A stretch of DNA of 64,000 nt, from positions 29,551 through 93,550 of the IMG/VR virus record IMGVR_UViG_3300021963_000069, one strand, 5' to 3'. The stretch is from a virus. Both the position numbers and the translations under genes were made by a program. This document shows positions 1 to 64,000 of this stretch, in pieces. A model generated the notes under the pieces. It saw only the letters and a list, made by a program, of their open reading frames with translations. It made no database searches and was not told where the DNA came from. Positions within the stretch are counted from its first letter, which is position 1; each line of letters opens with the position of its first letter.

Positions 1-562
1 TACTATATTTTAGTTGATTTGATCCAAGTGCTGATGGCACAGAGAACATATCCCAATACTTTGAACCATATCTACATTCACTACGAGTCTCATCTTTACC
101 ACATTTGGGACAATATCTAATCATTTGTGTCTCCTCTGTTTTAGTTCCCCAATTAGCGGCACCAACCTTGCGACATTTTACAAGTGCTCCTGAAGCATAA
201 GCAGAAGGCCAAACATCATATCTTGATTTTACTTTGGAATAGCAAGCATCTTTTTTGCCACTACCTTTTCCCTTAATGTCCTTTTCTTCGTTCATTTTCT
301 TTTTTGGTTTGTCGGTAGAAACATAAGTTGGTTTTGCGGCACCTGATTTTGATTGCTGGTTTTTATCTGCTTTCTTTTTTCTTCTTGCTGCCGATAATCT
401 TTGTGCTTTAGTCATACTTTTTCTTTTGTTGGAGGAAACGCATTTGGGAACGCCTTCTCCAGGTTCATCACTCGCACAAGTTCCACCGGTTACTACATTC
501 ACCCAACCAGGTTTTTTATCAACTGATTTTGATCCCTTAAACCATTTGCGAAGAGAACCCAT
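1..562 (-). CDS. DUF5872-like phage protein, 3' end cut by window edge
   Basis: The reading frame starts MGSLRKWFKGSKS and stays open to base 1, so the C-terminus lies outside the window. The middle is rich in Lys, Ser and Ala. A block KGKGSGKKDACYSKVK followed by an SAYASGALVKCRK segment matches what I recall of the DUF5872 domain, seen in virion-associated proteins of marine T4-like phages. A C-terminal CPKCG with a later Cys suggests a small zinc site. It lies directly downstream of gp16, so a late structural role is likely but inferred. The ATG at 562 is the only good start. Confidence 0.75.
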   Translation of the reverse strand, partial: MGSLRKWFKGSKSVDKKPGWVNVVTGGTCASDEPGEGVPKCVSSNKRKSMTKAQRLSAARRKKKADKNQQSKSGAAKPTYVSTDKPKKKMNEEKDIKGKGSGKKDACYSKVKSRYDVWPSAYASGALVKCRKVGAANWGTKTEETQMIRYCPKCGKDETRSECRYGSKYWDMFSVPSALGSNQLKYS

Positions 563-576
563 TTACCAAATATGAT

Positions 577-1008
577 TTATTCTTTATTATTTAGAAACCC
601 TTGCTTTAATAGTTTTGACAATTCTGTAGTTGATCCAATAAAAACAGCATTATTAGTTACATTTGTAGTTTTGGATACATCCTCCTCAACTTCCTTAACT
701 TTTTTCTGTAGATCTATTAATTTGTCCGCAACATCTCCTACACTCTTAATTAACTGACCGGCAACTTCATATGCTCTTGGAGAACCACCTTCACTCGCAA
801 GTTCCATTATTCCATTTATTGCCTCCTGACCCTTCTCTATCAAAGAATATAAATTTGCCCTGGAGTATTCATAATCTTTGATAATATCATCAGATCTGGA
901 TGAAGACATATCAATTGGAATATCAATTGATGTAGAAGACTTTTCTACCTCAACGATACTACTCTCGATATTCAGAGCCTTATCCAAATCTTCATAGTTA
1001 TTTTTCAT
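577..1008 (-). CDS. 16: Terminase small subunit (gp16-like)
   Basis: This 143-residue protein matches T4-like cyanophage gp16. The central helix ANLYSLIEKGQEAINGI, the SPRAYEVAGQLIKSV segment and the KLIDLQKKVKEVEED coiled coil are the family signature. In the family, gp16 forms a ring that recognises concatemeric DNA and regulates the gp17 ATPase/nuclease during packaging. The N-terminus is Ser/Asp-rich and variable. It lies 6 bp after gp15, as in T4-like genomes, and gp17 would be expected beyond the left edge. Confidence 0.88.
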   Translation of the reverse strand: MKNNYEDLDKALNIESSIVEVEKSSTSIDIPIDMSSSRSDDIIKDYEYSRANLYSLIEKGQEAINGIMELASEGGSPRAYEVAGQLIKSVGDVADKLIDLQKKVKEVEEDVSKTTNVTNNAVFIGSTTELSKLLKQGFLNNKE

Positions 1009-1014
1009 AATCTA

Positions 1015-1815
1015 TCAAATATCCGTTTGTTGAGTTGGGCTATATGTTTTACTGTCAAAAAACATTTCTACCGACTCGTTGAATCCAAAATCATCATCAG
1101 GTCCGGCATCAATTGGATCTGGAGTGACAGTATATCTCATCTCTCTCTTTGCGACTTTTGGATCAGTTCCAGTATAATAATCCACCTGAACCTTACGAAT
1201 GAGTCCATCTGTACTGTCTGCGACAGGACCAAACAGATATGTTTTTGCTGTAAAATTTAGTGTATATATTAGAGTTCTTCGGGTGGAATAATCTCCTTCA
1301 TAATCATCCGTAAAGGAAACGCTGTCTAAAACTATTGGAATATCTCGTTTTTCTCCTATAGAATCCACCAAATCAACGGTCAAATTAAAAGATGGTTGAA
1401 AATTGGGAAGAATCTGCTCCACAACTTGTAGGGCATCATCTTGTAATTTAGTCATAATATTCAACTGAAATCCAATATTATAAGGAACCGGCATATAAAC
1501 TTTCTTTATAGTATCACCATTTCCGCAAGTCTTAAATGTCTGTATTATACTTGCTTTTCTTGTTGAGTCATACTGAATAGATGTCATCTCAAATGACATT
1601 CTTGGTAAAGTAATTTGAATTGGTTTATTTAATTCTGCCTGTTGCTCAATTCTGGAAAGAAACTTTTGCATAGGTCCATATCCAAGAGGAACCTTCATCT
1701 GACTGATTGCTACATCAGATGAATTTTTATGTTCTATGTAAATGTCATTAAAAAGCGTTCCAAACGCAGTAACCGTCTTTCTTATAATTTGATGGTAGAA
1801 GTAGGTTCCTAGCGT
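1015..1815 (-). CDS. 15: Tail sheath stabilizer / tail completion protein gp15, apparent ACG start
   Basis: In T4, gp15 caps the tail and joins it to the neck (gp13/gp14). The first ATG in frame (1698) would give only 227 residues. The frame stays open upstream and encodes LGTYFYHQIIRKTVTAFGTL, the conserved gp15 N-terminus, which normally begins with Met before LGTYFYH. Here that codon, at 1813-1815, is ACG. No ATG, GTG or TTG lies between it and the upstream TGA. The resulting length (266 residues) fits the family (T4: 272). A late promoter at 1854-1861 lies just upstream, which also favours the longer form. Either an ACG start is used or the consensus sequence carries a T-to-C change. Confidence 0.85.
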   Translation of the reverse strand, partial: TLGTYFYHQIIRKTVTAFGTLFNDIYIEHKNSSDVAISQMKVPLGYGPMQKFLSRIEQQAELNKPIQITLPRMSFEMTSIQYDSTRKASIIQTFKTCGNGDTIKKVYMPVPYNIGFQLNIMTKLQDDALQVVEQILPNFQPSFNLTVDLVDSIGEKRDIPIVLDSVSFTDDYEGDYSTRRTLIYTLNFTAKTYLFGPVADSTDGLIRKVQVDYYTGTDPKVAKREMRYTVTPDPIDAGPDDDFGFNESVEMFFDSKTYSPTQQTDI

Positions 1816-1853
1816 TTTCCTGTACCCGTTTATTCAATTATTAACACATTATA

Positions 1854-1861
1854 TATTTATA
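1854..1861 (-). promoter_or_regulatory. T4-type late promoter TATAAATA (gp15)
   Basis: TATAAATA on the minus strand, 38 bp upstream of the ACG codon proposed as the gp15 start and just after the gp14 stop. Confidence 0.6.
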
Positions 1862-1864
1862 GTA

Positions 1865-3250
1865 TCAATATGTACCAAATGGATTAGATTCTGAAAAATC
1901 CAATATCAAATCAGATTCGGTTTGTACTTGTAAATTATCACCATAAGTATCATATGGATTCCAATTACTGTAAGACTCTGTGGAGTACTGGGAGTTAGAT
2001 ATTGATCCCACAATTGTCTCTCCTGGGAAAAATCCTTTTGATGCGACATTACTTACAATTGAAACTTTAAGAATCTTTGTATCCAGATCCCAAGACTTAA
2101 CTCTTGCTGTTGTTCTGGATCTGGAACCGGTTACAATTTCATTAAATACATAATTTCCTGTTCCGGTTAAAATTGGTGGTGGATCTATAATAATTTGTGG
2201 AGAAATTGTATATCCAACTCCTGGGTTTGTTATTTTTATAGATTTAACATTTTGTGCCGATCCAATTCCGGATTCGGCAGTTGCTGTTTCTCCCGCTCCG
2301 ACATTTCCAATAATTCTTACTCTTGGAGAAGTTGAATATCCTACACCACCATCTGTAATATTAATTGATACAATACCGAAATTATTTTTTTCTATAGTAC
2401 AGGTCGCTGCAGCACCTACTCCATTTCCACTTATAGTAATAATGGGAGGTACGGTATATCCGGCTCCGGCATTAGTTAAAGAGATATTTTTAATAGAATA
2501 AAATCCAGATTTAAATACTGTGACTACTTCAGCAGTCGCTCTAACCCCTCCAGAAGGCGCTGTACCGATAGATACTGTGGGTGGAGAGGTATAACCATGC
2601 CCGTCGTTGTTTAGAACCACTCTCCTGACATATCCGGATCCGATTCCAGCGGATGCCGTCGCAATTCTTCCAACTCCTATAAGGTTTAGAGTGGTTATAT
2701 ATCCTTCATCTTTTATTGTATTATCAACTTCTTTAATAGTCGTGTCAATAACTTCATCTTCATACTCAAATAATTCACATTTAAGTTCATAGACATATAA
2801 TTTACCCAATTGATAAAAAGGTTGTTCGTGCTCTACGAACTTTACCTCAAACAAACGCTTTCCCAAAGGAAAATATACAATATCTCCTTCTCTTGGTCTC
2901 GAAGATAAAACTATTTCTTCATCATTAGATTCTAAAAACGGAGCAATAAAGTCTTCATATCTTTCTTTTGATATAACTAAACTTAATTCATCCTTTAAAC
3001 TTACACCAAATTTTGTTAAAATATCTCCCTGGCCACTATAACCATCAAAATTATTTAAATATGCTTCTATTAAAAAATTATCATTAAATTTTGAAGACGA
3101 AACCTCTTTAAGAATAGTTTCTCTTCTTACGAATTTTCGGGGAATATAAATTACTTCCACACCAAAAATTTTTAATTGTTCGTTAATCAGTTCTTGTATT
3201 AATCTTTGTTCGTTCGCAGAACCTTGAAGAAAAAAGGGATTTAGTGCCAT
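1865..3250 (-). CDS. 14: Neck protein gp14 with inserted GxGY repeat domain
   Basis: The N-terminus (residues 1-165: NPFFLQGSANEQRLIQELIN, then VEVIYIPRKFVRRETI and PREGDIVYFPLGKRLFEVKF) and the C-terminal SESNPFG segment are typical of T4-like gp14, which with gp13 forms the neck below the portal. Between them (about residues 190-360) is an insertion of four repeats with cores GHGYTSPP, GAGYTVPP, GVGYSTSP and GVGYTISP, spaced about 40 residues apart. At 461 residues it is much longer than T4 gp14 (256). The same repeat occurs in gp8 and the giant baseplate protein. It sits 2 bp after gp13. Confidence 0.9.
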   Translation of the reverse strand: MALNPFFLQGSANEQRLIQELINEQLKIFGVEVIYIPRKFVRRETILKEVSSSKFNDNFLIEAYLNNFDGYSGQGDILTKFGVSLKDELSLVISKERYEDFIAPFLESNDEEIVLSSRPREGDIVYFPLGKRLFEVKFVEHEQPFYQLGKLYVYELKCELFEYEDEVIDTTIKEVDNTIKDEGYITTLNLIGVGRIATASAGIGSGYVRRVVLNNDGHGYTSPPTVSIGTAPSGGVRATAEVVTVFKSGFYSIKNISLTNAGAGYTVPPIITISGNGVGAAATCTIEKNNFGIVSINITDGGVGYSTSPRVRIIGNVGAGETATAESGIGSAQNVKSIKITNPGVGYTISPQIIIDPPPILTGTGNYVFNEIVTGSRSRTTARVKSWDLDTKILKVSIVSNVASKGFFPGETIVGSISNSQYSTESYSNWNPYDTYGDNLQVQTESDLILDFSESNPFGTY

Positions 3251-3252
3251 TT

Positions 3253-4098
3253 TTATCCAATAAAGTCATAAGGTGGAAGTTCATATTCTGTTGCCATTCT
3301 CTGTCTAAGACTTTCTAATTCCTTTTCTGCGTCTTCATAAAGTTCTCTTCCATTCAATTCAATACCGCCGGGAAGTTTTACTCCTCTAAACTTAATTAAA
3401 TTTTGCCCCCACTGCCTTTTAATCAAAGAGGTTAAATATATTTTTAGAAAACTATCATTATAAACATCCGTGAAGGTATTTGGGTCTAATATTCTGTAAC
3501 AATCAATTACAATATAGGTTCCAACTTGTTGTGATCCCCAATCAATATCCAAATACATTCTATTCTGTCTTTTATTAAATCTTATTTGCTTGTCGGTACT
3601 TAATAAGAAATCAATATCCTCCAAGTATGTTTTTGTCATAGAATATTGTAACAAATCAACAGAATTGAAATAATATAAATCATTCAAAAATAATTGATAC
3701 TTGATACTAAACATTCCTCTTGAAATTGAACTCGTATCAAATTTAAAGACCTTTTCTATTCCAATTACAGAATCTGGAATTTGAATAAAATTAGATGTCT
3801 CGTAAAATTTTGATGTAACCGTACCTAGACCTGCAATATTTCCGGATGATGCCGTTGTCTCAACTATTCCTGTTCCATTTGTATTTTTTGCTGCTCCTCT
3901 ATCAATATCTTCTTGAGAAAATTGATGCTTAAGATACATTCTCTCTACCCCATCAAAATGTCGTTCTTGAAAATATTGTAGAGCATCATCAACCAAATCG
4001 TCGATTTGATCGTCTGCAACATTAATTTCAAGAACTGGAGCACCCAGTCTTCTTAAACAGTAATCTATGAGTTCTTGTCTACTTGCAGGTTTTGACAT
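3253..4098 (-). CDS. 13: Neck protein gp13
   Basis: This 281-residue protein has the gp13 signature of T4-like phages: SRQELIDYCLRRLGAPVLEI at the N-terminus, DDQIDDLVDDALQYFQERHF, then a C-terminal KIYLTSLIKRQWGQNLIKF and a helix ending in YELPPYDFIG. gp13 forms the head-completion ring with gp14. The start at 4098 overlaps the preceding stop by one base (TAATG-type junction), indicating translational coupling. A Gly/Thr/Ala-rich surface loop lies around residues 75-95. Confidence 0.92.
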   Translation of the reverse strand: MSKPASRQELIDYCLRRLGAPVLEINVADDQIDDLVDDALQYFQERHFDGVERMYLKHQFSQEDIDRGAAKNTNGTGIVETTASSGNIAGLGTVTSKFYETSNFIQIPDSVIGIEKVFKFDTSSISRGMFSIKYQLFLNDLYYFNSVDLLQYSMTKTYLEDIDFLLSTDKQIRFNKRQNRMYLDIDWGSQQVGTYIVIDCYRILDPNTFTDVYNDSFLKIYLTSLIKRQWGQNLIKFRGVKLPGGIELNGRELYEDAEKELESLRQRMATEYELPPYDFIG

Positions 4099-4319
4099 CA
4101 GTAAGTTCCCCCATCTATAGCGTTCGATCCGCTTACATAAAGATTTCCGCTTATATAAACGTCACCAACAAATGTGCTGATTCCGGTTACAGTAAGCGAA
4201 GTTACTGATGCAATTCCTCCAATTACATTTCTAGATGCTTGTGAATATATCGCAGCAGATCCAGCAGATCCATTAGATAGACCGGAGATTACTCTTATTC
4301 CTGAGATATCTTGTGACAT
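4098..4319 (-). CDS. Small virion-module protein of unknown function (73 aa)
   Basis: This is a short Gly/Ser/Val-rich protein. Its second half (VTSLTVTGISTFVGDVYISG, then NLYVSG) is a beta-rich pattern common in phage fibre and baseplate accessory proteins. It shares single-base overlaps with its neighbours on both sides, so it belongs to the neck/baseplate operon. I do not recognise a specific T4 counterpart. Confidence 0.7.
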   Translation of the reverse strand: MSQDISGIRVISGLSNGSAGSAAIYSQASRNVIGGIASVTSLTVTGISTFVGDVYISGNLYVSGSNAIDGGTY

Positions 4320-4660
4320 TATCGAGTAACTCCCTGTTTAACTGAAGCAATTCCTTCAAATAGTCTTGTTGAGACCCCAAGAGAACTAATCATTTCGACA
4401 TTATAGACATACCTTCCTGGAGTTAATAATATAGTTTCTTCTGGTGTTAAACTAATCATTATCATTCCTGCAGATGGGTCTAAAATTTCTGTTTGTAAAT
4501 CTATATAAGTAGAACTACCATTCCATTGTTTAATTTGTGATATAACATTATATTCACTTAAATTAAAACTGGAATTAGTAATCGGATCACTTACAAAAAA
4601 TGTACGATTAAAGTTGCAACCAGTATCAATAGTTAAATTAATTGCATATAGTTCTGGCAT
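4319..4660 (-). CDS. Small structural-module protein, paralogue of the next gene
   Basis: This 113-residue beta-rich protein aligns with the 101-residue protein at 4718-5023: an N-terminal INLTIDTGCNFNRTFFVSD block, a KQWNGSSTYIDLQTEILDP block and a LTPGRYVYNVEM block. The pair looks like a tandem duplication. A late promoter (4683-4690) lies just upstream. The role is probably virion-associated, but no function is known to me. Confidence 0.75.
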   Translation of the reverse strand: MPELYAINLTIDTGCNFNRTFFVSDPITNSSFNLSEYNVISQIKQWNGSSTYIDLQTEILDPSAGMIMISLTPEETILLTPGRYVYNVEMISSLGVSTRLFEGIASVKQGVTR

Positions 4661-4682
4661 TCATCTAATATTCTTTACTTAT

Positions 4683-4690
4683 TATTTATA
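4683..4690 (-). promoter_or_regulatory. T4-type late promoter TATAAATA
   Basis: TATAAATA on the minus strand, 22 bp upstream of the ATG at 4660. Confidence 0.6.
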
Positions 4691-4717
4691 TTCACCAAAT
4701 TTACTCAAACTAAAACC

Positions 4718-5023
4718 TCATCTAACTAACACCATCCCTTCAATTATTTTATTGGTAAAATTAAAAGGAGTAGTAATAATTGCGTCATAAACATATCTTC
4801 CTTGTTTTAATAATTTAGTTTGTTGATGCGACAGTGCCAATTTTATTGATCCTTGACTTGGGTTGATGATTTGAGATTCAAATTGTGTGTAATTTGAGCT
4901 TCCATCCCATTTTCTCAATTGTGCCAATAAAGTACACGCAGTCAAATCAACATTTTCCAAAAAAAACGTTTCACTAAAATCTGAGCCGGCATTTATTACT
5001 AAGTTGATTACATATACTGCCAT
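4718..5023 (-). CDS. Small structural-module protein, paralogue of the preceding gene
   Basis: This 101-residue protein shares blocks INLVINAGSDFSETFFLEN, LRKWDGSSNYTQFESQIINP and LKQGRYVYDAII with the 4319-4660 product. Each copy has its own late promoter (here 5044-5051), so the two may be expressed separately even though they are adjacent. A baseplate or tail accessory role is inferred from position only. Confidence 0.75.
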   Translation of the reverse strand: MAVYVINLVINAGSDFSETFFLENVDLTACTLLAQLRKWDGSSNYTQFESQIINPSQGSIKLALSHQQTKLLKQGRYVYDAIITTPFNFTNKIIEGMVLVR

Positions 5024-5043
5024 TTACTTACTTAGTTTACAAG

Positions 5044-5051
5044 TATTTATA
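5044..5051 (-). promoter_or_regulatory. T4-type late promoter TATAAATA
   Basis: TATAAATA on the minus strand, 20 bp upstream of the ATG at 5023. It overlaps the stop codon of the 56-residue gene. Confidence 0.6.
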
Positions 5052-5217
5052 GATCAGTAAGAGTACTCAAAACTTCCTGTTGCTTCAAATATAATTTACA
5101 ATAAAGTTTAGAAAAAGATCTCAATTCCTCCTCATTTAAAGTGTCAATTACCCGTGCATGTTTTTCATACTCGAATAATTTACTAATAGATTCTAATTCA
5201 ATTTCATCTGGGTTCAT
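5047..5217 (-). CDS. Small conserved cyanophage-type protein (56 aa)
   Basis: The frame reads MNPDEIELESISKLFEYEK, then a helical LNEEELRSFSKLYCKLYLKQ segment. It is an acidic helical protein of a type I recall near the neck genes in cyanomyoviruses. Its start lies 14 bp inside the end of the next gene upstream (5204-5404). The late promoter at 5044-5051 overlaps its stop codon. Function unknown. Confidence 0.7.
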   Translation of the reverse strand: MNPDEIELESISKLFEYEKHARVIDTLNEEELRSFSKLYCKLYLKQQEVLSTLTDL

Positions 5218-5404
5218 TTATTAGTTCTCTCAATAGTGTTTTAATTTCATTAATATCTTCTTTAATTTGATCCAGTTCTTTTCTTTGAGATTCTCTATTG
5301 TGAATTGTATTTAGATATTGATTATAAGATACAGAATCACAATTCACAATTGCTCCACTATTTTCATCTCTATAAAGATTTTGATGCCCCTTTACTCTAA
5401 TCAT
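5204..5404 (-). CDS. Small protein with C-terminal coiled coil (66 aa)
   Basis: The N-terminal half (GHQNLYRDENSGAIVNCDS) is a beta-type stretch. The C-terminal half, about residues 35-64, is a heptad-like helix (ELDQIKEDINEIKTLLRELI). The start overlaps the stop of the 2456-residue gene by 4 bp, a translational-coupling junction. This suggests a partner or chaperone of the large virion protein, but that is inference. Confidence 0.7.
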   Translation of the reverse strand: MIRVKGHQNLYRDENSGAIVNCDSVSYNQYLNTIHNRESQRKELDQIKEDINEIKTLLRELINEPR

Positions 5405-8400
5405 CTTACCGCAATTGTTCTGAGTTCTTTAATTCTTGGTGGATATGCCTGATTGGTTCCGGACATTACGATTTTAATTACATATCCATTAAATAATCCA
5501 AGATTATCTGCGGTAAATTCATATTCTTTAAATTGATTTTCTAAACTAGAACTTACAAAAGTATCCGATCTTCCACTATTTTTGGAGGGATTAACGACAG
5601 AATATCCTGCTGAAGTAGTGTATGATAAGTTATCATAACCAGGAAATAGTTCAAATGATTGATCGATTTCGCTCGAATCCGGTCTAAACAAACTATAAAG
5701 AACTCTAAAATCAGCAGATTCGTGGCGATATGCCGACAAGATTACTTTTAGTGATGTTGCGGGTTGAACTAGATTTACTGCTCTTGAAACATATGATGCA
5801 GAATGTGGATCATCTAGTATTGAATTGACTCTTCCATCTAATGTGTAATCAGAAATTGGACTATCCAAACGACTAGAAATAAACTCGGTAAATGCCGTAT
5901 CTAAGAATAATATTGGAGATAAATTAGAATCTGTCGTATTAAAGGTGATTCCGGTCGTGAATGATTTATTTCTTGGTAGAGCATCAAGATATTCCATTTC
6001 ATTTTCTTTGGAACATACAAGTCTTACTGATCTTAATGTATTTAATGAGTTTAATTGAATTGGCTCGTATCCATTATCTAGGAATGAGGTCTCATTTCCA
6101 CTTATACTTGTTCCAGTAACCGATCTAATTACTGCCGAAGTTGATGTAGAAGATCCGGGAGTATTAAGATCATATGTGGGAACTATTGAACTATATAAAA
6201 TATTCTCGGTGGCGAGAACCTTTGAACCTCCTAATTTTGACTCGGAAGCGAATGATAATTGTGGTGCTCCAGCAATGGGTCCATCAGTATTGCTAGTACC
6301 TCTATCAGTTCCGTTTGCTGCTCTATTAACTTTAAGATAATATCCATCTATTCCAATATTTAAATCATCAATATCATGTGTTGTATTAATTCTTCGTAAA
6401 GAAACTCCATTTAACTCATACTTATATAATAGGGCATCTTTCTCATGAGTGATTGAAATTGTAGAATCGATACCTCTAACAATAGTTCCTAGTGATCCAC
6501 TACCAACGGACCCATAACTAATAATCTCATTTCCAATCTTCACATATCCTGGATATGTTGGAGTTACAGTAATTCCTTCAAAAGTACCAAAGTTTGATGT
6601 GTTTCCAATTGAAATTGATGTAGATGTTGAAGGTAAAGAAGAAGTAATCGGAACTGGTGCATTGCTCGAAATAACATCACTTATTCTAAGTTTATTCGTG
6701 TTTCCATACATTTGATGATCAAAATGTTCGACTCTAACATAATTTCCTGAATATTCATTTGTTGAATCCGAACGAGTTAGAACATTAATTCCAGTCACAG
6801 GAACTATTGTATTCGAATTATTATAATAACTTAATTCATAATCAGTTGTTGTACCTGTGGCAAATACTCCCTGAACGCCTTCCAAGTATAAAGTATTGAT
6901 ACTATTACCATCTCCGGTAATAGTAATTCTTGCATCACGCCCGCGTACTGAAGTTCCAGTTCCTACCGTAGAAGTTACAATACCAACAACATCTCCTTTT
7001 TTATAACCATTTCCCCTATTTACAATTACCGGTGTACCAGTAATTGTTCCATTAGTGGCAGTAACATCTAATACGAGTCCAGAACCATTTCCAATAATAT
7101 TATAAGTTTCTACATAAGAATCAGTAACGTAATTGCTACCACCTGTGGTTAGTCCCACACTTGATACTGAACTTCCGGTTCCAACAACATATCCATAAAC
7201 ATAAGTCTTAGATTTATCAACAATTTTTCTACCCACACTTAAATCAGCAATTAATGCTGTGTCTGCTGTTGTGGTAATTCCTAGAGTTGTTCTTTTTGGT
7301 AGAGTTGTTAGTGGATTTTCAGATAGTCTCTGTACATAACCATTACTTTCATCTAATGTTGGATTATTAAAAAATACAGTTCCCGTGGTTGAAGTAAATT
7401 TAGCCTTATAAAGTTTAAACTTAAGATCCTGATATTGGTTTGCGGTCCATATGGATCCATTTTGTGATTTAAACAGACTTCCCATCGAAAATTGCTTGGA
7501 ATATGTAACTGCATCTACATCTGGAAGTGATTTTGTATTTACGGTTTTTTCGCCCATAACCGCAGTCCACATTTCATACTGATCGCTATTTTCTGAAATA
7601 ATTACAACTGCATATTCTCTTCCGGGTGGAAGATAAATTGGTTCTTCAAATGTAACCTTAGTAGCAACAGAAGCATCGGTTGAAGTATTAACTTGATTGG
7701 GTCTTAACGTAACAGGAAATCCAATTACAGTTCTTGTGGGAGTTCCCAGTTCAACAGTTCTAATTTCAACTTTTACTGGAGCATTTCCTGGGTCTTTTTT
7801 AGCAAAAAATAAATCAACAGCAGTTAAAAATGCACCATTTACATCATCATTTGATGATGTGGGTGAAGGAGCCTCTACATTTCCACCAACAACAAATGAT
7901 TGTGCGAGAGGATCAACAAATCTTTGAACTGTTGTTCTTGTATGAGTGTTTATCGTTGTCTGAGAAGTTGTGGTATTTGTTGTAAGATTTGTAACTGTTT
8001 TTGTTGTTAGATTGGATGTTGTTGCGGTTACGGTATTTTCCCACTGTTCTAATGTTCCATCTGAATTATAATTTGTTTCGGTAGATGAATTGTCCGTACT
8101 TCCAGGAAGACCAGGATTATTTGTGGAACTTGAAGTCAATTTAAATGTTTTAGTTCCTGTGGCAATTCTTACAGTTGGAGGTGGAATTGTATTTGGATCT
8201 CTCAGATAAAATGCTCCAATTAAATCTCCAAAATTATCGGAAATTAATCTTAAATCACTTACATATGCCACAGCACCGCTAGACTGTCCAACTAATTGCA
8301 TACCCTTAAGCAAATAACCGGAATATTTTCCTTGTGCTTCTTCCGACAGAGAAGCAGTATCAATATTCAAAATTTTCGATGATTGACTATACTCAGATGA

Positions 8401-11400
8401 TATCGATTCAGTTCTAATATATGGGTTAATTGTATATGTTGTAGATGGAGAATTATAAGGACCATACTTATGATCTGACTTGGCAACTCTGAATGAAATT
8501 AAATTATTACCATCAGAAGATCCAACAACGGTTTCTCCGACTACAAATGCTTTAGTAACATCTCTGATCTCAATTAGTTTTGGAATGAAGTCTACGCCAC
8601 TATTTCCATCAAGGAATTGATAAAATTGAGTAGATGGCTTAAGATTAGATCCAGAAAACTGAGTATTTCTGGATCTCATAAATGATTCATCGGAAGAAGA
8701 TATCAATACATTTCTTATTGTTGTATCAGTATTGCTTACTGTGTCGAAACTTTCTGTTGTTGTAGTATTGGAACTGGTATTAGTAACAGTATTTGATGTT
8801 GAAGTATTATCTGTACCCGCTACTTCGGTCCAATTTCCTTGTCCGAAAATATCTGGAAGATTAACTGTGCTACTTGTTTGAGTATTAATTTGTGGCAAAT
8901 TAACCGAGACATTACTTGTTAAATTATTGGTAAGTGTTCTACTAGAATTTAATGTTACACTGATATTCTTATCGGGAAGTTGAATTGTTCTCACCCAGTT
9001 ATCAATTTCTGGGCTCAATTTAACATCGCCATTATAAACAATTACATTAAAAGGGTTTACATTTTCTACTGTTGTGGCAAATGCTTGTTCTATCCACCCA
9101 ATAGATTCATATTTTAAAGTTACTGCTTTTCCTGTTTTTACTACATTTGGATCGGATAGTGGGAAATTCTCCGAAAGGTCCAAATCTTCATCAATAATAG
9201 AAGTTGCCGGTGTAATTTGAGATTTAAGTGAATTTCTACTAACTATAGGTGTAAGTTCATTAGCAGCAGTATTAACTCTAATGGATGACAATCCTCTATT
9301 AATAAATGTATAATTTTTAAAGTCATCTACAAAAAAACCACTCTTAAATCTATTGTTGCCATCGGCATCTTGAATTTGTAATGTCTGTGTATTCACTTCA
9401 AGTAGAGATAGTGAGGTTACTCTTTCTAAATTTTCTACCCTATCCTCAATTAGACCAATATCCCTCATCGTATATCTTCTATTATCCATTAATGTCACAG
9501 TTGCATTTGCTGGATTATAAAGATATGGTGGCAATTTAATAGTCGCAATTTCCATTACGGCATCACTTTTATCTGGTGCCTTTGGATTCTTTGATGATAT
9601 TCCTTTTTCAAGAATAAAGTTTCCAGTTTTATCTAGATATAATTTATCGATTCTTGGTAAATAATATTCATACCCAAGTAATGAACTTTCATTTGGTGCT
9701 AAAATGGGTGCAGAACTTAAAGTTCTTGATGAGAAATCAAATGGAGAAGAAGTAGTGGATGTAAATACTGGAACTCTTGGTCTAAAATCCAAAGTATCAG
9801 ATGATTTTACAGATCTTGGTCCAATAAAAGGAATATCGTGTGTATACCTTTCTTTATCGTAACTCAATACTGTAAATACATCTCCACTATCATTAGACGG
9901 TACTGAATAATAGTCAAATACAATTAAAAGTTGTTTAGATGGTTCGGTTGTATTCTTATTTCTAACAATTCTAGAATAATCATAGTATTGATCTTTTTGT
10001 CCCTTGTCAAGAGTATATGAATTTGTAATATCCTTATATTTTCCAGGAGTGATAGATTCAATCTCCGTAGTTATATTGGAATCTTCGAATACTACAGATT
10101 CAGAAATTGAAAATCTTTCAGAATTTAAATATATGATTCCGAGTACGTTAGAAAATGGTTTAGAAACAACCCTAGCGATTGCCTTACTACCTTTTCCAAA
10201 AATATTTTCACCAATAATTGCATTTGTGCTCACATCAGAACTGGCACCGAATTGTATTTGGTCTACAACTGGCGCCGAGGAATCAAATGACTCATATACT
10301 GATATTATTTTTACTGCATCTGGGTAGTTTAAAGATATTTCTTCATCCTGAACTCTTAGTCCATAATATTGATTATATGTGAGACCATCTCCGATTGAAG
10401 AGCTGATTCCTGTTCCAGATTCGGGATACTTGGATCTTACTACAGTTAATAGTTGACTTCTATTATATGTTTTTATTTTACTCTGAATTACGTTCTTAAC
10501 TAATGTAGTATTTACAACGATATTTGATTGTGAAGGAATTAATCCACTAATTGTTACAGTATTTCCACTTATTGAAAATTGATCCGAGGTTACCGTACCA
10601 ATTCCACCACCACTATAATGTACTGAATATCTCTCTTGATCAAATGATGCAAAGAATGCACTAGTAATGCCACTAACTGCTGACATATCAAATGACAACA
10701 CTCCGCTGCCATTTGTAGATTCTCCTGCTATCTGTTCAGAAAGTGTTAATAGTGATCCCGAAAGATTTACCGAAGAAATATTAAAATCTGGTAGTTGTGC
10801 ATATAAAAATCCCGAGTTCTGATTTCTTATAATTGGAGCACCAATAAAGATATTACTATAAGTTCCATTTGTTACTGTACCTGAATATACTCCAGAAACA
10901 CCTGGTGTTGCTGCGATAGTTAATGATGTACCATCAGCAGAAACTGCTGATACCCGATTGAATGATTCATCTCCAGTTGTAGTTTGATATCTAACAATTG
11001 ATCCAATTTTTACACCGGTAAAGAATTTTCCAGGACTTACTAATGTATTTCCTCCGCTAATAGTTACCTGAGTGATTCCATTTGGAAATCTAAATCTCTC
11101 AAGTAAACAATCAGCAGTAAAATCTACCGGAAGTCCAGATACTGCAGTTGTTTGTTTTACGGATTTGATATCTTCAGTAGAATATGTTGTTACTGTTCTG
11201 ATACTTCTTGAAAAATCCAGACCATTAACAATTAATTGCTCTCCAACTGAGAAAGTTCCAGAAGTTTGTCTTAAATTAATAGTTGCAGAACTACCCCCTG
11301 CAGCAACAGCAAAACCACTGGCACCACTACTCTTTCCTTTTACAAATGATGTTGCTGGTAATTCTGAATTAGATACTGAGGAATTTAAAACAAGAGTTGT

Positions 11401-12771
11401 ATAAGTTTGAATATCGTAAAGATATAAATCCCAGTTAGTAGCATCATTTGTATATGGAGCGTCAGTCAAACTAAAACTATATACTCGTGCGTTACCAATT
11501 ATATTTCCTGTGGAATTTAGTTGATCATATAAATCTATAGTTAGTTTATTTTTTGGCGTTCCTGATACATTATTAACTCTTATATTATTCCCCATTTCAA
11601 AAGGAATACTTGCAGTTTTAATCAGTTCTGTATCTCTTGGCTTCTCTACATCGATGATTGTTGTTGATATTTTAGCGACATCATATCCCCTTACATAGGC
11701 TTTTCCTGGGGATATTTTCAAACACATCAAATTTTCTGATGGTGTATTATTTTGTTCCGTAGTTTCGGTATCAAAAAATAATCCGTTATTTCCTAGTCTA
11801 TCATTTAGAGAATTATTTACCGTTACATTAAATGGTTCAACAGTATAATCTCCAGACTCGTCATAGGTTCTTTCTGCAATATAATCTTTAATTATATTAT
11901 ATTGAGTTTTTGTCTCAATTTTTTTAATTTTTCCATCTTCAACTCTCAATAATTCAACAAAATCGGTATCATTAGTGTCTGATATTAATTTTTTAGTTAA
12001 AGATAAATTAATCTTAAATCTATCTGCTCCTGGTGCAGCATAGTTTGTAAAACCTTTAGATGGGTCATATAATGAACTATCATCCTTTGCACTAAGAATT
12101 AATTCATCAATTTTTAGACCAATTCGGTATGAAGGTGTGCTTGTGTAATGGTCAAGAATTATAGTTTGTTTAGATACATTTGCAAAATATCCTCTAATAA
12201 AGTAAACTCCATCACCAATAGATGCCGAAGATCCCACAGATGTTGCATCCAATGAAATTAACGATGAAAATGGAGTTCCTGCATTAATTGTGGTGTTTCC
12301 ATAAGTTATATTTTCTTCTGCAATTAATGATTCGCCATCTTGAAAGGGATTAAATTGAAAATTACTATCAGAATCTAAATATTTTACATATATTGTTAGG
12401 TCTTCTACATTATTTGCATCTGGTAAAGAAATAAATTGAATTGTTGCGGTAGTTCCTGATGTCTGACCAATTACCTTTTTACCAATAAAATTATTAATAT
12501 AAAGAGAAATATCAACTCCAAAATTAGTTGGATTAAGTTTTACTGAATTAAAATTTCCATCATAGGCAATATTGCCCGGAATCACCATAGAACCTTCTTT
12601 AAATACATGGCTTCCAAAAGATTTTACCTGATCTTGTAAAATTGATTGAAGAGTCGTTAGTTCTCTTGCCTGTACCGGATATCCAGGTTTAAACAAAACT
12701 TTATAAAAATTCTTCGAAGAATCAAAATCATCATAATAAGGACTGATATTTAAATCTGTTTTTTGTGCCAT
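5401..12771 (-). CDS. Giant DUF4815-type virion structural protein (2456 aa)
   Basis: The first part (SPYYDDFDSSKNFYKVLFKP, PVQARELTTLQSILQDQVKS, FGSHVFKEGSMVIPG) is the signature of the DUF4815 virion proteins found next to gp8 in T4-like cyanophages. The middle is a long Ser/Thr/Asn-rich beta region with stretches of alternating Thr/Asn/Ser around residues 1300-1350 and 1560-1620. The C-terminal part has receptor-like domains, with repeats of the GNGYKKGD and GGSNYVTD type near residues 1880-1920. A baseplate or short-tail-fibre-associated role is likely. It lies 6 bp after gp8, and I do not see a separate gp9 to gp12 set here. Confidence 0.85.
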   Translation of the reverse strand: MAQKTDLNISPYYDDFDSSKNFYKVLFKPGYPVQARELTTLQSILQDQVKSFGSHVFKEGSMVIPGNIAYDGNFNSVKLNPTNFGVDISLYINNFIGKKVIGQTSGTTATIQFISLPDANNVEDLTIYVKYLDSDSNFQFNPFQDGESLIAEENITYGNTTINAGTPFSSLISLDATSVGSSASIGDGVYFIRGYFANVSKQTIILDHYTSTPSYRIGLKIDELILSAKDDSSLYDPSKGFTNYAAPGADRFKINLSLTKKLISDTNDTDFVELLRVEDGKIKKIETKTQYNIIKDYIAERTYDESGDYTVEPFNVTVNNSLNDRLGNNGLFFDTETTEQNNTPSENLMCLKISPGKAYVRGYDVAKISTTIIDVEKPRDTELIKTASIPFEMGNNIRVNNVSGTPKNKLTIDLYDQLNSTGNIIGNARVYSFSLTDAPYTNDATNWDLYLYDIQTYTTLVLNSSVSNSELPATSFVKGKSSGASGFAVAAGGSSATINLRQTSGTFSVGEQLIVNGLDFSRSIRTVTTYSTEDIKSVKQTTAVSGLPVDFTADCLLERFRFPNGITQVTISGGNTLVSPGKFFTGVKIGSIVRYQTTTGDESFNRVSAVSADGTSLTIAATPGVSGVYSGTVTNGTYSNIFIGAPIIRNQNSGFLYAQLPDFNISSVNLSGSLLTLSEQIAGESTNGSGVLSFDMSAVSGITSAFFASFDQERYSVHYSGGGIGTVTSDQFSISGNTVTISGLIPSQSNIVVNTTLVKNVIQSKIKTYNRSQLLTVVRSKYPESGTGISSSIGDGLTYNQYYGLRVQDEEISLNYPDAVKIISVYESFDSSAPVVDQIQFGASSDVSTNAIIGENIFGKGSKAIARVVSKPFSNVLGIIYLNSERFSISESVVFEDSNITTEIESITPGKYKDITNSYTLDKGQKDQYYDYSRIVRNKNTTEPSKQLLIVFDYYSVPSNDSGDVFTVLSYDKERYTHDIPFIGPRSVKSSDTLDFRPRVPVFTSTTSSPFDFSSRTLSSAPILAPNESSLLGYEYYLPRIDKLYLDKTGNFILEKGISSKNPKAPDKSDAVMEIATIKLPPYLYNPANATVTLMDNRRYTMRDIGLIEDRVENLERVTSLSLLEVNTQTLQIQDADGNNRFKSGFFVDDFKNYTFINRGLSSIRVNTAANELTPIVSRNSLKSQITPATSIIDEDLDLSENFPLSDPNVVKTGKAVTLKYESIGWIEQAFATTVENVNPFNVIVYNGDVKLSPEIDNWVRTIQLPDKNISVTLNSSRTLTNNLTSNVSVNLPQINTQTSSTVNLPDIFGQGNWTEVAGTDNTSTSNTVTNTSSNTTTTESFDTVSNTDTTIRNVLISSSDESFMRSRNTQFSGSNLKPSTQFYQFLDGNSGVDFIPKLIEIRDVTKAFVVGETVVGSSDGNNLISFRVAKSDHKYGPYNSPSTTYTINPYIRTESISSEYSQSSKILNIDTASLSEEAQGKYSGYLLKGMQLVGQSSGAVAYVSDLRLISDNFGDLIGAFYLRDPNTIPPPTVRIATGTKTFKLTSSSTNNPGLPGSTDNSSTETNYNSDGTLEQWENTVTATTSNLTTKTVTNLTTNTTTSQTTINTHTRTTVQRFVDPLAQSFVVGGNVEAPSPTSSNDDVNGAFLTAVDLFFAKKDPGNAPVKVEIRTVELGTPTRTVIGFPVTLRPNQVNTSTDASVATKVTFEEPIYLPPGREYAVVIISENSDQYEMWTAVMGEKTVNTKSLPDVDAVTYSKQFSMGSLFKSQNGSIWTANQYQDLKFKLYKAKFTSTTGTVFFNNPTLDESNGYVQRLSENPLTTLPKRTTLGITTTADTALIADLSVGRKIVDKSKTYVYGYVVGTGSSVSSVGLTTGGSNYVTDSYVETYNIIGNGSGLVLDVTATNGTITGTPVIVNRGNGYKKGDVVGIVTSTVGTGTSVRGRDARITITGDGNSINTLYLEGVQGVFATGTTTDYELSYYNNSNTIVPVTGINVLTRSDSTNEYSGNYVRVEHFDHQMYGNTNKLRISDVISSNAPVPITSSLPSTSTSISIGNTSNFGTFEGITVTPTYPGYVKIGNEIISYGSVGSGSLGTIVRGIDSTISITHEKDALLYKYELNGVSLRRINTTHDIDDLNIGIDGYYLKVNRAANGTDRGTSNTDGPIAGAPQLSFASESKLGGSKVLATENILYSSIVPTYDLNTPGSSTSTSAVIRSVTGTSISGNETSFLDNGYEPIQLNSLNTLRSVRLVCSKENEMEYLDALPRNKSFTTGITFNTTDSNLSPILFLDTAFTEFISSRLDSPISDYTLDGRVNSILDDPHSASYVSRAVNLVQPATSLKVILSAYRHESADFRVLYSLFRPDSSEIDQSFELFPGYDNLSYTTSAGYSVVNPSKNSGRSDTFVSSSLENQFKEYEFTADNLGLFNGYVIKIVMSGTNQAYPPRIKELRTIAVR

Positions 12772-12777
12772 TTTTAT

Positions 12778-14319
12778 TTAAAATTCCAAGATAATTTTAA
12801 TGTCTTCTTTTTGTCGGATATCCCGTGTTACCAGAGGTCGATTGTCGATATAGATTACATCTCCCGTCTTTTTATTTATCTCTGGATTTGCAAGACCTGA
12901 TGTAAAAGTTACCCCCAAATCTATAACTTTACTTCCAATTGTAACTTTATTTGTTGGAGTGGGAGATCCAAAAGTAGTATCAACTGAGCCAGAATATGGA
13001 GAAATGGGTCCCCCATTAGATTCAAAATTATAAACCCTAGAATGATCATTTCGGTCAGTTTGATCTAAACTATTTCCAAAATATAAAGATCTATCTTGAA
13101 AATATTTTAAGACCTTAGTTTCACTATCATATGAGGCTACATAACCTCTTGCAGTTCCATTTGTTACAGTTTGAGTTATTTCATTTCCAATAATTGGAGT
13201 TCCAGTAAATCCCGAAGTTAATTTGATTGCTCCAAGAGATGAATACTGATTTTCTGTAAAGACAACAGTATCTGATGAAAAAGTAGTTGGATTTTTAATA
13301 ATTCCAACTTGTGCAAATTTGGTATCAGTTGGAAAATCTTTTGTTGAATCATCAAATCTGGCATATACCAATACCTTATCCGTTCCCAATTCACTGTAAA
13401 TGTCATAACCATGCCCTTTTGATGGTGGAATGATTGGTATTAGTTTTGCAGCATTTGATATAGTTCCCGGTTGAAGAGTTGACAAATCAACAATCCCCCA
13501 AGTATATCCATAACCACCTGCAACCACCTGAGTAGATACAATAGACCCGCTACTATTGACTGTGATGGATACTCTACCTCCAGATCCATCACCAATAATA
13601 TCAACAATACCTGATGTATACCCACTTCCTCCATTTGCAATATATACTTTTTTAATTTGATTTGGATTTACACTCCCAGAATTTCCATTTTCTCTCACAC
13701 TTACAATTTGAGAATCTGTTGATGTTGCCCAGTTATTTGGAACAACAACATATTCTGTTGAATCAAACTTTATAATATCACTTGGCGAAACTGAAAATAG
13801 ATATTTCCAAACATATCCATCTCCACTTGTTCCTGCTGCCGAGGGTTCTAAATCTGTAAATGTAGGTTCATCCTGAGATTTAGTTCCCTTTGGCGTTATT
13901 GCCGAAGAACCATTATCTATGCAAATATAAACTCTAAAATCACGGTTAATTACATAATAATTGGAATCATATAATCTGCTTGAGTTGGAATTTGGTGTCG
14001 GATTTTGAATACTATAATCGTGCCTATACATCTCATAAGATGTATTGGAAGTCCAAGTAACCTTTCTTATAAGTCTTCTAATATTAGCAGATGTAATTTT
14101 TTTACCAAATAACGAGGTATCTCTGTAATGACTTAAGTATTCTAAATTATCGGTAGGATTTGGAATATCTTCGTTCCAATTAGTAGTTCTTCCAAATCCA
14201 ACACTTGTAGGATTATCTAAACCCAAAAAAACATAATACGAATCATTTCCACTTGTTACGGAATCGATAAAATTACTAGCATTTAATATTCTAAATTGAT
14301 CCGTTACTATTGCTGCCAT
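12778..14319 (-). CDS. 8: Baseplate wedge protein gp8
   Basis: The N-terminus (VTDQFRILNASNFIDSV, YYVFLGLDNPT, FGRTTNWNEDIPNPTDN) and the segment SSAAGTSGDGYVWKYLFSV-like GDGYVWKYLF are the gp8 signature of T4-like phages. gp8 is a dimeric wedge component bound to gp10, gp7 and gp6. At 513 residues it exceeds T4 gp8 (334). Extra length includes GGSGYTSG and GGYGYTWG repeats around residues 230-280, the same repeat class as in gp14. A late promoter (14336-14343) precedes it and overlaps the stop of the giant gene upstream. Confidence 0.9.
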   Translation of the reverse strand: MAAIVTDQFRILNASNFIDSVTSGNDSYYVFLGLDNPTSVGFGRTTNWNEDIPNPTDNLEYLSHYRDTSLFGKKITSANIRRLIRKVTWTSNTSYEMYRHDYSIQNPTPNSNSSRLYDSNYYVINRDFRVYICIDNGSSAITPKGTKSQDEPTFTDLEPSAAGTSGDGYVWKYLFSVSPSDIIKFDSTEYVVVPNNWATSTDSQIVSVRENGNSGSVNPNQIKKVYIANGGSGYTSGIVDIIGDGSGGRVSITVNSSGSIVSTQVVAGGYGYTWGIVDLSTLQPGTISNAAKLIPIIPPSKGHGYDIYSELGTDKVLVYARFDDSTKDFPTDTKFAQVGIIKNPTTFSSDTVVFTENQYSSLGAIKLTSGFTGTPIIGNEITQTVTNGTARGYVASYDSETKVLKYFQDRSLYFGNSLDQTDRNDHSRVYNFESNGGPISPYSGSVDTTFGSPTPTNKVTIGSKVIDLGVTFTSGLANPEINKKTGDVIYIDNRPLVTRDIRQKEDIKIILEF

Positions 14320-14335
14320 ATTGATGTTTTTTAGA

Positions 14336-14343
14336 TATTTATA
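14336..14343 (-). promoter_or_regulatory. T4-type late promoter TATAAATA (gp8)
   Basis: TATAAATA on the minus strand overlaps the stop codon of the giant gp7-like gene and lies 16 bp before the gp8 ATG. A very short leader would result. Confidence 0.6.
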
Positions 14344-17300
14344 AGAGTTTTGGAAGTGCTCCAGTTTGTCTAATACCTATTCCCCTTCTTTGAATCGTTG
14401 GAAAGGTTGATAGTCCAACATCTACAGTATTTCCTGATACTCCTATTGATATTGGAGAACTTGAACGAGTGAACCCGGATAGTTTTCCCCAAGAATATTT
14501 ACCGATAGGATTTAATGTACTCCCAGAACTTGAAAGACCAACTACTGATGTATTTGATCTTATGTTACAAGTAATAATTCCAACTGTTCCATTTGAAGAA
14601 AATTGATGAATATAATAAACATTATCAACAAAGGTTGTTCCAATTCCAATCACCGCAGAATTAGAAGTATCAATAGAAGTTATTCCCCCTCCAACTCTTG
14701 TATCAAAGATATAAATCGGATATCCAGTTTGCAATCCAGTATAAGCAGGTGAATTTAAATAAAATCTAAGTGCTAATGGGTTTCCGCTACTACCAGTAGT
14801 AGTTGTAATTCCAGTAATAATTCCAGAGAATCCATCAATTGAAATAATATTAGAAATTAATTCGACTGCACCATTCGTGATAGTTGAAATCCCATTAACA
14901 ATCAGAGAACTAAAAGGTTTTGGATTAATAATATTATCATATTCAAAAAATTCTGCATTATCTACAAATATTGTAGTATCTGTGGTTGAGAAATCTTTGA
15001 TAATTTTTGCTGTCGGATAAATCAAAGACTCAATAGAATCTCTGGTTTTATAGACATTTTCTCCATTAATTTTTCTATCAACTTTTTGTTTAATCCAACT
15101 TAAGGGTTTATTATTTTCAGAATCTACTCCTTGGTCTGAATATAAATTAGTTTCAAACTTATCAGAGAAGGATAAATCAAATATTGTTCTCTTATTTTGT
15201 GTTAATGTTCCTGAAATTGAATTATTCTTAAGAACTTGTACGGTGTCACCTCTTTTTAGAGTTTCGTTGATTGAAGTATTTAAAACAGTGTCATCACCAC
15301 CAGTTCCCTTATAGAAGAAAATTGCAACATTATCCTCTTTCCTTGGAGCGGTTGTAAATACAAAACTAGTTCCCCCCTCAAATTGATAGGCAACTCCTGG
15401 GTCCTGAATCACTCCGTTTATAACAATTAGTAATGCATTTGAAAGATTTACTTGAGAATCTTCCAGTGCTTCAAAACTCAATAAATCATTATTATAAAAT
15501 AGAGGAAATCTTGTTCTAATTCCATCTTGATAATTTTTAATTGAATCTATATAATCAAATTCCCCAAATTGCCAAGCAGCAAAAGAATCTGAAAATGTAT
15601 CAACAACCGTTAATCTAAACTCCGATAATGGAGATGTCAGTCCTTTAGCAGTCACCAATCCAACTGGTTTGAATACGTCTCCTCTTCTGAATGAGTAACC
15701 CTGTCTAGAAATACTAAATCTAGAAACTTCAAAATATGTTGATCCTATTCCGGTTGTAGAACTTGCCCCAACTTCAACATTAAGTAAAAGACCTATTCCT
15801 GTATCTGTTGTTGCGCCAATTCCCAATCTTGATATTCCAATTACATCAAGATTTTCATATGAAGGTTCGGATACAAATATTTTAGGATTTGTATATCCCG
15901 TTCCACCAGCACCAACATTGAAGGAAAGTGTTCCTCCCGCTCCAACCGATGCAGTTATGATTGCGGTATCTCCAATATGACCACTTTGATATACTGATAC
16001 TCCTATTGATACAATTCCATTATATCCAGACCCAAGATTATCAGTAGTTCCTAGTCCAACTGATACTATACTACCTCCGGCACCAACTACAGCAGTCACT
16101 GCTGCCCCAACAAGGGGTGCATACCCAAGACCAGTAGAAGATCCTAGAGAAATAATTATTCCCCCTCTTGGAGTTTGATTTTGATTGATATCATACTCTG
16201 AAGTAATAATTTGCAAATCTTCCGGATCCCTAATACCAGAAAATACTACGCTAGATATTCCAGAGACGGTATTTTCAATAATACTAAAATTATTTTCTGG
16301 ATTGTTTATTGTTGTCGGAGTCTGAAAAACGCCATTTATGAATAAGATTCCATTTCCCCCGCTAGTTCCCAATCCTACAGTATTTGCTCCCCCAACAGTT
16401 AATGTAAATGTCCTACCAATACCTGTAAATTTATTTGAAATATCATCATATAATTGGTTTGATGTATAATTGTTTCTTAAGAAAACTCTTCCGGTAAAGT
16501 CAGATGTTTCAAAAGTTAGATTGCTAGAATCTCTGATTATTTGTGGATTTCCTCTAGGAGATTCTGCAAAGAAAATACTACTATCAACGATATTGTAAGA
16601 TCCCCTATAAATTCTCACTGAAGATGAATCGGAGTGAGTCGATGCCGATGACCCAACAAATGCTCTCTTCACTTCGACTAAACTAATACCTCCACTATTT
16701 GTAATTGGTCCAATATTAGTTGTACCTAATCCAACATTAATTATACCCATATATTCATTATCAATTTTTAGAATATCTTTCGGTGCTATTGTAGATATTC
16801 CACTCAAAGCAAATATTGAAGATCCTGCACCTATTTGCCCCCCATTTCCTGACAAATTATAAGATATTGGAGTAAATATTAATGGATATTGGACTATATT
16901 ATCGATAGTTATGAGTGACTTCTCAAGTTTTTTATTCATTTCCAATTGATGTGCATTCCCACTACCATATGAAGTAAATGTAACTCCAATTCCAGAAATA
17001 GCATTAGACTTGGTTGTTGCCAGTTTAAATGTATTATCTGATAGTTTGATGACATATACCTCAGAAGGTAATAGTGTTGGGCCAGCACCAATTCTCATTG
17101 CACTAGCACCAACTCCAATAAATGTAGATTTTGGTGTGTATGTAAGTTTTTCTAAATCACTAAAGAAATGATTCTGTATCGTAAACACTCCAGTTGATGG
17201 ATTTAGAGTTGTTGAACTTGTAGGATTGAATGTTTTCGCAAAAATTGGGATATTATTTGATTTTAAGTCAAAATTAGTCCTATTAATTCTTCCACCATTA

Positions 17301-20300
17301 ATTGCATTATATTGTTTAATATCAATAAATTCTGTTATATCTCCATAGTTTAAACTTGGGGGAGTATTTTGCGTATCCAGAATTGTATATAAGCACTGAT
17401 TAAATGATAAAATATTAACATTTGAGGTTACCGATGGGTCTGGATAAAACTTCAGTATAAAATTACTTCCGGAGTATTCTCCACCAAAAGTTCCAATACC
17501 ATTGGTACTTCCAACAGAAAGAAAAGGTAGTTGTTGAACATAGATATTGGATTCGTCCTGCACCATCATAATTTGGTGAAGAGCACTTGTTGACCCAACA
17601 CTTACTTCTACTAAAGATTTGACAGCATTAAAATTAGATTTATTTAGAGATACTATAGTTGATGCAGAAGAAACTGTGGACGAGTAGTTTGATTGATATA
17701 TTGCACTTCTTTCGTTTCCGGGAAGTTCTCCCGAAGATATGAATCTATATGTACCTATACCAATAGATGTCGTACCAAATCCAACAATTTTAGATCTAAT
17801 GTCCACAATATTTGGCGAGTTGCTTATATAATCTAAAGATAAAATACCAGAAGGAGAAATACTTGCCGTAAATATTCCTATATGATTTCCAGAATAAAAA
17901 TTACTTGAAAATTCAGAATCAAAGTAATATTCTGAAATATAGGTATCACTACTTATCCCATTATGATTTAAGTACACCTCGGCAAAGTTCATCTGTTTTG
18001 TTACTGAATCAATAATTTGAACATTAGAATATAATGAAGAAAATTTATTTTTCTGTACGGATATAATTGAAGTTTGTATTCCGGAGGTTGCAGTTCTATT
18101 GCAACTATTTAAGTTAACAAATCCTACAGAAGTTGTTCCTATTCCAGGTAAATCGGAATTAAAATTAGTATTAATTAATTTAATATCATAATCAGTATTA
18201 AAAGGATCTTTCGGAACAAATCTCAAATAATTATCATCATTATCATCCGAAATTAATAAAAATTCTCCTATAGTAGTTTCTTCAAGAAAATGTATAATTT
18301 CTGTCCCGGTGTTTACTATTGTTGATTTCTCAGATAAAAATAAATCATTTCCATTATCAAGTATAATTATTTCTGATAATTGAATTTGAGAATTATCAGC
18401 GGTAGAAATTCTAACTAATAAATTAAGATAAGATTCTCCGGGGTTTAATTCTGCTAAATTAATAAATTCACTCGGATTCCCATCCGCATCAGAAAATTGA
18501 CGATTTATATTATCTATTTTTAAAACCACATTGGTCTTACACTCAATGTAATCAGTTAATTTTTTATTTTTTAGTTTTAAGAACTTTGAAGATGTTCCAA
18601 CTACATCAATATCCTTTACTAAATCAAAATCATAAATTGTATCTACTCTATTTTCCTCAATTATGTCATAAAATATAGTAGTAGCATTCTCTGAAGTTGT
18701 AATTCCAGAGTTGGTAGTTGATGTAATTCCAGTATCTGAAAAATTCTTTAGTCCACTTGAATGAACTAAACTATTAACTGGTGTTCTTAATTCCTGATAT
18801 GTAATTGGACTTTTTATTGTATAAGAAAGATTTTGATAATAATCATTATCAGGAATAACTTGATTATCTTGATCTAATTTTCCAACATCATTAGACCATC
18901 CAATACTTTTTTCAACTGAATAATCAACATTAAATCTTCCAAAACCAGATTTAATTTTATCTACAGTAGCTATATTTCCAGATTCTTTTCCTATAATAAC
19001 TTCTCCAGTAGACAACTCATATCTTCCTAAGACTTTAATGAATGAATTTTGATATGAAGAAATTTTTAAATCTCTCTCAATTCCATTTGAAATAAGTTTT
19101 TCCCCAATATTAAACGAGGATGGAGTTTTAGTAATATTAAATGATGGGTAATCTATACTTTTTATAATATTTCCAATAGAATCCTGAACTGTCTTTGCTA
19201 TACCAGTATTTGGAGTTAATTTTGAAATATCAATTGTTACTGCAACAAGAACTCCTGTATTATTGTAATTACTAATTTTAAAAAATTTATATCCATAGTT
19301 TTCTGAATTAAATCCAGAACCATTGATACTAGATTTTTGAATTCCTTCTATGAATACTTCATCTCCAATATTAAATGCGGGTGTAGAAAACCCAAGTGTT
19401 GGAGTTGTTATAAAACATGTAAAAATTCCAGTTGAACTAGATTCAACTTTTTGAATACTAATTCCATTAGTGTTGTTAGTAGCATATAATCCCACTGCTG
19501 TTTCGGGAATACCCTTTGGTTTTTGTATAATATTAACTGAATTTATCGTGTTTCCTGATAGAGTTGCCTCTAGTATTCCGCTATTAATTTCTTCTCCGGT
19601 CTCGATATTTACGATTACTATAGATGGTACATCCGTGTACCCTCTTCCTCCATTTGTAACTATTACTGAATCAATTGTATTTGAATTTTTAATAATAATT
19701 AGTGGAGATATTGCTGCGATTGGCTGTAAAGTTTTATCCGAGGAATATTGAAACCCCTCATCAATAATTCTTACTTCCTTTGCATTTCCTATGGATGTCG
19801 ATTTTGGGATAATGTAGGCATCTTTTCCTGCCAAGGAATTAGATCCTTTAATTGATGGAAGTTTTTTATATCCAGATCCACTAGAAATAATATTAATTTT
19901 ATCAATTGGACCTTTTGCTGATAGTGAGTTTGTGAGATATTGTAATCTATCACACTCATTTGAAGTATATGTTAGTTTTTCTGGTTTTTTGGATAAAGAA
20001 ATATTAAATGTTGTAGTTCCCACTCCAGAAATTTTATAGTTAGAATTGTATATACTATCTACAAACAATATTTCAGAATAATTATTTACTTCTTTATCTG
20101 AAGTACTGATATATCCAGATTTTTCCAGATTATAATATAATTGAGTTGGAATATTGTCGTCATAATTAATAGTAATTGATGCGTTATTCGAAACTCCAAT
20201 AGTTCCTATTCCCGATAATGGAGTTGATATAAACTCATTTTTATAATCTTTATCATAGTAAATCTTAAAGTTATATCCCACCAAAGAATTATCTGATAAA

Positions 20301-23300
20301 TTAAATACTAAATTATTATTTTTAAATGATATAATCTGTGGATTTATTAACGAAATGCTTTGATTAGATCCACCAGTACTGTTAATACCTACTATTGTTG
20401 GAGGGATTGTTTCAGAATCAATGTATGTTTCGCAAAGTTTTATAGAATTATCATTAACCTTATAAACATAATAAAATCCTGTCGATAATCCAGACGCAAC
20501 TGAATTTGCAGAATACAAGACTTTATCACCAGTTTTTAAATTATGTGAATTAATTAAAATTGTATCTGTTTCCGTATTAATTCCACTAGAATTGAATGAA
20601 ATTGGATTGATTAAAATATTACCAGTTATCAAATCTCTCTTAGTGTAAATCGATGTTGATGTTCCAATTCCCACAGAAAGATTTGGTTTAATATTTAATT
20701 TAATATTATCTTGATTAGAAAGTTCGTGGGAAGTTGAAACTGAAACAACAGACTTAATTCTTTCAACCTTTCCAATTATTTGTGGATAAGTACTTTCAAA
20801 TGAATATTTGTCATTATTGCTCCCATTAATTCTAAAAAATACATCAGAAGAAATAAGACTAGTTTTAATTCCAATAGTATTAATATTTTTATTCGTTACA
20901 TATACATTTTGAGGTAAATCAAATGTACCGGAAGTTGGTGAAGTTGAAATTGAGATTGGTGTTCCACCATTAGTTGTAAAAACTACTTTCTGATTATTAG
21001 AAAATGGATGATTTTCGATATAAATTCCTTGCGTAGGAATATTTCTAGTAATATTTGAATCGCCAAATTTGAAGGTTGTTGTAATAGTGGCGCCAGGGGT
21101 AGTTCCAATTCCTACTGATTGGACTGGATTAAAAAATACCTTATTATTTACTTTAGATTCAAAATAATCTATTTTTTGTGGAATAATAAATGAATCCGGA
21201 ATAAAGTTTATTTGAGTGGTTGTAGTATGAGATACTCCAGTAGATCCTCGTTCTACTTTAAGAATATTAAGATTTTTATATACTTCTAATATTGATAGTA
21301 TTTCTCCACCTATCGAAATACTACTTCCGACAGATACCGTAGTTGGAAGTTGCGTAACATAAATTTCGGTAGTTAATCCAGATGTTGGTGAAGAAGGAAT
21401 GTCCTTAAGAACATTCGAATAATAAGAAGAAACTGTAATCTTATATGAATTATTTAATTTGGATAAATTAGTAGAAAATCCTGAAATAACAATAAAGTCA
21501 TTGTTTGATAAGTTATGATTTGGTTTGATTGTAACTTTTACTTCTTCTCCATTTTCATATGTAAAAATGGCATTCTCGTAAGTTTCCACAGAAGTATCTA
21601 TTTTTACGATATCTTTTCCTTCAATTGAAGATACTCTTGCGATTAGACCTCCACCTAAAGTATTGCTGTCATCAAAATTTAATACATCATTAACTTTATA
21701 ATTAAATCCGGAATTAACAATATCAAAACCACTTATAAATCCTTCAGAAACTGATTCAACAATTGCTTCTTGTGCGGTAATTTGATCTACCTCGTTTACG
21801 AAGTCATTTTTTGCATAATCATCAGAAACTTTATAAGGTAGAGTATTTCTAAGTAAATTTGAGTTATTAAAATCAAATTTTTGATTTAAAGTGGAATTTT
21901 CTTTTATTGTGTTTGATCTATACCTGTTTCCAATAAAATATGGAAATGTAGGATTTGAAGAGATGTCTAGAGTTGAAAAATAAGCATATACGCCATCGGG
22001 GAATTCTGGAGTTTTTCCAAATCTTCCATTATTTTCATCCAAATCTCCAGAATTTGTGTACTGATAATCTTCAACAAAAAATCCTGACGAAAAACTATTG
22101 GGTCTGTCAATAATATTTGAAGAATTCAATACATATCCAGATATTAGACTTTTAGGAATGGAGTTCGAATCCTTTGGATTGGAGTAACCATAAGGTCCGT
22201 AAATTGGATTTCCATCATATGCCCACCCAATTATATTAGATACTTTAGATTCATTATCATTAAATGAGTTTCTTAAAGTATCAAAATATCCACAAACCGA
22301 GTACTGCAATTGATTTTCAGTCTCTCTTAAAATTTCATTACCAAACTTTACATTATGATTGAGCGTTAAATCTCTAATATTAGCATCTAAAATAGCACCA
22401 GAACCCGCCGGTTTTACTTGAATTGTTGTAGAAGAACTAGAGTATCCAATTCCGGCACTTATCACTTTAACGTCTGTTATTCTTTGATTTATAATAACAG
22501 GTCTTAAATCTGCTCCAGAACCACTACCGGTTAAATCAGTTACAATCAAATCGGGAGTTGAATAATAATCATTTCCACTAGATTCAATATTTACTGAATT
22601 AATTTGACCATTTATAATAATTGGAGTTAATCTTGCCTCTCTGCCATTTTTTATGGATATTGATGGTTTTTTCTCAAGATTTAAAATTGTTGATCCATAT
22701 CCGGTTCCACCTTGATATAGATAGGCATCAACAATAGTACCCTTAACTACAGGAGTTGTCACAAGAGATTGAACTTGTTGAGTTGTCGTACCAAATCCAA
22801 CAGGAGTATATTGTATAGAAACCGAAATATCAGGATAACTAAAATATTGATATCCAGATCCTATGGAAGAAAATCTAACGTAATTTTTTCTGTTGTAGTT
22901 TGATATGTTAGTTCCACCAATTCCAGCATCGCAAAGTCTAAATGAATTATCATTATTTTTTAAGACATAGTATTGAGATAATGTAGAAATGCCGATTGTG
23001 GATGTTTCATATTGATATGTTACAAGTTCTCCACTTTCAAATCCATGTTTTTGGAAATTAATTGCATGATTACTCGTAGATATTCCCGCAGAAGAAACAA
23101 TTAATTTTCTATTTGTATATCCACTACCACCATTTAGTACCTTAATCTCTGATATTGTATTTTTGAATAGTGCAGTTGAAAACTTATGTATTCCGCCGGC
23201 ATTAATTCCATTAAATTTGACAGTATTAATCCCTGACTGATAATCAGAATTGGACTGATAAAGTCTGATAGTTCTGTTATTATCAATTTTAGGATAATAT

Positions 23301-25912
23301 GTAGAATTATTAACTAAAGTTAAATTTGTAGTTCCGATGCTAATTGGTAAGTTACCATTAGAATTATAAACTATAGCTTCTCCATTACTTAAATTGTGAT
23401 CGGATATAAAAGATAATTGATTCGTGGTAGAGCTAATTCCACCAGAATTAGTTGTTAATCTTCCATCAAATAAAATATCTCTCTTTCTTTTTGTGATAAT
23501 TGGTTCCAATACACAATCAGATCCATTACCTCCGGTTATTTTGATAGAAACAATTGTATTGATGTCATAATCTTGCGAGTCGATGTAAACTTTTTTAATT
23601 GATCCTCTAACCACCGGTCTAACCAAAGCAGTATTTCCAAGTCCAGCAGAAACAACTAGTAGTGGAGGGTTGATAACATCATAGTCATTTCCACCATTTA
23701 ATACATTAATAGATTTTAGTGGTCCATAATAAACTTTATCATCTGATTTATAATTGACAATTTCTACGCCATTAATTAACATTCCAACTGGACCAGGAAT
23801 TGTTAATTCTCCGGTTCCTGTATCGATACTTTGAGATAATGGAAATTTTTTTAATAGTTTTTGAGCACCTATTATTCCTGATTTTTGAGAATATAACGTA
23901 AATTTGTGAGTTTGATTGGAAAAATTTGAATTAGAAAATGTTAAAAAATTATCAGTTCCAACAAATGATCTTGATGAAAATACTCTTATTTTATTAGGTG
24001 AATCTAAAACTTGTATATAATAATCTCCAGTATCTAAACCTACAATTGGAGTTCCTGATGGTTGATAATAAATTCTATCTCCGGTGATAAACGGAACAGT
24101 ATTTTGAAATACTATACTAGTATAATTGTCATCAATTACATCAGTTATTCCTACTCCAACAGATGTTTTAATGTCTTTTGTTATTCTATATGTAAAATTT
24201 CCAGCATATCCATCTCTTCCCGATGGTAATGAATTGGAAGCTACATACGAATACTCACTATCAGTATATAAATTTTGAATATCAGATATAATAACATTAT
24301 TTCCAAACTGTATTGGAACTATTGTACTATTTGCGGTATTAATTTTTCTCCTTAAATCGTATTTTGCACCAATTTCTGCAGAAAATCCAGAATTAGTAAT
24401 AATAACTCTATTTTCTGCTGATACAATATCAGAAATATATGCACCGGATGATGAAACTACTATGTTAGTGCCTCTTTCTAATATTTCAACTTCATCTCCA
24501 ACTTTTAAACTAGATCTATCAATTGGACTTTTTAAAATAAAATTATTAATATTTTCTATTTCATATCTAGATGCGGTGTTGTATATCCAAGAATTTGCAA
24601 AAATTTCTTTATATGTTTTATTATTTTGTGGATTTCTGATTAAATCTCCAATATTTTTAACAGAAATTATTTGACCCTCATCTAGATTTAAGGTATCGGA
24701 TACTTGTACAAATTTAGATAATACTCCGGCAAGCCTTATCTCAACCTTTTTATTTAAATCTCCGTCTTCATAACTAAAATAAATTTCATCGGATCTTATG
24801 TTGTCGGTTGATAAAATTACCGATGTAATTCCCACACATCCAAAAAATTGATTAATACTTTTACTAGTATAATTAATCTTATTATTTCCGGATACAAGTG
24901 CTCCTTTTTCTGGAAATCCAATCGTGGAGTCTACTGAAATTACCGAAGATCCAATAGAAACATTTGTTATACATTTTGTATTTGGAGTAATTGTAAAATT
25001 TCCAAGAACAGCAGAAAAATTTTCATATCCAACAAAAAGTGAAATTTTAAAGTATGGAATATTATTTCTGGTAAATATTTCTACTTCAGAAATTGAGGCG
25101 CTGATATTTTCATCATTAACTTTTTTAAGTGTTTGTCCCACCAATTTAGAAGGATCTCCCGAAATTCTCTCTGCGATTAAAACTTCTCTTCTGATAAATT
25201 CTGCGGAGGAAGGTTTAATTAAAAAATTCTCTAGGTTTACAACCTGTGGCGTTACTCCATATAAAATATTAAATAAAATTCTAAATGATTCGTCAGTTCC
25301 TTTTGATTGATAAAAAGATTTTGCTTCTTTTATAAAATTACCAACATTTAAATTTGATACAAAATCATATTCTTCCAATCCAGGAGTGAAAGTATATTTT
25401 AATTTTTTATAAAATTCTTTCAAAAATAAAGAACTTAAATTTTGTACTAGTACCCCACTATTATGAGAAACAGCTTCGGATTCGGAAAATACTAGTTCTT
25501 CTTGATTTAAATTTTTATGATAGTCAACAATTCCACTAAATCCACGAATACAACCGGTAAATGTATTTGTAGTTAATCCAGTGTAGGTAATAATTTCATC
25601 ATCAATTTTGAGTAATCCATAAGTTTGAGGAAATCCCTTAGTCGAGGTAACCGTAACAATTCCGGAAGAGGATGAAATATTAGTGGATAATCTGACAGAA
25701 TCTACAATAACTTCGGGAGTTAAATTATCTAATTTTAAATATTGATCTAAATTTTCTGCAATATCAATTGGACCACCTTGATATTCCTGAGAAATATAAT
25801 ATTGTTTTAAGAATTCTGCCGTATTGGGACTTTCATCCAAAATAAAATTTGGAAGTTGACTTTCTATAACTTGTTGAACCTTAACTCTAGATTCGAACCC
25901 AGTCTGTATCAT
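14339..25912 (-). CDS. Giant baseplate wedge protein, gp7-like (3857 aa)
   Basis: It lies between gp6 and gp8, the position of T4 gene 7. The first 130 residues (FESRVKVQQVIESQLPNFIL, AEFLKQYYISQEYQGGP, AENLDQYLKL) match the conserved start of the large cyanophage protein at this locus. T4 gp7 has 1032 residues, so this is almost four times longer. The bulk is beta-rich, with many GIGTT, GxGY and SVG motifs and a DGNPIYGPYGY motif (YHYH-like) near residue 1230. Repeats of the type NGGSGYT and NGGRGYTDVPSIVIV recur at least nine times. Its start overlaps nothing and lies 1 bp before the gp6 stop region. Assignment as gp7 rests on position and N-terminus. Confidence 0.82.
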   Translation of the reverse strand: MIQTGFESRVKVQQVIESQLPNFILDESPNTAEFLKQYYISQEYQGGPIDIAENLDQYLKLDNLTPEVIVDSVRLSTNISSSSGIVTVTSTKGFPQTYGLLKIDDEIITYTGLTTNTFTGCIRGFSGIVDYHKNLNQEELVFSESEAVSHNSGVLVQNLSSLFLKEFYKKLKYTFTPGLEEYDFVSNLNVGNFIKEAKSFYQSKGTDESFRILFNILYGVTPQVVNLENFLIKPSSAEFIRREVLIAERISGDPSKLVGQTLKKVNDENISASISEVEIFTRNNIPYFKISLFVGYENFSAVLGNFTITPNTKCITNVSIGSSVISVDSTIGFPEKGALVSGNNKINYTSKSINQFFGCVGITSVILSTDNIRSDEIYFSYEDGDLNKKVEIRLAGVLSKFVQVSDTLNLDEGQIISVKNIGDLIRNPQNNKTYKEIFANSWIYNTASRYEIENINNFILKSPIDRSSLKVGDEVEILERGTNIVVSSSGAYISDIVSAENRVIITNSGFSAEIGAKYDLRRKINTANSTIVPIQFGNNVIISDIQNLYTDSEYSYVASNSLPSGRDGYAGNFTYRITKDIKTSVGVGITDVIDDNYTSIVFQNTVPFITGDRIYYQPSGTPIVGLDTGDYYIQVLDSPNKIRVFSSRSFVGTDNFLTFSNSNFSNQTHKFTLYSQKSGIIGAQKLLKKFPLSQSIDTGTGELTIPGPVGMLINGVEIVNYKSDDKVYYGPLKSINVLNGGNDYDVINPPLLVVSAGLGNTALVRPVVRGSIKKVYIDSQDYDINTIVSIKITGGNGSDCVLEPIITKRKRDILFDGRLTTNSGGISSTTNQLSFISDHNLSNGEAIVYNSNGNLPISIGTTNLTLVNNSTYYPKIDNNRTIRLYQSNSDYQSGINTVKFNGINAGGIHKFSTALFKNTISEIKVLNGGSGYTNRKLIVSSAGISTSNHAINFQKHGFESGELVTYQYETSTIGISTLSQYYVLKNNDNSFRLCDAGIGGTNISNYNRKNYVRFSSIGSGYQYFSYPDISVSIQYTPVGFGTTTQQVQSLVTTPVVKGTIVDAYLYQGGTGYGSTILNLEKKPSISIKNGREARLTPIIINGQINSVNIESSGNDYYSTPDLIVTDLTGSGSGADLRPVIINQRITDVKVISAGIGYSSSSTTIQVKPAGSGAILDANIRDLTLNHNVKFGNEILRETENQLQYSVCGYFDTLRNSFNDNESKVSNIIGWAYDGNPIYGPYGYSNPKDSNSIPKSLISGYVLNSSNIIDRPNSFSSGFFVEDYQYTNSGDLDENNGRFGKTPEFPDGVYAYFSTLDISSNPTFPYFIGNRYRSNTIKENSTLNQKFDFNNSNLLRNTLPYKVSDDYAKNDFVNEVDQITAQEAIVESVSEGFISGFDIVNSGFNYKVNDVLNFDDSNTLGGGLIARVSSIEGKDIVKIDTSVETYENAIFTYENGEEVKVTIKPNHNLSNNDFIVISGFSTNLSKLNNSYKITVSSYYSNVLKDIPSSPTSGLTTEIYVTQLPTTVSVGSSISIGGEILSILEVYKNLNILKVERGSTGVSHTTTTQINFIPDSFIIPQKIDYFESKVNNKVFFNPVQSVGIGTTPGATITTTFKFGDSNITRNIPTQGIYIENHPFSNNQKVVFTTNGGTPISISTSPTSGTFDLPQNVYVTNKNINTIGIKTSLISSDVFFRINGSNNDKYSFESTYPQIIGKVERIKSVVSVSTSHELSNQDNIKLNIKPNLSVGIGTSTSIYTKRDLITGNILINPISFNSSGINTETDTILINSHNLKTGDKVLYSANSVASGLSTGFYYVYKVNDNSIKLCETYIDSETIPPTIVGINSTGGSNQSISLINPQIISFKNNNLVFNLSDNSLVGYNFKIYYDKDYKNEFISTPLSGIGTIGVSNNASITINYDDNIPTQLYYNLEKSGYISTSDKEVNNYSEILFVDSIYNSNYKISGVGTTTFNISLSKKPEKLTYTSNECDRLQYLTNSLSAKGPIDKINIISSGSGYKKLPSIKGSNSLAGKDAYIIPKSTSIGNAKEVRIIDEGFQYSSDKTLQPIAAISPLIIIKNSNTIDSVIVTNGGRGYTDVPSIVIVNIETGEEINSGILEATLSGNTINSVNIIQKPKGIPETAVGLYATNNTNGISIQKVESSSTGIFTCFITTPTLGFSTPAFNIGDEVFIEGIQKSSINGSGFNSENYGYKFFKISNYNNTGVLVAVTIDISKLTPNTGIAKTVQDSIGNIIKSIDYPSFNITKTPSSFNIGEKLISNGIERDLKISSYQNSFIKVLGRYELSTGEVIIGKESGNIATVDKIKSGFGRFNVDYSVEKSIGWSNDVGKLDQDNQVIPDNDYYQNLSYTIKSPITYQELRTPVNSLVHSSGLKNFSDTGITSTTNSGITTSENATTIFYDIIEENRVDTIYDFDLVKDIDVVGTSSKFLKLKNKKLTDYIECKTNVVLKIDNINRQFSDADGNPSEFINLAELNPGESYLNLLVRISTADNSQIQLSEIIILDNGNDLFLSEKSTIVNTGTEIIHFLEETTIGEFLLISDDNDDNYLRFVPKDPFNTDYDIKLINTNFNSDLPGIGTTSVGFVNLNSCNRTATSGIQTSIISVQKNKFSSLYSNVQIIDSVTKQMNFAEVYLNHNGISSDTYISEYYFDSEFSSNFYSGNHIGIFTASISPSGILSLDYISNSPNIVDIRSKIVGFGTTSIGIGTYRFISSGELPGNERSAIYQSNYSSTVSSASTIVSLNKSNFNAVKSLVEVSVGSTSALHQIMMVQDESNIYVQQLPFLSVGSTNGIGTFGGEYSGSNFILKFYPDPSVTSNVNILSFNQCLYTILDTQNTPPSLNYGDITEFIDIKQYNAINGGRINRTNFDLKSNNIPIFAKTFNPTSSTTLNPSTGVFTIQNHFFSDLEKLTYTPKSTFIGVGASAMRIGAGPTLLPSEVYVIKLSDNTFKLATTKSNAISGIGVTFTSYGSGNAHQLEMNKKLEKSLITIDNIVQYPLIFTPISYNLSGNGGQIGAGSSIFALSGISTIAPKDILKIDNEYMGIINVGLGTTNIGPITNSGGISLVEVKRAFVGSSASTHSDSSSVRIYRGSYNIVDSSIFFAESPRGNPQIIRDSSNLTFETSDFTGRVFLRNNYTSNQLYDDISNKFTGIGRTFTLTVGGANTVGLGTSGGNGILFINGVFQTPTTINNPENNFSIIENTVSGISSVVFSGIRDPEDLQIITSEYDINQNQTPRGGIIISLGSSTGLGYAPLVGAAVTAVVGAGGSIVSVGLGTTDNLGSGYNGIVSIGVSVYQSGHIGDTAIITASVGAGGTLSFNVGAGGTGYTNPKIFVSEPSYENLDVIGISRLGIGATTDTGIGLLLNVEVGASSTTGIGSTYFEVSRFSISRQGYSFRRGDVFKPVGLVTAKGLTSPLSEFRLTVVDTFSDSFAAWQFGEFDYIDSIKNYQDGIRTRFPLFYNNDLLSFEALEDSQVNLSNALLIVINGVIQDPGVAYQFEGGTSFVFTTAPRKEDNVAIFFYKGTGGDDTVLNTSINETLKRGDTVQVLKNNSISGTLTQNKRTIFDLSFSDKFETNLYSDQGVDSENNKPLSWIKQKVDRKINGENVYKTRDSIESLIYPTAKIIKDFSTTDTTIFVDNAEFFEYDNIINPKPFSSLIVNGISTITNGAVELISNIISIDGFSGIITGITTTTGSSGNPLALRFYLNSPAYTGLQTGYPIYIFDTRVGGGITSIDTSNSAVIGIGTTFVDNVYYIHQFSSNGTVGIITCNIRSNTSVVGLSSSGSTLNPIGKYSWGKLSGFTRSSSPISIGVSGNTVDVGLSTFPTIQRRGIGIRQTGALPKLL

Positions 25913-25913
25913 A

Positions 25914-27824
25914 TTATACTCTTATTAGATTCCCGTTTGAATAACTTGAGGTGTAGTAGTCTTTGATAAATGCCGTTCCAGATATTTCATCACCAGAAGC
26001 GATTACATCTCTTACCATATTTATTGTGCTTTTTTCGATACTAAAATTTAAATATAGATCTCTTAATCCAACAACATCATTTGATTCCGGAAATGCCTGT
26101 ATTTCGATAATATCATTTGGTTTAGATGTGGAAATAATATTTAATGGTCCTAATGTAATTTCACCCTTGGTATAATCGACCGTTCCGGCAGATTTTACAA
26201 CCACTCTTGTGGACCCGTCACTTAATGGTCTTACTACTGACAATATTCCTTTTCCACTTCCATCTAAATTTCTACTAGAATCCTTGTTTGGAACATCTGT
26301 TAGATATACCGTTTCTGATTCTCCGGAAATTTTAAATCCGGTACTTTTAATATTAAATCCATCACAATTAATATGAAATTTGTTTCCAAAACATAATTCA
26401 TATTGAGTAACTTGATTTATTAGTGCCTTTAGGTCTCTTCTAATTTTAACCTTGGTGATATTAGAGGTTATGGAAGTGTCGGTATTATCAATTATTTGAA
26501 GAACTTTGCTGTACTTGAATCTTCCACCAAATGAGTTAAGATCAACAGATTTCGAGTATTCAGTTAATGAATTTATTACTTTTGTTTTTAGTGATTCTAA
26601 TGAAGATACTTGATTGTAATTATAATAAATTGATGAATCAATCTCAACATATAGTAGTTTAAGATCAATTATTTCTTGATTAATTCCGGAAATACTATAT
26701 TGTCTTAGTTTATTTTTAATTTGTTGTTTATTAAAATCTGAAACAAAGGTTCCATTTTTTGGTTTAATGCTTATAAATACTGTTCCAAATTGCGCAGGAA
26801 CGAGTTCTTCTCCACCAACAACCGCAACAGATTCGGTATCTGGATATATTTTTTTTATAATTGCCTCATAATCTCTCGAAGTTACCGCTCTATATTGTGA
26901 GGAATAAATTCTCGGAGCAAAATACTTAACAGAATCTACTGATTCTATTTCTGATCCATTTTGAGATGACTGATTTGTCGTGATGGATACTGAACCTATA
27001 TTAATTGTTGCTCCTTCTGCATTTCGGATACTTCCGGCAAAAGAAAAAGAAGATGCCCCATTACCTTCTTTTCCGTCAGTTACGATATAATTTACGGTAA
27101 TGACAGCATTATTTTCTAATTTTTGTCCAATAATACCATCACCAAAAAGTAATTCATACTTTTCATCCTGAACTTCTTGTAAAAGATAAATTTTTGAGTT
27201 TGATTTTACTTCAAGAATGTTATCAACCGAAAAATATTCTACACCAACACCACTATCATTAATTCCTTTCACATAAACGGAGATTGTCGAAGTATCGATG
27301 AAAGAATTATTCAATATAAATCTTTGATCTAATGATCCATCAACAATAAATTGTTTTGTGAGAAATGTTCCCTGATATGCATCAATACTATTAAAGGATG
27401 CCGCTTCATTCACCACATTTGCCGAGATATCATCAGGAATTGAAAATGTATAAGAGGTATTATCAACGGACCCCACACACACCAAACCCGCCTGTAAGGT
27501 CACTACGGAAGTATTTGTGGTTACTGGTACATTAAAGGATACTCGTGCCTTTGCTGCTGTCCTGGAGCGAGGTACATAACCAATATTTCTTGCGAGCGAG
27601 ACTACATTTTCTCTTAATGTTGCAGAATCCAAGAAGGATTCATTCACAATCATATTCGAGTTAAATGCGGTAATATAGGTATTATATGCCAGAGTGTCGA
27701 TTAATACTGAAAAATTAGACCCCTCAAAGTCAAAATCCGTGAATGTGGAGTTGGCACGGAGATAATCTTTAATCGAGGTCTTTATCTGATCAAAATCCAG
27801 ATTTGTAAATTTAGTGAAAGGCAT
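25914..27824 (-). CDS. 6: Baseplate wedge protein gp6 (baseplate J family)
   Basis: This 636-residue protein matches gp6 in length (T4: 660) and sequence: TNLDFDQIKTSIKDYLR, DFEGSNFSVLIDTLAYNTY, then SARNIGYVPRS-like LARNIGYVPRSRTAAKA. The baseplate-J core with YRAVTSRDYEAIIKKIYPD and ESVAVVGGEE follows at about residues 310-345. gp6 dimers form the inner ring of the wedges around the hub. It is separated by only 1 bp from gp25 upstream and the gp7-like gene downstream, making one transcription unit. Confidence 0.93.
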   Translation of the reverse strand: MPFTKFTNLDFDQIKTSIKDYLRANSTFTDFDFEGSNFSVLIDTLAYNTYITAFNSNMIVNESFLDSATLRENVVSLARNIGYVPRSRTAAKARVSFNVPVTTNTSVVTLQAGLVCVGSVDNTSYTFSIPDDISANVVNEAASFNSIDAYQGTFLTKQFIVDGSLDQRFILNNSFIDTSTISVYVKGINDSGVGVEYFSVDNILEVKSNSKIYLLQEVQDEKYELLFGDGIIGQKLENNAVITVNYIVTDGKEGNGASSFSFAGSIRNAEGATINIGSVSITTNQSSQNGSEIESVDSVKYFAPRIYSSQYRAVTSRDYEAIIKKIYPDTESVAVVGGEELVPAQFGTVFISIKPKNGTFVSDFNKQQIKNKLRQYSISGINQEIIDLKLLYVEIDSSIYYNYNQVSSLESLKTKVINSLTEYSKSVDLNSFGGRFKYSKVLQIIDNTDTSITSNITKVKIRRDLKALINQVTQYELCFGNKFHINCDGFNIKSTGFKISGESETVYLTDVPNKDSSRNLDGSGKGILSVVRPLSDGSTRVVVKSAGTVDYTKGEITLGPLNIISTSKPNDIIEIQAFPESNDVVGLRDLYLNFSIEKSTINMVRDVIASGDEISGTAFIKDYYTSSYSNGNLIRV

Positions 27825-27825
27825 T

Positions 27826-28227
27826 TTATCTTGTTGCCTCTAATATGAATGAGTATTCTTGAGTTGGTATTTCTTGTCCTATAATATCAAAAATAATTGT
27901 TACATTAAATGTATTATCATCTGGAATAGGATCCACCTGAACGATTACATTATTCACTCTTGGTTCAAAGTTATTAATTGATATTTCAATTTGACTTTGT
28001 ATTACTGATGCAGTACCAAAATCGACAAATTCAAATAAACTTTTTGTAATATCAGATCCTAATATTGAATTGAAGAATCTTTCCGTTGGAATAGTTTCTA
28101 CAATATTTCTTACTGATCTGCGAATTGCATTTTCATTTTTTAATATTGGCAGATCCTTTGTTACTGGATGAGGTTCAAAGGATAAACTGATATCTTTAAA
28201 TGATCTGGATATCCTTTGAATTGCCAT
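27826..28227 (-). CDS. 25: Baseplate wedge protein gp25 (GPW_gp25 family)
   Basis: This 133-residue protein (T4 gp25: 132) contains the family pattern: KNENAIRRSVRNIVETIPTE, RFFNSILGSDI, FEFVDFGTASVI and a C-terminal beta sheet. gp25 is the conserved wedge component that binds gp6 and nucleates the sheath. A late promoter lies at 28247-28254, so it heads the gp25-gp6-gp7 unit. Confidence 0.93.
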   Translation of the reverse strand: MAIQRISRSFKDISLSFEPHPVTKDLPILKNENAIRRSVRNIVETIPTERFFNSILGSDITKSLFEFVDFGTASVIQSQIEISINNFEPRVNNVIVQVDPIPDDNTFNVTIIFDIIGQEIPTQEYSFILEATR

Positions 28228-28246
28228 CGAATAAAAGTTTTTTATT

Positions 28247-28254
28247 TATTTATA
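28247..28254 (-). promoter_or_regulatory. T4-type late promoter TATAAATA (gp25)
   Basis: TATAAATA on the minus strand, 19 bp upstream of the gp25 ATG. Confidence 0.6.
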
Positions 28255-28255
28255 C

Positions 28256-28498
28256 TTACTTCCAGGAAGAACCATAGTTTGGTTCGGTTCCGTAGGTCCA
28301 GTCATCGTAATCTTCGTCATTACGAATTTTTTCATGAAGTTCCTGCTGTTTTTTGAGATCATGTTTTGGTGCGGTATCGTGCATAACTTCTTGAATCACT
28401 CTTGTGGGTGGCACTTTTTCATAATCTGTAATCAATCTTGATGTTCCCCACATCTCTCTCATGTAATTTTTGTCTCTATCCACGGGTAAATTTGCCAT
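28256..28498 (-). CDS. Small acidic/Trp-rich protein (80 aa), unknown
   Basis: The protein starts MANLPVDRDKNYMREMWGTS and ends in DDWTYGTEPNYGSSWK. It is hydrophilic and has no recognisable domain. The ribosome-binding site GGAG overlaps one arm of a perfect palindrome at 28508-28527, so translation may be controlled there. It lies between speD and gp25. Confidence 0.75.
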   Translation of the reverse strand: MANLPVDRDKNYMREMWGTSRLITDYEKVPPTRVIQEVMHDTAPKHDLKKQQELHEKIRNDEDYDDWTYGTEPNYGSSWK

Positions 28499-28507
28499 TT
28501 TTTGCTC

Positions 28508-28527
28508 CTGTTTTAAAGTTAAAACAG
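28508..28527. promoter_or_regulatory. Perfect palindrome overlapping a ribosome-binding site
   Basis: Arms CTGTTTTAA and TTAAAACAG flank a 2-bp centre. On the minus strand the 3' arm runs into the GGAG ribosome site of the 80-residue gene (start 28498). It could be a protein operator or a translation-blocking hairpin. Confidence 0.5.
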
Positions 28528-28564
28528 AACTTTTATAAAGGAGGTTCCTATCTCCCTGTATTAT

Positions 28565-28891
28565 TTAACGATTTACTTCTCGTAGATTATAATTGTAGGA
28601 ATTTAGGTATTTAAGTAACTCAATTACAACAAGTCTAGGATTTCCTTCACCACAGGTATATACGTCAATTGCCACACAACCATTTTCTGGCCATGTGTGG
28701 CATGATACGTGACTTTCGGAAAGAGCGATGACAATAGTACATCCCTGAGGAACAAAACAATGGGAAAAAATGTTTAAAATTGTCATTTTTGCACGAGTAA
28801 TACCTTTCTCCATTGCTTCTTGGAGTGATATTACGTCGTTTAGTATTTTAAAATCTACATCGTACACCTCTAAAAGGAGATGTGTTCCCAT
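28565..28891 (-). CDS. speD: S-adenosylmethionine decarboxylase proenzyme
   Basis: Prokaryotic-type AdoMetDC makes decarboxylated SAM for spermidine synthesis after self-cleavage. The core SESHVSCHTWPE carries the cleavage pair Glu59-Ser60, where Ser60 becomes the pyruvoyl group. His65 and Cys80 match the catalytic His and Cys of the family. The length (108 residues) is short, as in cyanophage SpeD. I chose the ATG at 28891 (MGTHLLLEVYDVDF). A TTG five codons upstream (28906) is possible but has no better ribosome site. speD is a well-known auxiliary metabolic gene of cyanomyoviruses. Confidence 0.92.
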   Translation of the reverse strand: MGTHLLLEVYDVDFKILNDVISLQEAMEKGITRAKMTILNIFSHCFVPQGCTIVIALSESHVSCHTWPENGCVAIDVYTCGEGNPRLVVIELLKYLNSYNYNLREVNR

Positions 28892-28926
28892 TGAATACTG
28901 TTCCAATTATAATTTCAATAAAAACT

Positions 28927-28934
28927 TATTTATT
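28927..28934 (-). promoter_or_regulatory. Late-promoter variant AATAAATA (speD)
   Basis: AATAAATA on the minus strand, 35 bp upstream of the speD ATG and touching the stop codon of the 48-residue gene. It matches the NATAAATA pattern of the other late promoters here. Confidence 0.45.
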
Positions 28935-29080
28935 TACGATTTTCCTTGCCCTCGGTATTTTTTTCTTGCTTTATTTCGTGATGTTGAGGAATATTTTGTA
29001 TTTAAACCCATTCCTTGCTTTGTTTTTTTGGGAAAAGATTCAATTTCTTGCTTACCGCCGGATGATTTTTTGATTGCCAT
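28934..29080 (-). CDS. Small very basic protein (48 aa)
   Basis: The frame reads MAIKKSSGGKQEIESF and ends NKARKKYRGQGKS. It is strongly Lys/Arg-rich with the motif TKYSSTSRNKARKKYRGQGK, which I recall as a recurrent tiny protein in cyanomyoviruses near speD. The basic tail suggests nucleic-acid binding. It is preceded by a good ribosome site (GGAG about 8 nt before the ATG) and starts 2 bp after the upstream gene. Confidence 0.75.
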   Translation of the reverse strand: MAIKKSSGGKQEIESFPKKTKQGMGLNTKYSSTSRNKARKKYRGQGKS

Positions 29081-29082
29081 GG

Positions 29083-29241
29083 TTATTCTCCTATAATTTC
29101 GGTTTCAATTTCGTTTGGATTTGGAGAACCTGTCTGATAAAACTCAGCTGCCAGGTCCTCTATAACATTAAAATACTCTTCTTCCGAGAGATTTGAGTAT
29201 ATTTTTCTACCATTACATAGAATATTATATACTTCTTTCAT
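29083..29241 (-). CDS. Small hypothetical protein (52 aa)
   Basis: I chose the ATG at 29241 (MKEVYNILCNGRKIYSNLSE), which starts just after the glycosyltransferase stop. The longer frame to 29304 would overlap that gene by 59 bp. It contains a helix EEEYFNVIEDLAAEFYQTG, and SPNPNEIETEIIGE at the end. It has a pattern seen in small T4-like cyanophage genes, function unknown. Confidence 0.7.
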   Translation of the reverse strand: MKEVYNILCNGRKIYSNLSEEEYFNVIEDLAAEFYQTGSPNPNEIETEIIGE

Positions 29242-29245
29242 TTTT

Positions 29246-30004
29246 TCAGATAATTCGTGTTTTTTCGTGCCCGACTCGAATGCGAGGGTCACACCAAATC
29301 TCAAATCCTGCTTCTTTTGCGTCTAAACAGAAAGATACGTCCTCTCCACACATATCCTGAACCTCTCCGGATTCAAAAACTTGCATTTTTGGAGCAAACC
29401 ATGGATATTTCATTTCGGAGTGTTCAAAAACTCCTTTTTTAATGAGTAACCAACCAAAACCGGCATAATCCACCGTAAATGGTTTGCGTCTTTTGCTGAT
29501 ACTATCAACTGTTTCGTGATTCATGACTCCACCATTATTGCGGAAGTCATCTTCTTCCATCCAGTGAGCGACAGATGTGGTATGACCGTCTTCTGTGGCG
29601 TACCAACCGGAGGCAATATCCTTATTCATTAGAACAAGTTGCCAAAACTTTTCACTACTGAATACAATATCTGAGTCAATCCATAATTGCCAATCATAGT
29701 TTAGTTTTCCGTCCCATGGAAGTTGATCCGGACCTCTCAGAACATTTGCTCCAAGGCATTTGCAACGAGCAAAGTTTACCATGGAAGAATAGTCTTGAGA
29801 AATCTGAATACTTGCTCCGGACTGAACTAGATCAAAGCAGAGTTGTACAAAATTCTTAAGATAGGTATAGGATACTCCTCTTCCGGGTAAACAGAATACT
29901 ATTGATTTTCCTTTTACTATTTCTTTTGCTAAGTTATAGTCCCATTCTGGTTGACTATCTGATGTAACGGGCGATTTTGCCTTTACTGTGAATCCTTTTG
30001 CCAT
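29246..30004 (-). CDS. Glycosyltransferase-like protein (GT-A fold)
   Basis: This 252-residue protein has a Rossmann-like start (SIVFCLPGRGVSYTYLKNFV), a DSD metal-binding motif at residues 110-112 (LWIDSDIVF) and a C-terminal GEDVSFCLDAKEAGFEIWCD motif typical of GT-A enzymes, including an acidic catalytic residue and HEK near the end. A sugar-nucleotide-dependent transferase acting on phage DNA or host glycans is plausible; the substrate cannot be read from sequence. It follows a 57-residue gene and is expressed with the late promoter at 30293-30300. Confidence 0.8.
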   Translation of the reverse strand: MAKGFTVKAKSPVTSDSQPEWDYNLAKEIVKGKSIVFCLPGRGVSYTYLKNFVQLCFDLVQSGASIQISQDYSSMVNFARCKCLGANVLRGPDQLPWDGKLNYDWQLWIDSDIVFSSEKFWQLVLMNKDIASGWYATEDGHTTSVAHWMEEDDFRNNGGVMNHETVDSISKRRKPFTVDYAGFGWLLIKKGVFEHSEMKYPWFAPKMQVFESGEVQDMCGEDVSFCLDAKEAGFEIWCDPRIRVGHEKTRII

Positions 30005-30052
30005 AAAATTACAATACTCAATTCTTTATTATAACAGATTATCTATAAGAGG

Positions 30053-30226
30053 TCAATCATCTCTTTCTGAAATCACAATTTCATCACCTTCGAGTCTTAT
30101 TTTGATTTCGGTATCTTCATACCAAGAGAGATCATTCATAATTTGTTCGGGAACGATTATAAAGTATTTTCCTGTAATTGGATCGACCTGTATGGAGTCA
30201 AAAATTTCTCCGGAATTTTTTTTCAT
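30053..30226 (-). CDS. Small AbrB/MazE-like fold protein (57 aa)
   Basis: The frame reads MKKNSGEIFDSIQVDPITGK, then YFIIVPEQIMNDLSWYEDTE and IKIRLEGDEIVISERDD. The pattern 'IVP.qimndL.W.edteikirlegdeivise' resembles the swapped-hairpin AbrB/MazE DNA-binding fold, and similar tiny proteins are frequent in cyanomyoviruses. It could be a regulator, but DNA binding is inferred only. It is the first gene after the late promoter at 30293-30300. Confidence 0.72.
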   Translation of the reverse strand: MKKNSGEIFDSIQVDPITGKYFIIVPEQIMNDLSWYEDTEIKIRLEGDEIVISERDD

Positions 30227-30292
30227 GTCTTTGTATTTTGTGCTACCTTTTATGAATTATATAGTACTGAAAAATTTTTTAAGTGAGATCGG

Positions 30293-30300
30293 TATTTATA
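30293..30300 (-). promoter_or_regulatory. T4-type late promoter TATAAATA
   Basis: The minus strand reads TATAAATA, the -10 element recognised by the T4-type late sigma factor gp55. It lies 67 bp upstream of the 57-residue gene and marks the border between the late module and the accessory region. Confidence 0.6.
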
Positions 30301-30413
30301 GGTCGATCTGGGTCGTTTATAGCTTATACGGTCCCTATAAAATATAAACAACCCCCCCGGACCCCTGTCTATACACGAACGAACATAAGTGCGCCCACAC
30401 GCATATACGAAAA

Positions 30414-30435
30414 GGGAGAGGATTGCGCCTCTCCC
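30414..30435 (-). terminator. Rho-independent terminator after the DUF6011-like gene
   Basis: On the minus strand an 8-bp stem (GGGAGAGG / CCTCTCCC, 6-nt loop) is followed by TTTTCG. It lies 8 bp after the stop at 30444. The remaining stretch 30227-30413 holds no gene; it contains C/G runs and the late promoter at 30293. Confidence 0.7.
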
Positions 30436-30443
30436 AGTATATC

Positions 30444-31184
30444 CTACCACCCGAACTTGGTCGCGCAGATAGGACCAATCCCCCGCTCAATACTGCGCGG
30501 ATCGGTTAACTCCCGCCCGCAACATGAGCACTCCCCGCTAACCTTACCGTAGCGTATTGCTGCGCTAAGGGGATCATTGGCGGCGCCCATTATGATCTCT
30601 TTAACTGTATCCGACAGGCGCGAATCGCAGCCCTGAGGTGTAACTTTCCCCAGGTACTTTGGTTTCATCCCATAATCGCCCTGTTCAAATTCGGTTTGAG
30701 ATGTAACCCAAAGTGCGCTAAGATCGCGGTTTGGCTTAACATTAACACCCTCGAATCGTAGAGTTAGGCGCTTGGCGCCCTTAGACTTTGCTGCCTCGAA
30801 GGCATTAAACAGTGCCTCAAATTGCGAGGGTTCGTTAGATTTAACCGGCGCAACCTTAACATTATCAATCGCCAATTTATGCGCCCAAGCGTATTGTGAC
30901 GCAGACAGTTTGTTAAATTTTTGCGCAAGATTCTGCGCAAAGTTAGAGCGCATCCCGCGCAGAGTTTCTAACACTTTCGCATCGCTAAGTGTAGAGGTGA
31001 AATTGATAGTTTCCCCCCGCGCAGTTACAGTAAAGTTCTGCGCGGCAACCGGTTCAGAGTTGGCAAGGTCAAACTCTAGGTTTGCCGCTGCCTGCGGATT
31101 TGTGCCATGTAGTCCGCGCAGAACCCGCTCCAGTAGGGCGTCAGTCTCATTGTGGCGGGCAGCGGTGGCGGTGGTGGTGGTCAT
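30444..31184 (-). CDS. DUF6011-like protein with C-terminal Cys cluster
   Basis: This 246-residue protein ends with GECSCCGRELTDPRSIERG followed by IGPICATKFGW. The CxxC...C pattern at the C-terminus is the DUF6011-type signature ('CGR.L.dp.S...GIGP.C'), probably a zinc-binding site. The N-terminal 200 residues are Ala/Asn-rich and mostly helical. Codon choice (GCG, CGC, GCC) is much more GC-rich than in the structural genes, which suggests separate origin. Function is unknown. Confidence 0.8.
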   Translation of the reverse strand: MTTTTATAARHNETDALLERVLRGLHGTNPQAAANLEFDLANSEPVAAQNFTVTARGETINFTSTLSDAKVLETLRGMRSNFAQNLAQKFNKLSASQYAWAHKLAIDNVKVAPVKSNEPSQFEALFNAFEAAKSKGAKRLTLRFEGVNVKPNRDLSALWVTSQTEFEQGDYGMKPKYLGKVTPQGCDSRLSDTVKEIIMGAANDPLSAAIRYGKVSGECSCCGRELTDPRSIERGIGPICATKFGW

Positions 31185-31353
31185 GGGGAAACCTTACGGG
31201 ACCCCTAAATTGTACCACCTAGGGCGCCCAACCGCAAGCAATCTGGAAAAGTATAGCTAACTCTACGCAAGTTTAATATATTATTATTGCTTGGCAGGAT
31301 GGGTGACCTGGTTTGTATCATCACGCCGCCCGCGTTCGTTTGATTGTCCCCAT

Positions 31354-31413
31354 ACTGTAGCACCGGGATGGGGGATCCCGCGACCCCCCTTGTGGAACTT
31401 AACAGATCGTCAC
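31354..31413 (-). promoter_or_regulatory. Intergenic cassette: dyad, hairpin, -10 box
   Basis: An imperfect dyad (31392-31413) overlaps the stop at 31410. A GGGGGATC-type hairpin follows, then a -10-like TACAGT (31354-31359) 32 bp from the dyad. It shares layout with about 20 other gaps, but the -10 lies far (about 170 bp) from the next ATG at 31184. Between 31185 and 31353 I see a second -10-like TACAAT but no gene. Confidence 0.45.
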
Positions 31414-31610
31414 ACGGCGGTCCGCGCCGCAAGGCAAGCGCCCCAGAATCCAACCCAGGACTCGCCCTCCTGGCGCTCTAGAGTGCCCCAAGCGGCGCGG
31501 GCAGCGGCACGGCGACGGGCGCGGGGCATGGTGGCACTGGGGCACTGGCGCAGGGTGTGAAAGTCTGCCACGGCGGCAGCGGAGGCGGAGGCGGGGAAGT
31601 GGAAGATCAC
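31410..31610 (-). CDS. Small Ala/Arg-rich protein, GTG start (66 aa)
   Basis: The C-terminus is WGTLERQEGESWVGFWGACL followed by AARTAV. The stop falls exactly in the conserved dyad that ends the neighbouring genes, and the GTG at 31610 is preceded by TAGAAT and the TTAAGAGTCAACTGC leader shared with neighbouring cassettes. This context supports a GTG start. An internal ATG at 31529 (39 residues) is the alternative. The gene is very GC-rich; function unknown. Confidence 0.55.
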   Translation of the reverse strand: MIFHFPASASAAAVADFHTLRQCPSATMPRARRRAAARAAWGTLERQEGESWVGFWGACLAARTAV

Positions 31611-31635
31611 GGGTCGCGGTGCAGTTGACTCTTAA

Positions 31636-31641
31636 ATTCTA
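31636..31641 (-). promoter_or_regulatory. -10 box TAGAAT for the GTG-started gene
   Basis: TAGAAT on the minus strand, followed by TTAAGAGTCAAC, which aligns with the TTAACAAGTCAACC leader of six nearby genes. Confidence 0.5.
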
Positions 31642-31719
31642 GGAGCGGCGGATCCCCACCGTGGATCGAAACCAGAAAAAACCCATCAGCGATCCTAATG
31701 TATCAAACCGTTAAAATGC

Positions 31720-31748
31720 TTGACATGGGCCCCGGATTCCAGTAGAAT
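31720..31748 (+). promoter_or_regulatory. Plus-strand sigma70-type promoter (copy A)
   Basis: TTGACA (31720-31725), a 17-bp spacer and TAGAAT (31743-31748) on the plus strand. It belongs to a family of three related sequences (also 34212 and 37420). No plus-strand gene follows, so it might make a short RNA that ends at the hairpin 31801-31821. Confidence 0.55.
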
Positions 31749-31800
31749 TCTAGAGTACCGCACCTGCCTTGAAATAGTTGGATATAAAGAAAGAAAAAAA

Positions 31801-31821
31801 GCGTTAAGTATAACTTAACGC
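31801..31821 (-). terminator. Rho-independent terminator
   Basis: A perfect stem GCGTTAAG / CTTAACGC with a 5-nt loop, followed on the minus strand by TTTTTTTCTTTC. It terminates the 55-residue gene whose stop is at 31829. Confidence 0.8.
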
Positions 31822-31828
31822 TTCGCAG

Positions 31829-31996
31829 TTAGATATGCGCTTTGCGCCATTCCTCAGGTAATTGTTTATATTTTTCCCTGAAATATGCCGCGATCTCAAC
31901 TGCACTTGAGACGCCAACATAGGCGCCTGCCCTATACATCGCCCACTCAATCTGGCGGGTTTCGATGTTAACAGCGGGAGAGAAAGTTCTTGCCAT
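31829..31996 (-). CDS. Small helical protein (55 aa)
   Basis: The frame reads MARTFSPAVNIETRQIEWAM, then AGAYVGVSSAVEIAAYF and REKYKQLPEEWRKAHI. It has its own strong terminator downstream. It is hydrophilic and probably helical. I do not recognise it. Confidence 0.65.
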   Translation of the reverse strand: MARTFSPAVNIETRQIEWAMYRAGAYVGVSSAVEIAAYFREKYKQLPEEWRKAHI

Positions 31997-32036
31997 AAAC
32001 TATAAAGAAAGAAAGAAATGGGAAAGTGTAAAGAAT

Positions 32037-32057
32037 GGGGGGATGATTGGTCCCCCC
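32037..32057 (-). terminator. Hairpin terminator
   Basis: GGGGGGA / TCCCCCC stem with a 7-nt loop, followed on the minus strand by ATTCTTTAC. It lies 12 bp after the stop at 32069. Confidence 0.6.
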
Positions 32058-32068
32058 TTAAGTATAAC

Positions 32069-32305
32069 TTAGTGTGCCAGATAATCCTCCCAAAATTCAG
32101 CACCAAACTCTAGAGAATTGACCAGGTTGTCATAAATTACCTGCCCGTTTTCGGTCAGGGAATCATACCCATTCCACGCCATTCCGGGGCGGAAATAGTT
32201 ACTGATACGTGACAACTTAGCGTAGAGTTCACTACACTGCCCGCCGTGATAATCGGCGCAGAAAGCATAATGGGCGGATACTATGTCGAATCGGTCGAAA
32301 TACAT
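32069..32305 (-). CDS. Small hypothetical protein (78 aa)
   Basis: It begins MYFDRFDIVSAHYAFCADYH and ends NSLEFGAEFWEDYLAH. It is acidic and aromatic-rich. The pattern AWNGYDSLTENGQVIYDNLV suggests a helix-turn-helix-like or helical fold but no known family. It has its own promoter region and terminator. Confidence 0.7.
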   Translation of the reverse strand: MYFDRFDIVSAHYAFCADYHGGQCSELYAKLSRISNYFRPGMAWNGYDSLTENGQVIYDNLVNSLEFGAEFWEDYLAH

Positions 32306-32343
32306 GAGTCTAGAAAGTGTAGAGGAAAGTGTAAAGAATTGGA

Positions 32344-32359
32344 GGGGGATTGCTCCCCC
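32344..32359 (-). terminator. Hairpin terminator
   Basis: GGGGGA / TCCCCC stem with a 4-nt loop, followed on the minus strand by TCCAATTCTTTAC. It lies 11 bp after the stop at 32371. Confidence 0.6.
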
Positions 32360-32370
32360 TTAAGTGTAAT

Positions 32371-32682
32371 CTAGACGCAATATCTCCCAACTACGATACG
32401 CTCACAGGATTCAATTATCTTAACTACAATCCCGCTGAAAAACGTTTCATTCAATATACCTTGCCATCCGTCGCGCAAAATATCACCCTCGGTGCGCATA
32501 AAGTCTGCCAGAGTGTACACTTGCCCCCGATAGTTGAAGAACATCGCATAGGCATAGTCGAAATCTTGATCTTCCATCCAATCATACTCGGCGCGGAGTT
32601 TAGTATACTGGGCGCTGGAAAGTTGGAACGCGCTGATGAGATCGCGGGGAACGTTGTTAGTCTTGACGGTGATAGTGGACAT
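32371..32682 (-). CDS. Hypothetical protein (103 aa)
   Basis: I chose the ATG at 32682 (MSTITVKTNNVPRDLISAFQ). The longer frame to 32787 lacks a plausible leader. The middle (YDWMEDQDFDYAYAMFFNYR, then GQVYTLADFMRTEGDI) is acidic and aromatic. No family is recognised. Its leader contains TACAGTTTAGGGGT, similar to that of the DUF6011-like gene. Confidence 0.7.
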   Translation of the reverse strand: MSTITVKTNNVPRDLISAFQLSSAQYTKLRAEYDWMEDQDFDYAYAMFFNYRGQVYTLADFMRTEGDILRDGWQGILNETFFSGIVVKIIESCERIVVGRYCV

Positions 32683-33134
32683 GTCAGCGGTGCGTTTGAC
32701 TTCATCACAATAAACCCTAGGACCGGATCCCGCAACCCCTAAACTGTAGCGTCCTGATACCAAAATCGAAACTCGTTTGATCAGCAACGCTAATGGTTCG
32801 AGACTCGCGGTTGGGCAGCAGACCGACTAGACTATGGGAACAACAGAAGAGGGAGCGCAGAGAGCGCGATGATACAAATCTAGTAACTCACCCTGCCATG
32901 GTATAATCTCGTAAAATATAAAGAATAAAGAATCAATTAAATGTAAAAATATAAAGAATAACAAATCGAATCATTCTTTATATCTTTATACTTAGTTAAA
33001 TGTAATTTTATACTTAGTTAAATGTAAAGATATAAAGAATTAGACAGGACTGAATGTAAAGAATAAACCACACCACTGACAATAAATTACATTCAATCCT
33101 GAGTAGTTCCTTATATCTTTAGATCTTTAGATCT
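32683..33134. other. 452-bp noncoding gap with AT-rich repeats
   Basis: No gene is seen. From 32880 it contains CACCCTGCCATGGTATAAT on the plus strand, then AT-rich DNA with two exact copies of a 19-bp sequence (32987-33005 and 33009-33027; TATACTTAGT followed by TAAATGTAA). Arms at 33046-33059 and 33087-33100 can pair. The same 19-mer and the CCTGCC/TATAAT block recur at 35220-35361. Confidence 0.6.
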
Positions 33135-33266
33135 TTATACCAACCTCGCAGGACTTCCGCAAGAGATATAAAACTCTACCATACGTTTTGCCTCTTCTAA
33201 CGTATTAAATGATTGTCTGCGCCATTCACAATCGCCATACGGAATCTGATAAGTTACAATAAACAT
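33135..33266 (-). CDS. Tiny protein (43 aa)
   Basis: The frame reads MFIVTYQIPYGDCEWRRQSF, then NTLEEAKRMVEFYISCGSPA and RLV. The 'T..EA...V.FY.SCGSPAR' pattern is typical of tiny cyanophage proteins. The leader (CATTACATCATC before the ATG) is almost the same as that of the gene at 35412-35606, and both follow TCTCGACGAGA repeats. Confidence 0.65.
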   Translation of the reverse strand: MFIVTYQIPYGDCEWRRQSFNTLEEAKRMVEFYISCGSPARLV

Positions 33267-33274
33267 GATGATGT

Positions 33275-33393
33275 AATGCGTGTCGAGATGATGTAATGAA
33301 TGTGTGTCGAGATGTATGATATGTTATGATATGATACATCTCACGAGATGTGTATGTAATCTCGACGAGATTTGTGTATATTCTCGTCGAGAT
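33275..33393. repeat. TCTCGWCGAGA repeat cluster 1
   Basis: Two near-perfect ATCTCG-W-CGAGAT elements (33359-33371, 33382-33393) and several half-sites (gtgtcgagat, tctcacgagat). They lie between the stop at 33408 and the ATG at 33266. Confidence 0.7.
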
Positions 33394-33407
33394 TTGTATC
33401 TTTATAT

Positions 33408-33713
33408 CTACTTTGCTGCCGCCCAGTTCATCACTTCCAGCATCTCTTCAGTTGTTACCCAACCCCTAACTTGATCACAATCGGGACAACCAGGGAATCC
33501 AGTTACAAACTCACCATCAGGGGCGATGACGGCAATCTCAGCATCAGGAGAATTGTGATCGCTCCACACTTTAACAGTGTCACCAACTTCTAGATCGGAA
33601 AACCTGTTTTCAAACCTGTTTTCACAGTAGTTACCAGCGCCAAACATAACGCTGACGGTGAAACCGTTCGGGAAAGTTGTTTGGAATCCCTTTTGAGCGA
33701 AAGTCTTAAACAT
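33408..33713 (-). CDS. Hypothetical cyanophage-type protein (101 aa)
   Basis: It starts MFKTFAQKGFQTTFPNGFTV and ends EEMLEVMNWAAAK. Residues 30-38 (ENRFENRFS) reflect a duplicated 12-bp stretch. A GFPGCPDCDQVRGW segment carries a CxxC pair. I recall similar proteins in cyanomyoviruses, without a known role. The promoter cassette 33740-33798 lies upstream. Confidence 0.75.
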   Translation of the reverse strand: MFKTFAQKGFQTTFPNGFTVSVMFGAGNYCENRFENRFSDLEVGDTVKVWSDHNSPDAEIAVIAPDGEFVTGFPGCPDCDQVRGWVTTEEMLEVMNWAAAK

Positions 33714-33739
33714 GGTCGGGTCCGGCGGTTGACTTGTTA

Positions 33740-33798
33740 AGTATAGGAGATGGATGGGGGGTCGCGGGACCCCCCGGTGACACTTAACAGATTGTCAC
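33740..33798 (-). promoter_or_regulatory. Intergenic cassette: dyad, hairpin, -10 TATACT
   Basis: Perfect dyad GTGACA-N10-TGTCAC (33777-33798) over the stop at 33795; hairpin GGGGGGTC / GACCCCCC (33756-33775); TATACT at 33740-33745, 31 bp from the dyad. The leader that follows is TTAACAAGTCAACC and has no Shine-Dalgarno sequence. Confidence 0.65.
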
Positions 33799-34091
33799 AC
33801 CTCCACCGATTCGATGTCACCGTGGCGCCGAGCATGGGCGATCAGCGACCCCCAGGAGACGCTGGAACGTGCTTCCGGGTCCCCCAGAAGGTCAAACCAC
33901 TTAGCAGCGGTCGCATCGTCTTCGACGGCGAACCTGTATACCTTGGGACTGGTGCGCCACTGGATCAGCGCATCATAAGCGTCGGTGCCATCAGCAGCAG
34001 GGACCAGTTCCAGCATCTTGATGGCGCCGGACTCTTCAGGGGTGAAGACCCAGGAGACTTTCAGGGAGTGGGCGGTGAGCGTTGCGGGCAT
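33795..34091 (-). CDS. KTSC-like small protein, paralogue A (98 aa)
   Basis: I chose the ATG at 34091 (MPATLTAHSLKVSWVFTPEE). The pattern 'Y...I.WRTSPKVYRFAVEDDATAAKWF' resembles KTSC-type domains. It is clearly paralogous to the 95-residue protein at 43290-43577, sharing the TPEESGA/TKEESSA, PSADG, VEDDATAE and SWGSLV-RAHGDI blocks, although this copy uses GC-rich codons and the other does not. Function unknown. Confidence 0.78.
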   Translation of the reverse strand: MPATLTAHSLKVSWVFTPEESGAIKMLELVPAADGTDAYDALIQWRTSPKVYRFAVEDDATAAKWFDLLGDPEARSSVSWGSLIAHARRHGDIESVEV

Positions 34092-34151
34092 GGTCGGTTT
34101 TGTTTGGAACTCCCATATCCTAGACCATTGGGAACCCATCCGGACGGTCCA

Positions 34152-34187
34152 AACCTGAAGAAAACCTGAAGAAAACCTGAAGAAACC
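34152..34187. repeat. 11-bp tandem repeat, three copies
   Basis: The unit AACCTGAAGAA is repeated three times without change (34152-34184) and begins a fourth (ACC). It lies in the leader region of the KTSC-like gene. Confidence 0.85.
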
Positions 34188-34211
34188 AATTGTTAAGAGT
34201 TGCTAAAATGC

Positions 34212-34240
34212 TTGACAGGGGCCCCGGATTCCAGTAGACT
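34212..34240 (+). promoter_or_regulatory. Plus-strand sigma70-type promoter (copy B)
   Basis: TTGACA (34212-34217), 17-bp spacer, TAGACT (34235-34240). Nearly identical to copies at 31720 and 37420. It points at the terminator hairpin 34298-34322 and at no plus-strand gene. Confidence 0.55.
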
Positions 34241-34297
34241 TGATCCGTACCCACCCTGCCCTGAAATAGTTAGATATAAAAAAATATAAAAAAAGAA

Positions 34298-34322
34298 GGG
34301 CACTAAGTATAACTTAGCACCC
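34298..34322 (-). terminator. Rho-independent terminator
   Basis: On the minus strand GGGTGCTAAG / CTTAGTGCCC pair (with two G-U pairs) around a 5-nt loop and are followed by TTCTTTTTTTATATTTTTTT. It lies 20 bp after the stop at 34342. Confidence 0.75.
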
Positions 34323-34341
34323 TTGAGTTTGCTATACTAAC

Positions 34342-34665
34342 TCAGGCAAGTCTCATACCAGAGAAGAAAGGAATCACACCGTTGCCGGCATAATTTAAGA
34401 ACCACTTAAAGTTCTTTTGGAATACACCTTCGCCAGGCAATCCGTGAGCGGAAAGTATAGCGTTGAGGCGACTCTTTGTTGTGTTTGACTGATACCCACC
34501 ATCAAACAATTCGATAGAGTGAGAACCTACCCGAGCAATCAAATTGCCGTGAAGATATACATCAGAAACATCAGTTCCACTATAGTAAATCACCTCAGTG
34601 TTATCTTGCTTCCAATCAATTTTGTTATTGATCGCAGCGTTCATCTGGCGTTCGATTTTGCGCAT
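34342..34665 (-). CDS. Hypothetical protein (107 aa)
   Basis: It begins MRKIERQMNAAINNKIDWKQ and contains NTEVIYYSGTDVSDVYLHGN, GSHSIELFDGGYQSNTTKSR and a C-terminal FQKNFKWFLNY segment. This layout (short basic N-terminus, VYLHGN...SxTTKSRLNA) is common in small cyanophage proteins and resembles proteins of early regions. No function known. Confidence 0.72.
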   Translation of the reverse strand: MRKIERQMNAAINNKIDWKQDNTEVIYYSGTDVSDVYLHGNLIARVGSHSIELFDGGYQSNTTKSRLNAILSAHGLPGEGVFQKNFKWFLNYAGNGVIPFFSGMRLA

Positions 34666-34693
34666 GGTCGGTTCCGGTGTGGTTGACTTGTTA

Positions 34694-34753
34694 ATCTTAA
34701 ACGATGGATGGGGGATCCTGCGATCCCCCAGGTGACACTTAACAGATTGTCAC
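34694..34753 (-). promoter_or_regulatory. Intergenic cassette: dyad, hairpin, -10 TAAGAT
   Basis: Perfect dyad GTGACA-N10-TGTCAC (34732-34753) over the stop at 34750; hairpin GGGGGATC / GATCCCCC (34710-34729); TAAGAT at 34694-34699, 32 bp from the dyad; leader TAACAAGTCAACC. Confidence 0.6.
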
Positions 34754-35052
34754 AGACCCAGGAAGCGGGCGATCCGCTCACGCTTGCGAAGCGGCATCAG
34801 GCGCTTATAAGAAACGATGCGACGATTGCCGATCTTAAGATCATACCGACGCACCAAACCTTTGCCTGCCATCTCTTTAAGCATCAGGCACAGACTTGTG
34901 CGGGCAGCATTACTCAAACCCAGCGCGGACTTAATCTCCGGAGAGTTAAGACCGTGAACTTTCTTGTTGCTATCCATAGGCAATACAGAGAGAATCGCCC
35001 ACTGGTAGGTAGCACCAAAAGATTTGGGATTGGTGATGGTGGTAGAAAACAT
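34750..35052 (-). CDS. Putative winged-helix DNA-binding protein (100 aa)
   Basis: I chose the ATG at 35052 (MFSTTITNPKSFGATYQWAI). The central part SPEIKSALGLSNAARTSLCL followed by MLKEMAGKGLVRRYDLK and GNRRIVSYKRL fits a winged helix: two helices, a recognition helix and a beta wing. The C-terminus is Arg-rich. It could regulate nearby cassettes, but this is inference. A sigma70-type promoter lies upstream (35079-35107). Confidence 0.7.
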   Translation of the reverse strand: MFSTTITNPKSFGATYQWAILSVLPMDSNKKVHGLNSPEIKSALGLSNAARTSLCLMLKEMAGKGLVRRYDLKIGNRRIVSYKRLMPLRKRERIARFLGL

Positions 35053-35078
35053 TTGACTGAGTGATTGACTACCCCTAA

Positions 35079-35107
35079 AGAATCTCACAGATTCGACGGC
35101 AGGTCAA
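35079..35107 (-). promoter_or_regulatory. Sigma70-type promoter TTGACC-N17-GATTCT
   Basis: On the minus strand TTGACC (35102-35107), a 17-bp spacer and GATTCT (35079-35084), 26 bp before the ATG at 35052. It is one of the few accessory promoters here with a -35 box. Confidence 0.55.
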
Positions 35108-35372
35108 GGGGTTTCGATCAGTTCCAAAAGTGGCACAAGACCCCCACAGAAGCGGCAGCAAGGTCGCTATACTATAGGAAAGCAAGAGAGGGGCGGGAAC
35201 CCCGACGACGACCACTTATAGGACACTCACCCTGCCAAGGTATAATTCAGTAAAATATAAAGAATAAAGAATCAAATTGTTGTTTTATACTTTATACTTA
35301 GTTAAATGTAAACAATAAAAATCAAATCCTTATTGTATTCTTTATACTTAGTTAAATGTAAAGAATAAAAGA
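35108..35372. other. Noncoding gap with AT-rich repeats (copy of 32.8-33.1 kb)
   Basis: No gene seen. It holds a plus-strand TATACTATAGGA and CACCCTGCCAAGGTATAAT block similar to 32830-32910, then two exact copies of the 19-bp sequence TATACTTAGT/TAAATGTAA (35293-35311, 35343-35361). Confidence 0.6.
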
Positions 35373-35400
35373 GAGAGTTAGAATCATAATCCTAACTCTC
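35373..35400 (-). terminator. Rho-independent terminator
   Basis: Stem GAGAGTTAG / CTAACTCTC with a 10-nt loop, followed on the minus strand by TCTTTTATTCTTT. It lies 11 bp after the stop at 35412. Confidence 0.75.
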
Positions 35401-35411
35401 TTGTTTGTTTG

Positions 35412-35606
35412 TTATACAGGAGAGAGAATGATAGCGTCCTGATGCTTATAATGTGTCAAAGTGTTAATTACACCTTGCTCTGTCATCGGTTTGCGACAGA
35501 CTGGTAAACCTTTCTCCCATCCCGTAGCAATCCATCCCGCACTTGTCTTGTCAAATGTAACAGACTCACCCGTGATCTGTATGTAACGAATGTTATTGAG
35601 ATTCAT
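35412..35606 (-). CDS. Small hypothetical protein (64 aa)
   Basis: It reads MNLNNIRYIQITGESVTFDK, then TSAGWIATGWEKGLPVCRKP and a short helix ending ILSPV. Probably a small alpha/beta protein. It is downstream of repeat cluster 2 and shares the CATTACATCATC leader with the gene at 33135-33266. Confidence 0.65.
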   Translation of the reverse strand: MNLNNIRYIQITGESVTFDKTSAGWIATGWEKGLPVCRKPMTEQGVINTLTHYKHQDAIILSPV

Positions 35607-35621
35607 GATGATGATGTAATG

Positions 35622-35712
35622 ATGTCGAGATGTAATGATGATAATGAATGTATGTGTATCTCGACGAGAATGTATGTGTATCTCGTCGAGATTTAACTAT
35701 AATCTAGTCGAG
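35622..35712. repeat. TCTCGWCGAGA repeat cluster 2
   Basis: Two near-perfect CTCGACGAG / CTCGTCGAG elements plus TAGTCGAGACT and gtcgagatg half-sites between the stop at 35714 and the ATG at 35606. A TATAGT sits among them on the minus strand. Confidence 0.7.
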
Positions 35713-35713
35713 A

Positions 35714-35971
35714 CTAGAAGTCGAAAACGTCTCCGTTAATCTCGGCGCGATTAACTTTAGGATCATTCCACTTTACACCGTCAGGAGTCTCTTTAGTGCC
35801 ACATTCGTAGAACAATTCCAGCAATTCTTCATAGCAGCAGACATCATTTTGCTGAATGTAATCCTGGACCGATTCATCATTCTCAATCCACAAGACCACA
35901 TTCCAGGTCTCATAATTGGTCCAACCGTTATAGGTTTGGTCGGTCAGGCAGGTCTGGTAGGTTGCGGTCAT
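35714..35971 (-). CDS. NGWTNYETW-motif protein (85 aa)
   Basis: The segment YNGWTNYETWNVVLWIENDE is a conserved motif of a small protein family widespread in phages and plasmids (I recall it as DUF7249-like). It is followed by an acidic helical region with two Cys. The role of the family is not known to me. Its leader has the TTAACAAGTCAACCACC sequence. Confidence 0.78.
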   Translation of the reverse strand: MTATYQTCLTDQTYNGWTNYETWNVVLWIENDESVQDYIQQNDVCCYEELLELFYECGTKETPDGVKWNDPKVNRAEINGDVFDF

Positions 35972-36001
35972 CGGTCGGTGTCGTTGGTGGTTGACTTGTT
36001 A

Positions 36002-36007
36002 AGTATA
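36002..36007 (-). promoter_or_regulatory. -10 box TATACT with TTAACAAGTCAACC leader
   Basis: TATACT on the minus strand, 30 bp before the ATG at 35971. The upstream dyad-like sequence (from 36046) is degenerate and lies 38 bp away, an exception to the usual 31 bp. Confidence 0.5.
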
Positions 36008-36048
36008 GGGTCTTGGGGGGGAAAGGTCAACCCCCCGAACCATTAGTG

Positions 36049-36183
36049 TTACTTATGAGTTTGGACGGTTTGATACTGATATAACTTAATGCCTGCTTTT
36101 ACACCATCGATGATATACATCCACATCAACAAAGAAACAACCAAAACAAAACTATAGGAGAAGATTTTGGGGATTTTAGTCAT
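36049..36183 (-). CDS. Small membrane protein (44 aa)
   Basis: I chose the ATG at 36183 (MTKIPKIFSYSFVLVVSLLM). One membrane helix spans about residues 9-28, with a positively charged N-terminus and a C-terminal IKLYQYQTVQTHK tail. It starts 7 bp after the upstream gene and is probably in one operon with it. Function unknown. Confidence 0.68.
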   Translation of the reverse strand: MTKIPKIFSYSFVLVVSLLMWMYIIDGVKAGIKLYQYQTVQTHK

Positions 36184-36190
36184 GATTGTT

Positions 36191-36442
36191 TCAGTTAAAT
36201 TGGGAGATCCATTCGGTGACTTTTTTCTGTGCAATCTCAAAAGAATTACACTTACACTTACGAAACTTGGGCATTTCAAAGTGCTTTGAGATCAGTTCAA
36301 GTTTTCCTTCACGAAAACAAAAGATTCCATAATGTGCATTATGAAAGATATTGAACTTCCAATCTTCAGGAGATTCAACTGCAACTTTAAGAAAGATTGA
36401 AGTAGAACCACCTAGAGAAGATTGATCAGTCTTAAAATACAT
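36191..36442 (-). CDS. Small hypothetical protein (83 aa)
   Basis: I chose the ATG at 36442 (MYFKTDQSSLGGSTSIFLKV), since the promoter cassette 36471-36529 lies just upstream; the longer frame runs through it. The C-terminus is basic with two Cys (FRKCKCNSFEIAQKKVTEWI). No family recognised. Confidence 0.7.
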   Translation of the reverse strand: MYFKTDQSSLGGSTSIFLKVAVESPEDWKFNIFHNAHYGIFCFREGKLELISKHFEMPKFRKCKCNSFEIAQKKVTEWISQFN

Positions 36443-36470
36443 TTGAGGTGTCGTGGTGGTTGACTTGTTA

Positions 36471-36529
36471 AGTATGGCACCCCTTAGGGGTCTTTGGGGT
36501 GCCTCTTGTGCCACTTATGCGACTGGCAC
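36471..36529 (-). promoter_or_regulatory. Intergenic cassette: dyad, hairpin, -10 CATACT
   Basis: Perfect dyad GTGCCA-N10-TGGCAC (36508-36529), 2 bp from the stop at 36531; a hairpin built from ggcacccc/ggggtgcc; CATACT at 36471-36476, 31 bp from the dyad; leader TTAACAAGTCAACC. Confidence 0.62.
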
Positions 36530-36530
36530 A

Positions 36531-36701
36531 TCAATTAGAGGGAAAGTTAGCACAAACAGAATCACACAGAGTTTTTATCAATTCATTCTGTGCGACAACG
36601 TATTCATCGCCCCATGTATCCCAGAAGAATCCTTCAATGATACATTCAATGTCGCTCATGAGTTGTTCACGAGCACTCAACATTTCAAGTTTGGGATTCA
36701 T
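36531..36701 (-). CDS. Tiny protein (56 aa), last of a four-gene chain
   Basis: It reads MNPKLEMLSAREQLMSDIEC, then IIEGFFWDTWGDEYVVAQNE and a helix ending VCANFPSN. Acidic and helical. The ATG overlaps the upstream stop by 4 bp (ATGA), so it is translationally coupled. Function unknown. Confidence 0.68.
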   Translation of the reverse strand: MNPKLEMLSAREQLMSDIECIIEGFFWDTWGDEYVVAQNELIKTLCDSVCANFPSN

Positions 36702-36826
36702 TTGCGGAGAGGAGAATTGAAGTAGGAACGAAATACTGAAACCACGATGATTGCGGTGGAGATGACACCAATCAACCCGAGGTAGGTTACAGCGTCACCA
36801 GTGAAACTAAGCGAGTCAGGAGTCAT
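36698..36826 (-). CDS. Tiny membrane protein (42 aa)
   Basis: It reads MTPDSLSFTGDAVTYLGLIG, then VISTAIIVVSVFRSYFN. One membrane helix at about residues 13-31, with the C-terminus in the cytoplasm (FRSYFNSPLRK). ATGA overlaps on both sides. Confidence 0.65.
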   Translation of the reverse strand: MTPDSLSFTGDAVTYLGLIGVISTAIIVVSVFRSYFNSPLRK

Positions 36827-36942
36827 TTTGTGTTACGGGAATGAATGGAATTGGGATCAAATGGACCCACTTGATTGAGATCCTCAGCATAAAAGAGAGT
36901 GCCGAAGAATACAATTACAACGGCACTAATGATAAGAGTCAT
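36823..36942 (-). CDS. Tiny membrane protein (39 aa)
   Basis: It reads MTLIISAVVIVFFGTLFYAE, a single N-terminal membrane helix, then DLNQVGPFDPNSIHSRNTK. It could be a signal anchor. ATGA overlap with the next gene; 2 bp from the previous stop. Confidence 0.62.
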   Translation of the reverse strand: MTLIISAVVIVFFGTLFYAEDLNQVGPFDPNSIHSRNTK

Positions 36943-36944
36943 AA

Positions 36945-37070
36945 TCAAAAATCGTAATCAGCAGCGAGATAACCATCAAAATCGAACTTCTCTTGTTCTT
37001 CTTGAAGTTCAAGAATGTCAAAGATTTCACCTGGAGTTTCTTGAATCTCGTTCCAAAGTTCGTCAAACAT
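36945..37070 (-). CDS. Tiny acidic protein (41 aa), first of a four-gene chain
   Basis: It reads MFDELWNEIQETPGEIFDIL, then ELQEEQEKFDFDGYLAADYD. Strongly acidic and helical. A -10 TACACT (37097-37102) with the TTAACAAGTC leader lies upstream. The four-gene chain encodes two acidic and two membrane miniproteins. Confidence 0.66.
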   Translation of the reverse strand: MFDELWNEIQETPGEIFDILELQEEQEKFDFDGYLAADYDF

Positions 37071-37096
37071 GATCGTGATTTGGTTGGGACTTGTTA

Positions 37097-37154
37097 AGTG
37101 TAATGGGTCGAGAGGGGGATCGGCGTCCCCCTTGTGCCAGTTTAGTAACCGTTC
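37097..37154 (-). promoter_or_regulatory. Intergenic cassette with half dyad and -10 TACACT
   Basis: TACACT (37097-37102) is 30 bp from GTGCCA (37133); the distal half-site is degenerate. A GGGGGA/TCCCCC-type hairpin lies between them. The stop at 37142 falls inside the dyad position. Confidence 0.5.
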
Positions 37155-37312
37155 AGGAAGTCTGCGAGTGCTTCCTTGTACTCTTCCTCCGTCTCGAAGG
37201 TCCTAAGACCTATGGTGCAGGGGAAGGTCTTCCTAGGGGCAGGAGTGCGGCACTCAGCGGCACTGTAACCCTTCTCCATCAGGTGCTGAACGTAGGGATT
37301 GGATTGAGTCAT
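37142..37312 (-). CDS. Tiny protein (56 aa)
   Basis: I chose the ATG at 37312 (MTQSNPYVQHLMEKGYSAAE). The longer frame to 37648 runs through noncoding promoter DNA. The C-terminus FETEEEYKEALADFLNGY is an acidic helix. Residues 21-32 contain two Cys. A TAGGAT -10 (37336-37341) precedes it. GC-rich codons. Confidence 0.68.
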   Translation of the reverse strand: MTQSNPYVQHLMEKGYSAAECRTPAPRKTFPCTIGLRTFETEEEYKEALADFLNGY

Positions 37313-37419
37313 GGTCTGGTGTGATTGACTCCGTAATCCTACACCATCGAGCACCCCTACCGCGAGTCGAAACCTTAAGAGATCCGGAAGAACCCGAATG
37401 TGACAGATCGTGAAATTGC

Positions 37420-37448
37420 TTGACAGGGCACCCGGATTCCAGTAGACT
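37420..37448 (+). promoter_or_regulatory. Plus-strand sigma70-type promoter (copy C), towards HNH gene
   Basis: TTGACA (37420-37425), 17-bp spacer, TAGACT (37443-37448). About 240 bp upstream of the HNH gene on the same strand, so it may drive it. Confidence 0.58.
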
Positions 37449-37554
37449 TCTAGAGTACCGACCCTGCCCGGAAATAGTTGGGTATAAAGAATATAAAAAA
37501 AACTTAAGGATGGATGATTATAATCTATGTGTCCCACATAACAAATATAATAAA

Positions 37555-37580
37555 AAGGCAAGGACACCACTCCCTGCCTT
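37555..37580 (-). terminator. Minus-strand terminator
   Basis: AAGGCA / TGCCTT stem with a 14-nt loop, followed on the minus strand by TTTATTATA. It would stop minus-strand transcripts coming through the HNH gene. Confidence 0.55.
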
Positions 37581-37687
37581 ATACTATCCACCCACACATG
37601 TTTATATAATAGCACCACAGGAGTAACTTTTCTTAATAGTAGGGGCAAACACCATTCCCCTAAATAGTATAAAATGATTTAAATAAA

Positions 37688-38137
37688 ATGTTCGAGCATC
37701 CAACTCATAAAGGTTATTATGTCACAGAGGATGGAAAAGTAATAGGAAAAAAAGGAAACTATTTGAAATCATATATCTGCCCTAAAGGTTATTTAAAAAT
37801 GAAAGTTAATGGAGTGAGTAGATTAGTTCACAGATTAGTTGCCGAAACATTTATTCCAAATCCAAATAATTTACCTCAAGTCAATCATATTGATAAAGAC
37901 AAAACAAACAATAACATTTCAAACTTAGAATGGTGTACCGATACATACAATAAACATCACGCAATAGGTAAGATAGGAATAATATACAAAATATTTAAGA
38001 ATGGAGTTTCTTATACAGAAACAAATAATTTACATGAATTTGCGAAAGAGCATAATGTATCAAAATCAAGAATGTATAATATCATAGGAACAGGAAAAGA
38101 ATGTAAAGGATTTAAAGTAGAGGTGATTATGATATGA
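37688..38137 (+). CDS. HNH homing endonuclease (NUMOD4-HNH-NUMOD1 layout)
   Basis: This 149-residue protein begins with a NUMOD4-like segment (GYYVTEDGKVIGKKGNYLKS, GYLKMKVNG), then the HNH core RLVHRLVAETFIPNPNN / VNHIDKDKTNNNISNLEWC with His and Asn in place, and ends with a helix-turn-helix (LHEFAKEHNVSKSRMYNIIG), as in NUMOD1. It is on the plus strand against all neighbours, which fits a free-standing mobile gene. The gene is AT-rich, unlike the flanking DNA on its left. Confidence 0.88.
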   Translation: MFEHPTHKGYYVTEDGKVIGKKGNYLKSYICPKGYLKMKVNGVSRLVHRLVAETFIPNPNNLPQVNHIDKDKTNNNISNLEWCTDTYNKHHAIGKIGIIYKIFKNGVSYTETNNLHEFAKEHNVSKSRMYNIIGTGKECKGFKVEVIMI

Positions 38138-38202
38138 TGTCGAGATGTATGATATGATGTGTTATGTCTCGTCGAGATTATACACACATCTCGACGAGAT
38201 TT
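38137..38202. repeat. TCTCGWCGAGA repeat cluster 3
   Basis: TCTCGTCGAGAT and TCTCGACGAGAT plus a gtcgagatg half-site in the 73-bp gap between the HNH stop and the ArdA-like stop. Confidence 0.7.
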
Positions 38203-38209
38203 GATTCAG

Positions 38210-38626
38210 TTAGAACGAAGAACTGAATACATAACCATCCACGAAGTCGTAATCATATGACAGATTCTGCTCCCAAGTTGCTTCCCAATCTACTACAAGA
38301 AACGCTGGAACATCACCAATATTATTGTAATACTCTTCCGCAAAGTCTGCACCAGAATCATAGGCACCATAGTAGGCATCTTCAGTATGTTCGGCATAAG
38401 AAACCCCATGATAGTCGATAAAGGCATCAACTACATCATAACCAATGTGCTCGCCCGCTTTAATGTAATCATCATAGAATAGAACGAAGTCAGTCTCACC
38501 GTGCTCATCAATAAACTTGAGAGCATCATCTAGGTCATACTCACCTTCGATACAGTTTTCTTCGATGAACTCAACGGTTTGGGGTTGAAGAACTTCTTTG
38601 TAGTTAGTAGTCATCGTGGTAGTCAT
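38210..38626 (-). CDS. ArdA-like antirestriction protein
   Basis: This 138-residue protein is extremely acidic (more than a quarter Asp/Glu). The C-terminal half follows the ArdA pattern: DAFIDYHGVSYAEHTEDAYY, GAYDSGADFAEEYY, a short PAFLVVDWEATW segment, then DYDFVDGYVF. ArdA proteins mimic B-form DNA and block type I restriction enzymes. Full ArdA proteins are about 165 residues, so this is slightly short at the N-terminus. The promoter cassette 38653-38711 precedes it. Confidence 0.75.
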   Translation of the reverse strand: MTTTMTTNYKEVLQPQTVEFIEENCIEGEYDLDDALKFIDEHGETDFVLFYDDYIKAGEHIGYDVVDAFIDYHGVSYAEHTEDAYYGAYDSGADFAEEYYNNIGDVPAFLVVDWEATWEQNLSYDYDFVDGYVFSSSF

Positions 38627-38652
38627 GGGGTGAATTGCTTGAGTACGAATGT

Positions 38653-38711
38653 AGAATAACAGGGTTGGAGCAGGAAGTCTAGGGGTTCTGTGCCAGTTCC
38701 TAGACTGTCAC
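38653..38711 (-). promoter_or_regulatory. Intergenic cassette: dyad and -10 TATTCT
   Basis: Dyad GTGCCA-N10-TGTCAC (38690-38711) over the stop at 38700; TATTCT at 38653-38658, 31 bp away; followed by ACATTCGTAC, shared with the cassettes at 38879 and 39692. Confidence 0.62.
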
Positions 38712-38855
38712 AATTTCGTGAAGAAATACTTCTGCTTCACTCTGACCTTGGTTATACTGAATCAGTGCGATTTCATCATTGATTTGTTGAAACGAAACAA
38801 TTGTATAATCAATACCTTCAATTGGATCGGGGTCATTCCAAATCAGATTTGCCAT
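38700..38855 (-). CDS. Tiny acidic protein (51 aa)
   Basis: It reads MANLIWNDPDPIEGIDYTIV, then SFQQINDEIALIQYNQGQSE and AEVFLHEIVTV. A small beta-type acidic protein, function unknown. Its stop lies in the dyad upstream of the ArdA-like gene. Confidence 0.66.
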   Translation of the reverse strand: MANLIWNDPDPIEGIDYTIVSFQQINDEIALIQYNQGQSEAEVFLHEIVTV

Positions 38856-38878
38856 TGGGATTTCTCAAGTACGAATGT

Positions 38879-38937
38879 AGAATAACAGGGTTTGAGGCAT
38901 CCCACAAGGGGTTCTGTGCCACTTTCGCAACTGGCAC
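38879..38937 (-). promoter_or_regulatory. Intergenic cassette: dyad and -10 TATTCT
   Basis: Perfect dyad GTGCCA-N10-TGGCAC (38916-38937), 2 bp from the stop at 38939; TATTCT at 38879-38884, 31 bp away. Confidence 0.62.
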
Positions 38938-38938
38938 C

Positions 38939-39157
38939 CTACCGGGCACTAATGCGAATAGTTTCCATCAACATCATCGATAGATCCATGCGATTATCTT
39001 CATCAATCAAAGGAATGTTCTCTGCGACATAATCACTAATCAATTCCATCATAATTTCTGTTATACGATCATCCTGATATATGAAGGATGCCATATCATC
39101 CTTAAATCCATCACGCAGAAGTTTGAGTGATTTTGTAACCGAGTCTTGTTGTGTCAT
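38939..39157 (-). CDS. Small helical acidic protein (72 aa)
   Basis: It begins MTQQDSVTKSLKLLRDGFKD and is Met/Asp-rich (MMELISDYVAENIPLIDEDN). It is predicted all-helical. It starts 6 bp before the stop region of the 54-residue gene upstream. Unknown function. Confidence 0.68.
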   Translation of the reverse strand: MTQQDSVTKSLKLLRDGFKDDMASFIYQDDRITEIMMELISDYVAENIPLIDEDNRMDLSMMLMETIRISAR

Positions 39158-39162
39158 AATAA

Positions 39163-39327
39163 TCAGTTGGTGAGGAGAGTAACTTCAGTAACGTCGATGT
39201 TTTGCTTGAGAAGTTTATCATTGAACTTCCTTCGTTTAGCATTAGTATCTAAACAAGAAAGAGAATCAATCACAACTTCTATTGAAGGTGCGTTCTCATA
39301 ACTAAACTTAACTTTGTAGTGATTCAT
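39163..39327 (-). CDS. Tiny protein (54 aa)
   Basis: It reads MNHYKVKFSYENAPSIEVVI, then DSLSCLDTNAKRRKFNDKLL and KQNIDVTEVTLLTN. A small beta-alpha-beta protein. Its upstream -10 TATATT (39348-39353) belongs to a dyad cassette. Confidence 0.65.
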   Translation of the reverse strand: MNHYKVKFSYENAPSIEVVIDSLSCLDTNAKRRKFNDKLLKQNIDVTEVTLLTN

Positions 39328-39347
39328 AATGAGTTGGGAACAATGGT

Positions 39348-39406
39348 AATATATCAGGCATCAGGGGCACCCACAAGCGCCCCTGTGCCACTTCCTAGAC
39401 TATCAC
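39348..39406 (-). promoter_or_regulatory. Intergenic cassette: dyad, hairpin and -10 TATATT
   Basis: Dyad GTGCCA-N10-TATCAC (39385-39406) over the stop at 39395; hairpin GGGGCGC / GTGCCCC; TATATT at 39348-39353, 31 bp away. Confidence 0.6.
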
Positions 39407-39667
39407 CATATCAACTGCCCTTTCTACCTTAAAGTTTCCTCCTGGACCACACACTACAGAGTAAGGAATTGTACCGAACTCTTGAATTACTTCCCAATCC
39501 TCATGATTCACGCGAATGAGTACAGCACCATCCATCTCTGGATCCTGAAGATGACCATTATAGAATCCACAGGCATAACCAATTGTGCCACAGTGTGCGA
39601 ATTCATTAAAGAATCCGTGTTCGTTGGTGCCGAAACCAATTACTCGATAGGTAGTTCTGGTAGTCAT
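39395..39667 (-). CDS. Hypothetical protein (90 aa)
   Basis: I chose the ATG at 39667 (MTTRTTYRVIGFGTNEHGFF). It contains GYACGFYNGHLQDPEMDGAV and a C-terminal CGPGGNFKVERAVDMVIV. Gly-rich alpha/beta protein without a family I know. The cassette 39692-39751 precedes it. Confidence 0.68.
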   Translation of the reverse strand: MTTRTTYRVIGFGTNEHGFFNEFAHCGTIGYACGFYNGHLQDPEMDGAVLIRVNHEDWEVIQEFGTIPYSVVCGPGGNFKVERAVDMVIV

Positions 39668-39691
39668 GGTCTGTTGGTTGGGTACGAATGT

Positions 39692-39751
39692 AGAATAACA
39701 GGGATTGGGGGTCCTTGGGAACCCCCTGTGTGCCAGTTTAAGCGGTGACCT
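39692..39751 (-). promoter_or_regulatory. Intergenic cassette: half dyad, hairpin and -10 TATTCT
   Basis: GTGCCA at 39730 (distal half degenerate) over the stop at 39738; hairpin GGGGGT / ACCCCC; TATTCT at 39692-39697, 32 bp away. Confidence 0.58.
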
Positions 39752-39908
39752 CCATCCATTTAATTCCATTACGGAAGATAATCATAGGATCTCCATGATC
39801 ATCAACCGACCAATCAAAAGCAACATCAAGTGCATGATCTTCTGATGTAAAGAACTCCATGTCTTCAGGATTAGACTTAGGAGCAACAGACCAGGAAACG
39901 AATGCCAT
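39738..39908 (-). CDS. Tiny acidic protein (56 aa)
   Basis: It reads MAFVSWSVAPKSNPEDMEFF, then TSEDHALDVAFDWSVDDHGD and PMIIFRNGIKWMEVTA. Pattern 'ed.eFf.s.d.Al..a.d...d...pm..f..G.kW.evt' looks like a small phage protein family; unknown function. Own cassette upstream. Confidence 0.68.
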   Translation of the reverse strand: MAFVSWSVAPKSNPEDMEFFTSEDHALDVAFDWSVDDHGDPMIIFRNGIKWMEVTA

Positions 39909-39931
39909 TTGTTTGTTTGGTTGACTTGTGA

Positions 39932-39990
39932 ATCCTAAGGCACCCAGAGCGGGTCTTAGGTGCCTTCTGTGCCACTTATGCGATTGTCAC
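39932..39990 (-). promoter_or_regulatory. Intergenic cassette: dyad, hairpin and -10 TAGGAT
   Basis: Dyad GTGCCA-N10-TGTCAC (39969-39990) over the stop at 39987; hairpin GGCACC / GGTGCC; TAGGAT at 39932-39937, 31 bp away; leader TCACAAGTCAACC. Confidence 0.62.
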
Positions 39991-40196
39991 AGTGCCATCA
40001 CCAGGTTCGCTACTCTTTCCTCACCGGGGAGTTCTTCTAATCGATGTGAGATATTCTCGAACTGCTGGATGATGTGAAGGTAATATGCCGACAGATGTAG
40101 ATCCTCAGCGTCATATAGATATAGTGCCTGTTCCTTATCACAAAGCGCAGAGATAATGTCTAGAACTTCACCAGAAGTCAGGGAGATGGTAGTCAT
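39987..40196 (-). CDS. Small helical protein (69 aa)
   Basis: I chose the ATG at 40196 (MTTISLTSGEVLDIISALCD). The rest, including YLYDAEDLHLSAYYLHIIQQ and SHRLEELPGEERVANLVMAL, is helical. The longer frame upstream crosses the cassette. Function unknown. Confidence 0.68.
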   Translation of the reverse strand: MTTISLTSGEVLDIISALCDKEQALYLYDAEDLHLSAYYLHIIQQFENISHRLEELPGEERVANLVMAL

Positions 40197-40224
40197 AATC
40201 AGTGAATTGGTGTCGAACATATGT

Positions 40225-40283
40225 AATATAACCCCTGCGGCAGAATGCCACAAGGGTCTCTGTGCCACTTTAAGAACTGGCAC
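40225..40283 (-). promoter_or_regulatory. Intergenic cassette: dyad, hairpin and -10 TATATT
   Basis: Perfect dyad GTGCCA-N10-TGGCAC (40262-40283); hairpin ACCCC.../...GGGGT; TATATT at 40225-40230, 31 bp away. Here no stop codon lies within the dyad. Confidence 0.6.
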
Positions 40284-40291
40284 AATCATAC

Positions 40292-40320
40292 TTGACAGGG
40301 GTATAAGGTTATGTTATACT
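40292..40320 (+). promoter_or_regulatory. Plus-strand sigma70-type promoter
   Basis: TTGACA (40292-40297), 17-bp spacer, TATACT (40315-40320). It faces the acidic 42-residue gene, so its transcript would be antisense to that gene and run into repeat cluster 4. Confidence 0.5.
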
Positions 40321-40324
40321 ATCA

Positions 40325-40453
40325 TCATGCATAATGCCTATACGCCATATCCTGATAATCGTGTGAGTCTCGCGCATAATCTTCGTCGAGTTCTTCTTCG
40401 AGCTCGCCGTATTCTGTCGTATATGTATAGTCGAAGTCGTAGTCGTCGTACAT
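40325..40453 (-). CDS. Tiny, extremely acidic Tyr/Asp/Glu-rich protein (42 aa)
   Basis: It reads MYDDYDFDYTYTTEYGELEE, then ELDEDYARDSHDYQDMAYRH. About 40 % of residues are Asp or Glu, with many Tyr. A TATAAT (40477-40482) lies 23 bp upstream and GGA precedes the ATG, which supports expression. Small acidic proteins of this kind can be DNA mimics, but that is speculation. The opposite strand encodes an Arg-rich frame that I consider a shadow. Confidence 0.55.
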   Translation of the reverse strand: MYDDYDFDYTYTTEYGELEEELDEDYARDSHDYQDMAYRHYA

Positions 40454-40841
40454 AAGGTGTTCCAGAATGTATATGTATTATAGCATGTATCTCGATGATA
40501 CGCAAGCTCGTGTCGAGATACACACCTGTATATATGTTCTCGAATGATATGATATGCTTATGTGTATCTCGTCGAGACTTATGATACTTATGATGTATTC
40601 TCGCGCATTCTCGTCGAGATTATATGATGATATGATTATGTCTCGTCGAGATGTATGATATATTCTCGTGTGTATCTCGTCGAGATTATATGAGACTTAT
40701 GTGTATTCTCGCCAGTTCTCGTCGAGATTATATGATGATATGATTATGTCTCGTCGAGATGTATGATATATTCTCGTGTGTATCTCGTCGAGATTATATG
40801 AGACTTATGTGTATTCTCGCCAGTTCTCGTCGAGATTTTAT
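40356..40841. repeat. TCTCGWCGAGA repeat cluster 4 with 108-bp tandem duplication
   Basis: Eight CTCGTCGAG elements lie between 40566 and 40837. Bases 40608-40715 are repeated exactly as 40716-40823, and a third copy begins at 40824. Intervening DNA is tatgatatgat-like. No gene is present in 40454-41120. Confidence 0.8.
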
Positions 40842-40871
40842 GCGAGACTGTGAAGTTTTATGGCGGTCCTC

Positions 40872-40900
40872 TTGACTTTTTCGCGTTCTTGTGGTAGAAT
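40872..40900 (+). promoter_or_regulatory. Plus-strand sigma70-type promoter towards HNH gene
   Basis: TTGACT (40872-40877), 17-bp spacer, TAGAAT (40895-40900). It reads towards the HNH gene at 41121 with a 215-bp leader containing several direct and inverted repeats. Confidence 0.55.
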
Positions 40901-41018
40901 GTCGGCTTAACTCACAAGACCCAGACACCTTCTTATAAGACTCTAGAAGGTTTCTATAAGACTTTCTACTATTCTTATACTCATAAAGACTTTATGCGTA
41001 TAGAAGCATAACAAATAG

Positions 41019-41038
41019 TTTTCCACAGGTTTTCCACA
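41019..41038 (+). promoter_or_regulatory. Two tandem DnaA-box-like sequences
   Basis: TTTTCCACA occurs at 41019-41027 and again at 41030-41038, 11 bp apart. This is the cyanobacterial-type DnaA box. AT-rich DNA and the repeat array lie beside it. Confidence 0.5.
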
Positions 41039-41120
41039 GGCACATTCACAATATGTCTCAAAAAGCACATAAAATAACCAATATTCTATTATACATAAAA
41101 AAAAGTATAATAGTATCAAT

Positions 41121-41660
41121 ATGTCTCAGGACGTTACAAGAAGGATTTCTGACATCGAAGGAATGGAAACCTATAAGTTTTACTTCGCAACCATCAATGG
41201 AGACATCTACTCAAACAAACACAAAAGATTAAGAAAACTTAAGATACACTCGGTAGGTAACAATAGACATTATCGTGTGGTTCAACTTTCTGATGGTAAA
41301 GGTAATACTAAATCCTTTTATGTTCATCAAATCATTTGTAAGGCATTCCTACCCAATCATACCGACTCCTGGGGTATTAGGCATAAAGATGGTGACGTAA
41401 CCAATAATGCTCTTGAGAACCTAGAATGGTTGGGTAGAAAAAAGGAAAGAGATGGTGTCATGGGGTTAGACACCGATAGACTCGAATTAAATGAGAACCT
41501 GAGTGATTACATTAAACTAGTACATCTATCAGCAATCAAAAAAGGTATTCCTGTTCCCGACACTTATGAGTTCTTTCATGGTATCTTAAATGAATCACTG
41601 AATGAATACATCAATCGATTTGGTCTGAAGAAAACTATGTATCAGATAGAGAACTCTTGA
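41121..41660 (+). CDS. HNH homing endonuclease, plus strand (179 aa)
   Basis: A NUMOD4-like start (YKFYFATINGDIYSNKHKRL) is followed by the HNH core YVHQIICKAFLPNH / IRHKDGDVTNNALENLEWLG. The last 60 residues are helical. A TATAAT at 41104 lies only 11 bp before the ATG. The 3' end overlaps the convergent gene at 41642 by 19 bp. It is the second plus-strand gene of the window and is likely a mobile free-standing endonuclease. Confidence 0.85.
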   Translation: MSQDVTRRISDIEGMETYKFYFATINGDIYSNKHKRLRKLKIHSVGNNRHYRVVQLSDGKGNTKSFYVHQIICKAFLPNHTDSWGIRHKDGDVTNNALENLEWLGRKKERDGVMGLDTDRLELNENLSDYIKLVHLSAIKKGIPVPDTYEFFHGILNESLNEYINRFGLKKTMYQIENS

Positions 41661-42022
41661 TACTCAATAACTTCCATATTATTCAAATCATAAACCTCAC
41701 AGGATTCATTAAAGATTCCTGTAAAGATCCAATCATCGGTTGCTATTGTTTGATCTCCCTTCAGTGCTACATATTCGGTTGGAGAAATTTCCTCTGTATG
41801 ATACCAAATATCAACAAAATGATTTGAATTAAACTCATAAAACTTGATTATGTTGTTATCCCAATCTTCATGATGAGGATCTGAAAGATTCTTCCATTCA
41901 TTAAACTGTTCTACATTGTCAAAGACCAATTCTTCATACTTTGTGATCTTACGAATTACTGTAATTTGATTTTCATCTCCAAGTTTTTTTCCCGTCACAG
42001 TAGAACTAATACCGTTTGTCAT
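41642..42022 (-). CDS. Hypothetical protein (126 aa)
   Basis: It begins MTNGISSTVTGKKLGDENQI and contains VRKITKYEELVFDN-like ITKYEELVFDNVEQFNEWKN, YEFNSNHFVDIWYHTEEISP and a C-terminal MEVIEYQEFSI. Acidic alpha/beta protein, no recognised family. The TATAAT at 42049-42054 lies upstream and AAGG-rich leader precedes the ATG. Its 3' end overlaps the HNH gene. Confidence 0.72.
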   Translation of the reverse strand: MTNGISSTVTGKKLGDENQITVIRKITKYEELVFDNVEQFNEWKNLSDPHHEDWDNNIIKFYEFNSNHFVDIWYHTEEISPTEYVALKGDQTIATDDWIFTGIFNESCEVYDLNNMEVIEYQEFSI

Positions 42023-42048
42023 TGGAATGAGGTGTGAATTACCTTGTT

Positions 42049-42107
42049 ATTATAAGGAGTTTGGACGGCGTATGTAACGTCTTGTGTGCCACTTGAAGAA
42101 CCGTCCA
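42049..42107 (-). promoter_or_regulatory. Intergenic cassette: half dyad and -10 TATAAT
   Basis: GTGCCA at 42086 (distal half degenerate), TATAAT at 42049-42054, 31 bp away. The next stop (42114) lies 7 bp beyond the dyad. Confidence 0.58.
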
Positions 42108-42113
42108 CCGAAC

Positions 42114-42344
42114 TCAACCTCCACCATAAACATAAGACACAACACCCGCTGGATGATTCACATTCTCAATCACCTTAAAATCTGCGGTATCAAACTCTCT
42201 TTGTCGTTCTTTATTTGAATAATCACTACCAGTACCAAACTTCTCTATAAAGATTTGCCTACACTGTTCTGTTGATTCCGCTGCGATGACTGCCATACCA
42301 GAAGTGTAATCGTACAGTACGTCATTAAGAATGTAGAGATTCAT
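42114..42344 (-). CDS. Hypothetical protein (76 aa)
   Basis: I chose the ATG at 42344 (MNLYILNDVLYDYTSGMAVI). The frame continues to an ATG at 42428, which would overlap the upstream gene by 8 bp and add an unusual N-terminus. The 'LYILndVL.Dyt.GM.viaAES.e.cr.if.e.F' pattern is familiar from small cyanophage proteins. Ends NHPAGVVSYVYGGG. Function unknown. Confidence 0.7.
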   Translation of the reverse strand: MNLYILNDVLYDYTSGMAVIAAESTEQCRQIFIEKFGTGSDYSNKERQREFDTADFKVIENVNHPAGVVSYVYGGG

Positions 42345-42420
42345 TTGTCTTGAAGATAATGTAGAAGAATAATTTGCAGTGCTCCTAAAGAGTATGCGAC
42401 AAGTACCAGAATACCACAGG

Positions 42421-42618
42421 TCATTCAATTACTTCAGCAATAGTTTCAACATCCCAACCCGGTAGGATATCATGCATCCATTCCATATGTTCATCAAATT
42501 CAGAATCTTCTAACTCAAGAACACGATTGATTCGCTCACTCACTGCGAGTGCCTCATCTTTTGTATCAAACTTTAAAAGACAAGTTTGTGTTTCCGTAAC
42601 TAAAACATTGTAGGTCAT
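42421..42618 (-). CDS. Small acidic protein (65 aa)
   Basis: It begins MTYNVLVTETQTCLLKFDTK and ends HDILPGWDVETIAEVIE. Acidic with a predicted helix in the second half (EALAVSERINRVLELED). The ATG overlaps the upstream stop by one base. Unknown function. Confidence 0.68.
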   Translation of the reverse strand: MTYNVLVTETQTCLLKFDTKDEALAVSERINRVLELEDSEFDEHMEWMHDILPGWDVETIAEVIE

Positions 42619-42779
42619 TAGTTTTCCTCAGAGTAAAGTTTCCATGAGTCGGCATAAAGTCCAAGTTCTTCACATCGGACTTCATACGCAATTCGTTGAA
42701 GCAAACGCAGATCCATATTCTCCACCTGCTGAATGATAGAACGACGGATTTGCTTGTCTTGAGTGGTGTCGGTGATCAT
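42618..42779 (-). CDS. Small helical protein (53 aa)
   Basis: It reads MITDTTQDKQIRRSIIQQVE, then NMDLRLLQRIAYEVRCEELG and LYADSWKLYSEEN. All-helical with a charged surface. It heads a three-gene chain after the cassette 42802-42860. Confidence 0.68.
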   Translation of the reverse strand: MITDTTQDKQIRRSIIQQVENMDLRLLQRIAYEVRCEELGLYADSWKLYSEEN

Positions 42780-42801
42780 TGTTTTTGTTGATTACCCTTG
42801 T

Positions 42802-42860
42802 ATTATAAGGGCACCCAGAGAGATTCTGAGTGCCGGGAGTGCCAGTTGTTAAAGTGTCAC
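42802..42860 (-). promoter_or_regulatory. Intergenic cassette: dyad, hairpin and -10 TATAAT
   Basis: Dyad GTGCCA-N10-TGTCAC (42839-42860) over the stop at 42857; hairpin GGCAC-CAGA / TCTG-GTGCC; TATAAT at 42802-42807, 31 bp away; leader without Shine-Dalgarno sequence. Confidence 0.65.
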
Positions 42861-43264
42861 TTGTTCATTTGCAAAGTGGGAACAGGCATCCCACCCTCAG
42901 TAGGAACATAGATTGTCACATTACCATTCTTAGAACCATCTTCGAGTCCAGTAATATACAGATACTGAAGATACTCACGGTTATCTTTTAATGAATCACC
43001 GATGATTTGGTTTGCTTTAGCAACACCACTAGCACGAATCACTTCAGCATCAGCAAGTTGTTGTGCCGAATCTTTCTTTGCTTGTGCCTCCAGAACTGCT
43101 ACTTGACGAGTGTATTCTGCCTTTTGTAATTCTGCTTTACCCGATAGAGATTGCGACCACACATTATACATTGGTCCACCCACAAAGACAAGACCAACGA
43201 GAACAACACCTCCAATAAAACAAAGAGAAATAAGGGGGTCAATAAATCCGTTTTGATTTTTCAT
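42857..43264 (-). CDS. Prohibitin/SPFH-like membrane protein (135 aa)
   Basis: A single membrane helix lies at about residues 10-31 (ISLCFIGGVVLVGLVFVGG). It is followed by WSQSLSGKAELQKAEYTRQV and a long Ala/Lys/Glu helix (AQAKKDSAQQLADAEVIRAS), then YLQYLYITGLEDG and VTIYVPTEGGMPVPTL. This is the C-terminal part of prohibitin-family proteins and a known cyanomyovirus gene. It may alter host membrane-protease assemblies, which is inference. It lacks the SPFH beta domain. Confidence 0.8.
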   Translation of the reverse strand: MKNQNGFIDPLISLCFIGGVVLVGLVFVGGPMYNVWSQSLSGKAELQKAEYTRQVAVLEAQAKKDSAQQLADAEVIRASGVAKANQIIGDSLKDNREYLQYLYITGLEDGSKNGNVTIYVPTEGGMPVPTLQMNK

Positions 43265-43289
43265 AATTTATCTCAGTAATAAAATGACT

Positions 43290-43577
43290 TCAAACTAGAA
43301 CGATGTCGCCATGAGCGCGAGCAAGATTCACCAGACTGCCCCAGGAGGTCAAGGAGCACACTTCCGAGTCGTTCATGATGCTATACCACAGTTCAGCAGT
43401 AGCATCGTCCTCCACCTCATAGCGATAGACTTTATCAGAGGTACGATAGGAGATCATAACATCATAGGAGTCATTACCATCGGCAGAAGGAACAATTTCC
43501 ATCATACTCACAGCACTGGACTCTTCTTTGGTGAAGGTACGAGCGATGACGAAGGGATGACGAGTTGCGGTAATCAT
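43290..43577 (-). CDS. KTSC-like small protein, paralogue B (95 aa)
   Basis: It begins MITATRHPFVIARTFTKEES and shares SADGNDSYDVMISYRTSDKV and YRYEVEDDATAELWYSIM blocks with the protein at 33795-34091. Codon use is AT-richer here. A palindrome GCGGAAC/GTTCCGC (43603-43617) lies in its leader, and the cassette -10 TATAAT is 49 bp upstream. Confidence 0.78.
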   Translation of the reverse strand: MITATRHPFVIARTFTKEESSAVSMMEIVPSADGNDSYDVMISYRTSDKVYRYEVEDDATAELWYSIMNDSEVCSLTSWGSLVNLARAHGDIVLV

Positions 43578-43602
43578 AATTTGTGTTTTTAAGTAAGATG
43601 GG

Positions 43603-43617
43603 GCGGAACTGTTCCGC
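43603..43617. promoter_or_regulatory. Perfect palindrome in leader
   Basis: GCGGAAC and GTTCCGC flank one base, between the -10 (43626-43631) and the ATG at 43577. It would lie in the 5' untranslated region and could form a hairpin or an operator. Confidence 0.5.
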
Positions 43618-43625
43618 TTGTGTTT

Positions 43626-43684
43626 ATTATAAGGGCATTATGGGGTCTCTGGAGTGCTCTGTATGCCAGTTATTAAAGTGTCAC
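43626..43684 (-). promoter_or_regulatory. Intergenic cassette: dyad, hairpin and -10 TATAAT
   Basis: Dyad ATGCCA-N10-TGTCAC (43663-43684) over the stop at 43681; TATAAT at 43626-43631, 31 bp away. Confidence 0.62.
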
Positions 43685-44361
43685 CCTCTGACATTTCCTA
43701 TTGTCCTTCCTGTCTTTGGATTCATCTTTGATCCTAATGCCTTTGTATAGATCTTATCTCTTTTCTTTGCACCTTGCTCTCTATTCTCACCCGACAACAC
43801 ACCTTGAGGAGTTGCCGAACCTTTATCACCTGGTTTTGCGCCTGCTTTCTTCAGAGTATCGGGAACAGCACGAACTTCTCCTGTGAAACTTTTTGCTCTT
43901 GAGATTAAGTTATCCGGATCATTCTTACGATGGCGGATACCCTGCGAATGAATAGAAACATCATGAACTGGTTTGGGTGTCCTATCACCACCTAATTGTT
44001 TTCTCAATGCTCTTGCCTTTATCACTCTTTCTTGTGTTGGTCTTGGTTTTTCACCACCTCTGCTGGATACTCTTTTTGATGGTAGATTATTACTTGCATA
44101 ATCACTCTGATTCTTAAATGTTTCTACATTTGTGGCATGATATTTTGACGAAGATGCCTGATAATCTTGTTGAGGAAATGAATCTTTAGTTGGCGGTGTC
44201 TTAAATCCTGCTTTTTTTAATGCTACCTTATCTACAGTACGTTGTCTTTGTCTACCACGCGAAAACTTATTTTTGAATGGTCCTTGGGATGCTAATCTTC
44301 TTCTACCTCTTTCGGGTGATGAAGACTCACATAATTCCATGAACTTCTGAAAGGTAATCAT
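43681..44361 (-). CDS. Putative internal head protein with capsid-targeting-like N-terminus
   Basis: The N-terminus MITFQKFMELCE ends in an L-C-E prohead-protease-type site and resembles the T4 capsid targeting sequence (MKTYQEFIAE). The rest is basic, Ser/Arg/Lys-rich (ERGRRRLASQGPFKNKFSRG), and ends with KKAGAKPGDKGSATPQGVLS and GAKKRDKIYTKALGSKMNPK. It is paralogous to residues ~250-475 of the protein at 45756-47183. A late promoter variant (44380-44387) lies upstream. An injected or internal virion protein is inferred. Confidence 0.75.
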   Translation of the reverse strand: MITFQKFMELCESSSPERGRRRLASQGPFKNKFSRGRQRQRTVDKVALKKAGFKTPPTKDSFPQQDYQASSSKYHATNVETFKNQSDYASNNLPSKRVSSRGGEKPRPTQERVIKARALRKQLGGDRTPKPVHDVSIHSQGIRHRKNDPDNLISRAKSFTGEVRAVPDTLKKAGAKPGDKGSATPQGVLSGENREQGAKKRDKIYTKALGSKMNPKTGRTIGNVRG

Positions 44362-44786
44362 TGAAATACTTTTTTTAAGTATTTATTGAATGGATTGATT
44401 CCTGTTCGTAATGTTTTCTGAAACTGTTCTAAACCTGGATTTACTGCATCCAATTTAACATAAAGAACTAGTGGTATATGACCAAAATAAGATTGTAACC
44501 AAGGGCACAACCAGACCTTTTCATACAATGTAGTGTCTAAGTATACAGAACCTTCTTCATTCGTTTCTTGAAGTTGTAGTTCTGTATCATAATTCTCAAA
44601 CAGTTTTGTGGATGCAATCACATTCAACCTATCCTGAGATACTGCTGGTCTACTCATATCAATCTCAAAATACTCATTAAGAACCATCTCCGTACCATTA
44701 CAGAGTGGTTCTTTTATTGTATCATTATGAGTATGATCAAATACCCAAATGGTGTTTTGTTTAACCGCTGTGAATTCAATTTTCAT
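44358..44786 (-). CDS. DUF6717-like protein, paralogue A (142 aa)
   Basis: I chose the ATG at 44786 (MKIEFTAVKQNTIWVFDHTH). It shares WVFDH, EPLCNGTE and VWLCPWL-QSYFG blocks with the protein at 48692-49096. The pattern 'W.FdH......EPL..G......' recalls the DUF6717 family. Its stop overlaps the start of the next gene (ATGA). It lies 8 bp after the ligase-like gene. Function unknown. Confidence 0.7.
   Translation of the reverse strand: MKIEFTAVKQNTIWVFDHTHNDTIKEPLCNGTEMVLNEYFEIDMSRPAVSQDRLNVIASTKLFENYDTELQLQETNEEGSVYLDTTLYEKVWLCPWLQSYFGHIPLVLYVKLDAVNPGLEQFQKTLRTGINPFNKYLKKVFQ
44380..44387 (-). promoter_or_regulatory. Late-promoter variant AATAAATA
   Basis: AATAAATA on the minus strand, 18 bp upstream of the ATG at 44361, inside the end of the preceding gene. 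Confidence 0.5.
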
Positions 44787-44794
44787 GATTTTAC

Positions 44795-45694
44795 TTAATA
44801 ATTGGCACACTGAAACTTACCTTGATTAAAATTAGCATGAGAGAATACTTCACGATTCACAATTTTATACATTCCAAACTCATTTGTCATGACATAACCC
44901 TCCGCATCAATTCGATCATAACCAATATAAGCACCAGGACCATCATTACGACAGATAAAGAGGCAATCTTCTTTGATAGTTTTAATCAGAATCCACAAAC
45001 GAATCAGATTAGGATCACACTCGAAATCATCCTCATGAATTCTCATACCAGCGCGAATACGAGCATTAATTTGTTTTTTAATTTGTGCCGCTTCCTTATC
45101 AGTTGCGAATCGAGTGGTGGTTGCAACTTGCCGGGCAAACTTACATACATCCTCAACATCAGCGAAGGATTCTTGATTATAAAGAATATATGCGTTTGGT
45201 TTGACGAACTTCACAGTGTCAGTATCATTCCAGATAGCGCGGTCAGGCATCGCAACAGCATCACGAAGATCATTCTTCGCATAATAACAGGTATGCGGAG
45301 CGATGATGATATTTTGAGTGACAATCTCCGGAAACTTATAAGTGATAGTGTTAGGAGTGTATTCATCACTACCACCTTCACCAATAAAATCACCTTGATA
45401 GATGGTTTCCGTACAGGGCAGATAATCAAAGCAAAGATGTAGGATCTTCGCTACTTCACCCTGATGATTTGTATCAATCTCTTCATGAGAATGATTGATT
45501 TTGATTTTAACTTTGTTGAATACGGATTTTGTGCCAACAAAGAACCTACCCGTGGCAGGATTGGTGCCCCATACAATCGCAGGAGAACCATCAATCTTAA
45601 GACTGAGAGTGCCAGGAGTTACGAACCAATCAAGAACAGAAAGATCACCCGTAAGGATAGAGTCTTCTGGGTGAGACAGATGTGTGTTTTTCAT
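44795..45694 (-). CDS. Ligase-like nucleotidyltransferase (DUF6267-like, 299 aa)
   Basis: Residues 31-38 (SLKIDGSP) match motif I (KxDG) of the covalent nucleotidyltransferase superfamily, with Lys33 the likely AMP acceptor. YQGDFIGEGG in the middle and EGYVM (Glu265-Gly266) followed by MYKIVN (Lys277) near the C-terminus resemble motifs III-V of DNA/RNA ligases. I recall such phage proteins under the name DUF6267. Which nucleic acid, if any, it joins is unknown. The -10 TATAAT (45701-45706) lies only 6 bp before the ATG, so the mRNA may be leaderless. Confidence 0.7.
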   Translation of the reverse strand: MKNTHLSHPEDSILTGDLSVLDWFVTPGTLSLKIDGSPAIVWGTNPATGRFFVGTKSVFNKVKIKINHSHEEIDTNHQGEVAKILHLCFDYLPCTETIYQGDFIGEGGSDEYTPNTITYKFPEIVTQNIIIAPHTCYYAKNDLRDAVAMPDRAIWNDTDTVKFVKPNAYILYNQESFADVEDVCKFARQVATTTRFATDKEAAQIKKQINARIRAGMRIHEDDFECDPNLIRLWILIKTIKEDCLFICRNDGPGAYIGYDRIDAEGYVMTNEFGMYKIVNREVFSHANFNQGKFQCANY

Positions 45695-45700
45695 ACTGAC

Positions 45701-45759
45701 ATTATAAGGGTATTATGGGGGCTCTGGAGTGCCCTGTGTGCCAGTTGTCAAAGTGTCAC
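45701..45759 (-). promoter_or_regulatory. Intergenic cassette: dyad, hairpin and -10 TATAAT
   Basis: Dyad GTGCCA-N10-TGTCAC (45738-45759) over the stop at 45756; TATAAT at 45701-45706, 31 bp away. Confidence 0.65.
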
Positions 45760-47183
45760 CCTTGCACTGTTCCCATTGTTTTTCCTGTCTTTGGATTCAT
45801 CTTTGAACCCAATATCCTAGTATAAATCTTGTCTCTTTTCTTTGCACCTATTTTACTATTTTCTCCTGGCATCACACCTTGAGGAGTTGCTGAACCTTTA
45901 TCACCTGGTTTTGCACCTGCTTTCTTCAGAGTATCAGGAACAGCACGAACTTCTCCTGTGAAACTTTTTGCTCTTGAGATTAAGTTTTTTTGGTCATTTT
46001 TGGATATGGTTTCATCATCAGCACCAATGGAAACATCATGAACTGGTTTGGATGTCCTATCACCACCCATCTGTTTTCTTAATGCTTTTGCATGAAGAAC
46101 TCGTTTTGCAGTTGGTATTACTACATAACTTTTTCTTTCACCAGAGAATGGTTGTTTTCCGGGCATATTATTTTTTGCATAATCACTTTGATGCTTGTAG
46201 GTTGCTACATTTGTTGTGTGATAATCTGAACTGGAAACTTCACGCTCTTGTGGATAGTGATATTTATTTGGTGATCGTTTGAATCCTGCTTTCTTTAATG
46301 CTGCCCTATCAGAAGTAGATGCGTTCTTCCTACTAAGAGAATACTTATTTTTCAATGGTCCTTTAGGTGCCAATCTTCTTCTACCTCTTTCGGGGGATGA
46401 AGATTCGCATAATGCCATAAAATCCGAAAAGGTCATTTGATCTTCCCATTCATCATAATCTTCATCATCACGATTTTTACCCCATTCAACCTCAACTTTT
46501 GTCCTCCTTGGATTCAGAGGTTTCAATCTACTTTTACCCTTTGCCTTTTGTTTTGGTGATTTTTCTCTACCAACTTGTGCAAATTGATCCCCATCATTAT
46601 CCAATTCACCAAATCCTGATTTTTTGTATATTTCAGATCTTCTATTGATTGGTTTTTCCCTACCTCTATCGTCAAGAGACCTAATAGGAGTATTATGAAC
46701 AATAGATCCTTTGGGTAGTCGGTGAGAAACGTGTGTGCTCCAAACTTTTTTAGCAGTTCTTGCAAGTTTAACTCTTTCTTTAGGACTAAGTTGAGTCTTA
46801 TTTTTATCGTGCCCCCATGATATGGTTCTTACATCATCATATGGAGATTCATCGGATCTATTTACGGCAAATTTGATACTTGATGGTTTGTGATGTAAAT
46901 ACATATCATTTCCATCACGATCAATTTCTATTTCATCTTTTTCACGATGACCAACTTTGGAGTTTATAGATGGATTATCAGCACCATGTTTAACTTTTGT
47001 TTGAGTCAAGTCATATTGTTTTGCCCAACGATCTTGATTCTGTGAAGATTGCGAACCGATTGTTCTTGCTCTTCTACGACTCTTTTGAACTGCCTTTCCA
47101 ACTGGAGTTTCTCCTGATGGCAAACGATCATCAGGTTCATAATATTTCTCTGTAAGTTCTAGAAATTGTTTGAATATTCTCAT
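45756..47183 (-). CDS. Fusion of two internal-head-type proteins (475 aa)
   Basis: Residues 1-235 (MRIFKQFLELTEKYYEPDDR, TKVKHGADNP, STHVSHRLPKGS, SPKQKAKGKSRLKPL) align with the whole protein at 47197-47901. Residues ~250-475 (MTFSDFMALCESSSPERGRR to the C-terminal GSKMNPKTGKT) align with the whole protein at 43681-44361, including its N-terminal Met. Both halves keep the F-x-x-F-M/L-x-L-x-E sequence, so a prohead protease could cut it at about residue 12 and about residue 262. It is basic and low-complexity. Function is inferred as internal virion protein. Confidence 0.78.
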   Translation of the reverse strand: MRIFKQFLELTEKYYEPDDRLPSGETPVGKAVQKSRRRARTIGSQSSQNQDRWAKQYDLTQTKVKHGADNPSINSKVGHREKDEIEIDRDGNDMYLHHKPSSIKFAVNRSDESPYDDVRTISWGHDKNKTQLSPKERVKLARTAKKVWSTHVSHRLPKGSIVHNTPIRSLDDRGREKPINRRSEIYKKSGFGELDNDGDQFAQVGREKSPKQKAKGKSRLKPLNPRRTKVEVEWGKNRDDEDYDEWEDQMTFSDFMALCESSSPERGRRRLAPKGPLKNKYSLSRKNASTSDRAALKKAGFKRSPNKYHYPQEREVSSSDYHTTNVATYKHQSDYAKNNMPGKQPFSGERKSYVVIPTAKRVLHAKALRKQMGGDRTSKPVHDVSIGADDETISKNDQKNLISRAKSFTGEVRAVPDTLKKAGAKPGDKGSATPQGVMPGENSKIGAKKRDKIYTRILGSKMNPKTGKTMGTVQG

Positions 47184-47196
47184 GACTCTATTGTGT

Positions 47197-47901
47197 TTAA
47201 TCTTTTACTATATCTTCCCATTCACCAGACATTGGTTTGAGTCTTTTCTTACCCTTTGCCTTTTGTTTTGGTGATGGTTCTCTACCAACACTTGCATACT
47301 GATCTCCACCTTTATTAAGTGGACCAAAACCAGCGCGTTGATACAATTTAGCGCGAGTGTTTTTAGTTGGATTTTTATGTGTTGAATTGGAAAGTGGACT
47401 ATTAACTAACGCTGAACCATGAGGAAGACGATGTTGAACATGAGTATCCCATACTGACTTTGCATCTCTCGCAACTTGTTTTTTCTCTTCATCACTCAAA
47501 TTATTATTATAACCATCCTTATGATTCCACATTACACTGTGAATTGGTTTACCATCCTTTGTTTTTTGTTTAGAATTTGACACAAAATAATCAATTCCTT
47601 TAGAACTCACTCTCATTCGGTTATCTTTATCTGTATAAACATTTGCATCTGGATGCGGACTAGGATTAAAATTCGGATTATCGGCACCGTGTTTCACTTG
47701 ACGATTTGATCTTTGAATTTGCTTTATGCTTCTTCCCAAATGTCTCATCGTATCCTTATGATCTGGTGCATTTTCATGTTTTCTTTTATTTCTAAAATAT
47801 GAAGATCTGGATTTACCATAAGGTGTCTTACCCGATGGCAGTTTCTCATCTGGTTTATAATATCTTTCACTAAGTTCTAGAAATTCTTTGAATGTTCTCA
47901 T
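47197..47901 (-). CDS. Putative internal head protein (234 aa)
   Basis: The N-terminus MRTFKEFLELSERYYKPDEK resembles the T4 capsid targeting sequence and carries an L-S-E site at residues 10-12. The body is basic, with VKHGADNPNFNP, WDTHVQHRLPHGSALVNSPL and the C-terminal SPKQKAKGKKRLKP. It is paralogous to the N-terminal half of the 475-residue protein. It belongs to one operon with 47910-48650 under the late promoter at 48669. Confidence 0.75.
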   Translation of the reverse strand: MRTFKEFLELSERYYKPDEKLPSGKTPYGKSRSSYFRNKRKHENAPDHKDTMRHLGRSIKQIQRSNRQVKHGADNPNFNPSPHPDANVYTDKDNRMRVSSKGIDYFVSNSKQKTKDGKPIHSVMWNHKDGYNNNLSDEEKKQVARDAKSVWDTHVQHRLPHGSALVNSPLSNSTHKNPTKNTRAKLYQRAGFGPLNKGGDQYASVGREPSPKQKAKGKKRLKPMSGEWEDIVKD

Positions 47902-47909
47902 TTTCGCCC

Positions 47910-48650
47910 CTAGTTTTCTCTTTCTGCATCAGAAAGTCTATCCCATCTCGATTGGAGTTTTTTAATCTTGGGACTGTTTTCAATTTCTCTTTTAGCAGAC
48001 GCTCTTCTTCCTCTTTCTCCTCTTGATACTCTTTCTGGTCTCCAATTATCAGACTGAGTATAGTCATCGTACTGACCATCACCTGCATTATGTCTTCCGC
48101 GAATTCTATTTTCCTCATCTTCCATACCAGTTTCCAACTTTATCTTCTTCCTGTAAAGTTTCATTGATGGGTTCAAAGGCATTCCCCTATCATCAGTATT
48201 TCCTCTGAAAGAAACTCTGCCACCACCTTTCACTTCAAGAATTGTATCCAACCATTCATCAGACATTGATTCATAAATTGAAATTGCAGAATCATAATTA
48301 TCCGTATATCCTTCTGTTACAAGATAATCAATTATTCCGTAAAACTCTTCGTTAGTTTTTCTTCTCTTTCTTCTTGCAGATACTAGATGTTGAGATGCAG
48401 TATCACGATAACGTTTTCTATTTTTAGGTGAAGTATGTTCGGCATCTGCAACAGTTTTATGTGTTTCTGCTGCTCTTTCATCAGCGTCTGCAGTTACTGC
48501 ACCAGAAAATTTAGAAGAAAATACACCCTCACATAAGTATTCAAACTCATCATCATTTAATGATTCGAGCAGACACTCGGCACTCTCATAAGAATCAGCA
48601 TAACCTTCTAAATACACATACTTTAAAAGTTGATGATATTTGTATGACAT
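47910..48650 (-). CDS. EGYAD-repeat protein (246 aa)
   Basis: Two copies of a ~30-residue helical module: residues 8-36 (KYVYLEGYADSYESAE, LESLNDDEF) and about 105-140 (YLVTEGYTDNYDSAI, ESMSDEWLDTIL). A basic, Arg-rich C-terminal tail (RVSRGERGRRASAKREIENS) follows. The module also occurs three times in the protein at 49195-50394. I recall it in other T4-like cyanophage virion proteins. A late promoter at 48669 controls it. Confidence 0.75.
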   Translation of the reverse strand: MSYKYHQLLKYVYLEGYADSYESAECLLESLNDDEFEYLCEGVFSSKFSGAVTADADERAAETHKTVADAEHTSPKNRKRYRDTASQHLVSARRKRRKTNEEFYGIIDYLVTEGYTDNYDSAISIYESMSDEWLDTILEVKGGGRVSFRGNTDDRGMPLNPSMKLYRKKIKLETGMEDEENRIRGRHNAGDGQYDDYTQSDNWRPERVSRGERGRRASAKREIENSPKIKKLQSRWDRLSDAEREN

Positions 48651-48668
48651 TTTTACAAGTTTTTTATT

Positions 48669-48676
48669 TATTTATA
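48669..48676 (-). promoter_or_regulatory. T4-type late promoter TATAAATA
   Basis: TATAAATA on the minus strand, 18 bp upstream of the ATG at 48650. It should drive the operon 48650-45756. Confidence 0.62.
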
Positions 48677-48691
48677 AACCCTGTTTATCAT

Positions 48692-49096
48692 CTATTCTTT
48701 AACTATTATATCAAGTAATTCTTCAAATTCCAAATCAATTGGAGGTTCATGATACTGCTCACAGTAAATATAAATTGTTTCGGGAACTTCTCCAAAATAT
48801 CCAGGTAACCAAGGACACAACCAGAGTTCCATGGAACTAAGTTTATCTTTATAAACTGAACCGAACTCATCAGTTTTAATCAGTTTAATTTCTGTGATTG
48901 CGCCATCAAATTTATCAGTATCAAGATAAAATTTAATTTTATCACCTATGATTGGTTTATTTTCATTCAGCATTTCATAGTACCAATCAATTACATTTTC
49001 AGTTCCATTGCAAAGTGGTTCATTTACAGTATTTTGATGCTTATGATCAAATACCCAACAATTATAATTTTTGTGAGCGATGATAGATAAATTCAT
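48692..49096 (-). CDS. DUF6717-like protein, paralogue B (134 aa)
   Basis: It begins MNLSIIAHKNYNCWVFDHKH and shares EPLCNGTE, DEFGSVYKD and LWLCPWLPGYFGEVPETIYI blocks with the protein at 44358-44786. It ends with an acidic helix. Two copies 4 kb apart point to duplication of this locus. Function unknown. Confidence 0.72.
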   Translation of the reverse strand: MNLSIIAHKNYNCWVFDHKHQNTVNEPLCNGTENVIDWYYEMLNENKPIIGDKIKFYLDTDKFDGAITEIKLIKTDEFGSVYKDKLSSMELWLCPWLPGYFGEVPETIYIYCEQYHEPPIDLEFEELLDIIVKE

Positions 49097-49194
49097 AATT
49101 CTGAGTCAGAGTTCTATATTCACATAATAATTCATCTGGTTGTTAATGTCAAGTCCAGTGGACAGAACTCAAACTGTCACAGTCCAGATTTACT

Positions 49195-50394
49195 TTATTG
49201 ATCCTTTAAGTCTTGAATTCTTTTTTGTATTGATGCCGAACGACTGGTTGATGTGCGAATCAGTGCATCGGAAGCATTTTGCACCAGTTTTTGCTTCTTT
49301 CTTGCAGATTTAAGAATTGCTTCTTTTTCTTGCTTTACTTTAGGTCTATACTTACCAAATGGTTTTTTCTTCAAATCTTTCATTCGTCCACTCTGAACTT
49401 GAATATCTCTTACAAGTTCACCAACTCTATTTTTGACTCTTTCTTCTTTTTCTGGTGTCAGATCCTTATACTCTTCATCAAGAATCTCATTTACCCAGTT
49501 GTCGCTGATACTCTCTGCCATAACTTCGGCACCATCAAGACTATCGGCATAACCTTCACTAAACAGATAATCCGCTACTAGATCAAACTGATTTTTAATG
49601 ATATCTGAAAGTTCACTTCTTTTTATTGTTCTACTTGCCGATCTTGTTGGTGATGGTTCTCTGCCTCTTGATTCTGGTTGTGGTTCTGGTTGTGGTTCTG
49701 GTTCATCTCCTGCCAGTCTTGCTGTAATTCTTTTTAGTGCTTTCTGATCTTCTGGACGAAGACTACTCCCAGGGGTTCTTTTTAGTTGTCTTTTTTGTCT
49801 CTCTTGTTCCTTATTAAATCTTCTAATTTTTGCCGCAGACCAAGGTTTTTGAGCTCTGATTTCATTTAGTTCCTCAAACTCATCGTCACTCATTGCTTCT
49901 AAGATACAACCAGCAGAATCATAATCAACCGCAAATCCTTCAGAAATAAGAGTATCAAGAATGTATTCTATATCTTCTCTTTTAAATTTGCGAATATTGT
50001 TTCGTCCCTCTTCTCGTTCAGTTGTTCTTTTTCTAGCCTGTTGAGCATTACTCATCAATTTAGAACCAGTCTTCATTTTTTTTAATAGTGTCCCTATTTT
50101 TACTCTTGGGGGTTTACTATAATCAGGATTTTTTAATTCATCTTGTGCAATATCTGCTTGATTTGAATAATCCTTTAGTTTAATCATTTGACTATTTAAA
50201 AACCCAGTCACTCTTGCTTTTTTAGTCTTAGAGAGCGGTCTAAAGTTTCTTTCTTTCCACGAATCGTCTTCAATGAGGTCTTGAAACTCATCGTCACTCA
50301 AAGACTCTACTAATTCTTCTGCTTCCTCATAAGAATCGGCATAACCCTCAAAGTATAAAAACTGAAGTATTTGGTGATATTCGTAAGAAGACAT
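49195..50394 (-). CDS. EGYAD-repeat protein with three modules (399 aa)
   Basis: Modules at about residues 8-38 (QFLYFEGYADSYEEAE, ESLSDDEFQDLI), 140-175 (TLISEGFAVDYDSAG, LEAMSDDEFEEL) and 270-305 (YLFSEGYADSLDGAE, AESISDNWVNEIL) are separated by basic linkers rich in Arg/Lys. A short PEPQPEPQPES repeat lies near residue 235. Its N-terminus is close to that of the 246-residue paralogue. A late promoter (50422-50429) precedes it. Internal or structural virion protein inferred. Confidence 0.75.
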   Translation of the reverse strand: MSSYEYHQILQFLYFEGYADSYEEAEELVESLSDDEFQDLIEDDSWKERNFRPLSKTKKARVTGFLNSQMIKLKDYSNQADIAQDELKNPDYSKPPRVKIGTLLKKMKTGSKLMSNAQQARKRTTEREEGRNNIRKFKREDIEYILDTLISEGFAVDYDSAGCILEAMSDDEFEELNEIRAQKPWSAAKIRRFNKEQERQKRQLKRTPGSSLRPEDQKALKRITARLAGDEPEPQPEPQPESRGREPSPTRSASRTIKRSELSDIIKNQFDLVADYLFSEGYADSLDGAEVMAESISDNWVNEILDEEYKDLTPEKEERVKNRVGELVRDIQVQSGRMKDLKKKPFGKYRPKVKQEKEAILKSARKKQKLVQNASDALIRTSTSRSASIQKRIQDLKDQ

Positions 50395-50421
50395 TTGGTA
50401 TAAAGAAACTCTACTTCTCTT

Positions 50422-50429
50422 TATTTATC
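50422..50429 (-). promoter_or_regulatory. Late-promoter variant GATAAATA
   Basis: GATAAATA on the minus strand, 27 bp upstream of the ATG at 50394. Confidence 0.5.
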
Positions 50430-50452
50430 AAATATCTTCACAGTTAGAATAC

Positions 50453-50989
50453 TTATGGATTTTGGAACGTCTTTATATATCTAATGGTCTTCATATAAGA
50501 GATCTCACTATTCTTAACGACTAATAACTCAGATTTAACTTCACGCCAGGTATAATTTCTATCTTTGTTTAAGTGAAAATTAAAACCATTAAATCCCCAA
50601 TCAAAAACACCAAGACACGCTATTAGTGGATGTTGATCGTAAAGAAGTCCTGGTGTCTTCGCAAAATATCTAAAGGTGAAGTATTTTCCGGGAATTGGCG
50701 GAGAGTTTGTGTCCTTAAAAACATCCAGAATCACATTCATTATGCTTTCTGGTCTTTTTGATGTTTTTTCGAGTCTTTGTTTAAGAATATCAATTCTTGT
50801 TAGATTTGCTGTTGCTTTTTGATAATCTCTGTCGTCCTTAAGAAGTTTTATTAATTCATCTTTCGTTAGACTTTCATAGTTACTAGTAGATCCCTGTCCT
50901 GATTTGGTTGTGTAATAAACTGTATATCTTTTCGCAAGAGATACTAATTCATTTTTACTTAAAGCATCAAGAAGGGATGGTGGTATCAT
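50453..50989 (-). CDS. Cyanophage structural-type protein with SAP-like start (178 aa)
   Basis: Residues 5-50 (LDALSKNELVSLAKRY, LTKDELIKLLKDD) look like two SAP/LEM-type helices. The second half, with PGKYFTFRYFAKTPGLLYDQ, HPLIACLGVFDWGFNGFNFH and TWREVKSELL, is a conserved cyanomyovirus and podovirus virion protein pattern. I recall its homologues annotated as DNA-end-protector-like or unknown. It overlaps the upstream gene by 4 bp (ATGA). Confidence 0.75.
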   Translation of the reverse strand: MIPPSLLDALSKNELVSLAKRYTVYYTTKSGQGSTSNYESLTKDELIKLLKDDRDYQKATANLTRIDILKQRLEKTSKRPESIMNVILDVFKDTNSPPIPGKYFTFRYFAKTPGLLYDQHPLIACLGVFDWGFNGFNFHLNKDRNYTWREVKSELLVVKNSEISYMKTIRYIKTFQNP

Positions 50990-51222
50990 TTCTTCTTTAG
51001 ATATTTTTTAACTGCCTTTCCGCCAATTCCACCCTGATCGTCCAGCAATTTGATTATTTTCTTTGGTTTTCCAATTGGTTTTGTTGGTCCAGTAGGAGGC
51101 GCCAAAGTATATTCCTTGTTTCCGTCCTCATCTTCTCTATATGTTCCGGGAACTGCATTTGGAGGAAGTGTTGGTTTCTTCTTACCTTCAATAAGAGTAA
51201 GGAATTGATTAAAACTAATCAT
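50986..51222 (-). CDS. Small basic protein with capsid-targeting-like N-terminus (78 aa)
   Basis: MISFNQFLTLIEGKKKPTLP starts with the pattern seen in the internal-head-type proteins and an L-I-E-G site at residues 10-13. The rest is Pro/Lys/Gly-rich and ends KKIIKLLDDQGGIGGKAVKK. A late-promoter variant at 51233-51240 lies just upstream. Confidence 0.7.
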   Translation of the reverse strand: MISFNQFLTLIEGKKKPTLPPNAVPGTYREDEDGNKEYTLAPPTGPTKPIGKPKKIIKLLDDQGGIGGKAVKKYLKKK

Positions 51223-51232
51223 TTTTTTAAGA

Positions 51233-51240
51233 TATTTATG
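51233..51240 (-). promoter_or_regulatory. Late-promoter variant CATAAATA
   Basis: CATAAATA on the minus strand, 10 bp upstream of the ATG at 51222, overlapping the stop region of the 72-residue gene. Confidence 0.5.
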
Positions 51241-51243
51241 AGT

Positions 51244-51462
51244 TTATTTGATATGATCCTTAAGACTATAAAAGTATTCCAGCCTAGCGATGTCTTCCTG
51301 TAGTCTAACTCCCTTGGTATAACGGACAAAGTGCCTCTCAAGAGTGAGTTCCTCTTCTGAAAAGGGAATATCATTCTCTCTCTTGAACCTGATGTTCTGT
51401 GCGAATTGTGTAATGTGATTTACAGGTAAATTAAGAAACTCCTCGTAAGACATTTGAGACAA
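51244..51462 (-). CDS. Small hypothetical protein (72 aa)
   Basis: It begins MSQMSYEEFLNLPVNHITQF and has a charged helical middle (RFKRENDIPFSEEELTLERH). YEEFLNLP loosely resembles the targeting-like N-termini next door but lacks the L-x-E site. Function unknown. Confidence 0.65.
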   Translation of the reverse strand: MSQMSYEEFLNLPVNHITQFAQNIRFKRENDIPFSEEELTLERHFVRYTKGVRLQEDIARLEYFYSLKDHIK

Positions 51463-51485
51463 TAGGTGTTGTTCTTCCCTACTAT

Positions 51486-51920
51486 TTAATCATAATCAAG
51501 TTTTGTATAAAGAAACTCCTGATCGCTAGTACTCCAATGAATTTCTTTAATTGTGGGGCAGTTGGTTCTTATATAAAGATAACATATAGGGCAACAAAAA
51601 CTATTTCTTAATTCTTTACCACTATGACCTCCCACTCTACAAATGACTAGTTTGTGCCCGGATTTTCTTGCCCTAATAATACAATTTAATTCGGCATGAA
51701 GAAATGTCTTGAGTGCCAGCTTGGGATCCTTATACTTTTTAGATGCCATCACAGCGGCATAAAATTGTCTTGTATGTGTAATCTCATAAGAATTAGTACC
51801 GGTAGAAATAATCCGGTTTCTCTTATTCAAAAGAATTGCGGACATTCTTTGACGAGCATTAGATGCCATCGCAACAGATATGGCATGATCCGTGATTTCT
51901 TTCTTGAGAGGCGAAATCAT
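51486..51920 (-). CDS. Cytidine/deoxycytidylate deaminase-like protein
   Basis: The zinc-binding motif is present: HAE at residues 75-77 (KTFLHAELNCIIRA) and Cys110/Cys113 in SFCCPICYLYI. Spacing (33 residues) fits the cytidine/dCMP deaminase superfamily. At 144 residues it is near the size of small CDAs. It may supply dUMP for phage DNA synthesis, but RNA or free-nucleotide substrates cannot be distinguished. ATGA overlap with the downstream gene. Confidence 0.78.
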   Translation of the reverse strand: MISPLKKEITDHAISVAMASNARQRMSAILLNKRNRIISTGTNSYEITHTRQFYAAVMASKKYKDPKLALKTFLHAELNCIIRARKSGHKLVICRVGGHSGKELRNSFCCPICYLYIRTNCPTIKEIHWSTSDQEFLYTKLDYD

Positions 51921-52144
51921 TTTCTTCTCATCATATAAGTGTAATAGGGGTCTCTACCAGAAAGATTATAAGGATCAAAGTTTGGTTGTGTCATTTTATA
52001 TTCATCTTCCATTTGATAATAACCCGTGTTTAACTCTTCCCAGAAGGCAAGATAGTCTATGCGGTCATTATAATTAACAAAGCGAAAGTCAATACAATTT
52101 CTCCAAGACCAATAGGCATTCTCAACCCATTCTGTGAATATCAT
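51917..52144 (-). CDS. Hypothetical aromatic-rich protein (75 aa)
   Basis: I chose the ATG at 52144 (MIFTEWVENAYWSWRNCIDF); the longer frame to 52225 lies within the upstream gene. It is rich in Tyr/Trp/Asp (FNYNDRIDYLAF-type) and ends DPYYTYMMRRK. It overlaps the upstream gene by 23 bp. Confidence 0.65.
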   Translation of the reverse strand: MIFTEWVENAYWSWRNCIDFRFVNYNDRIDYLAFWEELNTGYYQMEDEYKMTQPNFDPYNLSGRDPYYTYMMRRK

Positions 52145-52406
52145 CCAATTCTTTTTCATCAAAGATACTCTCCACATAACCATCAAAATCAAGAGCAAAA
52201 TCAGGGTCAATACGAGGACTACCATCCTGTTCTATAAAGGTATAATTATACACATAGTCCTGAAGAGCGAGGAAAATCTTGGCAGTCCGTTGTTTGTCGT
52301 GCGAAGTAACACTAAAATGAGGATGTGCTACAATATTTTCAATCGTAGTGAAAAGATCTTCCATCTTCATAGTGTATGACTTTTGATTTGGGTCAAGTTT
52401 AAGCAT
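52122..52406 (-). CDS. Hypothetical protein (94 aa)
   Basis: It begins MLKLDPNQKSYTMKMEDLFT and contains NIVAHPHFSVTSHDKQRTAK and a C-terminal DFDGYVESIFDEKELDDIHR. A second ATG at residue 15 is possible. TATAAT at 52428-52433 lies 21 bp upstream. Function unknown. Confidence 0.7.
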   Translation of the reverse strand: MLKLDPNQKSYTMKMEDLFTTIENIVAHPHFSVTSHDKQRTAKIFLALQDYVYNYTFIEQDGSPRIDPDFALDFDGYVESIFDEKELDDIHRMG

Positions 52407-52427
52407 CAGGTTTGTCTTGTGTATAAG

Positions 52428-52433
52428 AGTATT
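52428..52433 (-). promoter_or_regulatory. -10 box TATAAT
   Basis: TATAAT on the minus strand before the ATG at 52406. A dyad-like GTGACA (52468) lies 34 bp away, slightly beyond the usual spacing. Confidence 0.5.
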
Positions 52434-52486
52434 ATACCAGATTTTTGAGAATTATGGTGTGTTCCTTGTGACAGTTGTGAAAGTGG

Positions 52487-53128
52487 TTAGAGACCGTAAC
52501 GGGATTTTGTTGCGAGGTAGTTCTGTTGGATTTCTGCTGCGGTGAGTGCTCTGTTGTATGCCTGAATAATAGAACAATTTCCTTTCCAAGAACCAGATGC
52601 TGTTTCTCTATTCAACCAAGTTGGTGCTTCTATCGGTACGGAATATACACTTCCGGTTCCAACAAGTACTCCATTTACATAGTATGATGGTGAAGAAGAA
52701 CCAGAAGGTTTGGAAAGAACAACATACACCCACTGGTTTCTATACACTGGTGTAGTTGTAAAATCATTAGCATCAAATTCTATTCTACCGCTGGTATTCC
52801 ACCATATCATAGGTCTTTGAGTTCTAGTATCAATAAAGTTTTTATAAGTTGATGTTGTTTCTGTGGAATATACCCAACCGGCATAGGTTACTGCCTGTCC
52901 TGCCGGTGTGGCAAATGTAGTACTTACATACTGATTAGTTCCGTCAAAAACCAAAGAACCACCATTAGCACTACTGAAAGTTGGTGTGTTAAAAAGAGTT
53001 CCAGTATTCCCATTACCACTCAAATCAGTCCAGGTGGTTCCACTACCGGGATAAGACTTTCTGTTCCCTGCGTCCAGACAAAGAACTAATCCATTAGTAA
53101 CTATTTTACTATTGTAAGCAACTCCCAT
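52487..53128 (-). CDS. LamG-domain virion protein, copy 1 (213 aa)
   Basis: The N-terminus (IVTNGLVLCLDAGNRKSYPG, TWTDLSGNGNTGTL) and the 100-200 region (AVTYAGWVYS, QWVYVVLSKPSGSSSPSYYV, NGVLVGTG, NRALTAAEIQQNY) form a concanavalin-like LamG_3 fold. Such proteins decorate heads or tail fibres in marine phages. It is paralogous to the next gene. A late-promoter variant lies at 53157-53164. Confidence 0.82.
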   Translation of the reverse strand: MGVAYNSKIVTNGLVLCLDAGNRKSYPGSGTTWTDLSGNGNTGTLFNTPTFSSANGGSLVFDGTNQYVSTTFATPAGQAVTYAGWVYSTETTSTYKNFIDTRTQRPMIWWNTSGRIEFDANDFTTTPVYRNQWVYVVLSKPSGSSSPSYYVNGVLVGTGSVYSVPIEAPTWLNRETASGSWKGNCSIIQAYNRALTAAEIQQNYLATKSRYGL

Positions 53129-53156
53129 ATTCTTTCAGTTTCTCTTTGTTTTTGTT

Positions 53157-53164
53157 ATTTATTA
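53157..53164 (-). promoter_or_regulatory. Late-promoter variant AATAAATA
   Basis: AATAAATA on the minus strand, 28 bp upstream of the ATG at 53128, overlapping the stop of copy 2. Confidence 0.5.
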
Positions 53165-53821
53165 GATATAGCGCGATTTAAGAGCATTATAGTTCTGTCT
53201 GACTTCTGCTGCGGTGAGTGCTCTGTTGTATATGGAGACTTGGGAGATGTTTCCGTTCCAATACTCCCCGCCATTAGTTTGTCTTCCAATTTGAGCACTA
53301 CTTGCAACAGTATTCCAACCTTTTACTGTAGGTCCGGAAACTAATACTCCATTAATATACATAGAAGCATTTGTACCATCATAAACTCCTGCCATATTAA
53401 ACCAAGTATTTAATGGAACACCAGATGCGGTTATATCATTAGCATATCCACCAAATAAATATGTTGAATTATTAATTCCCAAAAATCTTGCTACATTTGT
53501 GGATGCTGATCCATAAGAAACTATAAAATCAAAACTTCCTGATATTGTATTAGTTCTCGCCCACGCCGACAAAGTTCCCGCAGAACTTCCAAACGGAAAT
53601 CCAGTTGATCCCATTGGTACATAATCATCAGTACCATCAAAGGTCAAAGAACCAAAATTAGTTCCAGAATATCCAACTCCACCCTCAAGAGTTCCATTAT
53701 TCCCATTACCACTTCTATCAAACCAATTGAGACCGGTGCGAGGATATGACCATGGACTTGCTGCGTCCAAATGAAGAACTAATCCATTTCTTACTATCTG
53801 TGCTCCGTGAACTAATGCCAT
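53162..53821 (-). CDS. LamG-domain virion protein, copy 2 (219 aa)
   Basis: Same fold and motifs as copy 1: IVRNGLVLHLDAASPWSYPR, WFDRSGNGNNGTLEGG, SLTFDGTDDYVPMG, MYINGVLVSG and NRALTAAEVRQNYNALKSRY. The two share the last 25 residues closely but diverge in the middle, as expected for receptor- or glycan-binding variants. A late-promoter variant lies at 53847-53854. Confidence 0.82.
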   Translation of the reverse strand: MALVHGAQIVRNGLVLHLDAASPWSYPRTGLNWFDRSGNGNNGTLEGGVGYSGTNFGSLTFDGTDDYVPMGSTGFPFGSSAGTLSAWARTNTISGSFDFIVSYGSASTNVARFLGINNSTYLFGGYANDITASGVPLNTWFNMAGVYDGTNASMYINGVLVSGPTVKGWNTVASSAQIGRQTNGGEYWNGNISQVSIYNRALTAAEVRQNYNALKSRYI

Positions 53822-53846
53822 TTATTTTATAAGTTCTCTGTGTTCT

Positions 53847-53854
53847 TATTTATT
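53847..53854 (-). promoter_or_regulatory. Late-promoter variant AATAAATA
   Basis: AATAAATA on the minus strand, 25 bp upstream of the ATG at 53821. Confidence 0.5.
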
Positions 53855-54056
53855 CGGGTGTTTCATCACTCCACCAATACAATAGTTTATCACCTTTCGC
53901 AGAAATATTTAAGTGGAAGATGCGATTATCTTTAGTATAACAACCAATCCAGAGTGATTTTTCATTCATCTGCTCCAAATGAAACATCTTCACATCCTCC
54001 AACACAATCTCATCAGGATTTCGTGTTTCCTCAAGTGGAAAGTCGTTTCTATTCAT
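53850..54056 (-). CDS. Small acidic protein (68 aa)
   Basis: It begins MNRNDFPLEETRNPDEIVLE and ends GDKLLYWWSDETPE. Acidic, beta-type, with no family. A strong sigma70-type promoter (54077-54105) precedes it. Confidence 0.68.
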   Translation of the reverse strand: MNRNDFPLEETRNPDEIVLEDVKMFHLEQMNEKSLWIGCYTKDNRIFHLNISAKGDKLLYWWSDETPE

Positions 54057-54076
54057 AATGACTTGTAATTTTCATT

Positions 54077-54105
54077 ATTATACTATCAAGACCCAGTTTC
54101 GTCAA
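54077..54105 (-). promoter_or_regulatory. Sigma70-type promoter TTGACG-N17-TATAAT
   Basis: On the minus strand TTGACG (54100-54105), a 17-bp spacer and TATAAT (54077-54082), 20 bp before the ATG at 54056. One of the best host-type promoters of the window. Confidence 0.65.
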
Positions 54106-54114
54106 GAGGTTTTT

Positions 54115-54837
54115 TTATTCTTCCTTTTTCCATCCTATTCTTCCCCTTTCCCATCCATCGCCAGGATGTTCTCTACTTCTTTTTTCTATTTGTCCGTCAT
54201 TCCACCATTTTAATCCTTTTCTTACCTCGCTCATTTTTTTTCGTGATTCTTCAGTGTGGTTAAAACCTAAACTATATTTGTTTCCTTTCATTATTTCACT
54301 TTGTTTTTTTCTGGTTTCTTCCGTGTGTGATTTACCATAAAATGGATTATTTTCTCCTTTCCTTGCTTCACTTATTTTTCTTCTGGTTTCTTCTGGGCGA
54401 GATTTACCATAACAATGATGGTTTTCTCCTTTATTGGCTTCACTTATTTTTTCTCTGTTTTGTTTTGTGTGTGATTTACCATAAAATGGATTATCTTCTC
54501 CATTATATTTACCTTTCCTTGCTTCACTCATTTTTCTTCTGGTTTCTTCACTTGGAACCCACCCAGAAGGACCATCACCACCATCACTTCTATTATGAAG
54601 AATACCAGTACCTAAATCTTTTCTACCAAATACAGCAACCATATATTCTTCGTGCTTGAATGCTTCTTCTTCGGTAAGATTTTGTTTGAGGAAGATTGCT
54701 CTTGATTTATCTTTTGGTTTGTTACAAGGTTTTCCACTATTATCATTAATTCTATTTCCACTCCCTTTTCCAATATAATAAGGAGTTCTATCTTCCCGCA
54801 AATATGCGTAAGTATAAAATCTGTTAGGATTTACCAT
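54115..54837 (-). CDS. GIY-YIG-like endonuclease with NUMOD3 repeat array (240 aa)
   Basis: The N-terminus has the GIY-YIG-type core (FYTYAYLREDRTPYYIGKGS, GNRI). From about residue 95 there are five NUMOD3 repeats, each with a core such as RRKMSEARKGKYNGEDNPFY or HTEETRKKQSEIMKGN. The tail KWWNDGQIEKRSREHPGDGW is typical of phage GIY-YIG homing enzymes. A terminator (54888-54906) and a late promoter (54863-54870) lie directly upstream. Confidence 0.85.
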   Translation of the reverse strand: MVNPNRFYTYAYLREDRTPYYIGKGSGNRINDNSGKPCNKPKDKSRAIFLKQNLTEEEAFKHEEYMVAVFGRKDLGTGILHNRSDGGDGPSGWVPSEETRRKMSEARKGKYNGEDNPFYGKSHTKQNREKISEANKGENHHCYGKSRPEETRRKISEARKGENNPFYGKSHTEETRKKQSEIMKGNKYSLGFNHTEESRKKMSEVRKGLKWWNDGQIEKRSREHPGDGWERGRIGWKKEE

Positions 54838-54862
54838 TTCTATTCTACTTGGACGGCATTAC

Positions 54863-54870
54863 TATTTATA
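54863..54870 (-). promoter_or_regulatory. T4-type late promoter TATAAATA
   Basis: TATAAATA on the minus strand, 25 bp upstream of the GIY-YIG-like gene. Confidence 0.6.
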
Positions 54871-54887
54871 AGAGTTTATAATAGAAA

Positions 54888-54906
54888 AGGTGCCCCAAGA
54901 GCACCT
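54888..54906 (-). terminator. Rho-independent terminator
   Basis: AGGTGC / GCACCT stem with a 7-nt loop followed on the minus strand by TTTTCTATTATA. A near-identical hairpin sits upstream of the second GIY-YIG-like gene (58665-58680). Confidence 0.7.
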
Positions 54907-54951
54907 AATCTTATCTGTAGAGATTGCCGTCCAAACAGACACTCTTATTTA

Positions 54952-55173
54952 TTATACTTCACCACCGAACAAAGAAAAAAGAAAGTACCATACTACGCCC
55001 AAAAGACCCAAAAGAGATGGAATAAACACCATCCAACCAAAGATGATTGGATGTGTCGCAAGAAGATAAACGACGAGTATAATCAATAATACTGCGAAAG
55101 GTAATGTGAGTGTTGCTTTAATTTGAGGAGAAATCATTTTAGTTTCTTTATGTTGTTGATTATCTATTTTCAT
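54952..55173 (-). CDS. Two-helix membrane protein (73 aa)
   Basis: Two membrane segments lie at about residues 20-40 (ATLTLPFAVLLIILVVYLLA) and 46-68. The N-terminus is hydrophilic with a second Met at residue 13 (55137) as an alternative start. It starts 4 bp after the upstream stop. Small size and two helices would fit a holin-like or spanin-like role, but nothing specific shows this. Confidence 0.7.
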   Translation of the reverse strand: MKIDNQQHKETKMISPQIKATLTLPFAVLLIILVVYLLATHPIIFGWMVFIPSLLGLLGVVWYFLFSLFGGEV

Positions 55174-55177
55174 TTAT

Positions 55178-55390
55178 TCACCACTTTCCTAACCTCAATT
55201 TGCGTTCAGGTGAAAGATAAGGATTGTATGGGTCATCATACGGAAAAATGTATTCACAACACCAACCCCACGATAATGCCTCCCAGAAGTCATCATCACC
55301 ATAACAATCCATAATATAACTGATATTACGGAAACCTTCCACAAACCATTCCAACTTACTCATACCATAATAGGTGTCTCGGTCAGTCAT
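55178..55390 (-). CDS. Small aromatic-rich protein (70 aa)
   Basis: It begins MTDRDTYYGMSKLEWFVEGF and has GDDDFWEALSWGWCCEYIFP with three Trp and two Cys. ATGA overlap with the 48-residue gene upstream. Function unknown. Confidence 0.68.
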   Translation of the reverse strand: MTDRDTYYGMSKLEWFVEGFRNISYIMDCYGDDDFWEALSWGWCCEYIFPYDDPYNPYLSPERKLRLGKW

Positions 55391-55533
55391 TTAAGTTCCT
55401 CAAGTAGAGAGACGGCAGTAAGCAAATCTTTACCGTGTTGTAGGTATTCTGTGTCTATCATTTCGTTATTCTGCGCCCAATACAGAAACTGTTGAATGAG
55501 ATACTCTGCTGTTTCTTTTTGTTGTTCGGTCAT
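55387..55533 (-). CDS. Tiny protein (48 aa)
   Basis: It reads MTEQQKETAEYLIQQFLYWA, then QNNEMIDTEYLQHGKDLLTA and VSLLEELK. Helical, acidic. It overlaps both neighbours by 4 bp (ATGA), inside a five-gene chain 55969-54952. Confidence 0.65.
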   Translation of the reverse strand: MTEQQKETAEYLIQQFLYWAQNNEMIDTEYLQHGKDLLTAVSLLEELK

Positions 55534-55748
55534 TTTAGTGCCTCAATTTTATCAGCAAGTTCATAAAGTTTGTAAGCATCTAAAATCATATCTTCACCTT
55601 CACTTGTATTGTAGTATTGGAGTTCATTTGCTATTTCTCTAATTGCGGTTGATAAACCTTGTCTTACATCCTCACTATCTTTTATACCATTATCAATCAA
55701 TTCACCCTTGAATGCCTCCCAGATTTTTTGTGCTGTGTTAGTAGTCAT
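55530..55748 (-). CDS. Small helical protein (72 aa)
   Basis: It begins MTTNTAQKIWEAFKGELIDN and ends KLYELADKIEALK. Helical, charged, with a C-terminal 'YELADKIEAL' that recurs in other small proteins of this chain. Unknown function. Confidence 0.66.
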   Translation of the reverse strand: MTTNTAQKIWEAFKGELIDNGIKDSEDVRQGLSTAIREIANELQYYNTSEGEDMILDAYKLYELADKIEALK

Positions 55749-55969
55749 TCTTCTTTCCTCATAGGATACTCAAATTCTACACCAATCCGTTCCAAAAGTG
55801 TGCGGGCAAAGGTAATCTCACCATAATCAACACCATCGTCAAAAATCATTTCTGGTGGGTGGTCTGGAAAATCTGCGTGATAATACTCATCACTATCATA
55901 GCAGGTTTTTGCCTCTGCGTATTCTTTGAGAACCTTGAGGAGAAGTGTAAGTTTTTCTGTATCAGTCAT
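55745..55969 (-). CDS. Small acidic protein (74 aa)
   Basis: It begins MTDTEKLTLLLKVLKEYAEA and has an acidic middle (YDSDEYYHADFPDHPPEMIF). First gene of the chain; the -10 TATAAT of cassette 55992-56049 lies 22 bp upstream. Function unknown. Confidence 0.66.
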   Translation of the reverse strand: MTDTEKLTLLLKVLKEYAEAKTCYDSDEYYHADFPDHPPEMIFDDGVDYGEITFARTLLERIGVEFEYPMRKEE

Positions 55970-55991
55970 CAGTTTGGTTGCTTATGAGTGT

Positions 55992-56049
55992 ATTATAGGG
56001 CATCTGGAGGGTCTTGTGGGCGCCCTTGTGCGAGTTTGAGAAGTGTCCT
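55992..56049 (-). promoter_or_regulatory. Intergenic cassette: dyad and -10 TATAAT
   Basis: GTGCGA-N10-TGTCCT-type dyad (56028-56049) touching the stop at 56049; TATAAT at 55992-55997, 30 bp away. The leader GCAACCAAACTG has no Shine-Dalgarno sequence. Confidence 0.6.
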
Positions 56050-56399
56050 CAAGTCCAAGTTCTTACACTTGCCTTTGGATGTTCTTTACAAGCATCCAAC
56101 ACCTCTTCCACAAAAGGAACAAAGTGTTTGTAAGTTCCCCAACCGTTAGAAGCATCAAACTGCTTATAATGCTCTGGATGAGATTTGAGTTTTAGAAGTC
56201 CTGCCTCAAGATGTGGAATAAGTTTATCAGCAGTTGGATTTTCATAAAGGTCATCAGGATGCCACAGACACTTATAGATGCCTGCTTCTTCTGCCATCGT
56301 ATTCAGGTTGTGAGTGATGTTTCCAGAATACAACTCAACCTTATGAGGTTCTTTTCCGCCCGTATCCAGTTCCATTTCAAGGTAGAAATCAAGAGACAT
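56049..56399 (-). CDS. Conserved phage protein (116 aa)
   Basis: It begins MSLDFYLEMELDTGGKEPHK, followed by VELYSGNITHNLNTMAEEAG, IYKCLWHPDDLYENPTADKL and KQFDASNGWGTYKHFVPFVE. This combination (SLDFYL, NITHNL..MA.eAg.Y.cLW.P, NGWGTY) is a widespread family in phages of many hosts, always of unknown function. Own cassette upstream. Confidence 0.78.
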   Translation of the reverse strand: MSLDFYLEMELDTGGKEPHKVELYSGNITHNLNTMAEEAGIYKCLWHPDDLYENPTADKLIPHLEAGLLKLKSHPEHYKQFDASNGWGTYKHFVPFVEEVLDACKEHPKASVRTWT

Positions 56400-56422
56400 A
56401 ATGTGTTTGTATGTATGAGTGT

Positions 56423-56480
56423 ATTATAGGGCATCTGTAGGGTCTTGTGGGCGCTCTTGTGCCAGTTCAGGGAGTGACCC
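56423..56480 (-). promoter_or_regulatory. Intergenic cassette: dyad and -10 TATAAT
   Basis: GTGCCA-N10-TGACCC (56459-56480) over the stop at 56467; TATAAT at 56423-56428, 30 bp away. Confidence 0.58.
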
Positions 56481-56814
56481 AATCATAATCGGGAGCAATC
56501 ATTACACGCTCAAATCCATCATACTCATCAATACGATAAGAACCATACACCTCTTCAATTTGAAGATTAGCACAGTCATCACTTGCTTTGTCTCCAAGTT
56601 CTTCTACAACTTGAACCAGAATAGGGTCGTGACGAGGGCAATCAACATAACCCCAACATTCATATTTTCTAGCAGTATCATCATACTTACTTTTGGCATT
56701 TGGATTATACTTTGGGTTTAGTTTCAAATCATAACCAAGTTCCACCATCCTATCCATCGCCTCATTAGAAAGACCGAACCCACCGTAGCAGGCATTATAA
56801 ACAACTTTAGTCAT
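56467..56814 (-). CDS. Conserved phage protein (115 aa)
   Basis: It begins MTKVVYNACYGGFGLSNEAM, a start known from many phage hypothetical proteins. It continues DRMVELGYDLKLNPKYNPNA and ends in LQIEEVYGSYRIDEYDGFER and VMIAPDYDWVTP. The family is widespread and uncharacterised. Its -10 lies in the stop region of the gene upstream. Confidence 0.78.
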   Translation of the reverse strand: MTKVVYNACYGGFGLSNEAMDRMVELGYDLKLNPKYNPNAKSKYDDTARKYECWGYVDCPRHDPILVQVVEELGDKASDDCANLQIEEVYGSYRIDEYDGFERVMIAPDYDWVTP

Positions 56815-56837
56815 CAGGTTTCTGTGTGTATGAGACT

Positions 56838-56843
56838 ATTATA
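56838..56843 (-). promoter_or_regulatory. -10 box TATAAT containing a stop codon
   Basis: TATAAT on the minus strand: its TAA is the stop codon of the 86-residue gene (56839-57099). It lies 23 bp before the ATG at 56814. Confidence 0.5.
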
Positions 56844-57099
56844 GGGCATCCAAGTCGGTTTTGCTGTGCTCTGCGGACACTTTCTTAACTGTCACATCTC
56901 CCTGTTCCTGTATTTTTTTAGCAAGATGTAGAATATCCTCAACCGGAATATTTTCTTTGTAGTTATACTTACGAGCAAATGCCTTGACCATACACTCTAA
57001 AGTAATTCCTTGAAGATGCTCCATACTGATAGGCATTCCGTGAGGTAATGACATCATTTCCAGATTGTAAAAATCGTTGTATCTTTGTAAAATATTCAT
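56839..57099 (-). CDS. Small hypothetical protein (86 aa)
   Basis: It begins MNILQRYNDFYNLEMMSLPH and ends VKKVSAEHSKTDLDAL. The middle (EHLQGITLECMVKAFARKYN) is helical. Its start overlaps the upstream stop by one base. Function unknown. Confidence 0.68.
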   Translation of the reverse strand: MNILQRYNDFYNLEMMSLPHGMPISMEHLQGITLECMVKAFARKYNYKENIPVEDILHLAKKIQEQGDVTVKKVSAEHSKTDLDAL

Positions 57100-57638
57100 T
57101 ATGAAAAGTTGAAATGTAATTTACTATAATAATTTAGGTAGCACGATTTGTCCTTAAGTTCTACAAGTGATGATGGTAAAAGATGACCGTATTTCTCAAA
57201 GAAATCTTCTCTGGATACAAATCTCACTCCCATTAACATCCAAATACCAAAATACGAATGAAACTCACGAACGGCACGATACTCTTGAGAATTGACCGGT
57301 TTATAATTTTGTGGATGAGGAGCATTCTTATCATAATCATCCCCATAAGGAATACTTTGAGAACATAGAACACAAAGAGTTCTGCCGTTCCCAGTCCCAA
57401 AGAAATCACCCACAAGAAATCTCATATACTCCTCTTCGGGTATTTCACCATAAGTTTCATTATACTCCTTCATACAATAATCAGCAATCAACTGATATGC
57501 TTGTTTGGTTTTTTGCGGAAGGATTTTGTTGAACTTATTTTCTTCTTTGTTATTCAGGTATGCGAATGCTTCTTGATATGTTTTGAGTGCTTCTCTTTGT
57601 TCGGCAATTTCAAAAAGTTCATCTGGATAGTTTTCCAT
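57099..57638 (-). CDS. Hypothetical protein (179 aa)
   Basis: I chose the ATG at 57638 (MENYPDELFEIAEQREALKT) because GGAGG lies 7 bp upstream. Eight extra residues upstream would place the ribosome site inside the gene. It contains FLVGDFFGTGNGRTLCVLCS, QEYRAVREFHSYFGIW and RFVSREDFFEKYGHLLPSSL. No recognised family; the CxxC at about residue 97 could bind a metal. A sigma70-type promoter is upstream. Confidence 0.72.
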   Translation of the reverse strand: MENYPDELFEIAEQREALKTYQEAFAYLNNKEENKFNKILPQKTKQAYQLIADYCMKEYNETYGEIPEEEYMRFLVGDFFGTGNGRTLCVLCSQSIPYGDDYDKNAPHPQNYKPVNSQEYRAVREFHSYFGIWMLMGVRFVSREDFFEKYGHLLPSSLVELKDKSCYLNYYSKLHFNFS

Positions 57639-57661
57639 TATAGTGCCTCCAAGATAAATCA

Positions 57662-57690
57662 ATTATACACCAAAAACCACTCCTTGTAAA
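57662..57690 (-). promoter_or_regulatory. Sigma70-type promoter TTTACA-N17-TATAAT
   Basis: TTTACA (57685-57690), a 17-bp spacer and TATAAT (57662-57667) on the minus strand, followed by a GGAGG ribosome site. A canonical host-type promoter. Confidence 0.65.
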
Positions 57691-57696
57691 GTACCC

Positions 57697-58620
57697 TTAT
57701 GATAATCTAACTCTTTTGGAAGTGTCTATTCCTCTTTTCTTTTGATATTTCGTAAGTGGTCCGGCAGTTGTAACATATTCAGTTTCAAGGCACATCCACT
57801 TCTGTGAGTTTGTATTTTTTGCTCCTTTTTTACCATCTTCACTCATTTTTTCTTTTGTTCTTTCGTGTACTCCTACACCAAGTTCATAAGTTTTTTTACC
57901 ATTTAATTTACCACTTATTTTACCACCCTTTCTACCGTTTTCACTTTTTTGTTCTGGGGTTAATCCAAAAATCCCTGTTTTATTTTCTTTATGTTTTTTA
58001 CCAGTAATTTTCCCACCTATTTTACCACCTATTTTTCCTCCTTTTTTACCACTTATTTTACCATTTTCACTTCTTTGTTCTGGAGTTAATCCAAAAATCC
58101 CTGTTTTATTTTCTTTATGTTTTTTACCAGTAATTTTCCCACCTATTTTACCATCTTCCGTCATTTGTTCTTTTGTTCTTCCGTGTATTCCTACACCAAG
58201 TTCATAAGATTTTTTACCACTTATTTTACCATTTTCACTTCTTTGTTCTGGGGATATTCCACAAACTCCTACACCAAGTTCTTTTGTTCTTTTACCACCT
58301 ATTTTAGCAGCATTACTGCAAATTTGTAAAGAGATTACTCCACCACAACTTTCATTAAGACACCATTTATCAGTATTATAAAATGGTTTTATCAATCTCT
58401 TTTCAACTTCTTGTGCTTCTATCCAACCTTCGTCGGTGAAATCAAAAAGTTCTAATATCTGTTTCTTTGGAGTATAAAAATTCCAACACCACTTATGTGT
58501 TTTTGGAGAACCCATATAATACTCATTATACCTTTTTTCCTTATGAACTCCATAATAATAGTAAGGAACTTCCTCAAAGGTAATCTTGTATATGTAAATT
58601 CTTGGACTTTGTGAAGTCAT
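57697..58620 (-). CDS. GIY-YIG-like endonuclease with long repeat array (307 aa)
   Basis: I chose the ATG at 58620 (MTSQSPRIYIYKITFEEVPY), since the frame further up crosses a terminator. The first 100 residues (YYYYGVHKEKRYNEYYMGSP, YNTDKWCLNESCGG) match GIY-YIG-type phage nucleases. From about residue 115 come five to six repeats of the form SENGKISGKKSYELGVGIHG, with long GGKIGGKI stretches, then a C-terminal RGIDTSKRVRL segment. The array resembles NUMOD DNA-binding repeats. Same terminator plus late promoter upstream as at 54.9 kb. Confidence 0.82.
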   Translation of the reverse strand: MTSQSPRIYIYKITFEEVPYYYYGVHKEKRYNEYYMGSPKTHKWCWNFYTPKKQILELFDFTDEGWIEAQEVEKRLIKPFYNTDKWCLNESCGGVISLQICSNAAKIGGKRTKELGVGVCGISPEQRSENGKISGKKSYELGVGIHGRTKEQMTEDGKIGGKITGKKHKENKTGIFGLTPEQRSENGKISGKKGGKIGGKIGGKITGKKHKENKTGIFGLTPEQKSENGRKGGKISGKLNGKKTYELGVGVHERTKEKMSEDGKKGAKNTNSQKWMCLETEYVTTAGPLTKYQKKRGIDTSKRVRLS

Positions 58621-58648
58621 AGTTCTACTTTGTGTTTGGTCTGTATTA

Positions 58649-58656
58649 TTTATACG
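58649..58656 (-). promoter_or_regulatory. T4-type late promoter TATAAATA
   Basis: TATAAATA on the minus strand, 28 bp upstream of the ATG at 58620. Confidence 0.6.
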
Positions 58657-58664
58657 AGAAAAGG

Positions 58665-58680
58665 TGCCCGAAAGCACCCA
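58665..58680 (-). terminator. Rho-independent terminator
   Basis: GGTGC / GCACC stem with a 6-nt loop followed on the minus strand by TTTTCTCG. Same design as 54888-54906. Confidence 0.68.
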
Positions 58681-58716
58681 ATCTCTGCTTCTGCGACCAA
58701 ACACAAGCATCATTAT

Positions 58717-59091
58717 TTATAATGCCTCCAATTCATCAGCAAGTGCTAAAATGTCCTTAATATTTACAACACCAATTCCGTGGTCTCCATCTATATGGTA
58801 GTTATCATACCCAAGTTCTTCTACTAATGTTCTCAAAACTGCTCCATATTCATAAAAAACTTTTGCTTGAATAGGGTCTCTACCCTCACGAATAAGTTTT
58901 CCCAAAGTAGGAGAACCTTCTGCGATATTTCGTGCTGCTGATACACATTTTTGTGCGATATTATTCATTTTCAGTTTGCGGAGTTTCTGTGTTGCGTATG
59001 CTGTGAGTTCTCTTTTTGATTTTCTCAATTCTTCTACTTCCTCTGGATTAAGTAGAAACCCATCTGCGATATTTCCGTATTCTTCGGTCAT
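58717..59091 (-). CDS. Hypothetical protein (124 aa)
   Basis: I chose the ATG at 59091 (MTEEYGNIADGFLLNPEEVE), which overlaps the upstream stop by 4 bp. A TTG two codons earlier is unlikely. The protein is helical (SKRELTAYATQKLRKLKMNN) and ends NIKDILALADELEAL, a C-terminal helix pattern shared with neighbours. Unknown function. Confidence 0.7.
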   Translation of the reverse strand: MTEEYGNIADGFLLNPEEVEELRKSKRELTAYATQKLRKLKMNNIAQKCVSAARNIAEGSPTLGKLIREGRDPIQAKVFYEYGAVLRTLVEELGYDNYHIDGDHGIGVVNIKDILALADELEAL

Positions 59092-59267
59092 TTCCAACCA
59101 CCATTAATTGTAGCATAAAACTCATCAAAACAATTTAACCCGTGACATCTCTCCCTCAATCTTTCCAAACTATGGGTCATCAAAAATCCCCAAATAGAAA
59201 ATGCCTCCTTAACTCTCCAATATCCACCACGAAGTTTGAGATAAAGAATATAAAGTTCTTCATTCAT
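59088..59267 (-). CDS. Tiny protein (59 aa)
   Basis: It reads MNEELYILYLKLRGGYWRVK, then EAFSIWGFLMTHSLERLRER and CHGLNCFDEFYATINGGWK. Overlaps both neighbours (4 bp and 8 bp) inside a chain of coupled genes 60756-58717. Function unknown. Confidence 0.62.
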   Translation of the reverse strand: MNEELYILYLKLRGGYWRVKEAFSIWGFLMTHSLERLRERCHGLNCFDEFYATINGGWK

Positions 59268-59439
59268 CTCTAATCTCCTTTAACCATTGGGCGAATTCAA
59301 TCCATTTTGTATCGTTGAATGCTTCTTGGAGAACTTCAGCATTAGGTTCGTGGTTTATTCTATGAATTAATATTTTCATCTCATTACGAATAAGAACCCG
59401 CTGCCTATTAACCATTTCGCATATTTGTAAGTCAGTCAT
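59260..59439 (-). CDS. Tiny protein (59 aa)
   Basis: It reads MTDLQICEMVNRQRVLIRNE, then MKILIHRINHEPNAEVLQEA and FNDTKWIEFAQWLKEIRDE. All-helical. ATGA overlap with the gene upstream. Function unknown. Confidence 0.62.
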   Translation of the reverse strand: MTDLQICEMVNRQRVLIRNEMKILIHRINHEPNAEVLQEAFNDTKWIEFAQWLKEIRDE

Positions 59440-59795
59440 ATAAGAACCTCATAAGACTTTCCATTAAACTTCCAGTCAATCTGGATTTTTTGTTTATCTA
59501 TACTATAAAATACCCGTAGTTTTTTACAGGCACCACCATCCTCAAAGGGATGTTCAAAGAGGGAGTGTCTCATCGTATCTAAAATATCAGTTGTGATGGG
59601 TTCAAACATATAACGATTAAACTCAAGAGTGCTTTTAATTGCCGAAAGCATATAATCATAATACTCTTCTTCGGGTTTTGACTTCCAGTATTTCTTTGAG
59701 AGTTTTACTTTCTCATCACTTACTGGAGCGTAAGGAGAATACTCAAATGCTTCCGTATCTATTTCATAATATGTGGTGTCTGTGATGTCTTTCAT
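59436..59795 (-). CDS. Hypothetical protein (119 aa)
   Basis: It begins MKDITDTTYYEIDTEAFEYS and is Tyr/Asp/Glu-rich, with a C-terminal beta segment (KLRVFYSIDKQKIQIDWKFN). ATGA overlaps on both sides. Function unknown. Confidence 0.68.
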   Translation of the reverse strand: MKDITDTTYYEIDTEAFEYSPYAPVSDEKVKLSKKYWKSKPEEEYYDYMLSAIKSTLEFNRYMFEPITTDILDTMRHSLFEHPFEDGGACKKLRVFYSIDKQKIQIDWKFNGKSYEVLI

Positions 59796-60055
59796 TCGTT
59801 ACTCATCTTCTCCAGTTCCTCGGCAAGATGAATTATAGCATCTTTTACCCATAATTGTCCTTTAATGAAATGATGCTTTTCAATAGAAAATTCCCTATAA
59901 GGGTTCGGTTCTATGTTGAGACTTTCTACTGCCTCACGAAGAGCATTCGCAATAGCATTATTATTGAGGTCTTGAACCACAAAATCTACTCTCTTATTTG
60001 CGAAGGTAGAATAAAATTTATCCACAATTAGTTCCGCTCTACTTCTTGTACTCAT
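59792..60055 (-). CDS. Small helical protein (87 aa)
   Basis: It begins MSTRSRAELIVDKFYSTFAN and ends KDAIIHLAEELEKMSNE, a C-terminal helix of the type also seen at 58717 and 55530. ATGA overlap with the upstream 58-residue gene. Function unknown. Confidence 0.66.
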   Translation of the reverse strand: MSTRSRAELIVDKFYSTFANKRVDFVVQDLNNNAIANALREAVESLNIEPNPYREFSIEKHHFIKGQLWVKDAIIHLAEELEKMSNE

Positions 60056-60228
60056 AATTTTTCACCACAATAATCCATACCATTCCAGATTTCGTGTTTG
60101 ATAATTTCTTCAAAACATTCCCCCAACGAGGATGATATACCATTATACTCATTAATTCCATCTGGTCCAGTATATAATTCCCAAGTGTAGTTGCCGTCTC
60201 CGGGATGATATAAGATTTCAACTTTCAT
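60052..60228 (-). CDS. Small hypothetical protein (58 aa)
   Basis: It reads MKVEILYHPGDGNYTWELYT, then GPDGINEYNGISSSLGECFE and EIIKHEIWNGMDYCGEKL. It fits its neighbours (ATGA overlap downstream, 11-bp overlap upstream) and has a balanced composition. The overlapping frame at 60039-60221 is therefore rejected. Function unknown. Confidence 0.66.
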   Translation of the reverse strand: MKVEILYHPGDGNYTWELYTGPDGINEYNGISSSLGECFEEIIKHEIWNGMDYCGEKL

Positions 60229-60568
60229 TCAGTTTCTCCTGAAGTTGTTCTGGTGTAAATGTAGTTTCATCAATCATAAGACCCAATATTTCTTTAGAAG
60301 GATTTTTTACATCGTAATCACAGTAATACATTTTACTACCTTGATAATAAGTTCTTCCATTCTTATCTTCAAGATAGTTGATGTCTCCAACATAAAGAGA
60401 TTTGTTCTTTTTAGCAGAAAAATATCTATCCAAAAAATCTGGATATTTATTCACAAAATCTGGTGATTTAATATCATCCAAGAAACATCGTTCTTCTTTA
60501 TGAGGTTCTTCTTTGGAAACTAACCGAAACCCAAATCGGGCAAGTAATTTGTTGAGTAAGTTAATCAT
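60218..60568 (-). CDS. Hypothetical protein (116 aa)
   Basis: It begins MINLLNKLLARFGFRLVSKE, possibly a short amphipathic or membrane-binding helix. The rest (FLDDIKSPDFVNKYPDFLDR, SLYVGDINYLEDKNGRTYYQ) is charged. Function unknown. Confidence 0.68.
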   Translation of the reverse strand: MINLLNKLLARFGFRLVSKEEPHKEERCFLDDIKSPDFVNKYPDFLDRYFSAKKNKSLYVGDINYLEDKNGRTYYQGSKMYYCDYDVKNPSKEILGLMIDETTFTPEQLQEKLNES

Positions 60569-60756
60569 TTTCCATTACCATCCCACACATAAGACTTTAA
60601 CAACTCGTTGTCTTTTTCCAGTTGTTCCACTCTTTCTACCAAATCTTGAAGAATAAGAATTAAAGCAGGATAGTCCAGATTTGTAATATCATTTCCCCTT
60701 TCCATATCGGTATAGGTGAAATATTGAAGTTCTTTCGTAAGGTTTCTGGAAGTCAT
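60565..60756 (-). CDS. Small coiled-coil protein (63 aa)
   Basis: I chose the ATG at 60756 (MTSRNLTKELQYFTYTDMER); a longer frame crosses the promoter. The C-terminal half (LILQDLVERVEQLEKDNELL) is a coiled coil. The TATAAT at 60778-60783 lies 21 bp upstream. First gene of the chain. Confidence 0.68.
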   Translation of the reverse strand: MTSRNLTKELQYFTYTDMERGNDITNLDYPALILILQDLVERVEQLEKDNELLKSYVWDGNGK

Positions 60757-60777
60757 AATGTGTTTGTGTATGAAAGT

Positions 60778-60836
60778 ATTATAAGGCATCTGGTGCCCCT
60801 GTGGAGTGGTGTCTGTGCCAGTTTAGGAAGTGTCCT
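60778..60836 (-). promoter_or_regulatory. Intergenic cassette: dyad and -10 TATAAT
   Basis: GTGCCA-N10-TGTCCT (60815-60836) over the stop at 60835; TATAAT at 60778-60783, 31 bp away; leader CATACACAAACACATT without Shine-Dalgarno. Confidence 0.62.
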
Positions 60837-61032
60837 ACCTCGCATCCTTTTCAAGTGTCTCAATACAATCCATCCATCCAGCATTATAATCGGCATCATA
60901 CTTGCTTTCTTCTCTATGATGAGTTTTTAACCAGCATTTTACGACATCTACAATCTCATTCGCAATCACACCACCAGATTGGACGGCATTATGAGTATAA
61001 TACCATTCTGTAAGTTGTTCGTGAAGTTTCAT
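60835..61032 (-). CDS. Small protein with GWxDC motif (65 aa)
   Basis: It begins MKLHEQLTEWYYTHNAVQSG and ends YDADYNAGWMDCIETLEKDA. The C-terminal Y-N-x-G-W/Y-x-D-C-I-x-x-L motif recurs in at least four other proteins of this region. Function unknown. Confidence 0.7.
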   Translation of the reverse strand: MKLHEQLTEWYYTHNAVQSGGVIANEIVDVVKCWLKTHHREESKYDADYNAGWMDCIETLEKDAR

Positions 61033-61685
61033 TTTTTGTTCCTTAACTTTGATTTGATTTTAGTGAGTGCGTCATTATATCCATCTACAAGGTCAATTAC
61101 AGAAGCACTTTGAGTTCCAGAACTATCTTGTTCTTTAGGCAACCAAAGTTGTATCTGGTCTATCAAGTCATCAATCGCAACTTCTCTATCCCAATCTTGA
61201 TGAATACCATCATATACATCATCCCACCAACGAGTAATGAGTGCTTCAAGAGTTTTACCCAACTCAAACTTCAAAAAATCGGGCGGATTTTCCTCCCACT
61301 CCTTCAACATCCTATTTACAACATCATCATTCTCATACTTATTCTCTAACCTATCCAGAACCTCATTCATAGGTTTTGGAGTTTGTGGTTTCACCCAATC
61401 TAATGGATTTTCATTAGGATGCTCTTCACACCATTTTTTACTCTCACGAACAACATCCCATTTTTCGGGTTCCTTTGGTTTTTGAAACTCCTCAACAGCA
61501 TCTACAATCTCATAACAACAATCGTAGGAATATCCAAGATTACGGATTACATCAAGAAGTTTTTCTGGTTTTGGATAAGCATTCTTGATTTTATCAAAGA
61601 GTGGTCGGGTCTCATCGTTGAGTTCCACATACTTATCAATCTGTTTCAACTCCTCAACTGTAAGATTAAGTGTAATGTCAGTCAT
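61029..61685 (-). CDS. Hypothetical acidic protein with C-terminal GY motif (218 aa)
   Basis: It begins MTDITLNLTVEELKQIDKYV, contains many Glu/Asp/Trp residues (VRESKKWCEEHPNENPLDWV) and ends SVIDLVDGYNDALTKIKSKL. The C-terminus is a degenerate form of the GYxxC motif. ATGA overlap with the next gene. Function unknown. Confidence 0.68.
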   Translation of the reverse strand: MTDITLNLTVEELKQIDKYVELNDETRPLFDKIKNAYPKPEKLLDVIRNLGYSYDCCYEIVDAVEEFQKPKEPEKWDVVRESKKWCEEHPNENPLDWVKPQTPKPMNEVLDRLENKYENDDVVNRMLKEWEENPPDFLKFELGKTLEALITRWWDDVYDGIHQDWDREVAIDDLIDQIQLWLPKEQDSSGTQSASVIDLVDGYNDALTKIKSKLRNKK

Positions 61686-62103
61686 TTTTCAAGTTCTCCT
61701 CCAAAACAGTAAGACAATATTCATATCCTTTCTTATATTCTCCACACATCACATTATCTGCGTATTGAGACATCCATTCTTTTACAATTTCACAAAACTC
61801 ATCACAATCAGGTACAATCCATACTGTTTCATGAAATAATTGATGAAGAGTTTTGAGTTCTTCTAGTTCTTCTTCTGGTTCTTGTGATACTTTCTCTTCA
61901 TAAGCAGCATTATAACCCTGCTCAAAATTCGTCCAAGTTGAACCATCCCAACAAGTATCGGCAATATCAGTCACAGGATACCTACCATAAACTCTTTTGA
62001 ATGCTTCTTCTACTGGTGATTTTGTTTTTTCCAGTTCCTCCAAGAATGAGAGTTTCTTCTCAAGCATTTTGATTTCTGCTTTTACTTTTTGAATTTCAGT
62101 CAT
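61678..62103 (-). CDS. Coiled-coil protein with YGRYP motif (141 aa), paralogue A
   Basis: An N-terminal coiled coil (IQKVKAEIKMLEKKLSFLEE) is followed by VEEAFKRVYGRYPVTDIADT and GSTWTNFEQGYNAAYEEK, then EYKKGYEYCLTVLEE. The middle is paralogous to the protein at 62798-63226 (VEKAYRDFYGHYPIIDMS, ATWVAFKEGYKAG). Function unknown. Confidence 0.72.
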   Translation of the reverse strand: MTEIQKVKAEIKMLEKKLSFLEELEKTKSPVEEAFKRVYGRYPVTDIADTCWDGSTWTNFEQGYNAAYEEKVSQEPEEELEELKTLHQLFHETVWIVPDCDEFCEIVKEWMSQYADNVMCGEYKKGYEYCLTVLEENLKND

Positions 62104-62294
62104 TTTACTTCCCCAATAATGGATTTGAGTTGTTTGAGATTATCATAAAGTTCTTTTTGAAAATCATAACATTCAGTCAAATGGTCTATGTTGTTGTCCT
62201 CAAAGTTAGTTTCCTCACGGATTTCCCAAGACAAACCATCCATATCTGCTGCGGTTTCTGTGAGAAAGTATTCAAGTGTTTCAAGTAAAGTCAT
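62100..62294 (-). CDS. Small helical protein (64 aa)
   Basis: It begins MTLLETLEYFLTETAADMDG and ends KELYDNLKQLKSIIGEVK. All-helical and acidic. Overlaps both neighbours (ATGA / one base). Function unknown. Confidence 0.66.
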   Translation of the reverse strand: MTLLETLEYFLTETAADMDGLSWEIREETNFEDNNIDHLTECYDFQKELYDNLKQLKSIIGEVK

Positions 62295-62506
62295 TAGAAT
62301 TCATCCACAACAAGCATTCCATTTACATAACCAATCCCAGTTTTTTGTCTGCGGATTTCTTCCTGTTGTCCTTCCTCAAAGATTTTACGGGCAAACTTCA
62401 AGAGGTCTTCTTCATCACATTCCCAGTAAATGTCGTTTGTTGTTTTACTTATGTGTCTATCAAACCCATAGGATTTAGCAAGTTCAATAATTTCAGGATT
62501 AGTCAT
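62294..62506 (-). CDS. Small protein (70 aa)
   Basis: It begins MTNPEIIELAKSYGFDRHIS and contains DIYWECDEEDLLKFARKIFE, then TGIGYVNGMLVVDEF. The 'i..LA..yGF........W.c.eedLLkFA..i.' pattern is common in small phage proteins of this type. Function unknown. Confidence 0.68.
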   Translation of the reverse strand: MTNPEIIELAKSYGFDRHISKTTNDIYWECDEEDLLKFARKIFEEGQQEEIRRQKTGIGYVNGMLVVDEF

Positions 62507-62509
62507 TCT

Positions 62510-62716
62510 TCAATCTCCAAGAACACCAGACCTTACACTATCCACACCTTCTCCATAACCATCACTATAACCCTTATTATATGCCTTATAAGTAGATATA
62601 AGAGCAAACTTTACAGCAACCTCACGGAAGGCATTATTGAGAGCACCAATCATTTCAGTATTCATTCCAAACTGGGTTCCATCTCCCCAGAGTTCAATAA
62701 GTTCTTGTTCGGTCAT
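62510..62716 (-). CDS. Small protein with GYxDGY motif (68 aa)
   Basis: It begins MTEQELIELWGDGTQFGMNT and contains the C-terminal YKAYNKGYSDGYGEGVDSVR, another form of the recurrent GY motif. It starts after the TATAAT at 62742-62747. Function unknown. Confidence 0.68.
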   Translation of the reverse strand: MTEQELIELWGDGTQFGMNTEMIGALNNAFREVAVKFALISTYKAYNKGYSDGYGEGVDSVRSGVLGD

Positions 62717-62741
62717 TTGAAGTTCCTTTGGTTATGAGTGT

Positions 62742-62799
62742 ATTATAGGGCATCTGGAGGGTTCTGTGGGTGCCTCTGTGCCAGTTCAAAAGGTGTCCT
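62742..62799 (-). promoter_or_regulatory. Intergenic cassette: dyad and -10 TATAAT
   Basis: GTGCCA-N10-TGTCCT-type dyad (62778-62799) over the stop at 62798; TATAAT at 62742-62747, 30 bp away. Confidence 0.62.
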
Positions 62800-63226
62800 A
62801 GTCATTTTTCTGTCCTGCCTTGTATCCTTCTTTAAATGCTACCCAAGTCGCAGCATCATAATCATTCGTAGACATATCAATTATTGGATAATGTCCGTAA
62901 AAATCCCGATATGCTTTTTCAACATCAGTCCTCACAGTTTCCTGATATTCTAATAGTTTCAATCTCTGTTGGAGGTTCGCAATATCTTTCTTGGTTTGTT
63001 CTATTTGTGAGAGTTCGGGTTCTTGTGGTGGTTCTGGTCCCAACCATTCTTCAAGTGCTTCTAATGCTCCCTCTTCACCAGTTTTAGGTTTCACTTTATT
63101 CACAAATATTTTAAGGGTTTTCCCTTTATCTTGAAATTGCCAAGATACATCATTATCATCTTTCCAAGAAACATACTCCCTGCCCCCAGTATCTGTAATA
63201 ACTTCAAGTCTTGTAATTCTAGTCAT
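62798..63226 (-). CDS. Coiled-coil protein with YGHYP motif (142 aa), paralogue B
   Basis: It begins MTRITRLEVITDTGGREYVS, has a coiled coil (QTKKDIANLQQRLKLLEYQE) and the conserved VEKAYRDFYGHYPIIDMS / WVAFKEGYKAGQKND end shared with 61678-62103. The domain order differs between the two, so they share a module. Function unknown. Confidence 0.72.
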   Translation of the reverse strand: MTRITRLEVITDTGGREYVSWKDDNDVSWQFQDKGKTLKIFVNKVKPKTGEEGALEALEEWLGPEPPQEPELSQIEQTKKDIANLQQRLKLLEYQETVRTDVEKAYRDFYGHYPIIDMSTNDYDAATWVAFKEGYKAGQKND

Positions 63227-63768
63227 TTGAATAAGTTTTTATTTACTTCACGAATACAATCATTATAACCTAAATGATACTCTGGTAGTCCAACACCTTT
63301 TTTATATTCAGGAATATTCTCCCTAATCAAATCCCTTACCCTATCAGTCATATCATCACACCCGCAAGTATCACCAAGTTTAGTTTTTAGCAATCCCCAT
63401 AGTTTATCATAAAAACTTTGAGGTTCTATGATGCGTTGATACTTCACACCCATAATGGTTGCCGTGTCTCCTTCTATGAGAACCTTTGAGATGTCTATTT
63501 CTGTTTGAGAGTTCATCACTTTTTCTGTTTCCCTCCGTAGTTTTTCTTCCACTTGATGAGTTTCCGCATTACCATTAAATGCTGAAACAAAAGCAGTTGC
63601 GTTTCCACCCTTTTCAACAATCATATACATTTTAGATGTTATTCCACACTCTGGATTATCACAGGTCATCGTGATTTCTCCTGCGAATATATCATAAGTG
63701 CTCCAAACCCATTTATGATAGTTTCCACATTCAGGGCACTTCCACTTTACAATTCGGTCGTTATTCAT
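63223..63768 (-). CDS. Zinc-ribbon protein with GYNDC motif (181 aa)
   Basis: A CPECG at residues 10-14 and CDNPECG around residue 36 form a four-Cys zinc ribbon. The C-terminus LPEYHLGYNDCIREVNK carries the GYxxC motif. A CGCDD pair lies near residue 136. It may bind nucleic acid, but this is inferred. The -10 TATAAT (63791-63796) lies 22 bp upstream. Confidence 0.72.
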   Translation of the reverse strand: MNNDRIVKWKCPECGNYHKWVWSTYDIFAGEITMTCDNPECGITSKMYMIVEKGGNATAFVSAFNGNAETHQVEEKLRRETEKVMNSQTEIDISKVLIEGDTATIMGVKYQRIIEPQSFYDKLWGLLKTKLGDTCGCDDMTDRVRDLIRENIPEYKKGVGLPEYHLGYNDCIREVNKNLFK

Positions 63769-63790
63769 TTGTTTGGTTGCTTATGAGGTT

Positions 63791-63849
63791 ATTATAAGGC
63801 ATCTTGAGGAAGATTTCAAGTGCCCCTGTGCCAGTTCGTCAAGTGTCCT
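63791..63849 (-). promoter_or_regulatory. Intergenic cassette: dyad and -10 TATAAT
   Basis: GTGCCA-N10-TGTCCT (63828-63849) over the stop at 63839; TATAAT at 63791-63796, 31 bp away. Confidence 0.62.
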
Positions 63850-64000
63850 TATAAGGCATCACCTGCTTATATTTCAGGGCAAAGTGTCGGTAAGCACCCA
63901 TAGCAATTTTAGGCATCCAATCACTATGATAACGTAATGGAAGAGTTAAGTTAGAACAGAACTCCCGTGCCTTATTTCGCAATAAAGAGTTTTCATCCTC
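63839..64000 (-). CDS. C-terminal part of a protein running off the right edge
   Basis: The frame is open from the window edge (EDENSLLRNKAREFCSNLTL) through YHSDWMPKIAMGAYRHFALK to the stop at 63839. Only 53 residues are visible. Its stop lies in a dyad cassette like its neighbours. No family can be called. Confidence 0.6.
   Translation of the reverse strand, partial: EDENSLLRNKAREFCSNLTLPLRYHSDWMPKIAMGAYRHFALKYKQVMPYKDT

Follow-up and report, generated by a model that had tools for sequence, protein, structure and literature searches.

The locus examined here raises the question of what a short N-terminal pattern, repeated at the start of several neighboring genes, does for the basic proteins that carry it. 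It lies in a window of 64,000 nucleotides, the whole stretch of DNA that was analyzed, within a 93.55-kb virus record (IMGVR_UViG_3300021963_000069). We consider it probable, at about 0.83, that this locus of a T4-like cyanophage codes for internal head proteins, whose tag would dock them in the prohead and be removed by the gp21 protease, with the mature proteins then being injected. By computation we show the tag and how well it is conserved, its agreement with the T4 tag, the presence of the protease gene, and the association of the tag with virions in one relative.

Tagged genes and their neighbors

The pattern F4-x-x-F7...(L/I)-x-E stands at the start of four window genes, with an aromatic residue at position 4 and F7 in 4/4, and another copy lies inside the 475-aa protein (Table 1). 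All five N-terminus-like segments listed in an earlier note were thus found in their places, each ending in L-x-E (LCE, LTE, LSE, LIE, and LCE). The five are not all independent, since the internal copy and the start of the 226-aa protein are paralogous and are followed by the same SSSPERGRRRLA. Across the record the motif opens 5 of 137 ORFs, four of them inside this 12-ORF block and one outside the window; shuffled N-termini gave 0.64 +/- 0.81 such starts, with a maximum of 5 in 2000 shuffles. The same virus carries, outside the window, two further genes with a CTS-like start (CTS, capsid-targeting sequence), one at record positions 14052-14693 (MKTFKEFCIDANIQE) and one within positions 14710-15522 (MKTFREFILE). 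The tagged proteins are as basic as had been claimed, with a pI of 10.8 for the 226-aa protein and of 10.0, 10.0, and 9.8 for the others, compared with a median of 5.6. No tRNA genes were found in the window.

Late-type promoters had been proposed at 44380, 48669, 50422, and 51233, and ATAAATA is present at all of these as well as at 48665. The word itself is not enriched across the window (25 occurrences vs 35 expected); directly upstream of minus-strand genes it occurs at 13 of 76, compared with 1.1 expected by circular shift (P = 0.0004). Late-promoter-like sites precede the transcription units, as would fit late expression of the tagged genes. On the same strand, the 246-aa companion gene is followed after 8 nt by the 234-aa gene and, after a further 13 nt, by the 475-aa gene, and a homologue of this companion is also found upstream of a CTS array in a related locus (L047). 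A related-locus search returned no relatives of the 399-aa companion. Several "EGYAD" modules of the neighboring genes also terminate in (L/I)-x-E. A candidate case of module swapping on a virion enzyme, the "cytidyltransferase" of Sf-CH8, which has an EGYAD module, was dropped, as no cytidylyltransferase motif could be seen by eye.

Table 1. Features of the locus, in window coordinates; arrows mark predicted cuts
Feature	Position	Strand	Remarks
226-aa basic protein with predicted CTS ("226 family")	43681..44361	-	CTS MITFQKFMELCE at 44326-44361; LCE↓SSSPERGRRRLA
Late-promoter-like ATAAATA	44380..44386	-	18 nt upstream of 226-aa start
475-aa putative fused precursor	45756..47183	-	N-terminal CTS MRIFKQFLELTE at 47148-47183
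Predicted internal CTS MTFSDFMALCE of 475-aa protein	46404..46436	-	Residues 250-260; LCE↓SSSPERGRRRLA
234-aa basic protein with predicted CTS ("234 family")	47197..47901	-	CTS MRTFKEFLELSE at 47866-47901; LSE↓RYYKPDEKLP
246-aa companion protein	47910..48650	-	Two "EGYAD" modules
Late-promoter-like ATAAATAAATA, two overlapping sites (48665/48669)	48665..48675	-	Upstream of 47910-48650
399-aa companion protein	49195..50394	-	Three "EGYAD" modules
Late-promoter-like ATAAATA	50422..50428	-	Upstream of 49195-50394
78-aa basic protein with predicted CTS	50986..51222	-	CTS MISFNQFLTLIE at 51187-51222; LIE↓GKKKPTLPP
Late-promoter-like ATAAATA	51233..51239	-	10 nt upstream of 78-aa start

Comparison with the T4 capsid-targeting sequence

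The shared N-terminus is very probably a T4-type CTS. This reading, already put forward in the earlier note, is supported by a T4 control, the virions of cyanophage S-CREM2, an invariant junction, the conservation of F4 and F7, and a gp21/gp23 pair. When a matrix trained solely on cyanophage-family N-termini was applied to 252 T4 ORFs, ipIII ranked first, ipII second, and ipI third. F4 and F7, which are the positions identified by T4 genetics as targeting residues (PMC9026906), are conserved in at least 90% of rows in a 16-row and a 19-row alignment (A4 and A5); the 226 family, in which they are conserved to this degree, has about 20 homologous loci. In all 26 distinct CTSs whose conserved mature start can be aligned, homologues included and across three families, (L/I)-x-E falls exactly at that start. 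The length of these tags is 10, 12, 13, 15, or 16 aa, with indels inside the tag and the junction kept; tag length is also variable in T4, where propeptides have 10-19 residues (PMC9026906). One subgroup of the 226 family has F rather than L or I at P3 (MKTFQEFQE↓SAAI), that is, F-x-E. Relatives of the 78-aa protein occur in two related loci (L021 and L022; ICE↓GKKP) and likely in a third (L047).

The phage encodes a gp21 prohead protease (PF03420, 2.6e-34), and gp23 in the same record contains FLYE↓SPTN, a site that matches a gp21-type cut and was assigned by position. Judged from sequence, the phage thus appears to possess a gp21-family protease of matching specificity. In S-CREM2, the five best N-termini by CTS profile all belong to proteins of the published virion proteome (5/5 vs 52/219 overall; Fisher p = 6.5e-4), including a SAM lyase, a kinase, and a cytidylyltransferase, and so the tag is associated with virions by computation in one relative. 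The authors of that proteome cautioned that nonstructural proteins in virions could be carry-over. In S-SZBM1, one of three clear CTS proteins was detected in virions, in a shallow proteome of 30 proteins.

The window's proteins resemble T4 IPI, IPII, and IPIII in their tag with an aromatic residue at position 4 and F7, its (L/I)-x-E end, their basic character, a late-promoter-like site, and the accompanying gp21/gp22/gp23 system. They differ in that the mature proteins have no recognized similarity in Pfam or PHROGs and a fold predicted to be GNAT-like, and in that families occur in tandem and some precursors are fused and carry internal tags; with 12 residues, most tags of the window are two longer than that of IPIII. 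We suggest that late in infection each protein would be made with a CTS of 10-16 residues that docks it into the scaffold core of the prohead. A gp21-type protease would then remove the tag after (L/I)-x-E, and the mature protein, which is basic, would remain in the head, presumably to be injected along with the DNA; in the 475-aa two-cargo precursor the internal CTS would be cut as well, giving two mature proteins. We infer targeting, cleavage, and injection for the source phage, as well as processing of the fused precursor and any role in counter-defense. The expectation that T4 internal proteins counter host defense holds for IPI; it does not extend to IPII and IPIII, which have no settled role, while Alt modifies RNA polymerase (PMC9026906).

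The putative fused precursor

In the 475-aa precursor a 234-family protein is followed by a 226-family protein. In this gene and in related loci (L048, L046, L122, L035/L037, and L029), a single frame encodes two cargo domains that meet at a protease-type site; the fusions of L048, L046, L122, and L035/L037 are independent and, like that of the window, have a CTS or cut site where the two parts join. The 475-aa gene is thus one of several independent two-cargo fusions that keep the CTS or cut site, a new observation which suggests that these genes may encode head-delivered polyproteins cut by gp21. Alternatively, a second product could arise by internal initiation at Met250, or the internal CTS could be the fossil of a recent fusion. 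An ATG preceded by GGGAAG starts the internal CTS of the window, which makes internal initiation an alternative in this gene; it is not one in L048 (VFEEFIELAE↓RYY), L046 (YKQFRKFIEIAE↓RYY), or L122 (GTFEEFMVE↓SQQ), where Met is absent and the motif and cut site still stand at the junction. The density of internal motifs, at 0.20 per 1000 aa in tagged ORFs vs 0.15 in untagged ones, shows no clear separation from background, and it is therefore the position of the junction and homology, rather than motif counts, that carry the case for polyprotein processing. In L054 and L056, orthologues of the first half end exactly where the second half starts, and on balance we regard internal initiation or a fossil tag as unlikely.

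Polyvalent proteins similarly combine several effector domains, including ADP-ribosyltransferases (ARTs) and GNATs, in a single phage polypeptide, for which packaging and injection have been predicted (Iyer et al. 2017, PMC5512222). The processing considered for them is tied to metallopeptidase domains of their own (PMC5512222), whereas here internal CTS/gp21-type sites would separate the cargo.

Mature proteins and the cargo of related viruses

An AF2 model of the 234-aa protein has a pLDDT of 79, with a core of about 90. This confidently predicted core qualifies an earlier description of the proteins as low in complexity, which is only partly right. Foldseek matches of the model to the PDB are mostly GNATs and weak (E 0.02-0.1, above 0.001), and its structure match in BFVD is a viral N-acetyltransferase (3.7e-4). 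There is remote homology between the 226 and 234 families (hhalign probability 85%, E = 5.7e-6). Strand-helix order and the weak Foldseek similarity recall GNAT acetyltransferases and GNAT toxins (TacT, KacT, AtaT), from which the window families differ in that the acetyl-CoA loop (R/Q)xxGx(G/A) is absent, by inspection, from alignments A4 and A5; we did not assign them as acetyltransferases. This evidence weakly suggests that the mature proteins of both families may have divergent GNAT-like folds that lack the canonical CoA loop. Searches of Pfam, PHROG, and PDB sequences gave no usable match for the mature domains of the window. By tblastn, the 234-aa protein had no match among 50,697 phage records, and little was found for the 475-aa and 399-aa proteins among phage isolates. 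The families are also tandemly duplicated, with four copies in L047, and rarity among phages together with tandem duplication is as expected of diversifying accessory proteins.

It is also conceivable that the tagged proteins serve as structural proteins of the core or condense DNA, being packaged and cleaved to aid the scaffold or neutralize DNA charge, rather than acting as injected effectors. Their strong basic charge would fit such a role, as would the head-assembly defects of T4 IPIII mutants, the proposed role of IPIII in head morphogenesis, and the binding of DNA by T4 internal proteins (PMC9026906); no catalytic motif was recognized in the 226 and 234 families. A predicted folded core, in place of a disordered basic peptide, argues against this role, as do the rarity and tandem copies of the families and the presence of the same tag on enzymes of relatives, and we consider it improbable.

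A single tight DNA pattern spelling the CTS matched at least 120 viral stretches, compared with 2 for a permuted control pattern. By Pfam, the tagged cargo in relatives includes SAM lyases, GNATs, an ART, a P-loop kinase, and DUF6267, and cytidylyltransferase-like enzymes and probable HNH-type nucleases are tagged in related viruses. In the favored reading, the CTS works as a portable tag carried by diverse enzymes. These counts and unrelated cargo domains, the T4 internal proteins, and the indels that spare the junction make it very improbable that F-x-x-F marks an ordinary amphipathic helix at the N-terminus, without a targeting function and inherited within one paralogous family, despite the remote homology between 226 and 234 and the sharing of tags by descent within each of these families. 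One tagged protein matches Pfam ART-PolyVal (9.7e-24), and the tagged ART-like proteins of relatives resemble T4 Alt, a head-packaged, gp21-processed ADP-ribosyltransferase; the window differs in that no ART domain was found in its own tagged proteins. By eye, tagged proteins of L057, L021, and L056 look ART-like.

A broader proposal, to which we would give somewhat less than an even chance, is that the heads of cyanophages of this group are loaded with modular injected effectors via a portable T4-type tag, that internally tagged polyproteins are cut in the capsid by the prohead protease, and that "EGYAD" modules are a second core-targeting segment. If so, one gene would deliver two or more different proteins, and fused precursors with tags would give a phage a new route for delivering several proteins per gene. 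The tag offers an explanation for the SAM lyase, kinase, and cytidylyltransferase (NMNAT-like) proteins in cyanophage virions, and it provides a testable rule, in which a short N-terminal tag predicts packaged proteins. With such a rule, sequence alone would suffice to search for host take-over proteins in ocean and freshwater viruses that are very abundant.

Probable targeting tags and their T4 counterparts

The locus of genes with T4-type capsid-targeting sequences (CTS) is very probably real. The earlier note had described five N-terminus-like tag segments, and all five were found: four open genes, and the fifth lies inside the 475-aa protein, at residue 250. ORF starts carry the motif about 8 times as often as shuffled N-termini (5 versus 0.64). 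The tagged proteins proved strongly basic by computation, as claimed, and ATAAATA promoter-like sites do lie upstream of transcription units. In T4 IPIII (MKTYQEFIAE), residues 4 and 7 are the main targeting determinants and residues 8 and 10 act in processing, the prohead protease gp21 cleaving after (L/I)-x-E (PMC9026906). Like IPIII, the window proteins carry F4 and F7, with an L-x-E that ends at position 12.

A position matrix trained only on N-termini of cyanophage families was then run on T4 and S-CREM2. Among 252 T4 ORFs, IPIII, IPII and IPI ranked 1, 2 and 3. The published virion proteome of S-CREM2 comprises 52 of 219 proteins (PMC10665884), and the five top-scoring N-termini all belong to virion proteins (5/5, p = 6.5e-4), including a SAM lyase (PF23780, E = 2.3e-19), an APH-like kinase and a cytidylyltransferase. 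In all, gp6, gp12, gp13, gp14, gp15, gp136 and gp154 of S-CREM2 (OR473000) are virion-associated, non-structural proteins with CTS-like N-termini; gp13 (MKDLHSFLTE) and the Cas9-like gp12 (offset tag RFASFMAEA) fall below the reach of the matrix. The passages of that paper examined here do not mention a tag. In S-SZBM1, whose proteome is shallow, one of three clear tags was detected in virions. The T4 ranking and the S-CREM2 test support the T4-type reading of the tags.

The tag principle is already known for T4 relatives. Among 5.39 million open papers, "capsid targeting" and "cyanophage" occur together only in a T4 review, and our search, which covered mainly open papers, found neither an application of the principle to cyanophages nor fused tagged precursors.

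The 93.55-kb record containing the window (record positions 29551-93550) also encodes T4-like head genes (table), and Synechococcus phage S-SRM01 is the nearest isolate having a similar locus. The start of a DNA end protector (gp2)-like gene (phrog_429, 5e-16) shares 4 nt with the 78-aa CTS gene. Two DUF6717 paralogues are interleaved with the CTS genes, and their homologues adjoin CTS genes also in two related loci (L005, L007) and S-SRM01. In a distant DNA search with window 43500-51300, the hits included two Arthrobacter phage records; a separate tally gave two records that share a piece at 95-99% identity.

Features of the locus, its genome and related loci (arrows mark predicted cuts)
Feature	Location	Detail
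gp21	record 19264-19914	T4-like head gene
gp22	record 18013-19224	T4-like head gene
gp23	record 16554-17963	T4-like head gene
DNA end protector (gp2)-like	window 50453-50989	
DUF6717 paralogues	window 44358-44810, 48692-49096	
DUF6267/phrog_455 protein	window 44795-45694	
EGYAD module	window 47910-48650	2 copies
EGYAD module	window 49195-50394	3 copies
EGYAD module	record 7473-8258	
234+234 fusion	L048	VFEEFIELAE↓RYYEPD
226+234 fusion	L046	YKQFRKFIEIAE↓RYYEPD
226+226 fusion	L035/L037	EEFEQFDE↓NARAAL
226+GNAT fusion	L122	GTFEEFMVE↓SQQV
226+putative HNH-type nuclease fusion	L029, 3264-4502	SYLIE↓KSKTFSS
Homologue of L029 nuclease, own tag	L113, 11335-11961	

Predicted cleavage sites and fused precursors

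Homologues from IMG/VR of the window's 226-, 234- and 78-aa proteins allowed tag and mature protein to be compared. Tags of the 234 family span 10, 12, 13 or 15 residues, and (L/I)-x-E always directly precedes the conserved, RYYEPD-like mature start. The same rule describes the 226 family (LCE↓SSSPERGRRRL, LAE↓SSTPERGRRRL, MKTFKEFAEYCDELQE↓SSSGESGKRRL, MKTFSEFIEE↓SSTPERGRRRL) and the 78-aa family (LIE↓GKKKP, ICE↓GKKPE), and overall it holds for 26 of 26 distinct tags. F-x-E takes the place of this motif in a 226-family subgroup whose post-tag segment differs (MKTFQEFQE↓SAAIARG), which suggests that the protease's site preference may be somewhat wider. This phage's gp23 has HEFLYE↓SPTNAG in a position like that of the T4 gp23 site (FLTE↓AEIGG).

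In the 475-aa gene a 234-family protein is fused to a 226-family protein that follows it, and orthologues of the gene's first half (L054, L056) end where the window's second tag starts. Other viruses hold other combinations, again with a tag or site where the two parts meet (table). The internal tags of L048, L046 and L122 are without Met, so re-initiation cannot explain these fusions. From such junctions we infer that gp21 would cut the fused precursors into separate cargo proteins. Internal motifs in tagged ORFs number 6 versus 0.6 in shuffled sequence, but per 1000 residues tagged ORFs have 0.20 of them and untagged ORFs nearly as many (0.15), and the count alone is therefore no proof of polyprotein cleavage; the argument draws instead on sites falling at the borders of domains found elsewhere as separate tagged proteins.

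The companion proteins contain a helical-looking EGYAD module of about 40 aa (YLxxEGYADSxxxAExxxESMSDxW...) that recurs in late-looking cyanophage proteins. It is also present in many relatives, placed N-terminally, internally or C-terminally, and most copies end in (L/I)-x-E. In the L005/L007 homologue of the 47910 gene, an unrelated segment replaces the N-terminal copy just before a shared E↓G(V/A)F.

Tagged cargo and its possible function

A DNA pattern spelling M-K-T-F-x-E-F-(I/L/F-type)-x-E found at least 120 matching stretches among viral contigs; a permuted control pattern found 2. Pfam searches on a sample of 47 tagged proteins returned SAM lyase (5), GNAT (4), ART-PolyVal, AAA_33 kinase, cytidylyltransferase and DUF6267, among others. 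SAM lyases are known from other phages for anti-restriction activity. The tagged proteins of L029 and L113 are putative HNH-type nucleases, AHH-like by eye, and had no match in a Pfam search. The window's DUF6267/phrog_455 protein aligns with roughly the first half of the PHROG profile only, and inspection by eye shows a nucleotidyltransferase-like KxDG motif, KIDGSPA. Its start, MKNTHL, falls exactly where the tag of a CTS-bearing relative ends (L135, MKTFAEFLTE↓DKNTHLEHLED); judged by this comparison, the tag seems to have been lost from the window copy, or never to have been there.

Domain searches found no recognised domain in the window's 226 and 234 families. Modelled with AF2, the 234-aa protein has a core of good quality and weakly resembles GNAT proteins, both in the PDB (E 0.007-0.2, with TacT, KacT, AtaT and AAC(6') among the matches) and in a viral N-acetyltransferase (3.7e-4). 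Its best viral structural match is a 276-residue S-SRM01 protein, equal in length to a 226-family member of that phage; in line with this, the two families also come out as related when their profiles are compared. GNAT matches of the 226-family model are weaker still (E about 0.6 and above). Because the acetyl-CoA loop is absent from both families, we did not adopt an acetyltransferase assignment. A structural role in the core is possible for the tagged 226/234 proteins. Four 234-family genes stand in tandem in L047. Most likely, the 226/234 proteins are injected host-interaction proteins that are diversifying through tandem duplication.
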